A DNA stretch of 64,000 nucleotides from positions 19,646,889 to 19,710,888 of the forward strand of contig OZ024892.1 in assembly GCA_964017195.1 (NCBI GenBank). Direction: 5' to 3'. Positions 1-64,000 of this stretch are shown here, piece by piece; positions within the stretch are counted from its first letter, which is position 1; each line of letters begins with the position of its first letter. A model generated the notes under the pieces. It was not told the DNA's origin, searched no databases, and saw nothing but the letters and a program-made list of their open reading frames with translations. The translations under genes and the position numbers were made by a program. The DNA is from Siderastrea radians. Its lineage: Eukaryota; Cnidaria; Anthozoa; Scleractinia; Rhizangiidae.

Positions 1-618
1 TCTGCAAAAGATATTTCTTCGACAACTATAGAAACATTTTGCATGAACTTCGATCCAAATGTAGTCGTCGTGAATTCTGAAATCTCAAGCCGTGTCATGC
101 AACATGCGGGAACTCGTCTCGGCCGCTACGGATCTGGTGAAGCTTCAGGGAAAAAAGGAAGCTTATGGGTTGAAATTTTTCTTTGTCAATATTCCACCTA
201 GCGAAACTGTTTCATGGATTTTCCTTTAACACGCACAATTTTCAACTTTTTTCATCTCACTTGTCGAAGCAAATGAACTGCAGTACAGTGTAGGGAACTA
301 GTCAGACTTTTTCGATCTTGCTCGCGTCATGCTTCGTTGAAGGCAGAAGGAAAAGGAAAATATCATTGTTAAACGACTTACTGAAGTAAAACTAAATTTC
401 TAAGGAGACTGTCACTTCAAGAATTAATTTTGTTGTTTTTTTTCTATAACAAGCCCCACAAAGAGTCCTGCTTGGGTTTGAACTTAATTTTGCAATGGCG
501 GCCGATCAAGTCAAATTTGTTTTAATTGTGATTCTCTTTTCATCCAAGGTCTACGTTGACCGTCATCATTGCGCAATGTACGATTATTAACCGTAGAATC
601 TGTCAGACGTAGTTAATA
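1..618. repeat. Left part of a foldback-family repeat copy, split by the DIRS element
   Basis: This stretch is a diverged copy of sequence in the large palindrome at 18521-26474. Positions about 40-260 resemble the left arm near 20010-20260. Positions about 305-618 resemble the right arm near 25945-26282, including repeated motifs of the ATTATTAA type. The copy stops at 618, where the DIRS-like element begins, and resumes at 5258. The order suggests a shorter foldback member of the same family. Its left end lies outside the window. I see no gene in it. Confidence 0.7.
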
Positions 619-884
619 ATTCAAAAATTAAACGAGACTTACCTGGAAGTTGAAGTTTGATTGGAATTCTATTCGTCACCAAGCGCTGAGGGATTACATG
701 AGATAGCATTGCGCCTGCGCGAACTCAGTTTTTAAAGCACTTACCATGTGTGCAGTCGGGAAACTCCCTGTCAAGTAAGTGGGAGGGTCTAAACTGGGAG
801 GGCATGTAATCCCTCAGCGCTTGGTGACGAATAGAATTCCAATCAAACTTCAACTTCCAGGTAAGTCTCGTTTAATTTTTGAAT
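619..884. repeat. 82-bp perfect inverted repeat at the 3' end of the DIRS element
   Basis: Positions 619-700 are the exact reverse complement of 803-884 by eye, around a 102-bp loop. The arms contain a variant of the element's terminal repeat (GTCACCAAGCGCTGAGGG, against GTCACCGCACTGAGGG at the 5' end). In DIRS elements, inverted terminal repeats and internal complementary regions are thought to template circle formation. This hairpin is probably part of that apparatus or of a rearranged end. Confidence 0.8.
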
Positions 885-1027
885 TCTATTCCGTCACCGC
901 ACTGAGGGCTCACATGAGACTTCAAAGCCCACTGCTCACAAATGCAAGACAGTCAACACAGAATTCATATTCTGTAACACAATTTATTTGACTGCAGAAT
1001 AACAATGAAACTTGTTACAACAACTAC

Positions 1028-2147
1028 TTAGTTTACAGACTGCAAAACACTTTCAGCAAAACTGTTCCTGACATCAATTTGTTTGTTGTAAAACTTAGCA
1101 AATGTGGAGACTGAGCTCCACCCAGCTGTTGATAAAATCTGATCTAAAGGAACACAACTTGCACCAGCTTTGGATGTGGCTGCAGCCCTGGTGCTGTGTG
1201 GCCTGAAAACTTCTACATTTATCCCAGAGCTGCACATAACAACCTTAATCCACCTGCTAATAGTACTTCTAGACACTGGCTTGAAAGGCTTCAGATAACT
1301 AATAAACAATTGTTTATGATCACCACGTTTACACCTAGTACGGGCTAGGTACATCTTAAGAATAGTGACCACGCAAATACGAGGGTCAGCAGGATATGAA
1401 GTAAACTGAACTACCATAGGCTTAACTCCTGGTTTTGATTGTTTGAGTGGTCTACTCAATGCAAATGTAATCGAAGTTTCGGAACTAATCATATCATTAA
1501 GATTAAGGTAATGAATAGTTTGCCCTCTTTGGGCAGACACTAATGATACTAGCATGGCAGTTTTTAATGTCAAATCCTTTAATGATACATCCTCTGAGTT
1601 TGGTATGGTCTGAAGGTAGCTGAGTACTGGGCCAACGTCCCATGTTTGTGTATATCGTGGTGCTGTTGGTCTTGATCCAAAAACACCTTTGAGGAACCTC
1701 GTGACCGTAGGGTGAGAGCCCAATGATATCCCATTTATAGGTTTGACAACACGACAGAGACGACCTAGCAATGTTTATACCACTATATCCTATTCCACTT
1801 TCATACAGTTCAACTAAAAAATCTAACGCTTGAGATATAGTGGGGGAAACACAATCAATTTGTTGTCTATGACAGAATGAAATCCACCTCTTAATGTAGG
1901 ACGAGTACTGTTTTTGAGTTCCTTGCCTCCAAGATTGTAGGATGATGTCTCTAGCCTTCTGAGAAATCCCTTGTGCTGCAAGGGATTCCCTGATAATCTG
2001 CATGCCATCAGAACCATCTTCTTGATTAGCGGGTGTGGCTCGTGTTCTCTCCCTGGCATTTTGAGTGTGGTCAGTTGTTGTGGAAGTGTCCTTGGAACAT
2101 CCACGATCAGGTGTAACAGCTGTGAGTACCATGGCTGAGTTGGCCAT
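1028..2147 (-). pseudogene. DIRS tyrosine recombinase, one frameshift
   Basis: Two overlapping frames together make a tyrosine recombinase, the enzyme DIRS elements use to integrate instead of a DDE integrase. The upstream frame (2147 to about 1760) has a core-binding, SAM-like domain with the motif GTQKQYSSYIKRW. The downstream frame (about 1770-1028) has the catalytic domain: first Arg in AQRGQT, the H-x-x-R box as PHSTRAA, and the Tyr nucleophile in FAKFYNK. The frames switch near 1755-1770, so this copy has a one-base shift, while the R-H-R-Y residues are all kept. The start overlaps the end of the RT ORF. Programmed frameshifting is possible, but a mutation is simpler. Confidence 0.82.
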
Positions 2148-3892
2148 ACAGGAACAATCATTATGCCCTCTGCCTTTTCCATTGCTATCTTCTGCAGGCA
2201 GCGAGCAATCAAACTAAATGGGGGAAAAGCATAGAAAAATTGGTTTTCCCAGCTGATGGAAAAAGCATCTACATAAGTTGCTCCAGGATCAGGTCTCCAA
2301 GATGCATAACAAGCGACCTGTGCATTTAGCCTTGAGGCAAAAAGGTCTATAGTGGGTTCTCCCCAAATTTCTGTAATTTTCCCAAAAATGTCCTGCCTAA
2401 GCATCCATTCCTTATTGTCAATAAAAACTCTAGACTCTCTGTCTGCCTGGATATTGTCCTTCCCCGGGATATGAGCTGCAGAGATCCAGATCTCTCTCTG
2501 GATACAGAACAGCCAAATCTCCTTGGCGACAGAATTGCACTCCATGGAATGTGTGCCTCCCACAGAGTTAATATAGTTAACAGTAGTGGTATTGTCTGAA
2601 TAAATGCGTACATGTACTGATTTCATATTAATACAAAGAGCTTTCAAACCAAAGAGAACAGCCATGAGTTCAAGGCAGTTAATGTGATTGGCTGATTCAG
2701 TTTCAGTCCATCTGCCTCCTGTTTTTTCTCCACCCATGACTGCACCCCACCCATCGTTTGAGGCGTCAGTATACAAAGTAACGTCAATCTTTGCATTTGG
2801 TGTACAAATAGGGTAATCGGCAGTCTCAATATTATTGCACCACCACTGTAGTTCTGCAAGGCTTTCTTGCGATAATTTTATATGTGCCTGATAGTTTCCC
2901 TTATTTTGTCTAAGTGCCATAATTTTGTCATGTTCTAAGTGTCTATAGAAAAGAGGGCCATAAAGCACACCTGGGAAGCTAGACACTAGTAGTCCAATAA
3001 CTTCTGCAAGTTCTTGAATAGACATGGTGGTACTGCCAATAAGCCTACTGCACCACTCTTTGATTCGAAAGGCCTTTTCAGTAGGCAGGCACACAGTCAT
3101 ACTGACAGAATTCAGAACAAAACCCAGAAAAACAAGAATCTGGGCTGGTCTTAGCACTGATTTCACCAGGTGTATAATAAAACCCAGTTTAGTAAATAAA
3201 CCACAAGTATCAGTAACATTAGTCTGACATTCATGTACTGTATCCCCTTGGAGATATGAGTCATCAATATATCCCACATTTAGATGCCCTTTCTTTCTAA
3301 GGGTAGCATAAACAGGTTTTAAAATTTTTGTAAATAGGCGTGGGGCAGAGGAAAGGCCATTAGGTAAACAGGTGAACTGAAACAGTTTTCCTCTCCAGCT
3401 AAATCTAAGAAACTTTTGATATTCCTCATCAATGGGGACCGAGTAATAGGCATCCCGTAAATCTACGGAAGCCATGTAGCAATTCTGTTTCATAAGCCGG
3501 ATAGCAGATTGTAGGGTATCCATCTTGAAATGATGATACTCCACATGCTCTTTAAGATTTTTTAAATTTAATATGAGCCTATAAGTGCCATCTTTCTTAG
3601 GGCGGATGAATATAGTAGAGATATATTCCCCTTCACAGTGAGGTGTTTCTTTGATCATTCCTTTATTCAGCAATTTGTCAATTTCATTTTGAATAATTTG
3701 TTGTTCCTGCAAGGAAAAGCTAATTTCCCTTGGGACAGTCTCTTGCTGAGGGAACCCTTCAGCAAATTCAATTTTGTACTGAGTCACACTTTCAAGAATA
3801 AAGTGATAAGATGTAATATTCTGCCATTGAGAGGAAAAATGTTTCAGTCGGCCAGCAATACAGTCATTAGACACATGCAGAGTTTTGCTCAC
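1823..3892 (-). CDS. DIRS reverse transcriptase - RNase H - methyltransferase-like polyprotein
   Basis: The open frame has 689 codons. The RT part covers roughly residues 70-260 with the catalytic box YIDDSYL, preceded by SVDLRDAYYSVP. The RNase H part covers about 365-490 with TDASNDGWGAV, a central SDNTTT and a final ADRESR. It is followed by a domain with DLFASRLNAQ and a PDPGATYVDAF motif. That domain is typical of DIRS elements and is usually described as methyltransferase-like. The protein would copy the element's RNA in the cytoplasm or nucleus. No stop or frameshift was seen. It lies 41 bp downstream of the gag-like ORF and overlaps the recombinase at its 3' end. Assignment to DIRS rather than Ty3 rests on the domain order and on the recombinase neighbour. 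Confidence 0.9.
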   Translation of the reverse strand: MSKTLHVSNDCIAGRLKHFSSQWQNITSYHFILESVTQYKIEFAEGFPQQETVPREISFSLQEQQIIQNEIDKLLNKGMIKETPHCEGEYISTIFIRPKKDGTYRLILNLKNLKEHVEYHHFKMDTLQSAIRLMKQNCYMASVDLRDAYYSVPIDEEYQKFLRFSWRGKLFQFTCLPNGLSSAPRLFTKILKPVYATLRKKGHLNVGYIDDSYLQGDTVHECQTNVTDTCGLFTKLGFIIHLVKSVLRPAQILVFLGFVLNSVSMTVCLPTEKAFRIKEWCSRLIGSTTMSIQELAEVIGLLVSSFPGVLYGPLFYRHLEHDKIMALRQNKGNYQAHIKLSQESLAELQWWCNNIETADYPICTPNAKIDVTLYTDASNDGWGAVMGGEKTGGRWTETESANHINCLELMAVLFGLKALCINMKSVHVRIYSDNTTTVNYINSVGGTHSMECNSVAKEIWLFCIQREIWISAAHIPGKDNIQADRESRVFIDNKEWMLRQDIFGKITEIWGEPTIDLFASRLNAQVACYASWRPDPGATYVDAFSISWENQFFYAFPPFSLIARCLQKIAMEKAEGIMIVPVWPTQPWYSQLLHLIVDVPRTLPQQLTTLKMPGREHEPHPLIKKMVLMACRLSGNPLQHKGFLRRLETSSYNLGGKELKNSTRPTLRGGFHSVIDNKLIVFPPLYLKR

Positions 3893-3933
3893 CTCAACAT
3901 CAATATTAGAAACATGATCCAGGCTGTTATTGT

Positions 3934-5130
3934 CTACTTTGACTTCCCTTGCTTTGTCTTCCTTTGGCTCGGAGGGTTTGTTTGCCGGTCGTTGTATCGA
4001 AAGCCTAAAAAAGGCCTCCGGGCCTGACGGTATCCTCGTCCACGGCTCGAAGAGTGTGGCATGTAGTTTCTAGAATTTCTAAAATCAAAATGAGACCTGG
4101 AGGATGACCCACTATGTGTTGTGACCTTTTTCCCAACACGATTGACTTCTGTCAAATCTTTAACCTGCTTTGGTAAATCATCCCCAAACAGTTGATCTGT
4201 GATGGCAAGGGATGAGGAACATAAATGTTTGTAGTCATTATGCAGGTTAGGCTTTATGAACTCTCTACGCCTGTGATTAAGCTCCGTATTAGCATTAGCA
4301 AACAGAGCAAAGGCATCAGTAGCCTCTTGAAGCAACTCGTTTCCAGCCGGAAACGTAGGTATTTGTTCCACAAGTTTATTGATCATACCAGTCAAGGCAC
4401 ACATACCTTTGAATAAAGACGTTTGCACTTTTTGCATCCGAACGTCTTCTGAGCGTACAGAGGGGCTCAAGTTATCCCACACTGCCTGATTTACACGTAC
4501 TTTTGTCAGGCTTTCGCAATTTTCAGGGCGATGATCTTTGTTCATCTTGTCCTGAAGTTTTTCCTCAGGCAGCCCGTCTTTTATCAGTGTATCAATAATG
4601 CTTGCCAGTTCGGTGTCCACTTTCGGACCCGTTTCCTCCTTCTGTAGATCTTGTTTTAAGCTACTCAGCACTTTAATTTTGCCTTCATTAGAAGTTGTAT
4701 TGGACCTGTCGAGCAACTGCCCGACAGACGCGTCCACATCCATGTTTTTCTGACTGTTGTCGTTCGCATCTTCGCGCTTCTTCTTCGCGGGGGGCTCGCC
4801 CTCGTGGTCTGAACCGAGGAGATCTTCCTCTTGTCCTTCGCCATATGAAATTTCTAGATCGTCCTTAAGCGACTTAAAAGCCTCTGTAATGGCATTAGCC
4901 AGAGTTCCAGACATTTGGGTAAGCCCTTCTTGAATGGCAGATAAAACGGCAGACGAAGAACCTTCGCCTTGTGGAGGAGACGCGCCAATTATGGCGCCAT
5001 TTTCCACGACGACATTAGCTTCGTTGTGTTCGGGCGTACCTTTTGCCCTTGAGCTATCGCTAGCTTTCCTTTTCTGCCCAGCTGTGTCCTTCTTTTGGAC
5101 GGAAGTATTACCTTTCTCGTTGTCAGGCAT
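3934..5130 (-). CDS. DIRS gag-like protein
   Basis: The open frame has 398 codons and is the first ORF of the DIRS element. The N-terminal third is acidic and lysine/serine-rich, with basic patches such as PPAKKKRED that could act as nuclear signals. The middle is predicted helical. The C-terminus is Arg/Ser/Gly-rich (SSSRGRGYRQARRP) and suits nucleic-acid binding. There is no CCHC zinc knuckle, as is common for DIRS gag. The ATG at 5130 follows a short leader that starts in the terminal inverted repeat. The role as capsid/RNA-binding protein is inferred from position; sequence identity to known gags cannot be judged here. Confidence 0.75.
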   Translation of the reverse strand: MPDNEKGNTSVQKKDTAGQKRKASDSSRAKGTPEHNEANVVVENGAIIGASPPQGEGSSSAVLSAIQEGLTQMSGTLANAITEAFKSLKDDLEISYGEGQEEDLLGSDHEGEPPAKKKREDANDNSQKNMDVDASVGQLLDRSNTTSNEGKIKVLSSLKQDLQKEETGPKVDTELASIIDTLIKDGLPEEKLQDKMNKDHRPENCESLTKVRVNQAVWDNLSPSVRSEDVRMQKVQTSLFKGMCALTGMINKLVEQIPTFPAGNELLQEATDAFALFANANTELNHRRREFIKPNLHNDYKHLCSSSLAITDQLFGDDLPKQVKDLTEVNRVGKKVTTHSGSSSRSHFDFRNSRNYMPHSSSRGRGYRQARRPFLGFRYNDRQTNPPSQRKTKQGKSK

Positions 5131-5221
5131 TTCTCGGGCTTAAAAGCAAATTATTGCTTAATTATTGCTTATTTGCTTCGAAAGGCGGCAACACACTGAG
5201 TTCGCGCAGGCACAATGCTAT

Positions 5222-5257
5222 CTCATGTGAGCCCTCAGTGCGGTGACGGAATAGAAT
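5222..5257. repeat. 5' terminal inverted repeat of the DIRS element
   Basis: This 36-bp end is the reverse complement of 883-918. The repeat continues inward in a related form: the GCCTGCGCGAACTCAG motif of the left end (near 708-723) has its inverted counterpart near 5188-5206. It marks the right boundary of the element. Confidence 0.8.
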
Positions 5258-5447
5258 AGTGGATTTTACAATTATTAACTGTAAGATGCACGATTGTTAA
5301 TCGCAATTGACGTGTTTCGCGATTAATAACTACAAAGTACTGCTTTTCATGATTATTAGGGACAAAGTATGCATTTGCCGATAAATAATCATGAAAAATC
5401 GTACTGCAAAAATAAAAAAACACTGCAAAACTAGATAAACCCCTGTT
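5258..5447. repeat. Right part of the foldback-family copy interrupted by the DIRS element
   Basis: This matches 26285-26474 at the right end of the large palindrome, including the subterminal ATTATTAA-type motifs. It ends in the same terminus, CCCCTGTT (5440-5447). It is the continuation of 1-618 across the DIRS insertion. Confidence 0.75.
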
Positions 5448-5644
5448 CAAAGGCAATTTAGCACAAATTAAACTGATTAGGATATTTTAAATCACAAAGA
5501 AATTTGAATGACAGCATGATTATATAAAGAGAAAAATCGAATGGTTAACTCTAGTGAATTGTGTTGTTTCAAACTAAGGTGAATTGCACTGGTCATATGA
5601 AAAAACAAATTACAAATATAACTTCTATATGTGGAATTCAAATA

Positions 5645-6018
5645 TTAAAGGGGCACTGTCACCAATTTTTAGGATTACTATAAAAAGCTAAAAGAGCCAT
5701 CGCAATCAGAGGAAACTCAAACATACTGGTTCAGTTTCTTTGAAATTACTCTCCCAGTTCTCTGAAACTATAATTAAGTGCATTTGACAGCAGATCACGA
5801 GGATGGAAATTAAATGGATCGCAGCTTGAAAACATTAGGCTAATGTTTTCGAGTTCCTCCCTGACTATGGTTTGTTCTCCCTTTGAGAAAATCACTCGAT
5901 TTCTTTCTTTTAAATTAATGTTCTAGGTGCATTTGGTGTACAAGAAAATGTATTTAATATAATTTTCGAACATTGATCACCCAAAAACGTGAAAATCCCT
6001 ATGACAGGGCCTCTTTAA
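5645..6018. mobile_element. Small TTAA-flanked MITE, piggyBac-like ends
   Basis: TTAA at 5645-5648 and again at 6015-6018 borders imperfect inverted ends. The left end begins AGGGGCACTGTCA. The right end, read inward, begins AGAGGCCCTGTCA. The 366-bp interior has no usable ORF. A TTAA target site with short G-rich ends is typical of piggyBac or Kolobok relatives. The element is non-autonomous, and its partner transposase was not found here. The rest of 5448-6885 shows no gene I can support. Confidence 0.6.
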
Positions 6019-6885
6019 CTAAACTCTTGTGGTCAAGTGAAATTTAATCCAAATCTCCCTATTACTTGCCTTGCATCACTCGTTTATTTTTCACTTTTAT
6101 CAGGCAATCACATTCAAGCCAACAAGCACTGTACACTGCACTGTGCTGTTTATTGTAGTGATATTTTTGTAACATAGAAGTGCATGATTCCTTTGTTTTC
6201 TTTATTTGAAGAGATGATTTTGTTGTGAGAGCTGTCTGTTTTTACTGTGAGCCATGACAAGCAAACATGGAAAAAAGTAATGCCAGTTTTTGCAAGGTGT
6301 GTAATTATTGCACTATTCTGTGTTTGATGGGAATGTAGCTTGTTAGAGACCTTCTAAGGGGGGATGGCCAGGGACTGCTATGTCATCGTGTCCAGTGATT
6401 TCCCACAAATTCCTATTGAGAGATTGTGGGACTCACTTCATGAAAAACAAGTCCCAGAGCAAAACCAGTGAGTCCCATTTTGAAAGTGCTTGAAGCATTG
6501 TAAGTCTATTCAGAGTCAATATTCCTTGTAACTAGAGTTGTTGGTGAATTTGTCATACCCTTTGCCTTTGAGCCACAGTGTAAGAACAATGGGAAGGACA
6601 GCAGGATGAGTAATTTTTCAGTTTTTAGCAAAATGTGCATCCATGGTGCTTTCATCACTAGCTTTGCCAAATTCCTGTGTACACATTTTACTTTTTTAGA
6701 CCTTTGAAAAGAAATGAAATGAAGATGAAGCTATGTGCCATTATTCATGTAGTTTTAAAACGTATTTGGGAATTGAAGAACATGGAATGGCCCATAAGTA
6801 TTGTTAGCAACACCATTCAAACTTCATGAAAACATCTGAATTTAAATTATTAATGTGCAAAGTGGTCATAATCATTAATTTGTGG

Positions 6886-7045
6886 TGTTGCACAATGCAG
6901 TAATCATATTCATTCGCACCTTATCATGTAATAATTACACACACATATCTTAATTGCATTGCCACGCACATATGCAGATAACATGTATTTAAACTTGTAG
7001 CTGCTTAATAAATTCAGTTCTTGACCGGTTACCGAATGGCCAACA
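6886..7045 (+). repeat. 5' LTR of the gypsy element
   Basis: This 160-bp LTR starts TGTTG and ends CAACA. It contains a TATTTAAA-like stretch (near 6988) and AATAAA (near 7008), which would serve as promoter and polyadenylation signal. Confidence 0.9.
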
Positions 7046-7062
7046 TGGTGGCAGCGAGTCAG
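7046..7062 (+). other. Putative tRNA primer-binding site
   Basis: The sequence TGGTGGCAGCGAGTC follows the 5' LTR directly. A leading TGG complementary to a tRNA CCA end is the usual signature of a primer-binding site. The tRNA species was not identified. Confidence 0.6.
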
Positions 7063-7093
7063 TTGATTAGCCCTCTTACGGCTTAGCGATTTA

Positions 7094-7915
7094 GTGTTTC
7101 AACAACCTGGTAGCGCACCTGCGAGTATGGCCACGAACACCCCGTTTCCAGAGTTCAAAACGACAGGAGATGATAAGTATGACATAGAAGTATTTATCGA
7201 AGATTTGACAGATTATTGTGTTATGCAAAATTGGTTCGATCCGTTGAAAGATACAGAAGCAGTGAAATGGACCAAGCCAGATAAAGCGATGGCATGTCTC
7301 CGGGCAGCATTATCCCCTGCGGCTAGAGCAGTGTACAAATACAGCTTGGGTCTTACCGAAGATGATCAGAAGAAGCCTCACATGGTTCTCAATGCTTTGA
7401 GAGAATATTACGGTGCGAGCATCGGAGTCTCTGGGGAACGACAAAAGCTCCTTCGCTTGTTACAAAACGAAAACGAATCAATCGCTTCCTGGGAGACGCG
7501 AGTACGCAATCAATCAGCACAGTGTGAATATGAAAAGTTCGCTGACGAGCTTACGAGAGACCAGTTCATCGCCGGTTTAACTTCTGAAACCCTTCGTGTG
7601 AAATTAATTGGGAAAGGACACAGACATAGAGACACCGCACAAACAAAGGTCACATTACGAGAAGTTGTTGAAGTTGCTAAAGCTTTTGAAGCGACTACAT
7701 TCGCGAATAAGTTAATGAAAACTGCCAGAAACACGCAGGAAGAGCAGGTCAATTTTACGAGTAAATCAACATCTGCAAGCCAAGGCTCGGGGTCAACACC
7801 GCCATTGTGTTACTGGTGCCGCGGCAGTCAGCAACAGCCCCACCAACAGCATTGCCCAGCGTTTGGCAAGAGATGTAACAGGTGCAGCATTACTGGTCTA
7901 AAAACTAAAAACTAA
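7094..7915 (+). CDS. Gypsy gag protein, C-terminus truncated
   Basis: The frame has 273 codons. The central part resembles retrotransposon capsid, with helices around YYGASIGVSGERQKLLRLLQ and a QFIAGL motif. A zinc-knuckle region begins CYWCRG and continues to KRCNRC. It ends abruptly in LKTKN and a stop, where a second knuckle would be expected, so a small deletion or frameshift near 7895-7915 has cut the C-terminus. The protein would form the particle and bind element RNA. Confidence 0.85.
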   Translation: MFQQPGSAPASMATNTPFPEFKTTGDDKYDIEVFIEDLTDYCVMQNWFDPLKDTEAVKWTKPDKAMACLRAALSPAARAVYKYSLGLTEDDQKKPHMVLNALREYYGASIGVSGERQKLLRLLQNENESIASWETRVRNQSAQCEYEKFADELTRDQFIAGLTSETLRVKLIGKGHRHRDTAQTKVTLREVVEVAKAFEATTFANKLMKTARNTQEEQVNFTSKSTSASQGSGSTPPLCYWCRGSQQQPHQQHCPAFGKRCNRCSITGLKTKN

Positions 7916-8348
7916 AGTTGTAAAAGCACAGATTGACTCGGCATCCACGTGTAACACTATGCCCAGCAGTTTGTTAAACGAGTTATTTCCCGACACACAG
8001 ATTTCGAAGACCAGAAGTAAAATCAACACTTATGGAAGCGAAACCATGCGTCCAAAAGGGCAGGTTACCCTCTGCTGTGATAGAAAAGGAAAGATACACA
8101 TGATAGATTTCCTTGTGGTCGACCTACGTTATAACAAGCCACCACTTCTCTGCGGGAAGGACACACAAGCATTGGATTATTTGAAGATCTACGCCGGCGA
8201 AACACACGCAGTTGAGGAAAAAACTCCACAAAATAATGCTTCCACCACTAGGAAAGTTGACAAAGGAGGACGTTTTAGAACACTACTCCAACGTATTCAA
8301 GCCAGGCCGCAGAAAACCTCTTGGAACCCCCATGCACATCTCTCTTGA
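7916..8348 (+). pseudogene. Gypsy aspartic protease, degraded
   Basis: The frame is open from about 7916 and contains the catalytic-like triplet D-S-A in AQIDSASTCNTM (canonical D-S/T-G). It continues with the typical VDLRYNKPPLLCG segment. It leaves the RT frame near 8230-8260, so protease and RT are out of phase by a small indel. It would process the polyprotein. Ala in place of Gly at the active site is common in such elements. Confidence 0.7.
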
Positions 8349-8940
8349 TCCCAGTATTTCTCCTGTACATGCTCCAATGCGCCGAGTTCCTGTTGCAAAG
8401 TTGGAAAGAGTAAACAAAGAGCTAAAGAGATTGTGCGATGAAGGCATCATAAGGTCGGTAACACAACCTACAGATTGGCTCTCCAACATTCTGGTGAAAG
8501 AAAAACCGAATGGCAAACTCCGTATATGCATTGACCCGAGCCAAACCATTAACAAGGCAATCAAAAGACCGAAGTACACAATACCAATGATCGAAGAGAA
8601 GCTTCCACTACTGACCAAGGCTAAAGTGTTCACTATTGTGGATGTGTCTGAGGCTTTCCATACCATAGTTTTGGATGACGAGTCGTCGGTACTCACAACG
8701 TTTCAGGGACCAAACGGGCGATATTGTTACAACCGCATGCCATTCGGGATAGCTTCGGGACCGGAGGAGTATCAGCGGCGGCAACATGAATTCTTAGACG
8801 GCCTTCGTGGGGTAATCAACATTGCTGATGACATCTGCGTATTTGGATGTGGAGACACAAAGGAGGAAGCAGATATCGATCACGACAGAAATCTGACAAA
8901 CTTGCTAGAGAAGTGCAGCAAATCTCTCTCTGCTAACCTT
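8212..8940 (+). pseudogene. Gypsy reverse transcriptase
   Basis: The RT palm and fingers are recognisable: RVPVAKLERVNKELKRL, then DWLSNILV, then FTIVDVSEAFHTI, YNRMPFGIASGPEEYQ and the catalytic box IADDICVFG (x-x-D-D). The frame is lost near 8935, where the thumb and connection continue in another frame from 8942. Without those frameshifts it would be a standard Ty3 RT. Confidence 0.88.
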
Positions 8941-8941
8941 C

Positions 8942-9658
8942 ATGGGACATAAACTAACCGACAATGGTGTAGAACCTGGTCCAGACAAAGTGGCTGCTAT
9001 CACAGGGATGCCAAAGCCAACTGACAAAGCAGGAGTGCAGCGTTTTCTCGGTATGTGCCAGTATCTAAGCAAGTTCTGTCACAACTTGTCCGAAACAGTC
9101 CTTCCACTCAGAGACTTGACGAAGGAGCACTCTGTATTTTTATGGTCAAACAATCATGAAAATGCATTTAACTCAGCAAAGGATCTCATTGCTTCGACAA
9201 CCGCCCTACGATACTACGATGCAACCCTTCCAGTAACACTTCAAGTAGACGCATCTGAAGACGCCATCGGTGGTGTATTACTACAAAATGACCAGCCTGT
9301 CTGTTTTACTTCGCATACGTTCAACAGCACGGAAAAGAACTACGCCCAGATCGAGAAGGAGTGCCTTGCTATTGTGTCTTGCATGGATAAGTGGTATCAG
9401 TACTTGTACCGCAAGCATGACATAATGGTCCACGCGGATCACCAGCCTTTAGAGACAATATTTAAGAAGCCACTCAGCAAAGCCCCTCGCAGGTTGCAAA
9501 GAATAATGCTAAAATTGCAGAAATATCAGTTCACAGTCCGGTACAAGAAGGGGAAAGAGCTGTACGTAGCGGACACTCTGTCGCACGCGGCCGCTCTCTC
9601 GCACGCGGCCGCGCAGCCGTCACGCACAACCGTCATGCACAACCGTCACCGATCCTGA
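8942..9658 (+). pseudogene. Gypsy RT connection and RNase H
   Basis: The frame begins in GHKLTDNGVEPGPDK and FLGMCQYLSKF, the usual RT-RNase H linker. It continues with LQVDASEDAIGGVL, NYAQIEKECLAIV and HADHQPLETIF, the RNase H core of Ty3 elements. It ends in a short Ala/His-rich duplication (SHAAALSHAAA) and a stop before the integrase. It would degrade RNA of the RNA-DNA hybrid. Confidence 0.88.
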
Positions 9659-9698
9659 CCACACCTTTTCTGGCAAGCAGGAATGTGAAGTCTTCCGA

Positions 9699-11035
9699 TT
9701 GGAATTGGAGGAAATGGATCTCACACCAAATCGGGTTACAGCCGACACACTAAAAAGGATAAGACAAGAAACCGCCAAAGATCCTGTCCTAACAGCTCTA
9801 CAAACAGTGGTAACGAGTGGTTGGCCCTCAGAAAGGAAGGAAGCACCAGAGGAACTCAGAGTTTACTGGAACTTCAGAGACGAGTTGTCAGTTTATGATG
9901 ATGTTCTCTACAAATCTCATCAAGTCATTGTCCCAGCTTCTCTACGACCTGAGATGCTACGAAAAATACATAAAGCGCACCAAGGGGCAGACAGTAGCAT
10001 AAGACGAGCACATGAGTCTCTTTTTTGGCCAGGAATGCAGGCAGCTATCAGAGAGACATGTTTATCGTGTGGAATTTGTTCCCAATACCTAAGCGAGCGA
10101 CCTCAAGAACCAATGAAATCTTATGAAATTCCCAACCGACCATGGTCGGAAATAACTATCTTGTTATGGTCGACCACTATAGCAACTTCTTTGAACTAGA
10201 CTCTCTCAGAAACACAACAGCAAGCACGGTCATTTGAGCCATGAAGAGGAACTTCGCTCGACACGGAATTCCAGACGAATGCATAACCGACAATGGCCCA
10301 CAGTTTGACAGCCACGAGTATTCAAACTTTGCTCGAGAATACGGATTTACTATGATTAAGTCGTCACCTTACTACAGCCGGGCAATCGGAAAAGCTGAAT
10401 CAGCGGTCAAGATTGCAAAGAATATTGTAAAGAAGTCCCGCCACGAGGATCCCTATCTAGCACTCTTAGCATATCGTAACACACCCCAACAGGGATACAG
10501 TTACTCACCAGCTCAACGGCTGATGTCCAGAAGACTTAATGACATCATACCTACTGCTCCAAGCCAACTTGTTCTGCAGGCAGCGTCGCCAAGTTTGGTA
10601 CATGAAAACATTGCAGATAGGAGACGAAAAGCAAAGGCCCAGTACGATAAGAGAACATCGGCGCCGCTTAAAGAGTTCTCAAAGGGAGAAAAGGTATATG
10701 TGAAGCCTAGGCCCACAAACAGGCAACAACCATGGATCTTTGGGGAGGTAATTGGAAAACCCACACCGAGGGCCTGCCTTGTGAACACACCAATGGGACC
10801 AGTCCGGCAAAACCACACACAAATAAGGGAGGCGAAGGTGGAACCACCTGACAGTTGTGACCGCTTTGAAACTGCATCTATACCCTCGGAAAGTGGACCA
10901 ACAGAACAAATGGATCAGTCAACACCCACGTCACCAATGGAATCAGAACGCGCGCCACTGGCAGAACCTACCGCGCCCCGACATTCAACAAGAGAACGCA
11001 GACTTCCTGCAAGGTTTAAAGACTATGTTATGTAA
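9699..11035 (+). pseudogene. Gypsy integrase with deleted first catalytic Asp
   Basis: The H2C2 zinc-binding domain is present (HKAHQG ... CLSCGICSQY). The second catalytic Asp is in CITDNGPQFDS and the Glu in IGKAESAVK. Between RPWSEI and the segment read as MVDHYSNFFELDSL the frame is broken, and roughly 20 residues that normally hold the first Asp are missing. A TGA at about 10237-10239 follows. A C-terminal domain and a Ser/Pro-rich tail continue to 11035. The enzyme cannot be catalytic as read. Read as one gene, there is one deletion plus one stop. Confidence 0.85.
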
Positions 11036-11190
11036 AGAACAGTACAGCATAGACTGCCTAAAGAACATTAGAAACTGCCTTAAAGAATTAATGACCATTT
11101 ACGCGAAGGAAAATCAGTGAACTAAAACACACATGAATTGCAACGCTGTAATGGGCTTTCTTTGTTTTTGTTTGTTTTCCCTTAGCTTTG

Positions 11191-11203
11191 AAAAGGGGAA
11201 AGG
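11191..11203 (+). other. Polypurine tract of the gypsy element
   Basis: The sequence AAAAGGGGAAAGG abuts the 3' LTR, which is the expected site for plus-strand priming. Confidence 0.75.
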
Positions 11204-11365
11204 TGTTGCACAATGCAGTAATCATATTCATTCGCACCTTATCATGTAATAATTACACGCACTTATATCTTAATTGCATTGCCACGCACATATGCAGATA
11301 ACATGTATTTAAACTTGTAGCTACTTAATAAATTCAGTTCTTGACCGGTTACCGAATGGGCAACA
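11204..11365 (+). repeat. 3' LTR of the gypsy element
   Basis: This 162-bp LTR is nearly identical to 6886-7045. Differences are a 2-bp length change in the CA-rich stretch and a few substitutions. It is followed by the target duplication GTGG. Confidence 0.9.
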
Positions 11366-11519
11366 GTGGAAAGGCAAGGTTTCACATGTTTCTTTGAGTT
11401 GCAGTTTGTTGATTTGATTAAGGAATCAATCAAACAACACGCTCAAAATGTTCTTGATTCTTGTAAGAATCAAGTAATGAGAATTGAATTGAGGATGAGA
11501 CTCGAGATTGCCAACTTAC

Positions 11520-11575
11520 CTTTGTACAGTACTATAGCAGTCCTATGAGCATATAGTGTTGGCTGATATCTGTTG
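11520..11575 (-). CDS. Candidate exon of the split minus-strand host gene
   Basis: This 56-nt segment has an acceptor ATTTCAG to its right and a donor GTAAGT to its left on the minus strand. It translates to NRYQPTLYAHRTAIVLYK in the phase left by the exon at 14589-14653. The phase match supports it, but it is short and unsupported by similarity. Confidence 0.45.
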
Positions 11576-11697
11576 CTGAAATGATTATCTGAGGTGTGAA
11601 AGCTAATGACTTTGGGCCATAAAAAGGTCAGACAAATCAATAGTTTTGCAAACCTGCAAAGCAATAGATTTGTTCGTTGTATAACAGAGTGCTAGTA

Positions 11698-12380
11698 TGT
11701 GACACCTACATGGCAAGTGTCATCCACATGATGTACAATGCAATTTAACATTTTGTAAAGAGGATTTTTTAAAAACCCTTTAAAGTGCTACTATGATAAA
11801 AAAATCACTTTTATTTTTTCTTCGGATTTCGAAACTATGTTTATTAAACACTCCCCAAGCGAAATTATAAGCCTTAATTTTGAAAAGAAGACCGTTAATT
11901 TAAACTGCAATTTTCCGTTTTAATGGTCCGCCATTATTACACCAGAAAGGATACAATGACGTCATACACGCAAGAGCTGTAAAATGTAGTGTGTGAACAC
12001 GGCTTACAAATTATGCAAAACACGAGTTTGAGAGTGTGAAAGGTCAAAACTCCCGTGCTGCATACTAAATAAGGCACTTTCACACACACTGCATTCTAAA
12101 ACTCGTGTGTGAATGATGTCATTGTATCCTTTCTGGTGTAATAATGGCGGACCATTAAAACGGAAAATTGCAGTTTAAATTAACGGTCTTCTTCTCAAAA
12201 TTAAGGCTTATAATTTCGCTCGCGGAGTGTTTAATAAACATAGTTTCGAAATCCGAAGAAAAAATAAAAGTGATTTTTTGATCATAGTAGCACTTTAAAG
12301 GGTTTTTAAAAAATCCTCTTTGCAAAATGTTAAATTGCATTGTACATCATGTGGATGACACTTGCCATGTAGGTGTCACA
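11698..12380. mobile_element. Palindromic TA-flanked MITE
   Basis: The two ends are inverted repeats that start TGTGACACCTACATGGC, with arms of about 265-280 bp and a central spacer of about 130 bp. TA dinucleotides at 11696-11697 and 12381-12382 fit a Tc1/mariner-type target duplication. No transposase is encoded. The left arm holds a full TGACGTCA palindrome at 11957-11964; the right-arm copy is degenerate. The arms differ at several positions, so the element is older than the large palindrome. Confidence 0.85.
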
Positions 12381-12583
12381 TACCAATAGTGATCAGCATC
12401 GAATTTCTCCTCGCTGCATTAGTGTATTATAACACCTACAGGTCATAAGAATTTGGCAAATGACCACCAAACATGAATTGTCTTGATGTTTAAACCGATT
12501 CTCCCAATTAGTAATATATGGAGGCCAGTAAGGAGAATTTGTATAATGCTGTTGAGGCTCAAAAGGGTTAAAGTATGATCCTA

Positions 12584-14193
12584 CAGTATTGTGCAAAAGT
12601 AATGCAAACGAAATTCGACGAATTACGCGAATATTCGACGAAAATAAGCGAACTTTCGTTTAGAGCGATATTTCGACGATATTTCGGGAGACCTATTGTT
12701 TGCGTGACGACAATATTTCGCTGCATGCTGCGATATTTCGAGCGAAATTTCATGGCACTTCGCAGCTGTGCCAGCGAAATATCGTGGCACTTAGCGATAT
12801 TCGAGCGAATTGTCGTTTGTAGTAAGCGATTTTTCGCTTGCTCTGAATGACTCATTTATCTTGTTTCGTTTTATTTCGTTCACGTGTAAGCAGTCATGAG
12901 TAGTAACGAGGCAGTAACGAGGCGTAAACATGTTGGAAGCGAATTAATATGCTCACTTTGTAAACACAAAGTCAATGATATCTTGAATACAAGTTCCACA
13001 TCATGGAATTGAAACTCACCTGTTCATCGCCTCCTTTAGATAGTTGAACTTAAATTCACTACACACTGACCGGCGACATTATTTATTTTTCAAGATATAA
13101 TTCCCTAAGTTGAATCACGAACGCGGTGGCTTTGTCACGGCCATGTGAGTACTTGCCCAATCCAGTCTCCACGCAACTTTTGAATGTTGATTTGTCGGCA
13201 TAGCAACAAGCGGTTACACTGTATAAGAATGGTCAACTTTTCAAACACTCTAGTTGCGATCATGCCGAAAGTTACAAGCTACACGCGAAGTCGTATCGAG
13301 TCCTTTTACAATCAGGGTTCTCGTCCAGTTGAAATATTCAAAGAGCTGACGAAAGAAGGTTTGAAAGTGAGTTTCGCTAGCATCACGCGAATCATCAAGA
13401 AGATTCAACAGACTGGCTCCACCAAGAACCTTCACAGATCTGGAAGGCCAAAGAAAATTTCAGAGGAAGCGAAAGCTTTCATAGAAGATCAGATGAGAAA
13501 GAATGACGAGGAGACCAGCAGCCAAATTCAGAAGAAACTAGCTAAGTGCAGAATTGTGGTCAACTCCTCCACAGTTAGGAGATCGCGGATCAAGCAAGGA
13601 TGGACCTTGCAATGCACTGCGTATTGCCAGCTGATCAGAGACGCCAACAAGGTTAAAAGGCTTGAGTACGCCCAGCGAATTATGGAGAGCGACGACAGTT
13701 TCCACAACGTAATTTTCAGTGACGATTGTTCCGTCTCCCTTGAACAGTACCGGGGCACCTGTTACAGAAAGGTCGGCGAACCAGCGAAGAGAAGGCCGAA
13801 GCCCGAAGCACCCACTCAAAGTCCATGTTTGGGTCGGAATCAGCAGACACGGGGCCACCAAGATCTGCATCTTTGACGGCATCATGGATGCTGAACTGTA
13901 CTGTAGTATTCTCTGAGACAACGCTTGTCCCTTTTATTAACAAAACACTCCCAGACCACAGATTCATGCAAGATAATGACCCCAAACACACGTCAAGACG
14001 AGCTCAGGCCTTTTTGGAGGAGAAAAGAATTAACTGGTGGCGCACTCCCCCTGAGAGTCCAGACTTAAATCCGATAGAGGACTTGTGGCATGAGCTGAAG
14101 TTCTATCTAGAAACGAAGGTGAAGCCTACAAACAAGGAGGAACAAAGACCGTAATTCGTCGAATTTCGTTTGCATTACTTTTGCACAATACTG
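12584..14193 (+). mobile_element. Tc1/mariner transposon, decayed
   Basis: Inverted ends start CAGTATTGTGCAAAAGTAAT and pair 12584-12623 with about 14152-14193. A TA precedes the left end; the right TA is not intact. The interior left third (12624-13180) is packed with short CGAAA/TTCG motifs and has no gene. A transposase follows. The ends resemble those at 61037, so the family has at least one other member here. Confidence 0.85.
13262..14154 (+). pseudogene. Tc1-like DDE transposase with two frameshifts
   Basis: The N-terminus has a helix-turn-helix (SRIESFYNQGSRPVEIFKEL) and a GRPKK hook, as in Tc1 transposases. The catalytic domain has a first Asp in VIFSDDCSV, a second in QDNDPKHTS and a Glu in NPIEDLWHELK, so it is DDE of the Tc1 type. 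The frame shifts near 13800 and again near 13910, and the C-terminus is cut at the right end. It cuts and pastes the element at TA sites in family members that are intact; this copy is dead. Confidence 0.88.
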
Positions 14194-14588
14194 CAAGTAT
14201 CATCCATGTGGTAGTTTGGTTGATAACTGACTGTTGATTTATATCTTGTATTTGTCAAGTCTGGTGGAATATGCTTTGGTTAAAGTCTTGGTACTAATTG
14301 TTACCTTAATACATGTGCCACTGCTGAGAGGGGGGGGGGGCAAATCTCCCTCCTCCCAACTTTTTCAGCCAATTTCCCTGTCCTCCTTACTTTTTGGGGC
14401 AATTTCTTCCCCCTCCCTAAACTTTTGCCTCCTTGTAGTCTTGAAGTATCCCTGGTTTAACGAATAAGTGCCAGGGCAAGAAATAGACTAATTATGCTTT
14501 AATTTCAGAAGGAAAGTTACAGTACTTACATTTTAGGCCTTCACTCACGTTTGATAACTGATTTGCACCATGGAACATTGTTACTTAC
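14194..14588. other. Non-coding stretch with a poly-G tract
   Basis: There is no gene I can support. It includes an 11-base G run ending at 14340, followed by C/T-rich sequence. It would be intron of the minus-strand gene. Confidence 0.5.
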
Positions 14589-14653
14589 AGCTCTGTTACT
14601 GAGTCGAGTTCCAGATCAGAGACTTGCAATATTGGAGGAATCCAGGCAATGCC
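14589..14653 (-). CDS. Exon of the split minus-strand host gene
   Basis: The 65-nt exon is bounded by a T-rich acceptor ending TTAG and a donor GTAAGT. It reads GIAWIPPILQVSDLELDSV and on to a partial codon, with no stop. The phase accepts an upstream exon ending at a codon boundary (14817) and fits the downstream candidate at 11520. The protein is not recognised. Confidence 0.6.
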
Positions 14654-14816
14654 CTAAAAAAAAATCCCTGTAAAGAAATAGATGTTTTTTGAACGTTCAA
14701 GAAACCAATGTTTAAAAAACTTTTAAGCAAAGTAGTTCCTCAGAGTAATGGCATCCAAGTGATCAAAAGTGAAGGGCTCATTAAAAGTAGTCATAAAGTC
14801 TAGCCAGTGTTTTTAC

Positions 14817-15029
14817 AGTTCTATTGGAGCATGAACGTCCAGGTAAATTGCAGTGGGTGATTTGTTCTGGCACATCGTCACCACTATCACTTTCAATTTT
14901 CGGTGCCAAATCTTCATTGATACCACAACTTATGTCGCCGGTGGATGTGTTGGATGTAAGTTCCTCAAACTGTCTTTCATTTAGCCTGATACCATCAACA
15001 AACGATGCCCTTGCTGACAAGAGCATCAT
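14817..15029 (-). CDS. Probable exon of the split host gene, right boundary uncertain
   Basis: The open frame includes SNTSTGDISCGINEDL and a stretch of acidic and serine residues similar in style to the exon at 26605. A donor-like GT follows at 14816. The upstream acceptor could not be fixed: phases from the exon at 17854 do not join directly without a stop, so either another small exon exists between them or this copy is mutated. Without splicing, the frame would run to a stop at 14781. Confidence 0.4.
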
Positions 15030-15069
15030 GTGTTGAGTATTTACAAAATGAGCTAGAAACTATCTGAAA

Positions 15070-17853
15070 TAAATCGGTTTAAATGGGTGTATTTTAACTG
15101 TTGATGCCTCGTGAGTGACATAACCAGTTTATGTTAAATTTGAACAATGTTTGTCTCGCGCCTGTAAATCCTTGGGGGGTACACTATGGGTGTTGGGTTG
15201 GGGGTGTGCCATGGGGAATCCAAGAGCCTAATGCACTATTAGCAGCACAGACTTGTGATGTAGGAAAAAGTTTGGATTTTATCATGATCAACTAGGATCT
15301 ACTTTGTTTTGCTTCGAATTACCCGTTAAATGTGCTCTTTTTGTGGATCTCAGGTTTGACAGGTTTTTTTCCTTTGTGTACTTGCTCGAGTGATATAAAT
15401 TTCCAAAAAAAGCAGGCAAGACAACGAATGTGACTAAGTTTGCGAATTCTCATGCATATGTAGGTTGCATTATTTTGTTTTCCTTTCAATTTCCAAGCCA
15501 AATTACTTGTTTTTTGAAGAAGAACATTTTGATTTCTAAGCAGTGTCAATTCCAATACGAGACAAATGTTTACTGAGTCTGGGAAGCAAGCAGGTTTTGG
15601 GGCTTTGACACAAAGTTAGGAAAATTTATTACTCTTGTAGGTTTTATGTAAACAAATATTTTGTTCGCTGCTTTGCTTGAAGTGTGTTGAAAGTTCAGAA
15701 ATCTGGGCTCAAAGTCGAGCAGTAATTTACAAAATAATTTTCTGTTCCAGTTTTCCAGACTTGTGAGAAGAAAAAATACCCCTTAAACTGTAATAAAATT
15801 TACCATTAGAAGTAAAAGAAGGAATAACTGCTTGTGCTTGCAAAGTATCTTCCTGCAAGCTCGGCAGGATCTTGGTGGAATGTGCAGCCATACACGCAGT
15901 ACTTTGTGCGCATGAGAGTACATCTGGATCTGAGAACACTGGGAACTAACAGCAATTAATGAAGTCATGTGTTCCCTAGGAGGTCAGAAAATCCTTCCAG
16001 TGGGAGTTTTGTATGCACTGTGCATTAGATTTCAGCCTTGGGAAGATATTATACGCTTTGCAGAGTTGCAGTTTATTTCTGTTGGACAAGTTTCTGCTTA
16101 CTTGCATACGAACACATAAGTAGTTGCGCACATTTGTGACAAGGTCAAAAAAAAATACCGTCACCGGTTCTGCACACGCTATGTGCCTATGTTTTTAAAG
16201 ACAGTCACAAGAAGGCTGTTGAAAAAGTGACTAGGCCTGGTGAAATGTGTTTTGATCGCAGCACAACTATGTCTTGAAGTTGACAACTTAAGGTGGACCT
16301 AACCCCCAATGATCAGATCCTCAGCCTGGGATAAGTTATAGCTGTGACATCAAAAAGAACCAAGAATCCAGCACCCCTTAGTCTTAAGCTGCGTTTTTGT
16401 TGGTTTCTTTGTAAATCAGAGCCTTCTAACTGTCAAGTTAGTTCAAACACTCTTAGTTTCAGAAAAAGTCAAATTTTCGGCATCTCCAGTAGCAGATACA
16501 GGTATAAGATAGAAGCCCTGCGCAAGTGTGCAATGTACATATTTTCTGATGTAAAAGCTATGATTACATTGTAGCCAGAAAGCAATCCACGTCTTGTACC
16601 GGCATATCAGATTTCATTCCACCTACGTAAGTTAGTCTATTGATATGTAGCCAAAAATTTAATCCAAATAAATTATAATCCAAATAAACAAGGCATTTGC
16701 TTATAGGAGAATAGAACATTCATTTTTTGTGCATGGTTGGACAAACATGCAATTTTTGCAGACACTTTGGTGCTGTTTAAAGCGTGTGTTCAATCACAAA
16801 TTGATTGCATGGCTTTGTAAGGAAAAGGACACAATTTATAGGATTTGGTCTTAAAAATCAGCTAGACAATTGGACAACAATGTGTTAAACAAATGACTAA
16901 GAATCTGTTTCAAACATCATGTTGCTGTATTGTCAAATTGGTAATCATATTGGACTGTGTGGAGCTCTTGTTTGTGACACTCGGCACAGGAAGCGCTGTT
17001 TTCTACCAATGTCATGCCTGCTAAATGCCATTTTTTGGCTTGTTCATTTTAATTTCTTTTGAGTTGTGTTTCTAAAATAGCACTGAAAGTAACCCCAGAG
17101 TTGAAATCAAACCATGTAAGGCAGCATAGCTGGATTTGCCTGACATTTAACATTGGCATAACAGGCGCCTTCTAGAATCATGGGAGATTAATATTTGCAA
17201 GAATCTGCTCAATCAGGACAATGGCATTCATTTGCTGCATGAGTATTTAAATTTAGCTCCAAAGGACAAGACTTAATTAGGTCAAACTTTGCATTCTTCT
17301 TTATATACAACACCCCATTGTAGAATTTTCTTCTCACTTCTCCCTGGTGAAGGCTAACACTTTAGCCGAAACGTTGGAATTTTTAACTTTTATGTTTTAC
17401 ATAATCGAACTCAAAGTTTTAACCAGTGTAACGTTTTATACATACTTGCTATTAATTATAGATATCTGTTACTTCTTTCTATGTCTCAAAGTAGTTTTGC
17501 TTGCAAATTGTGTTGCGAGTGTTGTTGATGAATGACCTGCAAATCACTTTCACATTTTTCTGTGGAGATTTGTTACCAAAACTTTTATGCTACAAAACAG
17601 CTTAACAAGGTATTGATAACAAAATGTGTAAACTTAGTGAAAGATAATATTGTATGGGTGACACTGGTGGGAATTTGCCAAGGTTGCTGATTGAGGTTAA
17701 CAACAAAAATAGGAAATTCCTGGGGAGGGGGGGGGGGGGGTCATCAAATACCCCTCTTAGAACGTTTGTCATCATAAAATTAGCATGCATACACCGAATT
17801 TCCATGAGATTGCAGATGGCAGACAAAAAGAAATCAAATGAATTTACAAGTAC
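15070..17853. other. Intronic region without recognised genes
   Basis: I see only short unsupported ORFs. A hairpin-plus-GAAAC motif at 17350-17376 and a 14-base G run at 17727-17740 are the only structures noted. Confidence 0.5.
17350..17376 (+). ncRNA. Degenerate hammerhead-ribozyme-like motif
   Basis: CTGGTGAA is followed by a hairpin GGCTAA/TTAGCC with a CACT loop and then GAAAC. This matches the hammerhead core C-U-G-A-N-G-A, stem II, G-A-A-A, with one core substitution (A to G) and one extra A. Similar motifs mark Penelope-like and related retroelements in animals. Stems I and III are weak, so self-cleavage is doubtful. Confidence 0.3.
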
Positions 17854-17913
17854 CTGCCACTTTCACTATCTTTGCTGTCATCTCTGTGCAGATCCTCAAG
17901 GATGGAATAAAAC
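17854..17913 (-). CDS. Exon of the split minus-strand host gene
   Basis: The 60-nt exon has an acceptor CGTCAG and a donor GTACTT. In the phase left by the exon at 26605-26826 it reads FYSILEDLHRDDSKDSESG without stops. The large palindrome lies in the intron between these two exons. Confidence 0.65.
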
Positions 17914-18516
17914 CTGACGAAAAGCAGAGGCAATTCATATTAACTAATAATTATTACTGCATTGCATGCAATTTTAACACATATCTTTCTTCATTGGGCT
18001 GAGTCTTGGAAGAGCAAAGTTTGTTTATACCGGTGCCTGTCACAATCAATTGAAAATGTACCACAAAATAAGATAAGCGACATTGTGAGATCCTGCGTTT
18101 TGTACTTTGTCAAAACTGGATCATTTTTCAAAAAACCTGAAGTCTTGCCTCAGAAGCCACTTAACTCTAGTGACTAAAATTAAGGTGGCACTCTTCCAAG
18201 ATAGAATGACTCTCTGGGTAATGTAGACTAAACTTCACAGCTGCAGGACATACATGTAATGATAGAATACAATAATTTCACCCAGTCCCTCCGGCTCATA
18301 TTTTAGTAGTTCAATGGGAACAAGGAGTGTACTCATGGCTCTAATCACCATCCAGCCTACATAAATGTGTACCCATCTCCTCACATTGGCCCTGACCTGA
18401 GACAATGCTAGCAGTGCTCATGGCCAATTAAAAACATTGAAAAACCAGGCAAGAAAAACATAAGAATAAAGACAAGAAATAATTCAAGATGGGGTACAAT
18501 GCATACTTTCAATTGC
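17914..18516. other. Intron sequence between host exon and foldback element
   Basis: There is no gene or repeat I can support here. The 4 bp just before the foldback element (18517-18520) are its ATGG target duplication. Confidence 0.5.
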
Positions 18517-18520
18517 ATGG

Positions 18521-21500
18521 AACAGGGGTCTATCTAGTTTTGCAGTACGATTTTTCACGATTATTTATCGGCAAATGCGTTCTTTGTCCCTAATAATCGT
18601 GAAAAGAGGTACTTTGTAGTTATTAATCGCGAAACGCGTGAATTGCGATTAATAATCGTGCATCTTACAGTTAATAATCGTAAACCCCACGATTATTAAC
18701 TACGTCTGACAGATTCTACAGTTAATAATCGTACATTGCGCGATTATTAATCGCAAGTGACGGTCAATGTAGTTATTAATCGCAAGTTGCTGACCTTGGG
18801 CGAAAAGACCATTGAAAAACAAATTTGACTTTACCAGCCGCCATTGCGAAAGAAAATTCAAACCCAAGCAGAACTCTTCACGGGGCTTGTTGTAAAATAA
18901 AAACAACGAAAGTTGGTTCTTGAAGTGACAAAGTCTCCTCGCGTATTTAGTTTTACTTCGGTAAGTCGTTTAGAAATGGTATTTTCCTTTTCTTTCTCTC
19001 TTCGACGAAGCACGACATGAGCAAGATCGAAGAAGTCATGGATAAGAACAGCGCGTGACAGATGCATGCAGAGTGAGTGATTTAAAATTGTCAACTTCCA
19101 AACGACACTGAACTCTTCAATATCTCCAATAAAGGAAATGAAAATAACTATTTCATCAATCGAAAGTTCAATTCATTTTTCACTCGAATATTTTTTTCGA
19201 TATGACATTTTTTTAATGCGAACAATCACACGAACAAAACCATCGCGATCCGATGCAAAGCGAGCGATACAAAGAAAAATGATTAACCCTCATGAAACGG
19301 CACTCCTTCAACCGCCTAAACACACAAGGAAATCAGATAACCATTATACAAAAGATAAATTTATTTGCTTGGACATTTCAACAACTTGACTTTGTTTGTT
19401 TTTCTTTTCCTGCCAACAATCTGGCAACCATAATTTCAAACGCCGTAAAGCTGAAAGCCGTGCCTGAAATTCACAAATTGATCACGACGTAAACAAACCA
19501 TTATAATAAGAAAACGCGTCGGAAATTTCGCAGTGGAAAGGAGTTTTATTAATCACTTTTGAATCCTTACATATTCTGATTAAACATAAAATAATTTTCC
19601 AGCGTAAACATTTCCATTCACGAGCGGAAAAACCGAAAGCCACAAAAAGGTCCAAGGGTTATTAACTACGCTTGTACTTAAGCTTATATAGCTGCAGTGG
19701 TTGCATTTTCAGGTTATGAAAAGTATTTTCAGGTTAGCAATGCAATAATTGTATAATAGCTTCGTTCTCCTTCTTTAAGTGACCGTTCACATAACCACAA
19801 CGGAAAAGAACACAACGGAAAAGAACTCTATTTATAGCCCTCCGGTATTCCTTTCGCCGCGAGTTGAAATTGAAATATGAGAACATGCCGTCTAATGATG
19901 TGATATGCAAATTTCATTGAGAATATTCGCTTAATACGTTTCGCTTTGTGTTTGCAAAAAGCTGGTTTGGTGGAAGAGTGTTAAACTGTCTCCAAGAGAA
20001 ACGTTTTATAGCATGAACTCCAATCCAAAGGTACATGTAGTCGACGGGAACTCTGGAGTTCATAGCAGTGTCACACAACAGGCGAGGATTAGTCTCAGCC
20101 GCTACTGATCTGGTGAGGCTTCAGGAACTGAAAAGAAAGCTTACGTTTTCAAATTTTTCTTCGTAAATATTCCACCGAGCGAAACTGTTTCATGGATGTT
20201 CTTTTCAACCACGCACAATATTCAGCGTTCCGTTTTTCGTCTTACGTTTCGAAGCCAATGTCAGCTCTCTTGTCGTTCGTACATCTTACAGTTAATAATC
20301 GTAAACCCCACGAATATTAACTACGTTTGACAGATTCTACAGTTAATAATCGTACATTGCGCGATTATTAATCGCCAGTGACGGTAAATGTAGTTATTAA
20401 TCGCGAGTTGCTGACCGTGGGCAAAAAGAGAATTGAAAAACCAAAATGACTTGACCCGCCGCCACCACGAGAAACAGAACTCTTCATGAGGCTTGTTGTA
20501 AAATAAAAACAACGAAAGTTGGTTCTTAAAGTCACAAAGTCTCCTCGCGTGTTTAGTGTTATTTCGGTAAGTTGTTTACACTTAATGGTGGTATTTTCCT
20601 TTTCTTTCTCTCTTCGGCGAAGGACGACACGAGCGTGATCTCAGAAGCCATGGATAAGAAAGCGCGATTGATGCAAAGTGGGGGATTAAATTGGCAACCT
20701 GAAAACGAAACTGAGCTCTTCAAGTCCTTCAATACAGGAAAGGAAAATAACTACTTCAGCATTCGAAAGTTCGACTCATTTTCACTCGAATATTTATTCT
20801 TCTGTTTCGTGGGTTTATTGTTCAAACACGCACTCGTCGAAGCAAATGAACTGCAAACGAGTCAAATTTATTTCGTCAAAAATGGCGAAAAGTTTTTTTC
20901 GTTCTTAAATAAAACTATACAAACTAACAAAACGTTTTAAACTATCTGTTTTAAGCGGCTAAGACATCGAGAACTCATGCATCATAATTTAAGTCATAAC
21001 TTTTCAACCACTCTATTCTCCGAGTCAGTGGCGCCAAATTTCGTTTTGCGCGGGAAAAATCAGAACATGGAAAGGCAAGCAAGCTGTATCAAAACGGACA
21101 ACGCAATGGATTGTTTACAAGCATTACAATCCATTAACCTGGTAATCAGACTAATCCCGCTTATCATAAGGAAAATAGGCTTACCTCTGTTTTTGGCGCC
21201 GTTTGCCCGTGTAAACCTACCACACATTTCGGGCCATGTCCAGTACGCAAAACACTCTTCTTAACAAGTCCGGTCCTTTAAATTCATTCTTCAATTGTCA
21301 CCAGTGATTTAAATAGCTGTTCAATGAGTTCATTTGACGTATGTTTTCCAAGCCTCCACTTCTTCCATGTTGCAGAGAACAGTCCTTGACACTCTTTCTG
21401 TCTTTGCAAATAGTTCCCGCCGATGGATTCATTTCAGTTTCTATCGATTTCAAGTTGGCCTTTGTCAGAAAAAATTCTTCGTTCGAGTCCAAAACATTCA

Positions 21501-22071
21501 AACGAGAAGTCCGACACATGGAGCATTTTACTGCCCTATTCTTTAAACTGTGTCCTGTAAACAGTTGACTTGCCACAGAGATTTCAACAGCAGTGCACGA
21601 AAGCACGTTGAGTCAGGAGATGTTTATACTGAAGTGAACCGGCAGTTCTTTGATCGCATTGAATTCAAGCTGCCGTATTAAACTTTCCCTTTCAAGACAG
21701 TCTCATTGGAAATTTAAAATTTCACTAAGCCTTAGGCTTGGTTAATTTCTACCGGCTTAATTACGAGCAAAATAAGCAGCCTGATTCTCCAAAGTTCAAT
21801 GCTTCGAATGTCCACTTTGACAGATCAAGGTAGCTGTCAAAATGTGACCAATCACAGCGCTAGCTGTTTAGCTAGCTGTCAAAGTTGTATTCCAAGGCAA
21901 AAAGAACCCATTTAAGTGTTGTCCAAGTCGCTCGGGTCACGAAAAGAAGTTCGAAAAAGGATGCGTCCGCCAGTCAGTGAGTTGACTGGACAACACGCGC
22001 GCGGAACAAGTGTGTGTATGTGTGTCTGGTGCGAATTCCAATGGACCGTAAATAATTCATTGTATTGTTTC
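18521..22071 (+). repeat. Left arm of the foldback element
   Basis: This arm is the reverse complement of 22921-26474. It contains an internal direct repeat: 18660-18990 resembles 20280-20600, so each arm seems built from at least two related units. Short ORFs here (for example 20572-20940) are mirrored in the other arm, but no known domain is seen. Confidence 0.85.
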
Positions 22072-22920
22072 CGCTAGCGGATTTGGACCCCCTTCGCGGA
22101 TTTGGACCCCCTATGTAATTGTAAAAACCCACGCTGTTATTCGCATATAAAGTACCGAAATAATTTCACTTTTCAATCTTGGCGAAGAAACGTTTCGTTT
22201 GGGTTTCAAAATACTGCAAACCTATTCATAATAGAGGTAGAGTCAGACTTTAGATCAAGTAAATTGACCGTTGGTTTTAGGCACATAGCCAGACCTCTAA
22301 ACGTTGCAGTTAAAGCATGCGCTGCGGTATTTCTTACAGAAGATACGATTTTAAAATCTTATTTTTTTTCTTTTACTCCCGTTGTTAATATTTATTCTAA
22401 CAAACTTAATTTGAGGTGAGGAAAAGGTGAGAAAAAAGCTAATTTTTAAAGTACGCTTGCTACTCCGCCCCTCCAATTACCGCGGCAAGTTGATGTCAAA
22501 TACCATTGTTTTCTTAGCGCGACTTTATAAATTCGCTTTAAGTCAGTTATGGTAGAAAATATTGTAAGATATCTTCATGAAAGTTTAGTTTTTAAAATTT
22601 ATCGATACAAACTAGCGTTGTAGGTTCTCTTTTACCCTAAGTATTAAGGATTATTTGAAAAGAAAAACTGATTCAGTATTTTTATTTTGCGTTTTTAACA
22701 GCTCCAAAAAACAATTTTACTCAATAGAACGCTTGTTTTCAAGGGGGTCCAAATCCGCGAGAGGGGGTCCATATCCGCTAGTGATAGCATACATTGAAGC
22801 AAGAGAAACATCTTAGTTTAGAACGTTTAGACAGTATAGTTTATATTAGCCAAGTTAGGACAAAATTTGGTGGTTGCACTGTCGTGCAACGAGATAGTCT
22901 AACAAACCGCTATGTAGTCC
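22072..22920. repeat. Spacer of the palindrome, containing a nested element
   Basis: Most of the spacer is a nested insertion bounded by GCGGATTTGGACCCCC ends. What remains (22072-22074 and 22781-22920) is the original loop of about 140 bp and has no gene. Confidence 0.7.
22077..22778. mobile_element. Nested MITE with doubled end motifs
   Basis: Both ends carry two direct copies of a GCGGATTTGGACCCCC-type motif, in inverted orientation to each other (22077-22112 and about 22742-22778). TA at 22075-22076 and 22779-22780 would fit a TA target duplication. The interior is AT-rich with one unsupported ORF. It interrupts only the spacer, so it entered after or during formation of the palindrome. 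Confidence 0.65.
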
Positions 22921-25900
22921 GAAACAATACAATGAATTATTTACGGTCCATTGGAATTCGCACCAGACACATACACACACTTGTTCCGCGCGCGTGTTGT
23001 CCAGTCAACTCACTGACTGGCGGACGCATCCTTTTTCGAACTTCTTTTCGTGACCCGAGCGACTTGGACAACACTTAAATGGGTTCTTTTTGCCTTGGAA
23101 TACAACTTTGACAGCTAGCTAAACAGCTAGCGCTGTGATTGGTCACATTTTGACAGCTACCTTGATCTGTCAAAGTGGACATTCGAAGCATTGAACTTTG
23201 GAGAATCAGGCTGCTTATTTTGCTCGTAATTAAGCCGGTAGAAATTAACCAAGCCTAAGGCTTAGTGAAATTTTAAATTTCCAATGAGACTGTCTTGAAA
23301 GGGAAAGTTTAATACGGCAGCTTGAATTCAATGCGATCAAAGAACTGCCGGTTCACTTCAGTATAAACATCTCCTGACTCAACGTGCTTTCGTGCACTGC
23401 TGTTGAAATCTCTGTGGCAAGTCAACTGTTTACAGGACACAGTTTAAAGAATAGGGCAGTAAAATGCTCCATGTGTCGGACTTCTCGTTTGAATGTTTTG
23501 GACTCGAACGAAGAATTTTTTCTGACAAAGGCCAACTTGAAATCGATAGAAACTGAAATGAATCCATCGGCGGGAACTATTTGCAAAGACAGAAAGAGTG
23601 TCAAGGACTGTTCTCTGCAACATGGAAGAAGTGGAGGCTTGGAAAACATACGTCAAATGAACTCATTGAACAGCTATTTAAATCACTGGTGACAATTGAA
23701 GAATGAATTTAAAGGACCGGACTTGTTAAGAAGAGTGTTTTGCGTACTGGACATGGCCCGAAATGTGTGGTAGGTTTACACGGGCAAACGGCGCCAAAAA
23801 CAGAGGTAAGCCTATTTTCCTTATGATAAGCGGGATTAGTCTGATTACCAGGTTAATGGATTGTAATGCTTGTAAACAATCCATTGCGTTGTCCGTTTTG
23901 ATACAGCTTGCTTGCCTTTCCATGTTCTGATTTTTCCCGCGCAAAACGAAATTTGGCGCCACTGACTCGGAGAATAGAGTGGTTGAAAAGTTATGACTTA
24001 AATTATGATGCATGAGTTCTCGATGTCTTAGCCGCTTAAAACAGATAGTTTAAAACGTTTTGTTAGTTTGTATAGTTTTATTTAAGAACGAAAAAAACTT
24101 TTCGCCATTTTTGACGAAATAAATTTGACTCGTTTGCAGTTCATTTGCTTCGACGAGTGCGTGTTTGAACAATAAACCCACGAAACAGAAGAATAAATAT
24201 TCGAGTGAAAATGAGTCGAACTTTCGAATGCTGAAGTAGTTATTTTCCTTTCCTGTATTGAAGGACTTGAAGAGCTCAGTTTCGTTTTTAGGTTGCCAAT
24301 TTAATCCCCCACTTTGCATCAATCGCGCTTTCTTATCCATGGCTTCTGAGATCACGCTCGTGTCGTCCTTCGCCGAAGAGAGAAAGAAAAGGAAAATACC
24401 ACCATTAAGTGTAAACAACTTACCGAAATAACACTAAACACGCGAGGAGACTTTGTCACTTTAAGAACCAACTTTCGTTGTTTTTATTTTACAACAAGCC
24501 TCATGAAGAGTTCTGTTTCTCGTGGTGGCGGCGGGTCAAGTCATTTTGGTTTTTCAATTCTCTTTTTGCCCACGGTCGGCAACTCGCGATTAATAACTAC
24601 ATTTACCGTCACTGGCGATTAATAATCGCGCAATGTACGATTATTAACTGTAGAATCTGTCAAACGTAGTTAATATTCGTGGGGTTTACGATTATTAACT
24701 GTAAGATGTACGAACGACAAGAGAGCTGACATTGGCTTCGAAACGTAAGACGAAAAACGGAACGCTGAATATTGTGCGTGGTTGAAAAGAACATCCATGA
24801 AACAGTTTCGCTCGGTGGAATATTTACGAAGAAAAATTTGAAAACGTAAGCTTTCTTTTCAGTTCCTGAAGCCTCACCAGATCAGTAGCGGCTGAGACTA
24901 ATCCTCGCCTGTTGTGTGACACTGCTATGAACTCCAGAGTTCCCGTCGACTACATGTACCTTTGGATTGGAGTTCATGCTATAAAACGTTTCTCTTGGAG
25001 ACAGTTTAACACTCTTCCACCAAACCAGCTTTTTGCAAACACAAAGCGAAACGTATTAAGCGAATATTCTCAATGAAATTTGCATATCACATCATTAGAC
25101 GGCATGTTCTCATATTTCAATTTCAACTCGCGGCGAAAGGAATACCGAAGGGCTATAAATAGAGTTCTTTTCCGTTGTGTTCTTTTCCGTTGTGGTTATG
25201 TGAACGGTCACTTAAAGAAGGAGAACGAAGCTATTATACAATTATTGCATTGCTAACCTGAAAATACTTTTCATAACCTGAAAATGCAACCACTGCAGCT
25301 ATATAAGCTTAAGTACAAGCGTAGTTAATAACCCTTGGACCTTTTTGTGGCTTTCGGTTTTTCCGCTCGTGAATGGAAATGTTTACGCTGGAAAATTATT
25401 TTATGTTTAATCAGAATATGTAAGGATTCAAAAGTGATTAATAAAACTCCTTTCCACTGCGAAATTTCCGACGCGTTTTCTTATTATAATGGTTTGTTTA
25501 CGTCGTGATCAATTTGTGAATTTCAGGCACGGCTTTCAGCTTTACGGCGTTTGAAATTATGGTTGCCAGATTGTTGGCATGAAAAGAAAAACAAACAAAG
25601 TCAAGTTGTTGAAATGTCCAAGCAAATAAATTTATCTTTTGTATAATGGTTATCTGATTTCCTTGTGTGTTTAGGCGGTTGAAGGAGTGCCGTTTCATGA
25701 GGGTTAATCATTTTTCTTTGTATCGCTCGCTTTGCATCGGATCGCGATGGTTTTGTTCGTGTGATTGTTCGCATTAAAAAAATGTCATATCGAAAAAAAT
25801 ATTCGAGTGAAAAATGAATTGAACTTTCGATTGATGAAATAGTTATTTTCATTTCCTTTATTGGAGATATTGAAGAGTTCAGTGTCGTTTGGAAATCACT

Positions 25901-26474
25901 CACTCTGCATGCATCTGTCACGCGCTGTTCTTATCCATGACTTCTTCGATCTTGCTCATGTCGTGCTTCGTCGAAGAGAGAAAGAAAAGGAAAATACCAT
26001 TTCTAAACGACTTACCGAAGTAAAACTAAATACGCGAGGAGACTTTGTCACTTCAAGAACCAACTTTCGTTGTTTTTATTTTACAACAAGCCCCGTGAAG
26101 AGTTCTGCTTGGGTTTGAATTTTCTTTCGCAATGGCGGCTGGTAAAGTCAAATTTGTTTTTCAATGGTCTTTTCGCCCAAGGTCAGCAACTTGCGATTAA
26201 TAACTACATTGACCGTCACTTGCGATTAATAATCGCGCAATGTACGATTATTAACTGTAGAATCTGTCAGACGTAGTTAATAATCGTGGGGTTTACGATT
26301 ATTAACTGTAAGATGCACGATTATTAATCGCAATTCACGCGTTTCGCGATTAATAACTACAAAGTACCTCTTTTCACGATTATTAGGGACAAAGAACGCA
26401 TTTGCCGATAAATAATCGTGAAAAATCGTACTGCAAAAATTAAAAAACACTGCAAAACTAGATAGACCCCTGTT
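22921..26474 (-). repeat. Right arm of the foldback element
   Basis: This arm mirrors 18521-22071. Changes seen by translation are limited to single residues in the mirrored ORFs at 24050-24418, 24478-24669 and 25498-25698. Confidence 0.85.
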
Positions 26475-26604
26475 ATGGGCAGTTCTTGTTTCCCTCTTGT
26501 ATACCAAGAGTGCTAAATATGGCTTTGTGCAGTGATTGACATAAATATTATTTTAGCTGTCTAATCAAAATACCACTGGTAGCCCTGCTAGCAATCATGT
26601 TTAC

Positions 26605-26826
26605 CTCTTTGCGAAGTTGAATTCATCATCACTTATGTCTGAGTCTGCATCACTTCCATCGCTGTCACTATTAGGACCTCCTGTATCTTCTCTTTGGTTA
26701 TCATGATCACCAGAAGAGGAAAAAGGATTTTCTGCAATACTGTTGAATTGGAAGCTCAATGGGCCATCCAGTAATGCAATTGGTTGAAACTCAAAGGAAC
26801 TTGTGGTGCCAGTTGTATCCACATCT
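26605..26826 (-). CDS. Large exon of the split minus-strand host gene
   Basis: The 222-nt exon has acceptor TTGTAG and donor GTAAAC. It reads DVDTTGTTSSFEFQPIALL, then a Ser/Asp-rich acidic segment (SDSDGSDADSDISDDEF), in phase with the exon at 32986-33106 upstream and 17854-17913 downstream. The acidic, low-complexity composition suggests a nuclear or regulatory protein, but no domain is recognised. The Merlin element sits in the upstream intron, starting at 26923, about 100 bp from this exon. Confidence 0.7.
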
Positions 26827-26967
26827 CTACAAGTAACACAGAACAGACAGTAATTACACAATAATGTTGAAGTGAACAATACTGGTAGACACCTTGTTTG
26901 GGTGACAGCTACAATCATGAGAGGAGTAACTGCAGAATACCTCACCACTTTCTAAATATATCTCTGA

Positions 26968-27645
26968 ACTGGATACGCGGATACGCGGATACGCAGTGAT
27001 GAAGTCATCTTCCTCTTCTTATTATATTTCTGATATGGATACGCGGATACGCGGATACGTAGTGAGGAAGTCTTGTGTCTTTTCTAAGTGTATTTCTGAA
27101 CTGGATACGCGGATACGGAGTGTAGAGGTCGTGTTTCTTATTGAAGTGTATCTCTGAAATGGATACGCGGATACGCAGTGACGAAGTCATCCTCCTCTTC
27201 TAATTATATTTCTGATATGGATACGCGGATACGCGGATACGTAGTGAGGAAGTCTTGTTTCTTTTCTAAGTGTATTTCTGAACTGGATACGCGGATACGC
27301 GGATACGCGGATACGCGGATACGCAGTGAGCAAGTCTTGTTTCTTTTCTAAGTGTATTTCTGAACTGGATATGCGGATACGCGGATACGCAGTGAGCAAG
27401 TCGTGTTTCTTCTCTAAGTGTATTTCTGAACTGGATACGCGGATACGCGGATACGCAGTAAGGAAGTCGTCTTTTTCTGAGTGTATCTCTGAACTGGATA
27501 TCCGGATACGCAGTGCGAAAAAAAACGTTTGTTTCTAAGTTTATCTCTGAGTGGATACACAGATACGAGGATACGCAGTGAGGACGTCGTGTTTTTTCTC
27601 TGAGCTATATACGCGGATACGCGGATACGCGGATACGTGGATACG
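26968..27645 (+). repeat. Left GGATACGC-based tandem array of the Merlin element
   Basis: About nine units of roughly 60-80 bp each hold a variable number of the octamer GGATACGC, followed by a spacer such as AGTGAGGAAGTCTTGTTTCT and TATTTCTGAACT. The octamer number varies from about two to five per unit, as expected for slippage. The array faces an inverted counterpart at 32189-32444. It may serve as transposase-binding sites or as a replication signal (inference). Confidence 0.85.
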
Positions 27646-27716
27646 TTGATAAGATGTCAACCCTTGTTTAGCCTAGTCGAGATGGTTGGAATATCTTTCA
27701 CCTTAGTCGTAACATA

Positions 27717-27890
27717 AACCGTAACATAAACCCTAACCCTAACCCGAACCCGAACCCTAACCCTAACCCTAACCCTAACCCGAACCCTAACCCTAACCCT
27801 AACCTAACCTAACCTAACCCTAACCTAACCTAATCCTAAACTAACCCTAACCTAACCTAACTCCCCTAACACTAACCCGAGTATCCGCCG
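27717..27890. repeat. Degenerate telomere-like (CCCTAA)n array inside the Merlin element
   Basis: Runs of CCCTAA with CCCGAA and CCTAA variants follow the GGATACGC array. The repeat is the TTAGGG-type motif of animal telomeres, reading C-rich on the plus strand. It lies well inside the transposon, not at a chromosome end. It may have been captured during repair or may function in the element. Confidence 0.85.
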
Positions 27891-28253
27891 AACCCTAAGC
27901 TTAACATAAACCTGACCCTAGCCACCTTACGACTAGTCTGATGATAAAACTTGTCTTATATAAAAGTTGATTATAACAATGCAATAATTTGATGTCAAAA
28001 CAAGCATCTTATTACAAAGATGTACAGTTTTATTGTTATCACATAGATAAGTAAAAATGCGAATAGGTAGTTCATGAAAGAAGTGAAATAAATAATACAA
28101 TCTGTGATCAATAATCATTTGTATGCGCAATCAGTGTCCAGTACTCATAAGTCCATAAATGCAATAATTGTTTACGTCTTTTGTTGAAGCATCGACTATT
28201 TATTCATTGCGTTCAAACATGTCTTCTGGAACGTAGCTATTTGCAATTAATTC

Positions 28254-30150
28254 TCACTTAATTGCAGTTGTGATACTGCAGTGTGCCGACAAATTGTATC
28301 TCTGTCGATACTCTGACTGTGAACATAGATCGCATGGCCAGTTGATTTTGTCTGGATTTTCCTTAACAAATGCAGTGACAAGATTAGGTGTACGTGGCAC
28401 TCTAATTCTATAAGTGTTCCCCATGCCAGCTATTTCCAATAATGAAATGGCTTCTTGGAATTCGGCATCCGCAATGCCCCCCATACTTCTGGTTGCACTT
28501 TGTTTGAAGGCATGGAATGTCAGCACAGGACCCGGAAAAAGGATGCATGCTGCCTTCACTGACGACATGCTTGGTTGCGGCTTTTCATCGTCAAGAGTTG
28601 GTACAATCAATTCTGACAGAAACTGTTTAAAAAGAATTAAAACACACCCGGATGAAATCTAAAATATAAGATATAAATACACACTCAGTGGCTGCCTTAA
28701 ATAAAAGATCAATAATCAACATACCTCGACAAATATCTCTTTTTATGATTCTGCCCACGTCACATATACACAATAAATTGTGTTAGTTAAAGTATATTTT
28801 TATATAATGACCTACACAACCGGATGAAATCTAAAATATAAGATATAAATACACACTCAGTGGCTGCCTTAAACAAAAGATCAATAATCGAGTAGTCCAG
28901 TACCTCTTGTGAACCTATAATTTCAGAGGCATTCTAAAACAATATTGCTCATTGTCTTCAGGGATAGGTGCATTGTTTGCGCCCTTATCTTATTGTTCTT
29001 ATGGCCAATCATGTGAGATGTTCAATGAGGTGCTGGTCGACTCCAATAATCAACATACCTCGACAAATATCTCTTTTTGTGATTCTGCCCGCGTCACATA
29101 TTTCTGTGCCTTCTCCACTGTTGTCTTTTCAATGTTGTTGGCAGGCGTGTTTGGTTCGTTACTGCTAAGTAGGTCTTGAGTAACAGAATCCAAGATGTGA
29201 ATGGCAACTGCAACACGTAAAATGATTTCTACTTTCTTTGTTTTCGGTGGTGGCAGTCCTTCTGTTATTGTGGTGTTAACCTCCGAAATAAACTCCTCGT
29301 TTATGAGATTTAGTGGTTCTAAGGCATCATCTGTCAAGGTGTAGGTTGATCTTCTGGAGTGGAGTCTAGCAATTTCGATAAAAATATCATCGCAGCTGGC
29401 AATTGGACATGTTTTTAGAATTTCCAAAGCGTCTATGGTTTGTTGTGGGGTTGGTCTTAAACATTTTGGAAATGTAATTAAAAATAAACCATGTCTCTGA
29501 TCTAGTGTGGTGATTAGTCGAGCTGCCAATGGAACTTGGGTTGATCCAAGGATACAGAAGGGAGTATTCTCTGGTATTTCTCTTGTATTTTCTGTTGCGT
29601 ATCGGTAAGATGTCTTTTCCCCGGAGAAAAGCTGACACATGATTTGGACATCTCCGGTAGCATTTTCTTCATCTGATCTCAAAAGTTTAAAGATAACATC
29701 GTATATTTCCGCAGATAATAAAAATGCTTTTTCGTTCTGTGAGATTGTCTTTACAAGTCCTGCGGATGTGCATTTGTTGAGAACGATGTTGTTCAGATCG
29801 ATTTCTCTACAAACAGCAGACATAGGGGATGCCGCACATTCCTTAAGTGCCTGTGATTTTCCCGTCGTTGGAGGTCCAACAAACATAGACAAAAGGTTGA
29901 GAGGCATTTCGTGAGATCCATAAATTACAGTAGTTTCCATTCCGGCAACGAAAGCTGTGGTTGCAATGAGACTTGTTCCAACATATCCCGCATTAGTGCT
30001 CAGTGAGTTTGCTTTTCTTTGTATGAACTCCCATACTTGAGGTTGAAATATGTGTTCGAAGGGATCTGGAAGGGCTATCAAACGTTTCTGTAGAAGTGCC
30101 CATGTACTATCCGGTTGTTTTCGAAGTTTTGTTAATCTTGAATTAGACAT
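28254..30150 (-). CDS. DUF3987-like P-loop ATPase, two exons
   Basis: Exon 1 is 30150-29059 and exon 2 is 28622-28254, with donor GTATGT and acceptor AAACAG. They join in frame to a 486-residue protein. Residues 92-99 form a Walker A motif (GPPTTGKS) after MPLNLLSMFV. Later motifs include LLSAEIYDV, LFSGEKTSYRYATE and ILGSTQVPLAARL, which I recognise from DUF3987 proteins. That family has primase/helicase-associated members in phages and plasmids. The C-terminal exon contains a winged-helix-like segment around EAISLLEIAGMG and ends in a Cys-bearing region. The gene is divergent from the transposase, with about 420 bp between starts, so a shared promoter is likely. A minus-strand AATAAA lies at 28199-28204. 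The role in transposition or replication is inference. Confidence 0.78.
28623..29058 (-). other. Intron of the DUF3987-like gene with internal duplications
   Basis: The 436-bp intron contains a near copy (28709-28766) of the end of exon 1 and its donor (29044-29101), and a second direct repeat (about 28648-28718 and 28820-28890). A decoy donor therefore lies inside the intron. Confidence 0.7.
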
Positions 30151-30571
30151 TTTCTACCGTTGTGCCTGTCAGGGCTTTTCCTCAGTAAGAAATGCATGCG
30201 TCTATATTACACGTGATTCAAACAATTGAAAATACTAACGTTCTTGGCACGCACAGATAAGCAAGGTTGACGAATAAAGTGCACGAATGATGCGCGTGAA
30301 TGAAGGCAAATGAATGATTATAAAGGGAGGACATCAATAGATGAAGTAATGAAGAGATAGATCCAGCTGTAGATCATACCAGAATAACTTTAGAAGCTAA
30401 CTTTATGCAAATGAAATCAGAACTCGCTGACTACAAACTGATAACGGTTAGCATGCTATTGATCGTATAATGTAGCGCATGAAGAATTTGTCCGACTTGC
30501 GCGAACAATTTTACCATCCGAACTTCCATGTATTAAAAACGATTATGATGTAATTGTGATTTGGCTTTAGT
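30151..30571. promoter_or_regulatory. Divergent promoter region of the Merlin element
   Basis: About 420 bp separate the two divergent coding starts. AT-rich segments are present, but no motif can be called with confidence. Its place between the only two genes of the element is the evidence. Confidence 0.4.
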
Positions 30572-31663
30572 GTGGATAGCGTAAAAGCAAAGATCCAAAG
30601 TGCGGAACTCAGTATTCTATTGCAAAAAAGGTATTTTTTAAAAATGTATAGAGTCAAGGGGACAAGAAAAATCGGCATTCAAGTGGGATGTTCATCTGGA
30701 GATTTAAAAGGAAAAGGTGTTCAGTGTTCGTACTCTAAGAGCAGTTCTAGAAAAGAGGACAGGGAAAGCCGTTTCACAACATTTGAGGACCTTTTGCGTA
30801 ATTATTTGTGAGATAAGGAGTACATGCTATCCTGGTTGAAAGAAGAGGGTTTGATTGCGTCGATGCGTCGATGCGGTGTTTGCCAATCCGAGATGAAATG
30901 GACGGAGTGCAATGACCAGTCTGATGGATTTGTATGTAGGAAGCAGATTGGCCTCAAACGGCACAGATGTCAAACCAGTATCAGGGAAGGTAGCTGGTTC
31001 GAAAATGCAAATTTGACAATTGAAGAAGTGCTAAAGTTTACCTATTGGTGGTGCCAAGATCTCTCTCAATGGCAAATAAAACAGCAGCTTGGTCTTGGAT
31101 CACATACAGCAGTAGACTGGGATATGTTCTGCCGAGAACTTTGTGAGGTAGCCTTGTTTAAAACAAGAGAAATGATCGGAGGACCCGGCAAGGTGGTGCA
31201 AATAGACGAAAGCAAAATTGGGAAACGAAAGTATCATCGTGGACATGTAGTAGAAGGGCAATGGGTCTTTGGGGGAATTGAAGAAGATTCAAGGAAATGC
31301 TTCATTGCAACCGTTGAGAATAGAACAGAGGAAACATTATTAGAACTAATAAAGGAATGGATTGCACCGGGCACGATAAAAGTGTCAGATTGCTGGAAAG
31401 CGTACAATAACTTAGAGAAACATGGCTATATCCATAAAACGGTAAACCACTCCAGAGAATTTGTTAACGAAGAGGGGTATGACACAAATAAAATTGAAGG
31501 TCACTGGCGACAACTGAAAGTGAAATTGCCCACCCATGGACGAAAAAAAGAACATTATTCATCCTACCTAGCTGAATTCAAGTGGCGTTACATTCATCGT
31601 GGCGAAGATTTGTGGAAAACATTCTTGTCAGACATTAAGAGAGTGTATAAATGTAACTAAAAA
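30572..31663 (+). CDS. Merlin (IS1595/ISXO2-like) transposase, one in-frame TGA near the N-terminus
   Basis: Codons 30572-30811 and 30824-31663 are in one frame, separated by a TGA after FTTFEDLLRNYL. The downstream ATG at 30824 alone gives 278 residues: a zinc ribbon (C17, C20, C38, C49), then a DDE core with D128 in VVQIDESKIG, D189 in KVSDCWKAY and E225 in NKIEGHWRQLK. These are the ISXO2-like motifs of Merlin transposases. The segment before the TGA matches the style of Merlin N-termini, so the stop looks like a mutation. The core domains still remain open. An AATAAA lies downstream at about 31741. The enzyme would cut at the element's GG-starting termini and leave 8-9 bp duplications. 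Confidence 0.88.
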
Positions 31664-31765
31664 AGGTATTAACTTAATATTTATTTTCGTGAAGTGTATC
31701 AAAATTCTGTTTTATGATGCAGGAATTTTTTTGAACGGGTAATAAAACGTGCAAAACAACTTGAT

Positions 31766-31876
31766 TAAACTTACTAAATTTTGGAATTATTGTTTTCCTG
31801 CTCTACGTTGTTTCGAGGTTTGAACTTACTAAATTTTGGAATTACTGTTTTCCTGCTCTACGTTGTTTCGAGGTTT
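31766..31876. repeat. Short tandem duplication downstream of the transposase
   Basis: A unit of about 57 bp beginning AACTTACTAAATTTTGGAAT occurs twice in a row with one or two changes. Confidence 0.75.
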
Positions 31877-32049
31877 TTTGTTGCCTTGGTCATTCTTTCT
31901 ATTACTTCACTGGTGAATTTCGCAAGACAAATGATGTTTTAAGTCAAGATCTCAAAAGGAATGAGCCAATGCGGCGATGCGCCTCGCTAGCAGTGCTTTT
32001 CGGTTTAATATAACGGGATAAATCGTGCAATCGACAGCCCAAAGGAATG

Positions 32050-32200
32050 TTACCTTTACGCTTTAAAAGTCAATTACCGCGTAGCCACTAGTTTTATGAA
32101 TATTGATCACCTCGTATCCAAGAATCTGCTAATGACGCCTTACGCTTTAAAAGTCAGTTCACCGCGTTGCCGCGAAGCCACTAGTTTGATGAATACTTTT
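32050..32200. repeat. Degenerate direct repeat before the right array
   Basis: The motif TTACGCTTTAAAAGTCA recurs about 90-100 bp apart, followed both times by a CCACTAGTTT motif. It leads into the GCGTATCC array. Confidence 0.55.
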
Positions 32201-32444
32201 CACCGGGTATCCGCATAGCCACTAGTTTACTGCGTAGCCACGTATCCGCGTATCCAGTTCCTAAAGGTCATATCCTCGTATCCGCGTATCCAGTTCTTAT
32301 CTTTGATATCCACGTATCAGCGTATCCAGTTCCTATCGGACATATCCTCGTATCCGCGTATCCAGTTCTTATCGGTGATATCCTCGTATCCAGTTCCTAT
32401 CGGACATATCCTCGTATCCGCGTATCCGCGTATCCGCGTATCCA
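32189..32444 (-). repeat. Right GCGTATCC-based array of the Merlin element
   Basis: Octamers GCGTATCC alternate with spacers such as AGTTCCTATCGGACATATCC. It is the inverse of the GGATACGC array at 26968-27645, so the two arrays form long subterminal inverted repeats of variable length. Confidence 0.85.
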
Positions 32445-32985
32445 GCCAATTTAAGGAATAGCTTCAAAGTGGCAGGGTATTCTGCAGTTAAGCCTCATGA
32501 GAATGGTGTAAAACTTTTCTTTACAGTCGGGAACAAAATCAGCAAGACACAATCACATAACACTTATTTTTGTGTATATAAATAAGGCTGCAGAAGCTTC
32601 CAGAATTTTCAGGAGGGGTGGAGATGGGTGGAGAATAGGCATATTATTATTCAATCCTCACTCTCATGCATTTGACTGTCAAATTTATGAATTTATAAGA
32701 AATACCTACTTGTAAGGGAAATGAATGACCTAAACTGCAAGGATTTGACTGAAAAGTTGGGCCCCAGGATGTATGTAGCACTAAAACAAAATTGTTCACA
32801 AATTAAAGTCATCTGTACATATTGATAGTATAATCAACATTTGTAAACATTATATTCAAAGTGATGCACAATACGAGCTTTTCCGGTCTGATGTCAGTCA
32901 CAGAGTTACAGTGCGCTAGATTATCTGTACTGCAACCACAACTTCAACTGTTTCATAAAACAGGGTTTTTTTCTTGGAAACTTAC

Positions 32986-33106
32986 GAGTTTGTAACAACC
33001 GAGCTGTTGGTACTAGCGAGAGGCGAGACATCGACATGTACAGGAAAGTTTAGTGCATGACGGTGCCGGTTGGGAGGAACGGGCATCGAAAAATAATGTG
33101 GACTAC
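32986..33106 (-). CDS. Exon of the split minus-strand host gene
   Basis: The 121-nt exon has acceptor GTGCAG and donor GTAAGT. It reads SPHYFSMPVPPNRHRHALN and continues without stops. Phase matches the 41-nt exon upstream and the exon at 26605 downstream. No domain is recognised. Confidence 0.65.
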
Positions 33107-33216
33107 CTGCACAAAGAACGACATAATATTATTTAGGAATGTGTATTGGCCTCACAACATCATATTCAGAATAAACCAGATTCACAATAAAAATTATTTA
33201 TCAAACTTACATTTAC

Positions 33217-33257
33217 CTGGATCAACATTGCCATCATTTGCTCCCCCTTCCACGCTT
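33217..33257 (-). CDS. 41-nt exon of the split minus-strand host gene
   Basis: Acceptor ATTTTAG and donor GTAAAT bound 41 nt that read SVEGGANDGNVDP in phase with the next exon. Confidence 0.55.
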
Positions 33258-33463
33258 CTAAAATAAGAAAGATAAGGAAAGATGCTAAATTAAAATGTGG
33301 CAACAGCTTAACAGTTCTAATCAACAGCAAAGATACAGCTTTCATCGTTAGCATTACGATCAAGCAATACGACAACCATAATCTATCTATCTCGGCTTAA
33401 CTTGGCCACAATCCTGAAACTCCTGGGACTGCTCCACGGCGAAGTGCTTGGTGCAATAAAATT

Positions 33464-33586
33464 TCAGTGAAGACACTCTGCAAACCCAAGGCGGTTTTCC
33501 CTCTCCTGCCATAGTTCGAATACAGATGACCTGACCATAATGTAATGGGCATTGCCAGGCAAACGTGGTCTTCCCTTTCGAATTGC
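33464..33586 (-). CDS. Possible 5' exon of the split host gene
   Basis: An ATG in the context CAACATGG opens MAAIRKGRPRLPGNAHYIM and then a SSVFELWQEREN motif. I associate this motif loosely with uncharacterised cnidarian proteins. A donor was not settled; weak GT sites lie near 33485-33495 and the open frame continues to a stop near 33383. Without a donor the link to the 41-nt exon is only positional. Confidence 0.35.
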   Translation of the reverse strand, partial: AIRKGRPRLPGNAHYIMVRSSVFELWQERENRLGFAECLH

Positions 33587-33649
33587 CGCCATGTTGGCCA
33601 GAAGTAAAACTAGACCCGGTGCACAATCGGCTGCATAATAGTTCAAATC

Positions 33650-36270
33650 TAACGCAACAACTCAAAATAATATAACAGTTAAGAAAAATTAATACGGAAC
33701 ACGAGAGCCACTTCAAAATCTGGACTACACCGAATGATCACTTGATGGTGATGGATTGAAAACCAGATTCACAAATTTTACACTTTCGCACTCGCGACAA
33801 AGGTGGCGATTGCCTATCGACGTGCGCGGTGCATAGTGGTCCGTTTTGGGTCAAGCTGAGATGCACTTCATATTTGCAGCATTTCAAGTGTGAGTATCCC
33901 ACTTTATCTGCCAACAATGCTGCTGTTTGTCTTGGTAGGCAGGAAAGTGACCACATTAACCCATTTTATATTCTTCCATCTCATTGTGGTCAAGGGCAGT
34001 TGAAATCCCTGTGGGCCGTACTCAATACAAGTGGGTGTGTTCTACAAGATGATCAATGAGATGATCTTCAAGCAATTGCTTTCAGTACTAAAATTGTGTA
34101 AAATCAGTTGATGGTGGAGGGTTCACCCTTGCCAGTGTTGTAGGTAAAGCATTTAACTCCAACTTAACCTGAGTATTATTTTGAAACAGCTTTAAGTAAT
34201 TTCCTTGAGTAATGGGAAAAGACATTTTTTTAAAGGTACAGGTTAAATCTGACTGTGACAAGAGGATACATTGCTTTTCCTATTAGCACTGTGTAACACT
34301 TGTGACCATGAACATAACATTGTCTCCTTGTTGAGACAGATTGTAAAAATTGTTTTATGTAGAATTGCAAAAATAAACTTTCAATAGACACTTTTTAATG
34401 TGACACAAAAGGAGGACTCTACAAATTTAAAATTACAGATTTTGTTGCTTATATAAATTTAATTTCACAGTAGTTAATTTTACTGTAAGATCCGGTACAC
34501 TTCTTTCTCATGGAGTGTTAAGAGCTATGTTTCTTAAAGTACTTCAAAGTGAAAGTCTCACATAGACTTTCTGGCCCAGACGAGTTGCCTTGGCTTTGCT
34601 AGGGTTTGGTCATCAGGCTTCTGTTGTTGATGTCTTTTCATTTCCATGTGTCCTTCATGGGACTACAGCAGGACACCTAACTGGTAGGCTTCTCAACCTT
34701 CTCCATCTTATCAGTTGCTTTAAGTTCACCAGTCTGCCTCAAGCCTTGGTGTGTCATTAAGAGTAATTTTTATGACCGTTTGGTCAACCAGAGTAATTGG
34801 AGGGTAAATACGTAGTTCTAACTCCCCTAAGTGGCTTTTCAGGCCAAAAATATGTTGTAACCAAAAATTAATTGTTTGAACTGGAAGTCTTGAAATTATA
34901 TAAACCCAAACTAGATAGGTCAGTTTTGATGCTATTTATTGGCCTATGTTTTGTTGCCTTCCATGGCCCCATCTTCTTCAATATTGCTTGGAGATTTTGC
35001 ATGGCTGACTTCTAGGGGCATCTCGTGTTTAACTGCTTCATATGCTGTAGTGCAGTTGGCTATTCTCTTGTTCATACTCTGTTTGGTAAAGTGTTATGAC
35101 AGAAGGCAATTTTCCTAACCAGAAACAATGTGCAGTATATGTTCTCAGTCTTTGCCCCAGGATTTGATTAGCAGGGGCCATTGTTGTCTTTTGCTGGTGG
35201 ACTTTTTTTAAACCAATGACATCAATGAGTTTCTTGTGGGCAATTGGGCATGGGCAGAAAGGATCGAGGAGCAAGGGTTTAAGTTGTAAATGACACCTGA
35301 GAGACACATCTGGAAAGCAGTCAGGACAGGATGAAGTTCCATTTTTAACCTTTCAGCCATACTTCACATGCCAAATAACCGTTAAGATGAGTAGCACCGT
35401 CGCATAACCATTTGCCGTTAAGAAGGCCCAAACATAGTTCATTTTTTGTCCACTTTTAATTATTCTTTGACCTCCATTTTGATCTACATGCACACTTAAA
35501 TCTATAACTGTAAATACTTCAATTATTCTGTATTATGAATAATTTTTTTCATTATCCACAATTTGATGTGGGTGTGGCAATTTTTTGTTTCTCTTGTGTG
35601 ATCATTGAAATGCAGCCAAAATGGAAAAAAACAACTACTAAATACCATTTAAACTGCATAGTGTCACAATGAGGCAATAATCTCTTCATTTGTTGTAAGA
35701 GAACTTGGCAGATAATAATAATAAAAATAATAACTTTATTTACGTGTCAAAATTGATCTAGCTCCCTATAAAGACAGGGTGCTAATTGGGGACACACTAA
35801 ATAGATAGGCAGCATATATAACGGCTGTCTGTTTTTCATTAGTTGTGAAAGTCATGTTGTGACTGTTTTCTCTGACATACATGTGAAAATGGCCCTTGAG
35901 AACCCTGTGGCCTTTCTGTAGTTAACACTGGTAGTCGTCTGTCACATTGCTGTCTAGTTCTTAGTTTCTTGAGGGGTGACCTAAAGGAGATAAATGTCTT
36001 AGCCAGGATCGTCCTCGGTAGGTATGGCAACTGTGGTGCCCTTTTTGGCACGATTGGAAATGTAGGAAGGAGTATCTTGGTCTAATATTGGGGCTTCAGT
36101 TGCTTGTCAAGCCATGCCTTGTTGGTACGTTTCTCCTCTTAAAATTATGCGTGGGTCCGTCCACGAGAGTGAAATTGGCTGAACATGGCAAAATATTCAA
36201 GACTTCATCTGTCACAAATCTGAGTGTGTTTTCTAATAATTTTTGAAGTCAATAGGTTACCAAATTTTTT
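33650..36270. other. Region without recognised genes
   Basis: Short minus-strand ORFs are present (for example 35038-35307), but I cannot support any. An AT-rich tract with ATAATA units followed by ACTTTATTTA (35716-35750) looks like the tail of a retroposon. Confidence 0.45.
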
Positions 36271-36272
36271 GC

Positions 36273-36990
36273 TTAGGAATGGTGCTCCACTGGCGGGCTT
36301 CGCCCGTGGGCTCCACTATCAGTAGTCAAGTAGTTGCAAATTAACTCTTGTTCTTGATCTTGTATGGGGGAATCCGATATGGCAAATGCGTGCTCCTTCA
36401 CAAGGTGAGGATCCTCTGCACTTGCATCTCCTTCCACTTCACAAAGTATTGTGACATCCAACGATACTTCGACAACATAGAAGTATTCAGATCTAATTGT
36501 ACTATCAGTACAGAGTTGTTTGTTGTGGTGTAGTAATGCACAGACACCTCTTGACCTGCGGATAGGTTAGCAAGTAGCTCCGTGAAGTATTTAAAGAGTT
36601 TGAATGGGAGATTTTCCTTCTGAGTGAGGGCAATTTCTGTTGTCCTGACCACTGGCAAGAAACTCTCCTGTGGTAATGTATGTGTAATGCGACCAGCATA
36701 CAAACTCCCTTATCTGAATTTTTCTTAAAACAAATCTACACTACATTACTCACATTCTCTTTGTTGTAAAAAGCAAAAGGAGTCGAATTGGATTTCAGTT
36801 TGATCTTGAATTTGCAAGTGAATTCACCCAGTCCTTGAAACAATCCTGGGTGATTCGCTTGTGCTTCTGCTTCAATATCAGTGATCAGCAAGTCAGACTG
36901 AATTTTGGAACTTATTGAACGAGGTTGATCGAGGGCATTGATGGCTTGTTTACATAATAAAGGCTCTTTAAGATTTGCCAGTCTCAGTCT
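36273..36990 (-). pseudogene. Degenerate gypsy-like pol fragment
   Basis: On the minus strand about 36760-36990 reads ANLKEPLLCKQAINALDQP and then HPGLFQGLGEFTCKFKIKLK. This is the protease-RT junction of Ty3-type elements (GLG...IKLK...PFA motif). It is lost soon after. The adjoining frames 36703-36398 and 36461-36273 continue on the same strand but are not recognised. There are no LTRs nearby. Confidence 0.55.
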
Positions 36991-37295
36991 CTTGAAGATT
37001 TCCAGTCTTCAAGTTTCCACTTACAATGCCTATCACGGAGAGTTTTGACTGACCAGCGGTGATTTGGGGTTCATACCTGTTGTTGAAAGCTCAGCACCTA
37101 ATAAATAAAGATGAGAACAATCAATGAGCATTCTGTTCGTTTGGGATACCAATACTTTCACATTGACTTTCATATTGTGCTGTCATTGTAGGTTGTTGCA
37201 AAAGAAAAATTCAAGGGTTCGAAAATGGTGATTTGCTACCATGATTTGCTTCGAAAGCAACGGCGACCATGAGAAAAATTTCACATATAGCTTAC

Positions 37296-37364
37296 CTTCG
37301 ATATTATTGTCCCTTCTGGATGGAACTTGCCCTGTTTCCTTTCTGATGATAACAGGGTCAATCT
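37296..37364 (-). CDS. Possible small exon of unknown gene
   Basis: The 69-nt segment has good acceptor (TTTTAG) and donor (GTAAGC) sequences on the minus strand and reads IDPVIIRKETGQVPSRRDN without stops. It could belong to the split host gene or to another one. Confidence 0.35.
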
Positions 37365-38144
37365 CTAAAATAATAAGGCCTCATTTTATAGGTTACAGAA
37401 TATTAAAGCGTTCAGCAAAAGCTCAGCAAGTTTTGCAAAATTATCTCATCTTGCTTTCACATTCTTGTCTCAGCTGTTTGCTGTCTTTACTGGAGAAAAT
37501 ATCCTCGCTGTAGCTATCAGCCCCTGACGTCCCTTTGAAGCTTTCTGTGAAGGCTCATTGTGCTCCTTGCACTTACGGGGGAAAAAGACAGAAAAATGAT
37601 CACATATTTTATTCTCAATCCGATATGATGACGAGAGAAGTGAATCACTGAAATTTGGTCACTGGACATGGACATTGGCAGCAAAATTGTGGGAATGAGA
37701 ATAAAGACAAGAAAACCTGTGGTTTATCAAAGGTGCCCCTTTGTAATGTTGGGTGTGCTAAAAATGTGAGCGTGCAAGCCAAATGAGGCACAGTTCCAGC
37801 TGACCAAAACCTAACCATATTAAATATTTCTCCATTTCCAAGTCGACGAATTACAAATACAACCCCATAGCATCTTGAACAATATGATCGCTACATCAAA
37901 CTACAACAATTTGTTCTTGCTAAATGCATTCATTACAAACTTCATTTCAAATTCCTCACATCTTCATTTGCACAATTCATAAACTTATCTACACCTTATT
38001 CCAGAATACATTACTGTAGTAGTTCCTGTAGAAAAAAAACACATTCCACTTCCTATTAGAAAACGTCGCCTTAACCTACTATAAAAACAAATACTATAAA
38101 CTAAGTTCGATTTTGAGACGACATTATGGCTTTAAAATGATAGC

Positions 38145-38801
38145 TTGTTGGGTGAAAATATATTCCGTATTGGGTGGAGTTGCAAAGCAACAAAGCCCAA
38201 TACGGAAGAAGACGAGTTTTGGAAAGTGTTAAATCTTGTGATGTCAAGAAGGCATGCCATTGTTGAACAATGTTTCATCGGCCTTTTGTTGCTGCACTCT
38301 CGGCAAAATGCAACACCAATTAATCAGCCCCGCCAATTGCAACAAAACAGCGGGAGGTGGGATCTTGTCTGGAACACATATTCTGAAGTAGGGTTTGCCA
38401 ACACTTTTGAAGTGTCCAGGCAGACGTTTTGCTGTATTCTTAGCCGAAGTTGACATGTGCTGGACAGGAAAACAGTAAAATGAACAACCGGTATCACCAG
38501 AGTTACAATTTGTGATTTGTTTATATGTCTCGCAAGAGGAGATTACCGTTACACTAGTTGGGAGTTGGTAGGTTTAGGAGTGTCAATAGTGGCCACAATT
38601 GTGAGGGAAGTTTCACATGCAATTGTTGAGACCCTTTGGCAAGAATGCGTGAGCCGCCATATGCCTCAAAATCAACATGACTTTGAGCAGAAGATTTTGG
38701 ACACGCAGCCAGAACTATGGCAATTCCCTTTCGTCTGGGAAGCAATTGATGGCTGCCACATACCAGTGAAGTGCCCACCGGGTGGCCTTCAAGCCTGTTA
38801 A
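38145..38801 (+). pseudogene. PIF/Harbinger transposase fragment
   Basis: One reading frame with two internal stops (near 38451 and 38478) covers the N-terminal and central part of a Harbinger-type nuclease. Motifs are NTFEVSRQTFCCIL, then LARGDYRYTSWELVGLGVS, and AIDGCHIPVKCPPGG with the first catalytic Asp. It ends abruptly at about 38795 in antisense hAT sequence, so the catalytic C-terminus is lost. Confidence 0.8.
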
Positions 38802-39179
38802 CAGTATCTGCCGCCCAGTATACTGCTTTCAATCCAACCAGCACTGCCTCTTCCTTTTCATTGAGAGCTTTTCTCACTGCACGGTGGAATTCACCCTGCG
38901 TTGCATCGGCTCTCAACGCATCAACATGATCATGGTGAGCCACATGTCGCTTGAGCATAGCCGATCTAAAGTTAGTCGTTCCCTTTGTAAACGCATTGTT
39001 TTTTTGTGTTTCACACAAAATGAGCACGACATGCCTTTTTCTTCGTCGTACTGTAGCCAAGGATAAACATTTTTCCATGCAGGGCGAAATTTTCTCACAG
39101 TGTTACTTGGTGAGTTTGAGGCCGTTGGCTCTTGAAGTTCTGCCATCCTTATCCAGCCCATCTTCTTGGTTTTCTTCAA
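38795..39179 (-). pseudogene. hAT-like N-terminal zinc-finger fragment
   Basis: The frame from 39179 reads FRPAWKNVYPWLQYDEEKG and CSFCVKHKK, then continues in another frame with KGTTNFRSAMLKRHVAHHDH. This is the TTF/BED-like zinc domain found before hAT nucleases of the ZNF862/C17orf113 type. One frameshift lies near 38990. It is fused to the Harbinger fragment. Confidence 0.7.
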
Positions 39180-39659
39180 CTGCCATTCTCTTTTGCATAA
39201 AAAATAAACTTAGCTTTTGTCATCGTTTCATAATGAGACCAAAACAAAAGAACAAAGTCAACAAACAAAGCGTGAATCGATCGGCAAAGCAACAAACATA
39301 CGCAGAACATTGAAATGTAGGCTCCAGTCTCTCTCGGAATTGCATGGAATGCCTGAAACAAAAAGTACTTGTACGCACGTAATATGAAATGCCAGTCATT
39401 TCGCGCGCTGATTTCAGGCTGGTAAGGACATAGTATTTTTAATTTACTTTTATTATTGCCTGCTGCTTTAAAAGTACTTGTATACGAGGTAACTTGTTTT
39501 TTTGTTCGTTTTTTTTAGTTTTTTTTTTTGCGTCATTATGACTCCATGATCATTTCAGTTTGCGTCAGAATAGAATATTCCGCATCAATGACGCAAAAAC
39601 GCGGCCTAGATTGAACACTGTCTTGGCAAATTCTTCATTAAATGGGTCTCTGCTTTTTA

Positions 39660-39800
39660 TTTTAATATATCCAGTTGTGTCACAAATAATGGCTTTTCAA
39701 CGCCACTGTTCATAGTTAAAAGAGGTGTTAGACAAGGAGACCTGTTGTCACCGTATCTTTTCATCATAGACTTAGAACTAAATCAACTCACCAGTAAAAG
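39660..39800 (+). pseudogene. LINE reverse-transcriptase fragment
   Basis: A short plus-strand frame reads FSTPLFIVKRGVRQGDLLSP and then YLFIIDLELN, RT motif 4 of non-LTR retrotransposons. Nothing of the rest of the ORF is seen. Confidence 0.75.
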
Positions 39801-39923
39801 ATTGTACTGGATTCTTGTAGGGGAAATACGTGTGCAGAGTTCCCACTTGTTTTGGAAGTTAGGGGTCATTGGGACCGCCATTCCAGAAAACTGAGGGTCC
39901 TTTTTGCTTTCCCTACACCATGT

Positions 39924-39925
<2 letters not shown>

Positions 39926-39961
<36 letters not shown>

Positions 39962-39963
39962 GT
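39926..39963. repeat. (TG)n microsatellite
   Basis: About 19 TG dinucleotides with one interruption near the end. Confidence 0.95.
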
Positions 39964-40126
39964 AGTGAATACACAGGAGCAAAGCCAGAAAACAGGGTAA
40001 TAAATTAAACTTTATTTTTGGAAAGTTTGTCCTGTGTCCTTTCTTTTTATAAGCAATCAGACTGATAGAGCTCTCCATGTATGTGTCAACAGCAAACGTG
40101 TGGAAATTAACTAGAATTCACAACTT

Positions 40127-42306
40127 CTATCTTCTCTTCATGCCTTGGAACTTCTCCAGTGCCCTATCACAAACATTTTCTTCATCTAAAAGGCCTTTGC
40201 ATGCATGTACAATGTTCATCTTACATTCTACTGCACCTGAGCTCATTTTATTTCTTAAAGCGCCATGAATTCTGTTTTGTGCAGAAAACCCCCTTTCACA
40301 AGGCACAGAAGTACATGTAATTGGAATTGTTCGAAGAACCTGTGCTAGGATTACAAATGAAGGAAGAACATCTTCATAAGCCCTTGGCTTTGAAAGTGTG
40401 TCACAAAGTTCAATTAGTGTTTTCTGTCTGTTACTATTTAGGAAGTACTTGAAGTGGAGAAATGAATTTCTTGCTTCATCAGCATTGAATAGACCTTCAT
40501 CATTCTCAGGAGTATATCTCTCAATGAGTCTTTCAAGACTCTCAGTTCCATGGTTACGGATACCAATTGCTGTGTTTGGTAATTTTGCAGGGTTTAGAAC
40601 TGTATTGAGATCTTTAAGCACTGTCATATCATTTTCAGGAAAACTCTCTTCTACTTGAACAACAATATTATCAATCGTTTTATCCTTGATTCCATTGAAA
40701 CGATTTTTCTGTGCCTCAGTAAAATCCTCTACTTCGGTTCCTCTGTGCTCACAGTTGTTAGTTTCCATGTGAGACATATTAGTTCTTCGAAATGGCCTCT
40801 GGGATTTTCTTTCATGTCTTTAGTTGCTGCCACAGTTGCTTCCAGCATTGCTTGCATCTGATCAATGTCTGTTATGTCCTTTTGAAGGACTTTGCTGCAT
40901 TAGGTAATGAGTCCAAGGGCATCACGGAGAAAGCAAGTAGTTGCAATAAAAACAAACGACTTTATTTTTCTAACCATGCATCCCCCTTGCTTTGGCTGCA
41001 CCTTCCTTGTTGTTTGATGCTGCTTCTTGCTCAAGGGAGAAGACTAAAAGTGTCCAGGCAGAGTAAATAGCTTCCACAGCTTCGTATGTTGACAACCAAC
41101 GTACCTAGATTGGCTTTTTGAAACGTTTAACCTTCTGGTTTATCGGTTCTTGAGCTCCTTGAGCTTGTTGTATCTAACAGCAGAACATTGGAAGAAGTTG
41201 TAGATGCCAATCACAATTTCTTCATATTGGACAAGGTAAGGTACAGCCTTAGCAGCCCAGTGGGCTACTAGTGCCAGTTTGTGAGCTACACACCACACGG
41301 TTACTATTTCCCCATTGATTCGCTAGAGCCGCACTGCCAAACCATTCAGACGCCCAGTCATCACTGTTGCACCGTCTGTGCCGAATCCCAAAAGCTTTTT
41401 GACAGGAATGTTGCTCTCTTCGAGATATTTCAGAATTGCAGCATAGATGGTCTCTGCTTTGCCATCCTTCACTTCAACATTGGCAGCAAATTTGATTTTG
41501 GACTTTCCTTCAACAAGTATTTTGAAAAATAGAACTAACTCGTTTTGAACAGCAATGTCAAGACTTTCATCTAACATGAGGCCAACATAATGACTTTTCT
41601 GGATTCTCTTCAATGCGTGTTCCTTGCAAACCTTGGATAGACAGTTTTGTAATTCTGCAGCAATAGAGTTATGTCTATAAAGTCCTCCCGTTTTACTAGC
41701 ATTAGCCAGATCTGCAGATCCATTAGCAATCTAAACAAAAATCATCGATTAAAAAAAACATAATTCCCACTTGAACCCACCCCAAATAAGTGGTTCAATC
41801 TACACTGTAAGCAACAGTGAACTAACCTGTTAATCAATCAACGCATTAAATTTGCGGTCTGCAATTTCTTCTTTTGCGATCAGCAGGGCCATTCTAACTT
41901 GTGCCTTCAATACCGTACTTGATTTTTCTTCCACCTGACGCATGATCTTTTCATTACATTTTCTTTGTCTTGTGACTTCCACAACCATGGCATGCTCATT
42001 TCCCCATTGATGGCGTACTAAGGCAGATTGCTGGAAATTAGTTGCACCATGCACGAAAGCTTGGGATGGTTTGGCTGAACGTCCATATGCATTGACACAT
42101 GTTTTGCATTTCATGTGGTTTTCGGTTGAAACATACACTACCCATGTAAATTCTTCAAGCCATTTGGAATTAAAGACACGTTTTTTGGATCCTGAAACTT
42201 CCTGAGGACCTGCATCTGATTTTCTTTTCTGTCCGATAGGCGAAGTTTGACTTGGTTTTGGTGTCGAAGGCTGGAAAATGTCAAATAGCGTTTTCTGTGT
42301 TGACAT
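40127..42306 (-). pseudogene. hAT transposase (ZNF862/C17orf113-like), decayed
   Basis: On the minus strand the N-terminus (42306-41830) has a TTF-like zinc domain (WLEEFTWVVYVSTENHMKC ... HGATNFQQSALVRHQ). A short intron follows, with an in-frame TAA just before its donor. The nuclease part (41731-41323) has HYVGLMLDESLD and LLGFGTDGATVMTGRLNG. Stops and shifts follow to 40777. The C-terminal dimerisation domain (40777-40127) has CTSVPCERGFSAQNRIHG. The element once encoded a hAT transposase; this copy is broken in several places. Terminal repeats were not identified. Confidence 0.85.
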
Positions 42307-43169
42307 GTCCGACCAAACAAAATGGCGGATCAATGAAGCACATGGGAAGACGTTTGCAAAGATGTCTGAGTAGTACCCAGTTGTTGTGTGTCCCTGGGAC
42401 GCACAGGCTCGAAAAAGCTTGCGTCCTATTAGAATTTTGTGCGTTAAATATGCACACGTGTGCGTTAATAGAAACTCTGCATGTGTACCCTAACGCAAGA
42501 TTGAAATACAATGCATTATTACATTCAAGAATTTGGACGTAGTGTCTGATGTCACTGGAACCAATGGAAAGTTGCTAAAACTTATGACCTGGCGTCAAAT
42601 TCAAATCACTTCTTAATGCCTCAAACTGGTAATCACACCTGCTGTACATGTTAAGTTTTATAAAACACGCCTCAAGTCCTCAATTGTAATTTAACAACAA
42701 CTTATAACTAATCGAAATGATACACTCACCAAGCCAAAAGGTGGTCAAAAAGCTCTTTTCACTTTGAAATACATTTCCCTCTCAGGGCTTAAAGGCAAAT
42801 TTAGCCAGCCTGAAGAATTTGGGTCTAATGGGTAGCCATTGCCAAAGCGGGGCTGAGATTGTGTTCTTTGAAAGGTTGGTCCCAAATAGGATGGCTGTGA
42901 GATGGTTCACTGTCGTGAAGTCCCACTTGTTTCTGGCATGAAGACTGGTTAAGAGAATAGCTGTTGTATCATCAGCTCAAAAACTCTGCATTCATGTTGG
43001 TGAGACGTCTCTGCCTCTTCCTTTAAGTAGGCGACAAAATTCGTTGAACCTTTTTTGAATGCATTTTTTTACACAAGCAAGAACATCTTACAGCTCACTG
43101 TCTTTCTTCTTTCTCTTTCTTTTCGATGTTTTCACTGGGACAAAGAATTTTGGTTGTGGTTGTGGTTGC

Positions 43170-43517
43170 TCATGGCTCAACTGCAAGTTCAGGTTGACAT
43201 GATTCGCGAGGTTTCAGAACTGAATAGAAGACTTCAAACCACCTTTCATAATTTTTGTCATTCTGAAACTGCTTAATTCCAGAAGCAGTTTTGACGGTTA
43301 ATGCTGCTTTCTTACATAATTGTATTGCCTTCTTAAACTTTGTACAAACTTGATTAGGTGTAAATGTTACAGATTCATTTTTGTTGGATGCCCTTTTCTT
43401 CATTTCACTTAGTTTTTTACAATAAATTGGTCGTGTTTTTTTCTTTGTGTTGGTAAAAATAAGCTTTGACTTGAAACAATCATTATTTACAACACTGTCT
43501 ATTAAGAGAGGGTCCAC
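43170..43517 (-). CDS. Myb/SANT-like exon
   Basis: An acceptor GTTTTCAG precedes an open frame that reads VDPLLIDSVVNNDCFKSKL, then FTPNQVCTKFKKAIQLCKK and TASGIKQFQNDKNYERWF. The pattern of spaced Trp/Phe and Lys residues matches a Myb/SANT-like DNA-binding domain seen in many uncharacterised cnidarian and transposon-linked proteins. It stops at 43170. Its neighbours upstream are not found; a related N-terminal piece lies at 53180-53349. Confidence 0.55.
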   Translation of the reverse strand: MDPLLIDSVVNNDCFKSKLIFTNTKKKTRPIYCKKLSEMKKRASNKNESVTFTPNQVCTKFKKAIQLCKKAALTVKTASGIKQFQNDKNYERWFEVFYSVLKPRESCQPELAVEP

Positions 43518-43532
43518 CTGAAAACCATGCAA

Positions 43533-44580
43533 TATTAAAATATGAGTCTACAACGACCATCTCAGATTTTGCTTACATTTTGTGTGGGGTTATATATTGA
43601 GGTGATAATAAAGTAGGTAGAATATTATCGCGAAATTCCTAAACGTATGAAAAAAACAGAGGCCGACGTATTCATGGTCGCTTTTGGGTCGAAAACGACT
43701 CGAATTTTCACCTATCTTTATACAACATTATTTATTAAGAGATTCAACCTTTCCAAACGAGGATAACGGCGTAAGTAATGCTATGAAATGAGATTTCAAA
43801 GATACCATCAAAATTATAGATCGTTCTCTGCTTTAGCAGTAAACGTATTTTGAAAATAATGCTTTGCAGGCAATGTGTGACAGTTAAGATTTTAGGGTAA
43901 ATTTGCCTTTGGATGTCGCCAATGCGGCTCTGTTTTGAGGGTTCAATCAGCAATTGTTTCATAAAACATTTATCGAGGAAAAAGTACATGTAAAAAAAAG
44001 TCTGTAAAGTTTAAACTACGTGTAAGATTTTTTCGGCCAAAAATGTGCTACATGCGAGTGCAGAAAACAAAGGTTGAAACGATTTTCATAGTAAACATGG
44101 ACATGCCGCCTGATCACAAGATAACTACAGCTCCAACAAACTTGTGATGCCATAAATATATGCAGACGTTCATTAATTTGCTACTCACTGCCTTTGCTGT
44201 CACACTTTACGTCAGTCTTACAGCTTGAAAGGGAGATACACACACAAGCCTTTCGGCATGTTGATCGATCGGCCCCAAGGTTATTCATTCAGATATATCC
44301 TCCAGGAAGAAGGCAAAATGTGATCCTTTCTTAAGGCTTGTCTCCTGAATATTGGTTTCAATGTTCATCAACAATTACCAGTATCCATGGCCTACAGATA
44401 GGATTGTTTCTTAGCCAGTAGAAGTATTGAACCTTCCTTATCCGGCGCCATGTTTTTCTTTAGAGTAGTACCCAGTCTCTCACGTCTCGACCGAGGACTC
44501 CCCGCGAGCGTCCCAACAAATTTTTATTCACGCGGGAGAAAACAATTGCAAAATATTTAATGAATACAATGTAAACAAGA
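43533..44580. other. No gene recognised
   Basis: I see only short unsupported frames in this stretch. Confidence 0.45.
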
Positions 44581-44587
44581 GACAAGT

Positions 44588-44590
44588 GAA

Positions 44591-44621
<31 letters not shown>

Positions 44622-44622
44622 A
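44588..44622. repeat. (TAAA)n microsatellite
   Basis: About nine tandem TAAA/AATA units. Confidence 0.95.
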
Positions 44623-44754
44623 GGACAAAAAGTCAGGATCCCATGTCTCCTGTAACAAATTACAGAAAACTACTAAAAGGCTCCCTTGTGCGAGCCACCA
44701 ATGAAAAGAATACTCAAACAGAGGATATGCAAGGAAATCTACGATATATATATA

Positions 44755-44896
44755 TTATTTGCCGGCCGGGAGGTCCGTATTGAGAAAAACTGTGCCAGAG
44801 GTCTTGAGTACGGCCCGAGGCCGCAGGCCGAGGGCCGTGCTCAAGACCGAGGGCACAGTTTTTCTCAATACGGACCGACCAAGGCCGGCAAATAAT
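44755..44896. mobile_element. Small GC-rich foldback element
   Basis: Arms of about 65 bp start TTATTTGCCGGCC and contain TCCGTATTGAGAAAAACTG. They pair around a short GGCCGCAGGCC centre. The transcript or single strand would form a strong hairpin. It is a MITE-like repeat without coding capacity. Confidence 0.8.
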
Positions 44897-45629
44897 ATTT
44901 TTATTTTTTCTTGTTGTTTTTCAAAAGTTAAACGTGTCTTGTTGTTTTCGGAAAGCAACGTTTTGCAAGCGCGCGTAAAATGAACCATGAAACGAAGCCG
45001 TTTGTGACACCAGAGCAGCAAAATACGCTTTTTTACTCTGTTAAAACTCAGAAATCACAGGAAGCAATATAACTAAAAGAAACCCCTTTATTTTCCCAAA
45101 TTTCGATACATGTAGCTAACTCCCCGCGGCCCGTTCCGTTGACCGCGGTCAAGATCGGAAAATTCCGCCCGCTCCCGGAACCAATCAGATTGCAGGATTT
45201 GGTTCATCTTGCCCGCTCACGCGCTGAGAAAAAAATAAGGTATGATATGGTTTCAATCGTTTCAAGCCCAATGGCAGAAGGAGTCGCGAACAATAATTTA
45301 TGGAGAATTCTGCTCTATTTTGTACAAAAGGTTAACTTGTAAAATACTGGCTGTAAAATACTTTGATTAGATTCTACGTACATACATCAGGTTTATCAAT
45401 TCAAGTAAAATCTGTTCACATTTAATGTTTAATTTATGATAGGGTGACCTACTACACCCCGACAATAAAAACAACAACAAAGACGTACTTAAATCGTGCA
45501 AGTGAGCAAGAATGTTTAATGCTGGTTTTTGAGGAGCTGCGTAGAATTTTGATCGTGATGTAATATAAAACAACTCATTTTCAGTACCCGCATGTATGTA
45601 GGCTCAACAGTCGTAAGGCCGGTAACCTA

Positions 45630-45695
45630 TGTACAGCCACCCCCAAGGAAGGGGATGGCTTAGGGATTTGTGGTGGCTGTACACAGGCTATAAGG
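45630..45695. repeat. Short hairpin repeat
   Basis: TGTACAGCCACC pairs with GGTGGCTGTACA across about 35 bp. It may be a MITE remnant. No gene is seen between 44900 and 46029. Confidence 0.55.
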
Positions 45696-46029
45696 CCGGT
45701 AGGTAGTGTAAGAATCTCTCAAACGCGACCTTCATGAGCGAGCTGCAATCGCAATCGCTGGCATTAATTCCCATTGCTCCCTGCGTGCCTCTCTGTTTTA
45801 CGCTTTCAGTGAGAAAACAAGACATGGTTTATGCATCGTTACATTCATAAACATTACATTCCCCACTGCATTCAAAAAGTGACGTTAGCCTCGTTTTCAT
45901 CCGTTATTACTGAAAGTGTACGTATGACTTTGTGTGATCCTTTCCTGATTCAGCCCACTGCCTCGCTAAGTCCGTCCGTTTTCCTCGAACGTTATAATGG
46001 GCAACATAAAGGAGCTTACACTGGTGTTT

Positions 46030-48222
46030 TTACAATGTTAGTTTGTTGTAAATTCTTTGACGCAGGTGGTATCTCTCCGATCGCTCGACTACTGCCTCAA
46101 CATCTTCTTCCTCAAGACTAACTGCTGCTGCTGGTAACTGGCCAATTTTTTTCATTGCTGCTAATCTCGAAAAATAACTGGTGACTTGTTGGGAGGTCAG
46201 CCACTCCTCCTTGCCAAACAGGTGATCACCAACTTCGTTTCGTAGAGTACGCATTCGTGTCGCTGCTTCTGCCGGGGTGATCTTCCGACCGGTTTCTTCA
46301 CCGATCATAAATTGCTCCAAAAGAAAGCTCTTTACTTGTTCAGAAAACCTGCTTCTCCGTCTCGATCTTGCTTGAGCCCATCCCATGACTACTTCACTTT
46401 CAATGTCTTCAGAAGACGAGCTTGCCGTTTCAAAATAAGAAGGATTCTCGGGCTTCAAAGAGATACAATGCTTGGCCCATTTGCGTCGAATTTGGTCGTA
46501 CTGTGACTCTTCATGAAGTTTAAATTGATGGCGTCCGAAGTCAATGTGCCGTTGGAGGTTACGGTTTGTTTTGAAGGCTTTAACACATCCCTCTTCCGGG
46601 CAATTAAACCAGTCACAATCTTCTTCCTCTTCCGCAGATGGAGCAACGGGCGCAGTGACATGGGGATCATCTTCAGCTGGCTGCTTGGACTCTTTCTTCA
46701 GCAACCCAGAAGTCTCACTTGGTTCACAAAACGGCAGTATGACGTTCACTCCTGTCTCACCCTGTGACCTTCCCATCTTACTTAGCTTCTGCTTTGAAAT
46801 CCTCTTACCCTCTCCAACCTGGAACGTCTTCCATACAATCATTCCACCATCCTCAGTATACTGAAAGTTGTTCAGCTGGCTAATTCCACTAAACTTGTAA
46901 GTGGCAGCTGTTTGTTTCTTTGTGTTAAGTTCAATGACAGCAGCACGGCAGCCCTTAACTCCACCATACGAATCAAGGGCTTCCTTTAATTGCTGTGCTG
47001 TTATTACATCATGACCTACCGAATAAGCGATCAAATGAACGAAAATTAGACTGTGAAATTCATTTATTCAGACAAGCTTTGTTTACACGGACAAAGACTA
47101 TCCGCAGAGTATACCAAGGAATTACCTTCGTTGAGGTATCTGGTTACGTGCGTTTTAAGAGGTGCAATCTTTCTGTCGCAGACGTCTTTACCACTGTTTG
47201 CCTCGCTGAAGCTGTAGTTTCTTAGAGTCAAGCCTCCTTTTGCGGTAATAACGGGGGCACTGATCAACAGAGGTGCATTGTGGTAACAGCCAGCGTTGTC
47301 GCTCCTCAGGAATATCTCTTTGAGATCAGGGGAGATTTGCACAAGCTGTTGAACCAGGTGATCCAATATTGACAACACTGCAAACCAATCTTGATTGCAC
47401 TTTTCAAAAATATGAACAAACGTCTGCACCTGTGGAAGAAAAAACCGGCGATAACAACTAATATTGTTATTATTTAGAGACGTTTACGATGTATGTATTG
47501 ACGATAAACAATTACTAACTTGTGCTTGAGCTAAGTAAGGACATTGCTAAGAGAACTACGCGAACGGTGCCGATAAAGAAAAAACGGTAAATGTCAAGCT
47601 CAGTGAAGAAATAAGAAAGAGGGAATATTCAATATGTCACTACCGTGGGACAAAAAAATCCTGAGTCTTTAAAGAGAATCCAAACACTGAACTACTGGGA
47701 ACCTCGTGGCAAGCTTGGTCGTACTGCAATACGGTCATTGTGACACGCGTTCTGTATGGGTCTAGCGTCAGCAGTGTAAAAGAGTCCTGTGCGTAGGAGG
47801 TTGCACTCATTACCTCGAACTCAGCTGCCTCATCTTCTGCTCTCGTAACGCAGGCTGAAACATGCCAACTAATGCCTCTTTTACCAAACCACTCACTCTG
47901 AGTCTCGCGGTGGCTTCTTGGGAGCCATTTCATCGCCCAATCCATGACGACTAACACCTGCTGTGCGGTTAGATGATCAAGAATGTCGATTTTGGCCCTT
48001 TCCTGGTTGATAGCTCTCACAATATGTGATTTCCACTCCAAGATCTTTTCTCTAGCTCTCTCGGCATCATATGTAAGCTCTTCCTTCTGTTCCTGATAAC
48101 TAAGAATACAGATGTTGGTTACATAGAACAGATGGATAATGAATAAAAAGGAATTTTTGTGTTTATAATTATAATAATATTCATGATAATAATGATACTA
48201 ATACTACTACTACTACTGCTAC

Positions 48223-48299
<77 letters not shown>

Positions 48300-51200
48300 T
48301 TCCAGTTGATCTGTATCTCTATGCGATGTCAGGTCAATGTCCTAAATTGGAAACCTGACCCATACTGAACGTTGAACTGCCAATATCTCTGCATCCGGCT
48401 TAGCTTACCTGTAGGAAATGTCTTTAGATTCTAGTCCAGCAATTAAATCATCAGCAACTTTCTTACAATCTAAGCATCGATCGCACTGCATGGTATGGTC
48501 ATGGTCACAAGCTGACTGGAACTGAGCATCCTCGGAGGATAAGGCAAAGCGTATACAGTGATCAGCACAGGGACTTTCCTCCAAAACATGAAGTTTGTAA
48601 TCCGCTTTCAAATATCTTTTAGCTCCTCGAATTCTTTGTTTTACGTTGTCAACCCACTGAAGAGATGATCCTATATGAGAAAAAATGAAAAAAAGAATGC
48701 CTCCTGTTATCTTGCACCGTACTTTTAGACAAGCACCCTTCCTACCATTGAGGGTCGAGCGAGAAGAACACGCACACGCGCGCCACACCTACTCGTGCCA
48801 CACCTACTCGTTGCGTTTCTACACAGGTGAGTGGGGGGGGGTTAATATCCATGGATTGTTATTACAGAATGGTGTAAATGAACCAATCGACTCTACCCAC
48901 CCAGAGAAGCCATTGTTTGTAGAATGCTTTCCATGGTATCAAAAGCCATTGCTCCTTCGCTAGTGACATTGTCAAGACCCGCAAGACTCTTTTTCTTGGA
49001 GGCTGCACATATCTAAGACAAATAGAGCAGACGGTAATATGCAGATGGAATTATTAGTAACACGAACATATTCTTCATTGGGCTGAGCAATTGCAAGTTG
49101 TAGCTTCATCAGATCGACAGATGTATTACAGTTTGTTGGGGGTTTCTGCGTTACTGCAACCTTTGTAGTAGTCAAGGGTCAGTCAAGACATATCGTAGTT
49201 TTTATGTAATTGCTATACTTTATTTTTGCGCGAGTAACCACCTCCCACGCAAAAGGACTGAAAGTGTCATTTTTTGTTATAATAGTAGTCTAGCATCTAA
49301 TTTAACAAACTAGACGGTGGTTGCGCATCACTTTTTCGTGCATTACAATGTTATTGTGCAAGTGGTAGACTTTTGCTGTTGAAAATGTTATTTCGAATGC
49401 AAAGGAAGCATGTCTATTCTGTTATAAACCTTTACCTTCAAGATAGAAAAAAGCGTTGATCTTCCAAGGGGACGAAAGCCGACTTCACGGCAGTATGACT
49501 GGTACAACTTAACCATTCTGGAACTTATTATGGTCCGTACCACATCAGGTATTTCGATAGATTCTCCAGTCGACATCTTCAATTTTCTCGTGCCATATGC
49601 CACGTCTTGCTGGTAATGGGGGCTACTAATAAACTCCAAGAAATGGTCAACTTTCTCTCCGTCTAACCGATACCGTATTACTGGCTCTCTCTCTTCAGAA
49701 ATTCCTTCTCCTACAACCACAGCATGTTTCCTGGCCTGATCGATTCTCCAGGTCGTCAGCCCTGGAACCATCGTTTTTAACTGCGTCTTACTGTAGTGGT
49801 GTACAAAGATTGACAGGATCGTCATCTTTGTGTACCATGACGTCGCTACATCGTACAGTGACACCAGTGTCGCCATGACCTTGTTTTCTGGCTCCAATTC
49901 TCTAGTTGAAGGGGGTTCTGTAATCATGGCAAGAAGCTCGGCAGACTGCCCAGGTGCAATACATTCAAGCGCTGATTCAACAACTTCCTTCGACTTTCGC
50001 TTTATGTAAGAACGCGTACTTTTTGCAACATCTGACACTGGCTGATTAAGCTGGAAGCATACTGGGCTTATTTTTCCATCGCTCCAACTGGCAATATTCC
50101 TATTTAGGGCTTGAAGTCTGCGATTAGGCTGAGGTGTTGGAAAGTAATCTTTTTCATCCAAGCACAACGACTGTACTAGTGCAGGCATTGGAGTCATGAT
50201 GTCCTCATACTGGCTCTCGATTTTAGAGTATTCACCAGGTTGAACCTGTTAAAAAAGATAAGACAAGTCCGTTAGTGCTTACGGTCGAGACGAAGTAGTT
50301 CTCTTAAAAAAGGGTCATACCTGCACGCGCCTTTGTCTTGACAAGGGTGTTGTAAGTTTACCTTCCGCGACGCTTTCATCAAGTTCGTCAGGTTCTGTTA
50401 CGGCCTCTTCTGAAACCTTTCAAGAGGTAAAAAACAGGCAATAAATAGTCAGCATCCTAAGGGGCGGACACTCAGTGAAGATGGCGGTTTATATCCAGGT
50501 TCAACGAGGTGAATTGAAGTGTTGCTTACAGAGATTCACTTTGCGAAAAATATATTAAAATCTATATCTAAATTTTAATTCAAGACAAGAAACTTCATGC
50601 CTGGAAGAAAATCTTTTTCTTTTTTTCATTCATTCCCCTCTGGAAGAGGATCATTTACTGATTCATTCGTTCATTCATTATCTCTAACCAGTCTCAGTCA
50701 AATATACTTCTACAACCGTTGATCGCGCCTGAAACAGACAGATGCGGTTTTATAGCCTAACTGTGGTTTCTTAAGCAGACTTTCACAGGCTACTAACACA
50801 GGCCTATAGCACCGTCTTGGCTCAGAACGGTGCTGTTATCGTGCACTCTCCATTCTTAGTAAGGGACGTCTACATGTTATCGTCGAAAGTCAGCCTGATA
50901 ACATCATAACCGAGGCTAGGATCTAAGTGTTCCCTTTTGTTTCGCTGGTCGCATTTGGGTAGGGAAGGGAGAGAAGGGAGCGCTAATGGCAGAGAAAAAT
51001 GGTTCAAAAGCAATCAGACTATTGTCCTCGTTATCTATGAGAACAGCCAACATCGCTATATCATCGAACTAGCGACCAGGATACTTCTGCGTAAGGTAAA
51101 AATCCACTAACAGGTTCAATGACAGTACCTGCATATCTGATTCTGTAAACGTCTTCGTGTGGATTCCCAGACATTTCATACATATACCTAATTAGTCAAT

Positions 51201-51993
51201 AAAAGCAATTCAGACGAGTTTGAGGAAAATAATTTCCAAAACAAAAATGAAAAGTAATAGCTAAAACGTGAAACGAACCAAGGGGAAAAAATGACATGGT
51301 CTGAGATAGGGAGGCGAGCACTCGAGAGTACGAAGCACGACAAAGAGTGTGCAGCACCATCAAGTGAGGACAACCGATGCATTCCCCATGGCACGCGGTT
51401 GATGGGTGGACGACATGTTAATGACATGCTAACTGCCTTTAAGCCAATGAAAATTTTCCGTTTTTGGTTGTGGAGAAAAAGGGGAATTCAGGTGCTCCAC
51501 CGTTTGTTTCTCTTTTCCTCACTTCCCTTCACCCTCCGACTCCCTGCTTTCGCGCTCCTCTAACTCATGAGAAAATAGAAGTTCTATGAACAGGCTAGAC
51601 GTTACCTTGGCCGATCTGGCATAGGATGTTCCATTTGTTGAATATTTCTTCCGACATACGTTTAGTCACCCCTCTAACTGGCTTCTGCTTGCTGTCGTGC
51701 AGAGGATATTTGCAGGCCTTGCTTGGCCGCCAACCGAAACTGAACTCATCTCTGTGAAGGGGGCAAATGGTCAAAGAATCTCCGTTTTCGTGAAACAAGC
51801 CAACTCGGAGAAGACAAAGTCTCCATTCGACATCTATATCCTGGGCCGTCGTTTTGTAGCAGCCACTTAAATGACCAGAAACGTCTTTGGTGCATGTATT
51901 TAATGGAACGAGGGTCGTATGTTCTTTGTATCGAGCAGATACGCCGCAATCTTTTTTGGAGTAGCCTTTAAAAGAGCAATTAAACGAGGCCAT
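46030..51993 (-). CDS. Intact nine-exon gene with putative RNase-H-fold Asp triad and C2H2 finger
   Basis: Exons: 51993-51606, 51187-51129, 50416-50321, 50245-49436, 48994-48901, 48670-48409, 48099-47814, 47429-47126 and 47015-46030. All join in frame to about 1094 residues. All introns are GT-AG except that exon 5 must use an unusual AAG acceptor to keep frame. The N-terminus has Cys/His motifs (CPLHRDEFSFGWRPSKACKY, ICMKCLG). Three Asp boxes lie in order: D623 in VLVVMDWAMKW, D709 in IFLRSDNAGCYHN, and D747/D750 in SGKDVCDRK. The order and spacing resemble an RNase-H-fold DDE/DDD transposase. A C2H2 finger (CPEEGC ... HIDFGRH) and a basic C-terminal helix region (EEWLTSQQVTSYFSRL) follow. 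I recognise the architecture as a recurring, unnamed family in cnidarian genomes. It may be a young transposon or a domesticated gene. Terminal repeats were not found. Confidence 0.8.
48180..48299. repeat. Trinucleotide microsatellite in an intron
   Basis: About 115 bp of ACT then AAT repeats in the intron between exons 6 and 7 of the nine-exon gene. Confidence 0.95.
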
Positions 51994-53179
51994 TTTGGTC
52001 GCAAAGAGATTCTGATTGAAATTCGATACAAGAAAAATACACCTGTAGCTGTCAAAGGTCAGACTGTCACGCAATCGTCTATTCCAGGTCCTTTCAGATT
52101 TGCGAGAAGACAGATGTTCGCCGCTCGTTTCCATCCGATTGAGAAAGGTCTATAGGCATTATGTGGTGACCTTCCGCTGAAAGAATATGTTTTCTTTTCT
52201 GAAAAGAATACACCATCTGAAGTATAAAACGGGTCAGTTTTCAAATGACGCAGATACAAGCAGAATACTTTGATGTGCCGTTGTCAGCTCGTTCGATCAC
52301 ATTTGTTCAGCAAAATAACCAAAGTGCCACGAAAGCCAAACAATATACGATAACCAACCTTCAAAGAAAGTGTCTTTTTAATAGCAAGAAGTTCTTTAGG
52401 TGGACAACTTGTCTCAACGGATATCAACAGTAAGTCGGTATGTTGTTTGTTTTCGTTCACGTTTGCTATATGCTTCTGGTTATGTTAAATTGCGAAGCTA
52501 CGCTACCAAAATTTTGGCAAGAGAAACGAATTGTTGCTGCAAAATATGTTTTTAATGACTTTGACATTATTGTTTGAGAAAATTCTATTTTCTTACGTTA
52601 AACTTCAACTGATAAGGATTTTCATGTTGAGCTCATTTGCATATCGAAATGGTATTATGGACATTTATTGATGAAGATACTGTCAACCAACCTAAACTTT
52701 ACAGAGTTTTTATTTGTGAAAAAGAATGACTATTTCTTTGGCAATCTAATGACGGTTTTCAATTGGATTGAGATAGCGCCGCATCTCCACAAATAGCGAC
52801 TATGAAGACCCCACTTCACGGGCGTAAATTCAATAACGTGAATTGATATTTGAATTCTAGACAAACGAATTAACCGACAACAGTTTACTGTACACTGGTC
52901 TTTTGTTAAGGGTTAGAACTACTGTCAGTAGATATGATATTTCGTTTCTTGCCATATTGTGCTTGTACGAGGTGATCAAATTTGGGGTAAATTTTGCCTC
53001 AAATTTGAGCACATTTGTTGATGTGACAGTTTGATTGACATTTCTCCTAAACAATAGACAATTGAGCCAAACTGTTCCACAGGGTATATGTACTAGTGAA
53101 GTTGCACTTGTGTGCCAAATTTGAGGGAAATCGGAGAGATGCATTGTAGACCCGTTTGCATGGTTCTCACATGGACCCT
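51994..53179. other. Upstream region of the nine-exon gene, no other gene recognised
   Basis: The open frame extends upstream of the chosen ATG (51993) to another ATG at 52134. The downstream one is preferred because the conserved-looking Cys-rich part begins there. Otherwise nothing is recognised. Confidence 0.4.
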
Positions 53180-53349
53180 CTCTTAAATCACAGAGTAACG
53201 TGTCACTCCATTTGGCCTTTCTTCCCGGCTTGTGCCTTTCTACTGGTAACTCTTCGTTACATGAAGCTTCATTTGCATCATCATCCTTCAAGTTTGGATC
53301 AGATTCATCATCATCTTCAGTATCAAAGGACTCGTCTAGGGCACCACTG
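53180..53349 (-). CDS. Truncated Myb/SANT-like N-terminal exon
   Basis: An acceptor ACCCCAG precedes an acidic stretch (SFDTEDDDESDPNLKDDD) and then ERHKPGRKAKWSDTLLCDL, the start of a SANT-like domain. The frame then runs into sequence unlike the family, and no clear donor is seen. It may be the N-terminal exon of a gene like 43170-43517, or a fragment. Confidence 0.45.
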
Positions 53350-54036
53350 CTGGGGTAATAATCACAGAAAGATTTATTTTGTTTGATCACTGTATATGAG
53401 TGCATGCCTTAAATTTAACCATTACAGTTAGATACCATATTTCTTCAAGTATTGATAAGTGCCCTACCATCAATATAAGCCCCAATGAAGGTATGAAAGC
53501 TGACGTAGCCACCAAACCGTCACCAAGTGTAGGAGGTAAGGAGGAGGTTCATTTCATTTGAAATTTTTTTGCCAGGGACATTGAACTGCCCAAAATTCAA
53601 GCTTATCGGTGTGTCAATTAGGCAAAAATACAAAATTTGAGAAAACGTGACATGAATATAAGAGCACAGCACCAGCTAAATAATCAAACATTTTCTTCCA
53701 ACATCATGTTTTTGACAAATTTGACTATAATGGTAATGGTGCCTGCCTAATCCAGCCTGGTATTTTGAAAAGTTTGACGTGATAGACAGGGAGTGTTCAT
53801 TATTTATCAGCAGCGAGGGCTGGTAAATGGGAAAGGTGGGCTAAAAAGCTCGGCATTCCTGTGAGGGACTGCAAAAAAAGTTTCTTCCTTTGTAGGAGGG
53901 GGGGGGGGGCAAAAAAGTTTTGGTTTACCACGTATTGACAAAGTGACAACTGATCTTCCAGTTGGTAACATAGCCCTGTTAAACTTTGTCAGAGAGAAAA
54001 TTATGGAATTATTTTGTACATGGTTTAACATGAAGT
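53350..54036. other. No gene recognised; poly-G run
   Basis: A G run of about 12 bases lies near 53898-53909. The last three bases before the Academ element (54037-54039, AAT) are its target duplication. Confidence 0.45.
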
Positions 54037-54039
54037 AAT

Positions 54040-54180
54040 TAGTCCATGGGCCAAGGCCCCCAAAATAGGGTATTTCTTACCACTCAGAGGGACAAATGCT
54101 ATCATTGATTTTTGGAAACCTCTATTCCTCTAGTTTATTTTAGTATGTGATAGCAATGCTAAAAGAGTAGCTTAAGTGCC
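54040..54180 (+). repeat. Left terminal inverted repeat of the Academ-like element
   Basis: This pairs imperfectly with 59780-59900. Conserved blocks are TAGTCCATGGGCCA, TTCTTACCACTC, GAGGGACAAAT and GATAGCAAT. Confidence 0.75.
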
Positions 54181-54551
54181 TAAATCACGTGATGAAATGA
54201 CGTCACTGATGTGAACAAAAAATGGCTATATTTCCCGGATTTTGGTCATCTTTCGACTATTTCATAAGTTGCTGTTGGTTTTAAGCTCACTATGCTTTGA
54301 AAAGATGGCATACAAGGTACCTAGATGATAGTTTAAGAGAAGACAAATAAATATAACGCTATTGTAACTCGGTTTCCATGGTAACGCGTCACAAACTGAA
54401 CTAAGACAATGCAAGAGATATCAACGGCTAATTGGTCAATATGTTTTCTGAAATAAAATAACTTGCATTTCTCTCTGTAGTTAAGTTTCTGAAGGGATCG
54501 CATTTCATAAACATCAGATCAGGCTGTTTTTTTATTAACTCACTTGATCTC

Positions 54552-57500
54552 TTATTCGTCTTCATCTTCCTGGTCATCATCTGAGAAAGCATCGTCGGCT
54601 GCATCCTCCTCTCGTCGGTTTGTACAGTCCTGCAACCGGCATAAATCCGTGCACTTAAGGCCATTGGTAAGGCAGGTACAGCCTGGTAGCTTGCAGATTC
54701 TCGAACACTGACAAGATAGCAACTCCAGAACGGCTTGGGGAGCTGGTTCACCACTCATCCAATCAATGGTAAGTTTGCCGTCCTCCAGACACCAGCCAGA
54801 CCCAACAGGTGAAGGTACTTGAGGGCAGCTCTGCAGACTTCTTTTCCAGATCGCTGCTTGGTAGTTTGCCCGAAGTGAGTGCTTTCGCAGACAATCAGCA
54901 GAGGGTGGAAGTTGGTTCGAGTCAAGTTTGCCTTTCTTTGCACAGAAGAGCCGATAGCGTAGTTCATTCACATCATTGGTTCCTGGATTTGAACTGTAAA
55001 GCTTACACGTGAATTCCTGAAGCCTTTCGAACAACTCACTGGAGACCTCCCACTGCATACCAAGCTGCTTGAAAAGGTCTTGGAAAGATTTGTGTCGCTT
55101 AATGAGTTTTAACGCGGTTATCTTCCCCTTTCCAGCAAACGCACTAACGCTGTCACACCCTGTATAAGCATGCAAACCAATAAGACATTTGCATACCTCT
55201 GGTCCATGCAGCTGAACCGCCATAGAGATGTCTATGTATCTTGTTCGGGTCTGTGTGCCACATTTCATGTATAATGATGCTGGAATAAAGCTCTTAAAAG
55301 TTAGGCAGAGCACGAAGACATCTGTATCTTCTGACGATATCAAGATCGTCTTATAACCAGACCTTGCAGCATCGGCAGCGTGCAATAGTATTCTTGTGTC
55401 GGCCTCTTCTTGCGTTGATCGGAGATCTTCCCTTGTAATGACACTTCCTTGGGAGACTTGGTAGCATTGGTCTTCAGTCGTGACAAAAAGTGTCTTTCCG
55501 GAAAGTTTAGCTACATATCTGTCTTTCTGCCACTGCTCTGCAATAAATGCAATGAAATGCTTCTTGTTCGTGGGGTTTGACAAAAATGTTCGCCATTGCA
55601 GCAGTTTATGTTCTGGTCGGATATTACGGAATTCATTTCCGGTCTGATCAGAACTTCTCTTTTCTCTCTCTGCGTTTTTAATGGAGTTCTCTAAGTACAC
55701 GTCAAACACAACATCGATCCGGTTACTGTTAGCTCCCTCATGCAAGGCCATACTTATCAGTGAATCAGCAACTTCTGAAAACGTCTTTTGATCTCCTTTC
55801 AGCCTCTGAACTAGTGCCATTCCATCAATGATACATGCCGATGGTTGTGGAATGATTTCCGCTGCTGGCACATCCTTCTGTAGCTCTTTTGCAAGGGAAC
55901 TCTTTGAGGTTTTCTTGAGGGAACCATCCGCAGAAGCCAACGCCCAGGGTAGCGGCCCAAGCGGGTGAGACAGCACCTCCTTCATCTTCAGTTGTCTGGT
56001 CTCTGCAATAATAATCATCTGAGCAAATAGTGCTCGGTCAGCCTTGAGGATAACTTCCTTAGCAGTTCCGCGGCTAACTTTCATTTTCTTGTTTAGATCA
56101 CTGAACGTCTTAAGCTGTAATTTAGTCATTTTTTCATGAAACTTCACCTTCGTTGGCTCTGACTCTAGCCTTTGCTCTCTAAATGTTCTGTAGGCCTGTT
56201 CTCCAATTTCTTTAGCCTTCAGAAGGTCGTGCTCGATTTCAGGGGTGGCGACTTTGCCGGTGGATAAACAAACAAGGTCTTGCTGTTCACTCTGGTATGG
56301 ACTGATCCAGATTTCGAAGGTTGATAGCAAGGATTTAACATCTCCTTCGTCCCTTGTGATCCTGCTCTGTTGAAGGTCGTTGTGCGAAGAGCTCGAGCTG
56401 TTCAGGTGGAGGATGTCTTTCAACTGCCTCATAAATATGCTTCGATACTCAGCTGTTAAGTAATACTTGCTTACGGGTCTGGGCTTTAGACTAAACCCCT
56501 TGGTCCCCCCTGGCGTCTGCGTGTCTTTGTTTACCGTTTCTTCGCAAGTCTGGTCGACTGGTATTCTGCCGAAGGTGTTAACCTCGCCAATCTGAACTGC
56601 GAATCCGCCAGATTTGAAATACTCCAATATATTTGGGTGGTCGTCCTCCAGGTGAGACATTTCTGAAACGTACGCAGACAGGTATCTCGCGTAATTGAGG
56701 TTGTCATAGGCGAAACACCAGGGTATCATTTGTCTAATACAAGACAAATGAAGTTCCCAGTTCCCTTCCCTGGTTGCTCTCAACAGGCCCAAAAGAATTT
56801 CTACAATGTCAATGTACGACATCCAGAATGCAGAAAGCTTGCCATTTTCATGTCGAAGACAGTCCATGTACTCCTCAAAAAGTTGGAAAACCTCTGTGGA
56901 TGACGGACTGGACAGTTTCTCTTGGAAAACTTCTTCACAGACATTGTCATACAGCGTTTGAAGATCACCAAAGAAGTTGTCAACCATGGTCTTCTTATGT
57001 GCGCGATTCTCTCCGATCCACGTCTGAAATCCCGACCAAATTAATCTCATGAGAGCTTCATACATGAGCTTATGGAATCTCACGGCACGATTATATCTAT
57101 GGCCATCCAAAACCCCAGAAACAGATCCCTCTGCAATCACACCTGTCTCTACACAAATGTCCCTCAACCCGGCATCCTGAAATCTCTTTCCTATGATTCC
57201 TAGCATAGTGCAAATGGTGTGGAACACTCCCATCCTTAAAATCAAGGTGCTGAACTTCTCCTTATGCTTCCATTTGATTTCTGTGGCTTTTGCATACAAC
57301 GCCTGGTCAAAAACGACTACTATGCTCTGAAGTTTAAGACTGTTCTTTATCTTTAGTGACTGGTTCAGGACTTTGTAGACGGTTGACAAATCAGTGGCAG
57401 GCGCGTCGATAGTTGGTAGATATCCTATGCTGTCTTTGGAGACTTCCACCTCACTGCGTACAGCAATGTTAAACCCGGTCCAACCGCTGACTTTCTGCTT

Positions 57501-59333
57501 CTCAGCGGCATGAAGCCGCACTAGTATCCAAAGCAAGTTCTTTTTCCGTGAATTTGCTTCTATTTCGGATGACGTGACTTCTACAAATGTTCCTGGGGGA
57601 GGACCACAGCGCTCTCCTGCATTATAGACAGGAAGGTCGGTGTCATTTAGCACTTCTACACTTCTTTGCTTGGTTTTTGCTACGTTGGGTGCAACTTCAT
57701 CTGGAGGAAGGTGTGGACCATAATGTCTGGCTTGTATGGCAATGCCGTTCACCCTATGAGAAGTACCTTTGCCAGATAGGGTTTCTTCCAATCGGTCAAT
57801 GTTGTCCCAGGCGAGCGTCGTGCTAATGTAGGGCTGAATATTGTAAGGTAAAGGAACAGCATTTTCTGGCGTCGATGCCAGTTTTTGTAGACACAAGGCG
57901 GTGTTCAATTCTTCAATCTGTGAGTAGGCTATCCCGTGTCCACAGCGATTTATCATTTGAATGAGCTCGACGTTATTGGTGAGTGATTTAACAGCGTAGG
58001 GCAATAGTATATGCTTAGGTGGCTTCTGCTGTCCCCCGCTTACAGTGAAAATCATATCCTGTCCAATAGAGTTCATAAGACGTTGTACTCTTGGTTGACA
58101 AGACTCTTGTGAATTCGCTGTGTTTCCAGTTAAAAGAGTACATAAAAACGCTCTGACTTCATCTGGAAATTTAATCGCACTTTCAGTAAGCTCAGACGGT
58201 TGTGGAGGCCATGACATTTTGTGCTCGTTAGAGCGTATTGCTTTTCGAATGTCCAGGGCAACTCTTTGAATATTCTCAATTTTTGAAAGTTCACTTGTGC
58301 ACTGTTGCTCTTGTGATAGCTGTGCTACTTCCTTGGCCAGCTGAAGTTTTGAGAGATTCTCTGGAATAATGAACAGCCTGTTATTATCTAGCAAATCTTC
58401 AAAGTGCAGTAATCCTCCGAATTCTGATTCAAGCTTTCTACGAAAATGTGTTTTGGTTGACTCCTTAATTTCTTTTGCTCCCAAGTCCTGCATAAACGAC
58501 AGCAGAGTATTTGTTAAGTCGGTCATTTTCACTAATTTAGGCTTCTCCAGTATACTAGACCTAACATGGTCAAAAAGCATTTCATACGCCTTAGACTCGA
58601 GGCGTGCGTACTCTTCATCTGACGATGCTGCAGTTGTTTCATTAGAGGTTCCGCTGTGTAAGTGTGGCCGAGTGTAATCCCTGTAACAAGATTTGTGATA
58701 GCAGGCCTCAGCCGCGACTAATTCTCGTGATACTATAGCTAAGATCCTGCTATCATTATTAACTATAGCGATTCTCCTTACAGTTTCATCAGCACGCAGT
58801 TCCGAACATTAAATCAATACCTCTCGACTTCTACTTCCTCTTGGGTATTTGCTATTCTTTCTGCAAAATATGCAAACACGTTCGTACGTTGTGCTCGTGC
58901 TGGGTGCACCTCGGATAGAAAATCTCCTGTCTATGGCATCAGAGTCACTGGCATCGTCCTCGGTCTTCTTACACTCTTTAGAAATTTTATCCAAATCCCT
59001 TTTCAGAGTAAAAATGCTCCGACATTTTCTATGATACAAAACGTTGGGAATTTCACCATCCTTCAAAGTTTTAGAAACGTCCAGTAGTGGTTTGTGATCC
59101 CGAATTTCGGCAGCTCGCAAAAGTGTTGCCCACGATTCAGTGTTTTGCGGGGATGTCAGCTCTCTAGAATTATCGTTGCTACAGTGTATAATACACCTTC
59201 TTTCTCCACATGGACGTTTCCTTAGGCCCCCAAGATCATCGTTTTCTGTTCTTTTTTCCCCTCCTAATCGTTTGAACATAGAATGACCAAAGCGTCTTTC
59301 AGTTAATATTTTCGAACTACTCAAGGTGAACAT
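54552..59333 (-). pseudogene. Academ-like transposase, one in-frame stop
   Basis: One frame runs from 59333 to 54552 with a single TAA near 58807, between REVLI and CSELRADETV. Sequence on both sides is collinear, so this looks like one nonsense change in a protein of about 1590 residues. Downstream of the stop, 1342 codons are open from an ATG at 58580. Cys/His motifs occur in the N-terminal part (YHRKCRSIF, CIFCRKN, ACYHKSCYRDY). The C-terminal third has an XPG/PIN-like nuclease core: QEEADTRILLHAADAA (about residue 1057 of the 1342), SSEDTDVFVL (1081), LHAYTGCDSVSAF (1139). A Cys8 motif (CQCSRICKLPGCTC ... LC ... DC, about 1285-1316) and an acidic tail follow. It would excise and integrate the element. 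The nuclease and Cys8 regions are intact. Confidence 0.82.
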
Positions 59334-59779
59334 TCTAGAAGGTCTGTAAGTTTAGATGTTTTTCGTTGAAATTATCATCAAATGTGCTCTATTTTCCAAA
59401 TAAAAAACTACTTAAAGCACTTATTGGTATATTTAACCAGAAAAAATGTTTATATTAAAGATCGGAAGGTTTTTAAACCCAATAAAACCGGAAAGCAAAA
59501 GTACGAACTTACCAGACGCATGAGCCGCCATCTTGGATTTTCCCATGATTCCTAGCGATTTCCAAAGATAACTATTTGCTGAATTTTATATCTTAGATAA
59601 GCCATTTCGAAAACATGAGACCCCAAAAATAACAAGAGCAATGCCATGTATTTATTATTTAAGGAAAGGGTGCAAAGGAATATCAATAAACGAATTTAAA
59701 TATATGATTTGTTTTAAGCCTCGTTCTCACGTTTGGGCGCCATTTTGGAAAAAAAAGCATTGAAAATTATACCTTAAAG

Positions 59780-59900
59780 CTACTCCTGTGCGATTGCTAT
59801 CATTCAAATATTGAAACACCTTCGCCCAAGCTTTAAAATGATACCACTCACAATTTGTCCCTCGAGGTGGTAAGAACTCAGTGGCCTGGCCCATGGACTA
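59780..59900 (-). repeat. Right terminal inverted repeat of the Academ-like element
   Basis: This is the mirror of 54040-54180, ending TGGCCCATGGACTA and followed by AAT. Confidence 0.75.
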
Positions 59901-61030
59901 AATGGACTGACAGTTGACTGGGCAATTGTGTATATACAGTATTGTTGATACATGTACATGTAGTTGACAACATGATATTGACATTTTGTCTGCAGCATCA
60001 ATTGGAACGCTTTGTAAAATTGTAGATGGGAAACTAAAACAAAGTTATATTAAATAAATAGCGAATTCTTCTGGGTGCAGTTGACTGGGGTATATATTGA
60101 TTATTAGTGAAAAGTGGGCTCCATTTAACACTTGGTTGGTAGTGTGACATTAAATATTTTTGTGTGGATGCAGCTCCCCCATATGACATGTTGTCTTGCT
60201 CTAGTAGATAATTATGCCTCTAGGTGTCAGATTTACTAAATTACTCTAAAAGATGGCGTGATGAGGGAAAGGGTAGATGACGTCATGTGCTTCATGCCCA
60301 GTCAGAGCATTCACAACTTTTTCAATGATGATAGAAATGCATGTATGATTTAGAGTGATTATTATGCAGTGGTTGGGAGGGGGGGGGGTCAGAATTGCTG
60401 ACTGATCCAAACAGAGTGGGCAAAAAAAGTTTTCCTATATGGTCAAGGGGGACCCCCCCTTTCCTGCCCACATACAAAATCTTTACAAGAAGAACTGGCT
60501 AAAATTAAATGCTGGAAGAAAATGGATGATCGTTTAGCAGGGGCTTCAGCCTACAGATCAGAGAATTTGTACGGAAGGCCTATATACCGTTCTCAAGTTA
60601 GCTATTAATTTCACTTGTTCAGCCATGATTACAAGGAAAAAAATTTTCTTCAGCTAACCTGAGGACAAATATCTAAAGCCAGCAGCACATAGCTAAACTG
60701 TAATTTAAGAGCCAATTTTAAATATTAAAAAGTGTTTACATTCGTAAATTCTTTCAGATGCTTCCAAAGTTGACAGCATACCTTGCATTGCAGTACACGC
60801 TTCTTTATGTAAGATTTACAAAGGAAACAAATCTCTTTTATGATTCTTCCATTTCTCGCAGACCACGACTTGTACTGAGTATTTAAAATTAATTAGATAC
60901 GCTCATTTGAAGGTAAAAAACCACCTACGAAACAAACAAATTGGGTAAAATCATGGTCAGGTTTTGTCTGTCTGGTTGCTTGGCTAATTGAAAGCCAAAA
61001 AAATCGTTTTTTCCGGGACGTCTAGTAAAA
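59901..61030. other. No gene recognised; poly-G run
   Basis: A G run of about 10 bases lies near 60379-60388, with C-rich sequence near 60450. No ORF can be supported. Confidence 0.45.
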
Positions 61031-61036
61031 AAAGTA

Positions 61037-61290
61037 CAGTATTGTGCAAAAGTACTGAGAGCAAATTTCGTCAAAATTTGCGAATTGTTCTCGCGCTATT
61101 TCTTCAAAATTTCCCTGACACTTCAAACAAACTTTCGCAATGTTTCTGCGAAAGGTCGGTGATATCTCGACGAAAAATTCGCAAGGCCATGCAAATTTTC
61201 AATAAGCAATTAGAAATTTCCAATCTCATTTTTCGAAAAAGCGAAAAGCCAGCCAAAATTTCGAAGATTTTTTGCTTTAATGGAAAAAAA
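61037..61290 (+). mobile_element. Single end of a Tc1/mariner relative
   Basis: TA followed by CAGTATTGTGCAAAAGTA matches the ends of the element at 12584-14193. The next 240 bp have the same kind of TTCG/CGAAA-rich subterminal sequence. The matching right end was not found, so this is a truncated or diverged copy. Confidence 0.65.
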
Positions 61291-61497
61291 GTACCAGTGA
61301 GTTCGAGCTGTCCACATTCAAAATTACAGCTGAAATCTACACGTGGTAGCTTACAAGAATCGCCATAAGGTTAAGATGTGGTTCCACATATACATAGGGT
61401 TCGGCTCAGCATTTTCGTCACACGTATTTAGTCTTGATAAACAGGTTTATCACTCATTAAATACACCACACTACTCTCTTTGGGGTTCTGTGGGTCT

Positions 61498-62052
61498 TTA
61501 TTGCACTAGACTACCACGATTGCACCCTCCAAATCCCCCAAAGAGAGAAGACGAGTAATCAGTGAGTGATACTTCACACATTCGTTTAACTGTTTGCAGC
61601 TTGTATTGTAGCAACTGGTCTAAATATCGTTCATACGCGTTAGTTTTCCAGTCCCCCTGAAGCTTAGTATAGTCGCTAGGCACACCACAATGCAGAGCAA
61701 AGGTTCCTCCTCCTCTTCTGGAGTGTCCAGAGAAATTCCAGCTGTCAGAGCCGCACTTGTCTAATGTTTCTTTAAGCTTACTAGTAAATTTGGAGTAGGT
61801 GAGTACCTTAAGAGTACTACCCTCTGTATACAAAGGCTGGTGCAAACGCATGTTTTTTTTTACTTTGATGCACGTCTGCGAGCTTAAACGTGTGTTGCAC
61901 TGCTGACCAGGGACACAAGAAGAGCGATTGATTCTGGGAATAGGAACAAGGAGCGTGCAGTTCTTATATTGAATTGTTTTTGACCAGCGGCCGACAAGAT
62001 TAATGCCCCAGGGATAAAATGCTATATCACAGTTCCGTAGATGCTGCTGGGG
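61498..62052 (-). CDS. Tyrosine recombinase, C-terminal exon
   Basis: The minus-strand frame from an acceptor-like CCCCAG near 62053 to the stop at 61498 reads LVGRWSKTIQYKNCTLLVPI, then WNFSGHSRRGGGTFALHCG and KTNAYERYLDQLLQYKL. The H-x-x-R box (HSRR) and a late Tyr mark a phage-integrase-type recombinase, as in Crypton and DIRS/Ngaro elements. The upstream part of the open frame is antisense SINE and is not coding. No RT lies beside it, so a Crypton or a domesticated recombinase is more likely than DIRS. The N-terminal exons are not found. Confidence 0.68.
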   Translation of the reverse strand, partial: PQQHLRNCDIAFYPWGINLVGRWSKTIQYKNCTLLVPIPRINRSSCVPGQQCNTRLSSQTCIKVKKNMRLHQPLYTEGSTLKVLTYSKFTSKLKETLDKCGSDSWNFSGHSRRGGGTFALHCGVPSDYTKLQGDWKTNAYERYLDQLLQYKLQTVKRMCEVSLTDYSSSLFGGFGGCNRGSLVQ

Positions 62053-62214
62053 GTCAAAAGATGTGGTGGTGGGAGGCAGTAGGTTGCATTTGCGGAAAAA
62101 GGTGAATGTGGTGAATGTGGTTAAGAAGTTTAAGATATCAGCATGGCGAAAAACAGCATGGCGAAAAACAGCTATTCTTGAGGTGGTAAAGAAGTTGTTG
62201 AGTTGTATAATGTG

Positions 62215-62490
62215 GGGACATGGTGGTATTCTGGTTAGCCTGTTGGACTTCAGATTTGAAGGTCGGTGGTTTGACACCCACTCCCTGCCATCGTGTTGTT
62301 TCCTTGGACAAGAAGTAGCAATACTCTCAGTTGCTTCACACTACAGAAACCAGGTTAAGCTCCGGCTCGTGCGAGTCACGTTGGCTTGTGAGCGACTATA
62401 CCCTATCTTACTTAAAGTAATTGAATCACAAGTTTTTATGTTTTGAGATTCTTCAGATATATAATTATTATTTTGCTTTTCCGGTCCCTT
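62215..62490 (+). mobile_element. tRNA-derived SINE
   Basis: An A-box-like TGGTTAGCCTG (62232-62242) and a B-box-like GGTTTGACACC (62268-62278) are correctly spaced for RNA polymerase III. They are followed by a non-tRNA body, and the tail merges into AT- and ATC-rich microsatellite. It is not a functional tRNA gene, since the cloverleaf is degraded and no CCA-side acceptor stem forms. Length and end are approximate. Confidence 0.6.
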
Positions 62491-62491
62491 T

Positions 62492-62530
62492 GTAATAATA
62501 ATAATAATCATCATCATCATCATCATCGTC
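62492..62530. repeat. (TAA)n(TCA)n microsatellite
   Basis: AAT units followed by ATC units at the 3' end of the SINE. Confidence 0.9.
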
Positions 62531-62799
62531 ATGATATTCAACTTAATTAAACAAGAGTAACGCTTGACAGTATATCAACTGAAGAACCAGTGGACCTCGA
62601 TCCTAACAACTTTTACAAGAAGAACGAAATAAATCCTTAAAATACTTATCTACAAGTCTATTATTACAAGAATGGACAAGAATAACAATGGCTAAGTAAA
62701 TAGTTGTGAGATGCTAGTTAAAATGTACAGTACAGTATAATTTAAGTTGCATTCAGGCTAAAATGGTCCTTTTCGTGGTAGTTCGTTGAAAGGTAGCTA

Positions 62800-63010
62800 C
62801 GAATGTCCTCACTAAAAGAGGTAACTGATGTCCCCTCTTTCTTTAAATTACTGGGCAATAAGTTCCAGAGTCGTGTTGTGCAGACACGCCAAAGGTTCTC
62901 CCTCCCTCAGTTTCACAATTGAAGCGAGCACAGATGAGGTTTAAGGTACTATAACGACCAGATCGTGAATGTAAATCTGTATTACATTTGAGTAGGTCAT
63001 ACCTGTAAGC
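62800..63010 (-). pseudogene. LINE ORF2 C-terminal fragment
   Basis: The minus-strand frame reads YDLLKCNTDLHSRSGRYST, then NCETEGGRTFGVSA. This matches the usual end of a non-LTR RT protein (DLHSR ... ETEGGRTF ... LWN). It is 5'-truncated and stops at 62843. Confidence 0.65.
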
Positions 63011-63014
63011 AGGA

Positions 63015-63365
63015 CAGCTTCCTTTCATGGAGGAGAATTGATGCTCGCACTCTGTTGTGCTTGGACTCAATGTCAGCGTTAACTCTACCAATACCAGAAT
63101 GTTTTAAAATCAGATTGGGCGATCTCTTAGGAAATCTCCATACACCTGCATTAGTGGACGTCCTTGGAAGTGAGCAGCGTACCTTTTCAGCGCCACCCAT
63201 CGTTGTGAGAATTTGTTGCACTCTTCTTCTGATAACTTCTCTTTAAAATGATCAAAAACGCTTTGAATCTTGTCCCCACCGAAAATTGCTAACTTTTGTT
63301 CTTGCGGCCAGAAATTGAAGTTGTAGATGTTAAAGTAAATGAGAGGAACTTCGTTAAAGTTCTCA
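63015..63365 (-). pseudogene. hAT C-terminal dimerisation-domain fragment
   Basis: The minus-strand frame reads FDHFKEKLSEEECNKFSQRW and GRPLMQVYGDFLRDRP, two stops, then LVELTLTLSPSTTECEHQFS. The last block is the hAT dimerisation motif of KIAA1586-like proteins. It joins the LINE fragment directly. Confidence 0.65.
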
Positions 63366-63369
63366 ATTT

Positions 63370-64000
63370 GTGACTCAACCTAAGTTATCACGTTTTCCAG
63401 CAGGTTCTTGATGTCACCATTCTCTTTATACACCAGTGTGTTGGGTTTTTTCACCAAATTGCTTAGCAGTAGTGTTCATAAAACTTCCTGCATATTGCAT
63501 ATTGTTTCGTTTCACCCTGGAAGATTTTTTATGTTTCTGTGATAACATGTAAAAAATCAGCCGCAATGTAAAGCATCTTAACCCATTGACACCCGGCAAG
63601 CTTTGAAAAAATGGTACTTTTAAGCAGCAAATGGCCTTTTTTGGCCCTGTTAGATCCAATTTCGTCCCAATCCTCATGAAAAGTGCTTTCTGGCATGAAC
63701 AGTTGTCGTTTCTTTCGGTTTGAGGACGTTTTCTAGCATTTTGAGTTCGGACATGCGCACAATTCAAAATTTGGAGATATTTTTTTTACACCCACAAAGG
63801 CTACCGAATGTTGCGGTCTCTTTTGAATCTCAGCATAAGAATGCTCTAGAGTTGTAACAATATCTCTTAAGCCGGACGAACAGTAGAAAGCCTGGCGAAA
63901 CTGGAAATACCACACACAACTCGAAGGCAAACTAAGTTGAATGAAAATAACACAGGAGCTTGCTTACATCTGGGTGTATATGCTAAATGTCTGAAACACT
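63370..64000. other. No gene recognised
   Basis: Only unsupported short frames are seen up to the window end. Confidence 0.45.

Follow-up and report, generated by a model that had tools for sequence, protein, structure and literature searches.

The interval 26923–32494 of the window, which is the whole 64,000 nt stretch of Siderastrea radians DNA analyzed here, is a Merlin/IS1595-type DNA transposon with two divergent genes, coding for an IS1595 transposase and, in two exons, a DUF3987 ATPase (Table 1), and is one copy, now broken in both genes, of a two-gene Merlin lineage. There is little doubt that this lineage is defined by an IS1595-type DDE transposase and a head-to-head DUF3987 gene between GG termini. 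The initial annotation had proposed a Merlin lineage with an acquired replication-type ATPase, which is supported by the recurrence of the same head-to-head genes between related termini, both elsewhere in the host genome and on a contig of different origin. It had further speculated that the ATPase might enable replicative transposition or repair-linked copying.

Boundaries and Repeats of the Element

The matching GG-starting termini reported in the initial annotation (GGAGTAACTGCAGAATACC and GGCTTAACTGCAGAATACC) are identical at 17 of 19 positions, and the accompanying 8-bp duplication (TCATGAGA) was confirmed at both sides. This 19-bp core sits in a 31-nt inverted repeat whose arms are 84% identical and near-perfect only in the core; arms of this kind fall within the 24–462 bp range for terminal inverted repeats given in part of PMC8101967. 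These ends were the sole pair returned around the genes from a search of 6.6 kb, starting at position 26400, for GG...CC termini with at least 13 of 20 positions matching and exact 8–9-bp duplications. Target-site duplications of 8 bp, in keeping with the 8 or 9 bp of Merlin, were also found in the C2, C10, and C1 copies.

Arrays of GGATACGC-type subterminal repeats, overlooked at first, occur at both ends of the window copy in mirror orientation. Several copies of the lineage contain tandem arrays just inside an end, with units differing from family to family; arrays at both ends were seen in the window copy only, and the complete C2 element described below has an array at one end only. Telomere-like arrays resembling that of the window are also present in the C1 and C3 copies.

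Table 1. Features of the two-gene Merlin element and its flanks (window coordinates).
Feature	Position	Strand	Basis
Left target-site duplication, TCATGAGA	26915..26922	.	
Left terminal inverted repeat (core 26923-26941)	26923..26951	+	
Left subterminal tandem arrays, unit GGATACGC	26950..27645	+	
Telomere-like (CCCTAA)n array	27729..27877	-	
ATPase exon 2 (winged helix in models of relatives)	28254..28622	-	
ATPase intron (GT-AG), with internal duplication and nested 154-bp inverted-repeat insertion at 28890-29043	28623..29055	-	
ATPase exon 1, DUF3987 AAA+ motor with Walker A	29056..30150	-	
Region separating the two divergent genes	30151..30643	.	
IS1595/Merlin transposase frame, in-frame TGA at 30809-30811, open from 30824	30644..31660	+	Profile matches, relatives
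Right subterminal arrays (GCGTATCC), mirror image of left arrays	32238..32445	-	
Right terminal inverted repeat (core 32476-32494)	32466..32494	-	
Right target-site duplication, TCATGAGA	32495..32502	.	

The Transposase

Profile searches upheld the ISXO2-like identity of the transposase, which matched PF12762 (DDE_Tnp_IS1595) with an E-value of 1.3e-22 and scored above the cut-off of the NCBIfam IS1595 model; PF12762 was also matched in 12 of 12 relatives. Its D-D-E set corresponds to D190, D251, and E287 (L001 numbering), which are conserved and all present in the window. The zinc ribbon, initially described as complete, is so only in part: the Cys/Cys/Cys/His positions are mostly conserved, but the window lacks two residues beside the third Cys, and the match to the Pfam zinc-ribbon model is weak, under the cut-off in the window and with a best E-value of 0.014, in 4 of the 12 relatives. 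There was no Pfam match to the Zn_Tnp_IS1595 domain in the window or the 12 relatives, an absence characteristic of Merlin. The start of the frame and its in-frame TGA were located by comparison with relatives; the transposase query retrieved no relatives from viral contigs.

The ATPase

The assignment to DUF3987 was borne out by PF13148 (E-value 3.5e-11; 43.4 bits against a curated cut-off of 27). The two-exon structure was also upheld, our model having 487 residues instead of 486; both exons are covered in the alignment by the intronless relatives P0049 and P0057. Three residues are missing from a near-invariant stretch of the window ATPase, and so are around 16 at the C-terminus that L001 and C2 have. 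Whereas the usual form of Walker B is D-E, that of this ATPase family is S-x-E.

From predicted models, the ATPase would combine an MCM-like AAA+ motor with a winged helix, the latter read by us from the predicted secondary structure of relatives; phage and plasmid replication helicases have the same layout. The fold of the modeled motor is that of an MCM-like AAA+ protein, and its closest solved folds among the matches listed are MCM motors, with modest TM-scores to MCM chains (at most 0.39 of the query, among the matches listed); Pfam scans gave no match to the MCM sequence family. MCM helicases have an N-terminal tier before the motor, and in the models the aligned motor begins after only some 33 residues. 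Helicases and primases make up the nearest profile families; the phage relatives are replication proteins. MuB, TnsC, and IstB were unmatched among the fold matches listed, which does not exclude such relatives; a PDB sequence search returned nothing significant, and a scan of viral contigs with query A2 yielded no relatives.

Recurrence of the Gene Pair

The host genome (805 Mb) has 41 ATPase places, counted after we merged matches up to 3 kb apart on one strand. A Merlin transposase lies no more than 10 kb away from 23 of them, vs. around 0.1 expected, and the orientation is head-to-head in 22 of these 23. Many of the other copies checked thus carry the ATPase beside the transposase, contradicting the notion that they never include it. 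Among near-complete transposases (at least 230 of 278 residues), an ATPase match accompanied 11 of 12 with at least 53% identity vs. none of the four with 38–41%, with a Fisher p of 0.0027 that is after the fact because the size and identity limits were set by hand on the finished table. The 11 include C5:38079158, where the matched stretch spans only 30 residues, and C2:43800491 was counted as lacking the ATPase, though a match lies 5.5 kb off in the same direction; the window ATPase, as query, may also miss distant ATPases. Flanks were read at 30 loci of the transposase, from 130 matches (29 distinct places), and at 30 of the ATPase, from 56; the later query set excluded P0022, whose gene model has a foreign N-terminus.

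An ATPase alone in an element with its own ends was not seen in the flanks read, which covered 10 of the 18 lone places (no transposase within 10 kb); one of these ten is a Merlin deletion derivative with Merlin ends and another has a Merlin-like terminus stretch. A search for other ends at nine lone loci, needing six identical first bases, found nothing, and is no evidence of absence because the true ends of the window copy escaped it too.

Both genes are open in another complete element, at C2:73445064-73449638, which has the duplication ACATGTTC. The contig of another origin, L001, contains the same two genes, the same repeat motif, and one terminus; although filed in a Lentisphaeria MAG, it has an intron and matches P0008 at 98.7%, which in our judgement identifies it as animal DNA. 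We rejected bacterial contamination as an origin for the ATPase, since copies lie on large contigs of the host and the relatives stop at the same intron position. Another candidate relative, L002, was discarded as a weak match within an apparent response regulator (read by eye). Comparison of 163 ATPase and 117 transposase contig entries gave two exact size coincidences (1000656 and 301463), which are suggestive only; the transposase entries came from the best 120 of 1058 hits, of which 117 had a length, and the second ATPase list was limited to the best 120 of 169.

The ATPase is under selection between distant copies, and copies of the window family decay almost neutrally. ATPase and transposase co-diverge (Mantel test; 29 ATPase columns, L004 left out). 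A compact element (L028) and four near-complete distant Merlins have no ATPase; there seems to have been a loss in C315, and L015 is a hint that one ATPase can be swapped for another. Clean duplications flank deletion derivatives in which the ATPase is truncated; therefore, at least the moving copy itself need not encode the ATPase.

Comparison with Known Elements

The Merlin superfamily comprises eukaryotic relatives of IS1016, in the IS1595 family. The element shares with it an IS1595-type DDE transposase, GG termini, and 8-bp duplications, as described in part of PMC8101967, and differs in its second, spliced DUF3987 gene. According to the same excerpts, the transposase is usually the sole gene in the IS1595 family, and an extra opposite ORF in one Merlin family had no domain and was judged a chance frame; we take the presence of the ATPase gene as a variant of the usual arrangement, not as an exclusion. 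In Kolobok, too, accessory enzymes define lineages of eukaryotic DDE transposons, KolobokH with a RecQ helicase and KolobokP with a His-Me nuclease (excerpts of PMC9587614), but Kolobok is another superfamily and its RecQ, instead of a DUF3987/MCM-like motor, is fused downstream of the transposase domain. The DUF3987 AAA+ domain is shared with phage and plasmid helicases, whose phage models match, and with PrimQH/all3500 primases; in PrimQH proteins a winged helix follows the P-loop ATPase (part of PMC5862659). Unlike these, the ATPase here lacks a primase, is spliced, and belongs to a DNA transposon of an animal. SCC cassettes (Cch MCM-like helicase) and SaPIs, whose Rep works at iterons, are likewise excising elements carrying an MCM-like helicase (part of PMC7581432), although they are bacterial genomic islands and not terminal-inverted-repeat transposons. 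No Merlin with such a helicase gene was found in the open-access literature searched.

Possible Role of the ATPase

We tentatively favor the recruitment, by this Merlin lineage, of a helicase of the replication-initiator type whose probable site of action is the subterminal repeats. The transposase would excise and insert the element, making the 8-bp duplications, and the ATPase might assemble into a ring helicase that uses its winged helix to bind element DNA, with the subterminal repeats as the most likely place. By opening the element DNA it could let host polymerases enter and so serve as a replication initiator encoded by the element itself, with excised or transposing copies being duplicated and not just moved. 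A stronger version, possible but doubtful, is an animal transposon-replicon, in which the transposase is joined by an MCM-like initiator firing at iteron-like repeats inside the ends and the element amplifies its own DNA, perhaps excised, via host polymerases. The pointers to an initiator helicase are confined to the fold, the winged-helix-like end, and the repeat arrays. We saw neither a primase nor a polymerase in the element, which weighs against this mechanism, as do the S-x-E Walker B, the modest MCM TM-scores, the restriction of two-end arrays to the window copy, the differences in array units between families, and the clean duplications of the deletion derivatives.

MuB, TnsC, and IstB are models for ATPases assisting transposition, and a comparable role in transposase assembly at the ends or in target choice, without DNA copying, would equally suit the stable head-to-head pairing, the co-divergence, and the arrays just inside the ends; the MCM motors and the helicase and primase families nearest to the ATPase among the matches listed, where those three proteins are unmatched without being excluded, make it rather unlikely. 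The helicase-like predicted fold, and the accessory RecQ helicases of Kolobok (excerpts of PMC9587614), would also fit a repair-linked helicase that, once the element has excised, favors its restoration at the donor site by copying from the sister chromatid, but the phage relatives are replication proteins and no data point to repair specifically, which leaves this reading with a low probability. That the ATPase is neutral or host-related cargo with no role in movement agrees with the elements lacking it and with its apparent loss and exchange, yet it is improbable given the selection between distant lineages and the recurrence of the pairing in divergent families. Finally, a very distant pair of DUF3987 genes on C7 has no Merlin transposase nearby, as might be expected if two unrelated elements had nested at the site by chance; this was rejected as extremely improbable, being contradicted by the recurring gene pair (22 head-to-head places in one genome, the second complete element, and L001), and the array repeats flank both genes as one unit.

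Significance

Merlin-type elements have been described with a transposase alone; the present lineage keeps a replication-type helicase under selection, providing an animal home for a DUF3987 ATPase known mainly in phages and plasmids. Open copies are present in the genome and the idea is therefore directly testable. The lineage suggests that a simple cut-and-paste element can equip itself with a copying step, something that SCC cassettes and phage satellites also seem to have done.

Organization and decay of the window element

The initial annotation had described a Merlin transposon with matching GG-starting termini and an 8-bp duplication, and both were recovered: the inverted ends are identical at 17/19 positions (84% over 31-nt arms) and are flanked by exact copies of the duplication, this being the sole terminus/duplication pair found in a search around the genes (6.6 kb). 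Profile searches placed the proposed IS1595-type transposase on the + strand (PF12762, 1.3e-22; NCBIfam above cut-off) and the divergent, two-exon DUF3987 ATPase gene on the - strand (PF13148, 3.5e-11). Our model of the ATPase contains a GT-AG intron and 487 residues, and both exons are covered in alignment by the intronless relatives P0049 and P0057. Just beyond the two genes, but still within the element, each end has an array of GGATACGC-based repeats, the two being in mirror-image orientation, which argues that transposase and ATPase belong to one unit.

Judged from its sequence, the window copy is broken. Comparison with relatives revealed an in-frame stop in the transposase frame and the absence from the ATPase of three residues of a near-invariant stretch, which we take to be the arginine-finger region of an MCM-like motor; the ATPase also ends about 16 residues early with respect to those from C2 and L001 (the second complete element and a contig of another origin). 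Open copies are present at places other than the window.

A telomere-like array lies within the element, and two related copies, C1 and C3, have one in a comparable position; the ATPase intron contains a small insertion that is absent from a nearby duplicate of this intron. Elsewhere in the window, a perfect inverted repeat, which either arose very recently or is an artefact of assembly, stops around 480 bp before the Merlin element; by eye, three other regions contain frames resembling DIRS-type and Gypsy-type retroelements plus a protein of 1,342 residues whose tail is rich in cysteine.

Coordinates of the elements and features described
Feature	Location	Details	Duplication
Merlin element	window 26923-32494		TCATGAGA
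Transposase frame	window 30644 (start)	in-frame stop, 30809-30811
(CCCTAA)n array	window 27729-27877
Intron insertion	window 28890-29043	154 bp; inverted ends GAGT...ACTC	CAATAATC
Inverted repeat	window 18538-26438	arms 2,928 and 546 nt (100%); middle 943 nt
Other frames	window 1028-5130, 7094-11035, 54552-58580
Second complete element	C2:73445064-73449638	4,575 bp	ACATGTTC
Deletion derivative	C10:26276994-26280394	ATPase remnant	GAATTCGT
Deletion derivative	C1:60662227-60664844	ATPase remnant	AAAAGCCA
Merlin without ATPase	L028	2,203 bp	AAATGCTC
Discordant pair (L015)	G000 C220:34004-37570
Distant DUF3987 gene (L069)	C7:5875186-5876292
Its second match	C7:3693965-3694813
Contig L001	DDLT01000139.1	4,876 bp
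Internal terminus	L001:3279-3297

Pairing of the two genes across the host genome

A search for other copies with both genes was positive: the head-to-head pair recurs in the host genome, and C2 holds a second complete element, in which the transposase frame and the two ATPase exons run uninterrupted to their stops. Searches of the 805 Mb assembly, where the window corresponds to C6:19646889-19710888, produced 130 transposase matches (107 places after merging) and 56 matches to ATPase exon 1 (41 places). A transposase was found within 10 kb at 23 of the 41 ATPase places, with around 0.11 expected under uniform placement, and 22 of these 23 pairs, including that from the window, are head-to-head. 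Both deletion derivatives have kept their duplications.

Flanks were read for 10 of the 18 ATPase places lacking a transposase within 10 kb; these include the C1 derivative, L063, with a terminus-like stretch, and a DUF3987 gene on contig C7, and the rest were for the most part short or interrupted. The C7 gene is open and distant (21% identity to that of the window; PF13148, 3e-35), and the 8 kb examined there contained no Merlin transposase; it has a second match on the same contig (flanks read at the first only). The first adjoins a frame with a cysteine-rich stretch.

Reading the flanks of 30 transposase loci, corresponding to 29 places, revealed an adjoining head-to-head ATPase start at 12 and ATPase remnants at three more; no ATPase was found within 1.5 kb at the remaining places read, several of them with a truncated transposase. 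When only near-complete transposases are considered (at least 230 of 278 residues), a head-to-head ATPase match occurred within 10 kb in 11 of the 12 with at least 53% identity, versus such a match in 0/4 at 38-41% (Fisher p 0.0027, with limits chosen post hoc). In the transposase tree, a long, fully supported branch sets the two ATPase-free rows apart; C315, without ATPase, is nested among carriers and therefore probably lost the gene or had it deleted. Echinoderm and octocoral transposases are also placed among those of carriers.

Conservation, possible exchange and selection

Contig L001, binned as Lentisphaeria, contains an open transposase of 340 residues head-to-head with both ATPase exons, a repeat array with a GTATCC-type motif, as in the window, and terminus GGAGTAACTGCAGAATACC at one end, the opposite end being beyond the contig. 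Compared with the window, the transposase is 72% identical and the two ATPase exons are 68% and 66% identical. Within its ATPase intron, L001 also has a second sequence of Merlin-terminus type, perhaps a nested remnant. The ATPase relatives with a species name, a minority of the matches, are from Stylophora, Montipora, Actinia, Desmophyllum, Porites, Paramuricea and Actinostola, presumably all Anthozoa, which makes a coral or close kin the probable host of L001.

Transposase and ATPase identities are correlated among 15 units (r 0.80, p 0.0001), and also when each close family is represented once (11 units; r 0.41, p 0.013). As exceptions, L015 shows 80% identity to C2 in the transposase and 41% in the ATPase, while C2 is nearer to L001 in the ATPase and to the window in the transposase. 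These mismatches suggest exchange between related elements, with an apparent swap of the ATPase between lineages in L015. In the comparison of C2 with L001, dN is 0.112 and dS 2.83 for the ATPase, and the transposase has a saturated dS, with a concentration of differences in third positions. When the copies of the window, C1 and C3 are compared with one another, dN and dS of the ATPase are near equal (0.013/0.016, 0.024/0.028 and 0.017/0.020). On these substitution patterns, the ATPase is thus under selection along the moving lineage, and copies decay once landed.

Possible role of the ATPase

We found no Merlin element with such an ATPase in the accessible text of the open-access literature on DUF3987, Merlin and MCM-like helicases. 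Kolobok elements with an accessory helicase have been described (PMC9587614, accessible text); therefore, as far as these sources go, this kind of association is already known and its Merlin and DUF3987 version is new.

The gene pairing, the element ends and selection on the ATPase are observed, and the folds of the ATPase are predicted. The accessible text of PMC5862659 predicts that DUF3987 ATPases serve as helicases in the replication of mobile elements, and it describes ATPase domains with a winged helix after them. Likewise, according to the available portion of PMC7581432, SCC cassettes with MCM-like helicases are thought to replicate after excision, which is not shown in vivo, and the Rep of SaPI recognises iterons via its C-terminal domain. 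That the ATPase is a transposition helper, a repair helicase or neutral cargo are all live alternatives to a replicative helicase. Subterminal arrays with family-specific units occur in the window, C1, C2, C3, C5, C8 and L001 copies, at both ends in the window copy only and at one end only in C2. As a replicative helicase, the predicted protein would act on the Merlin element itself, and the subterminal arrays would be its natural candidate binding sites.
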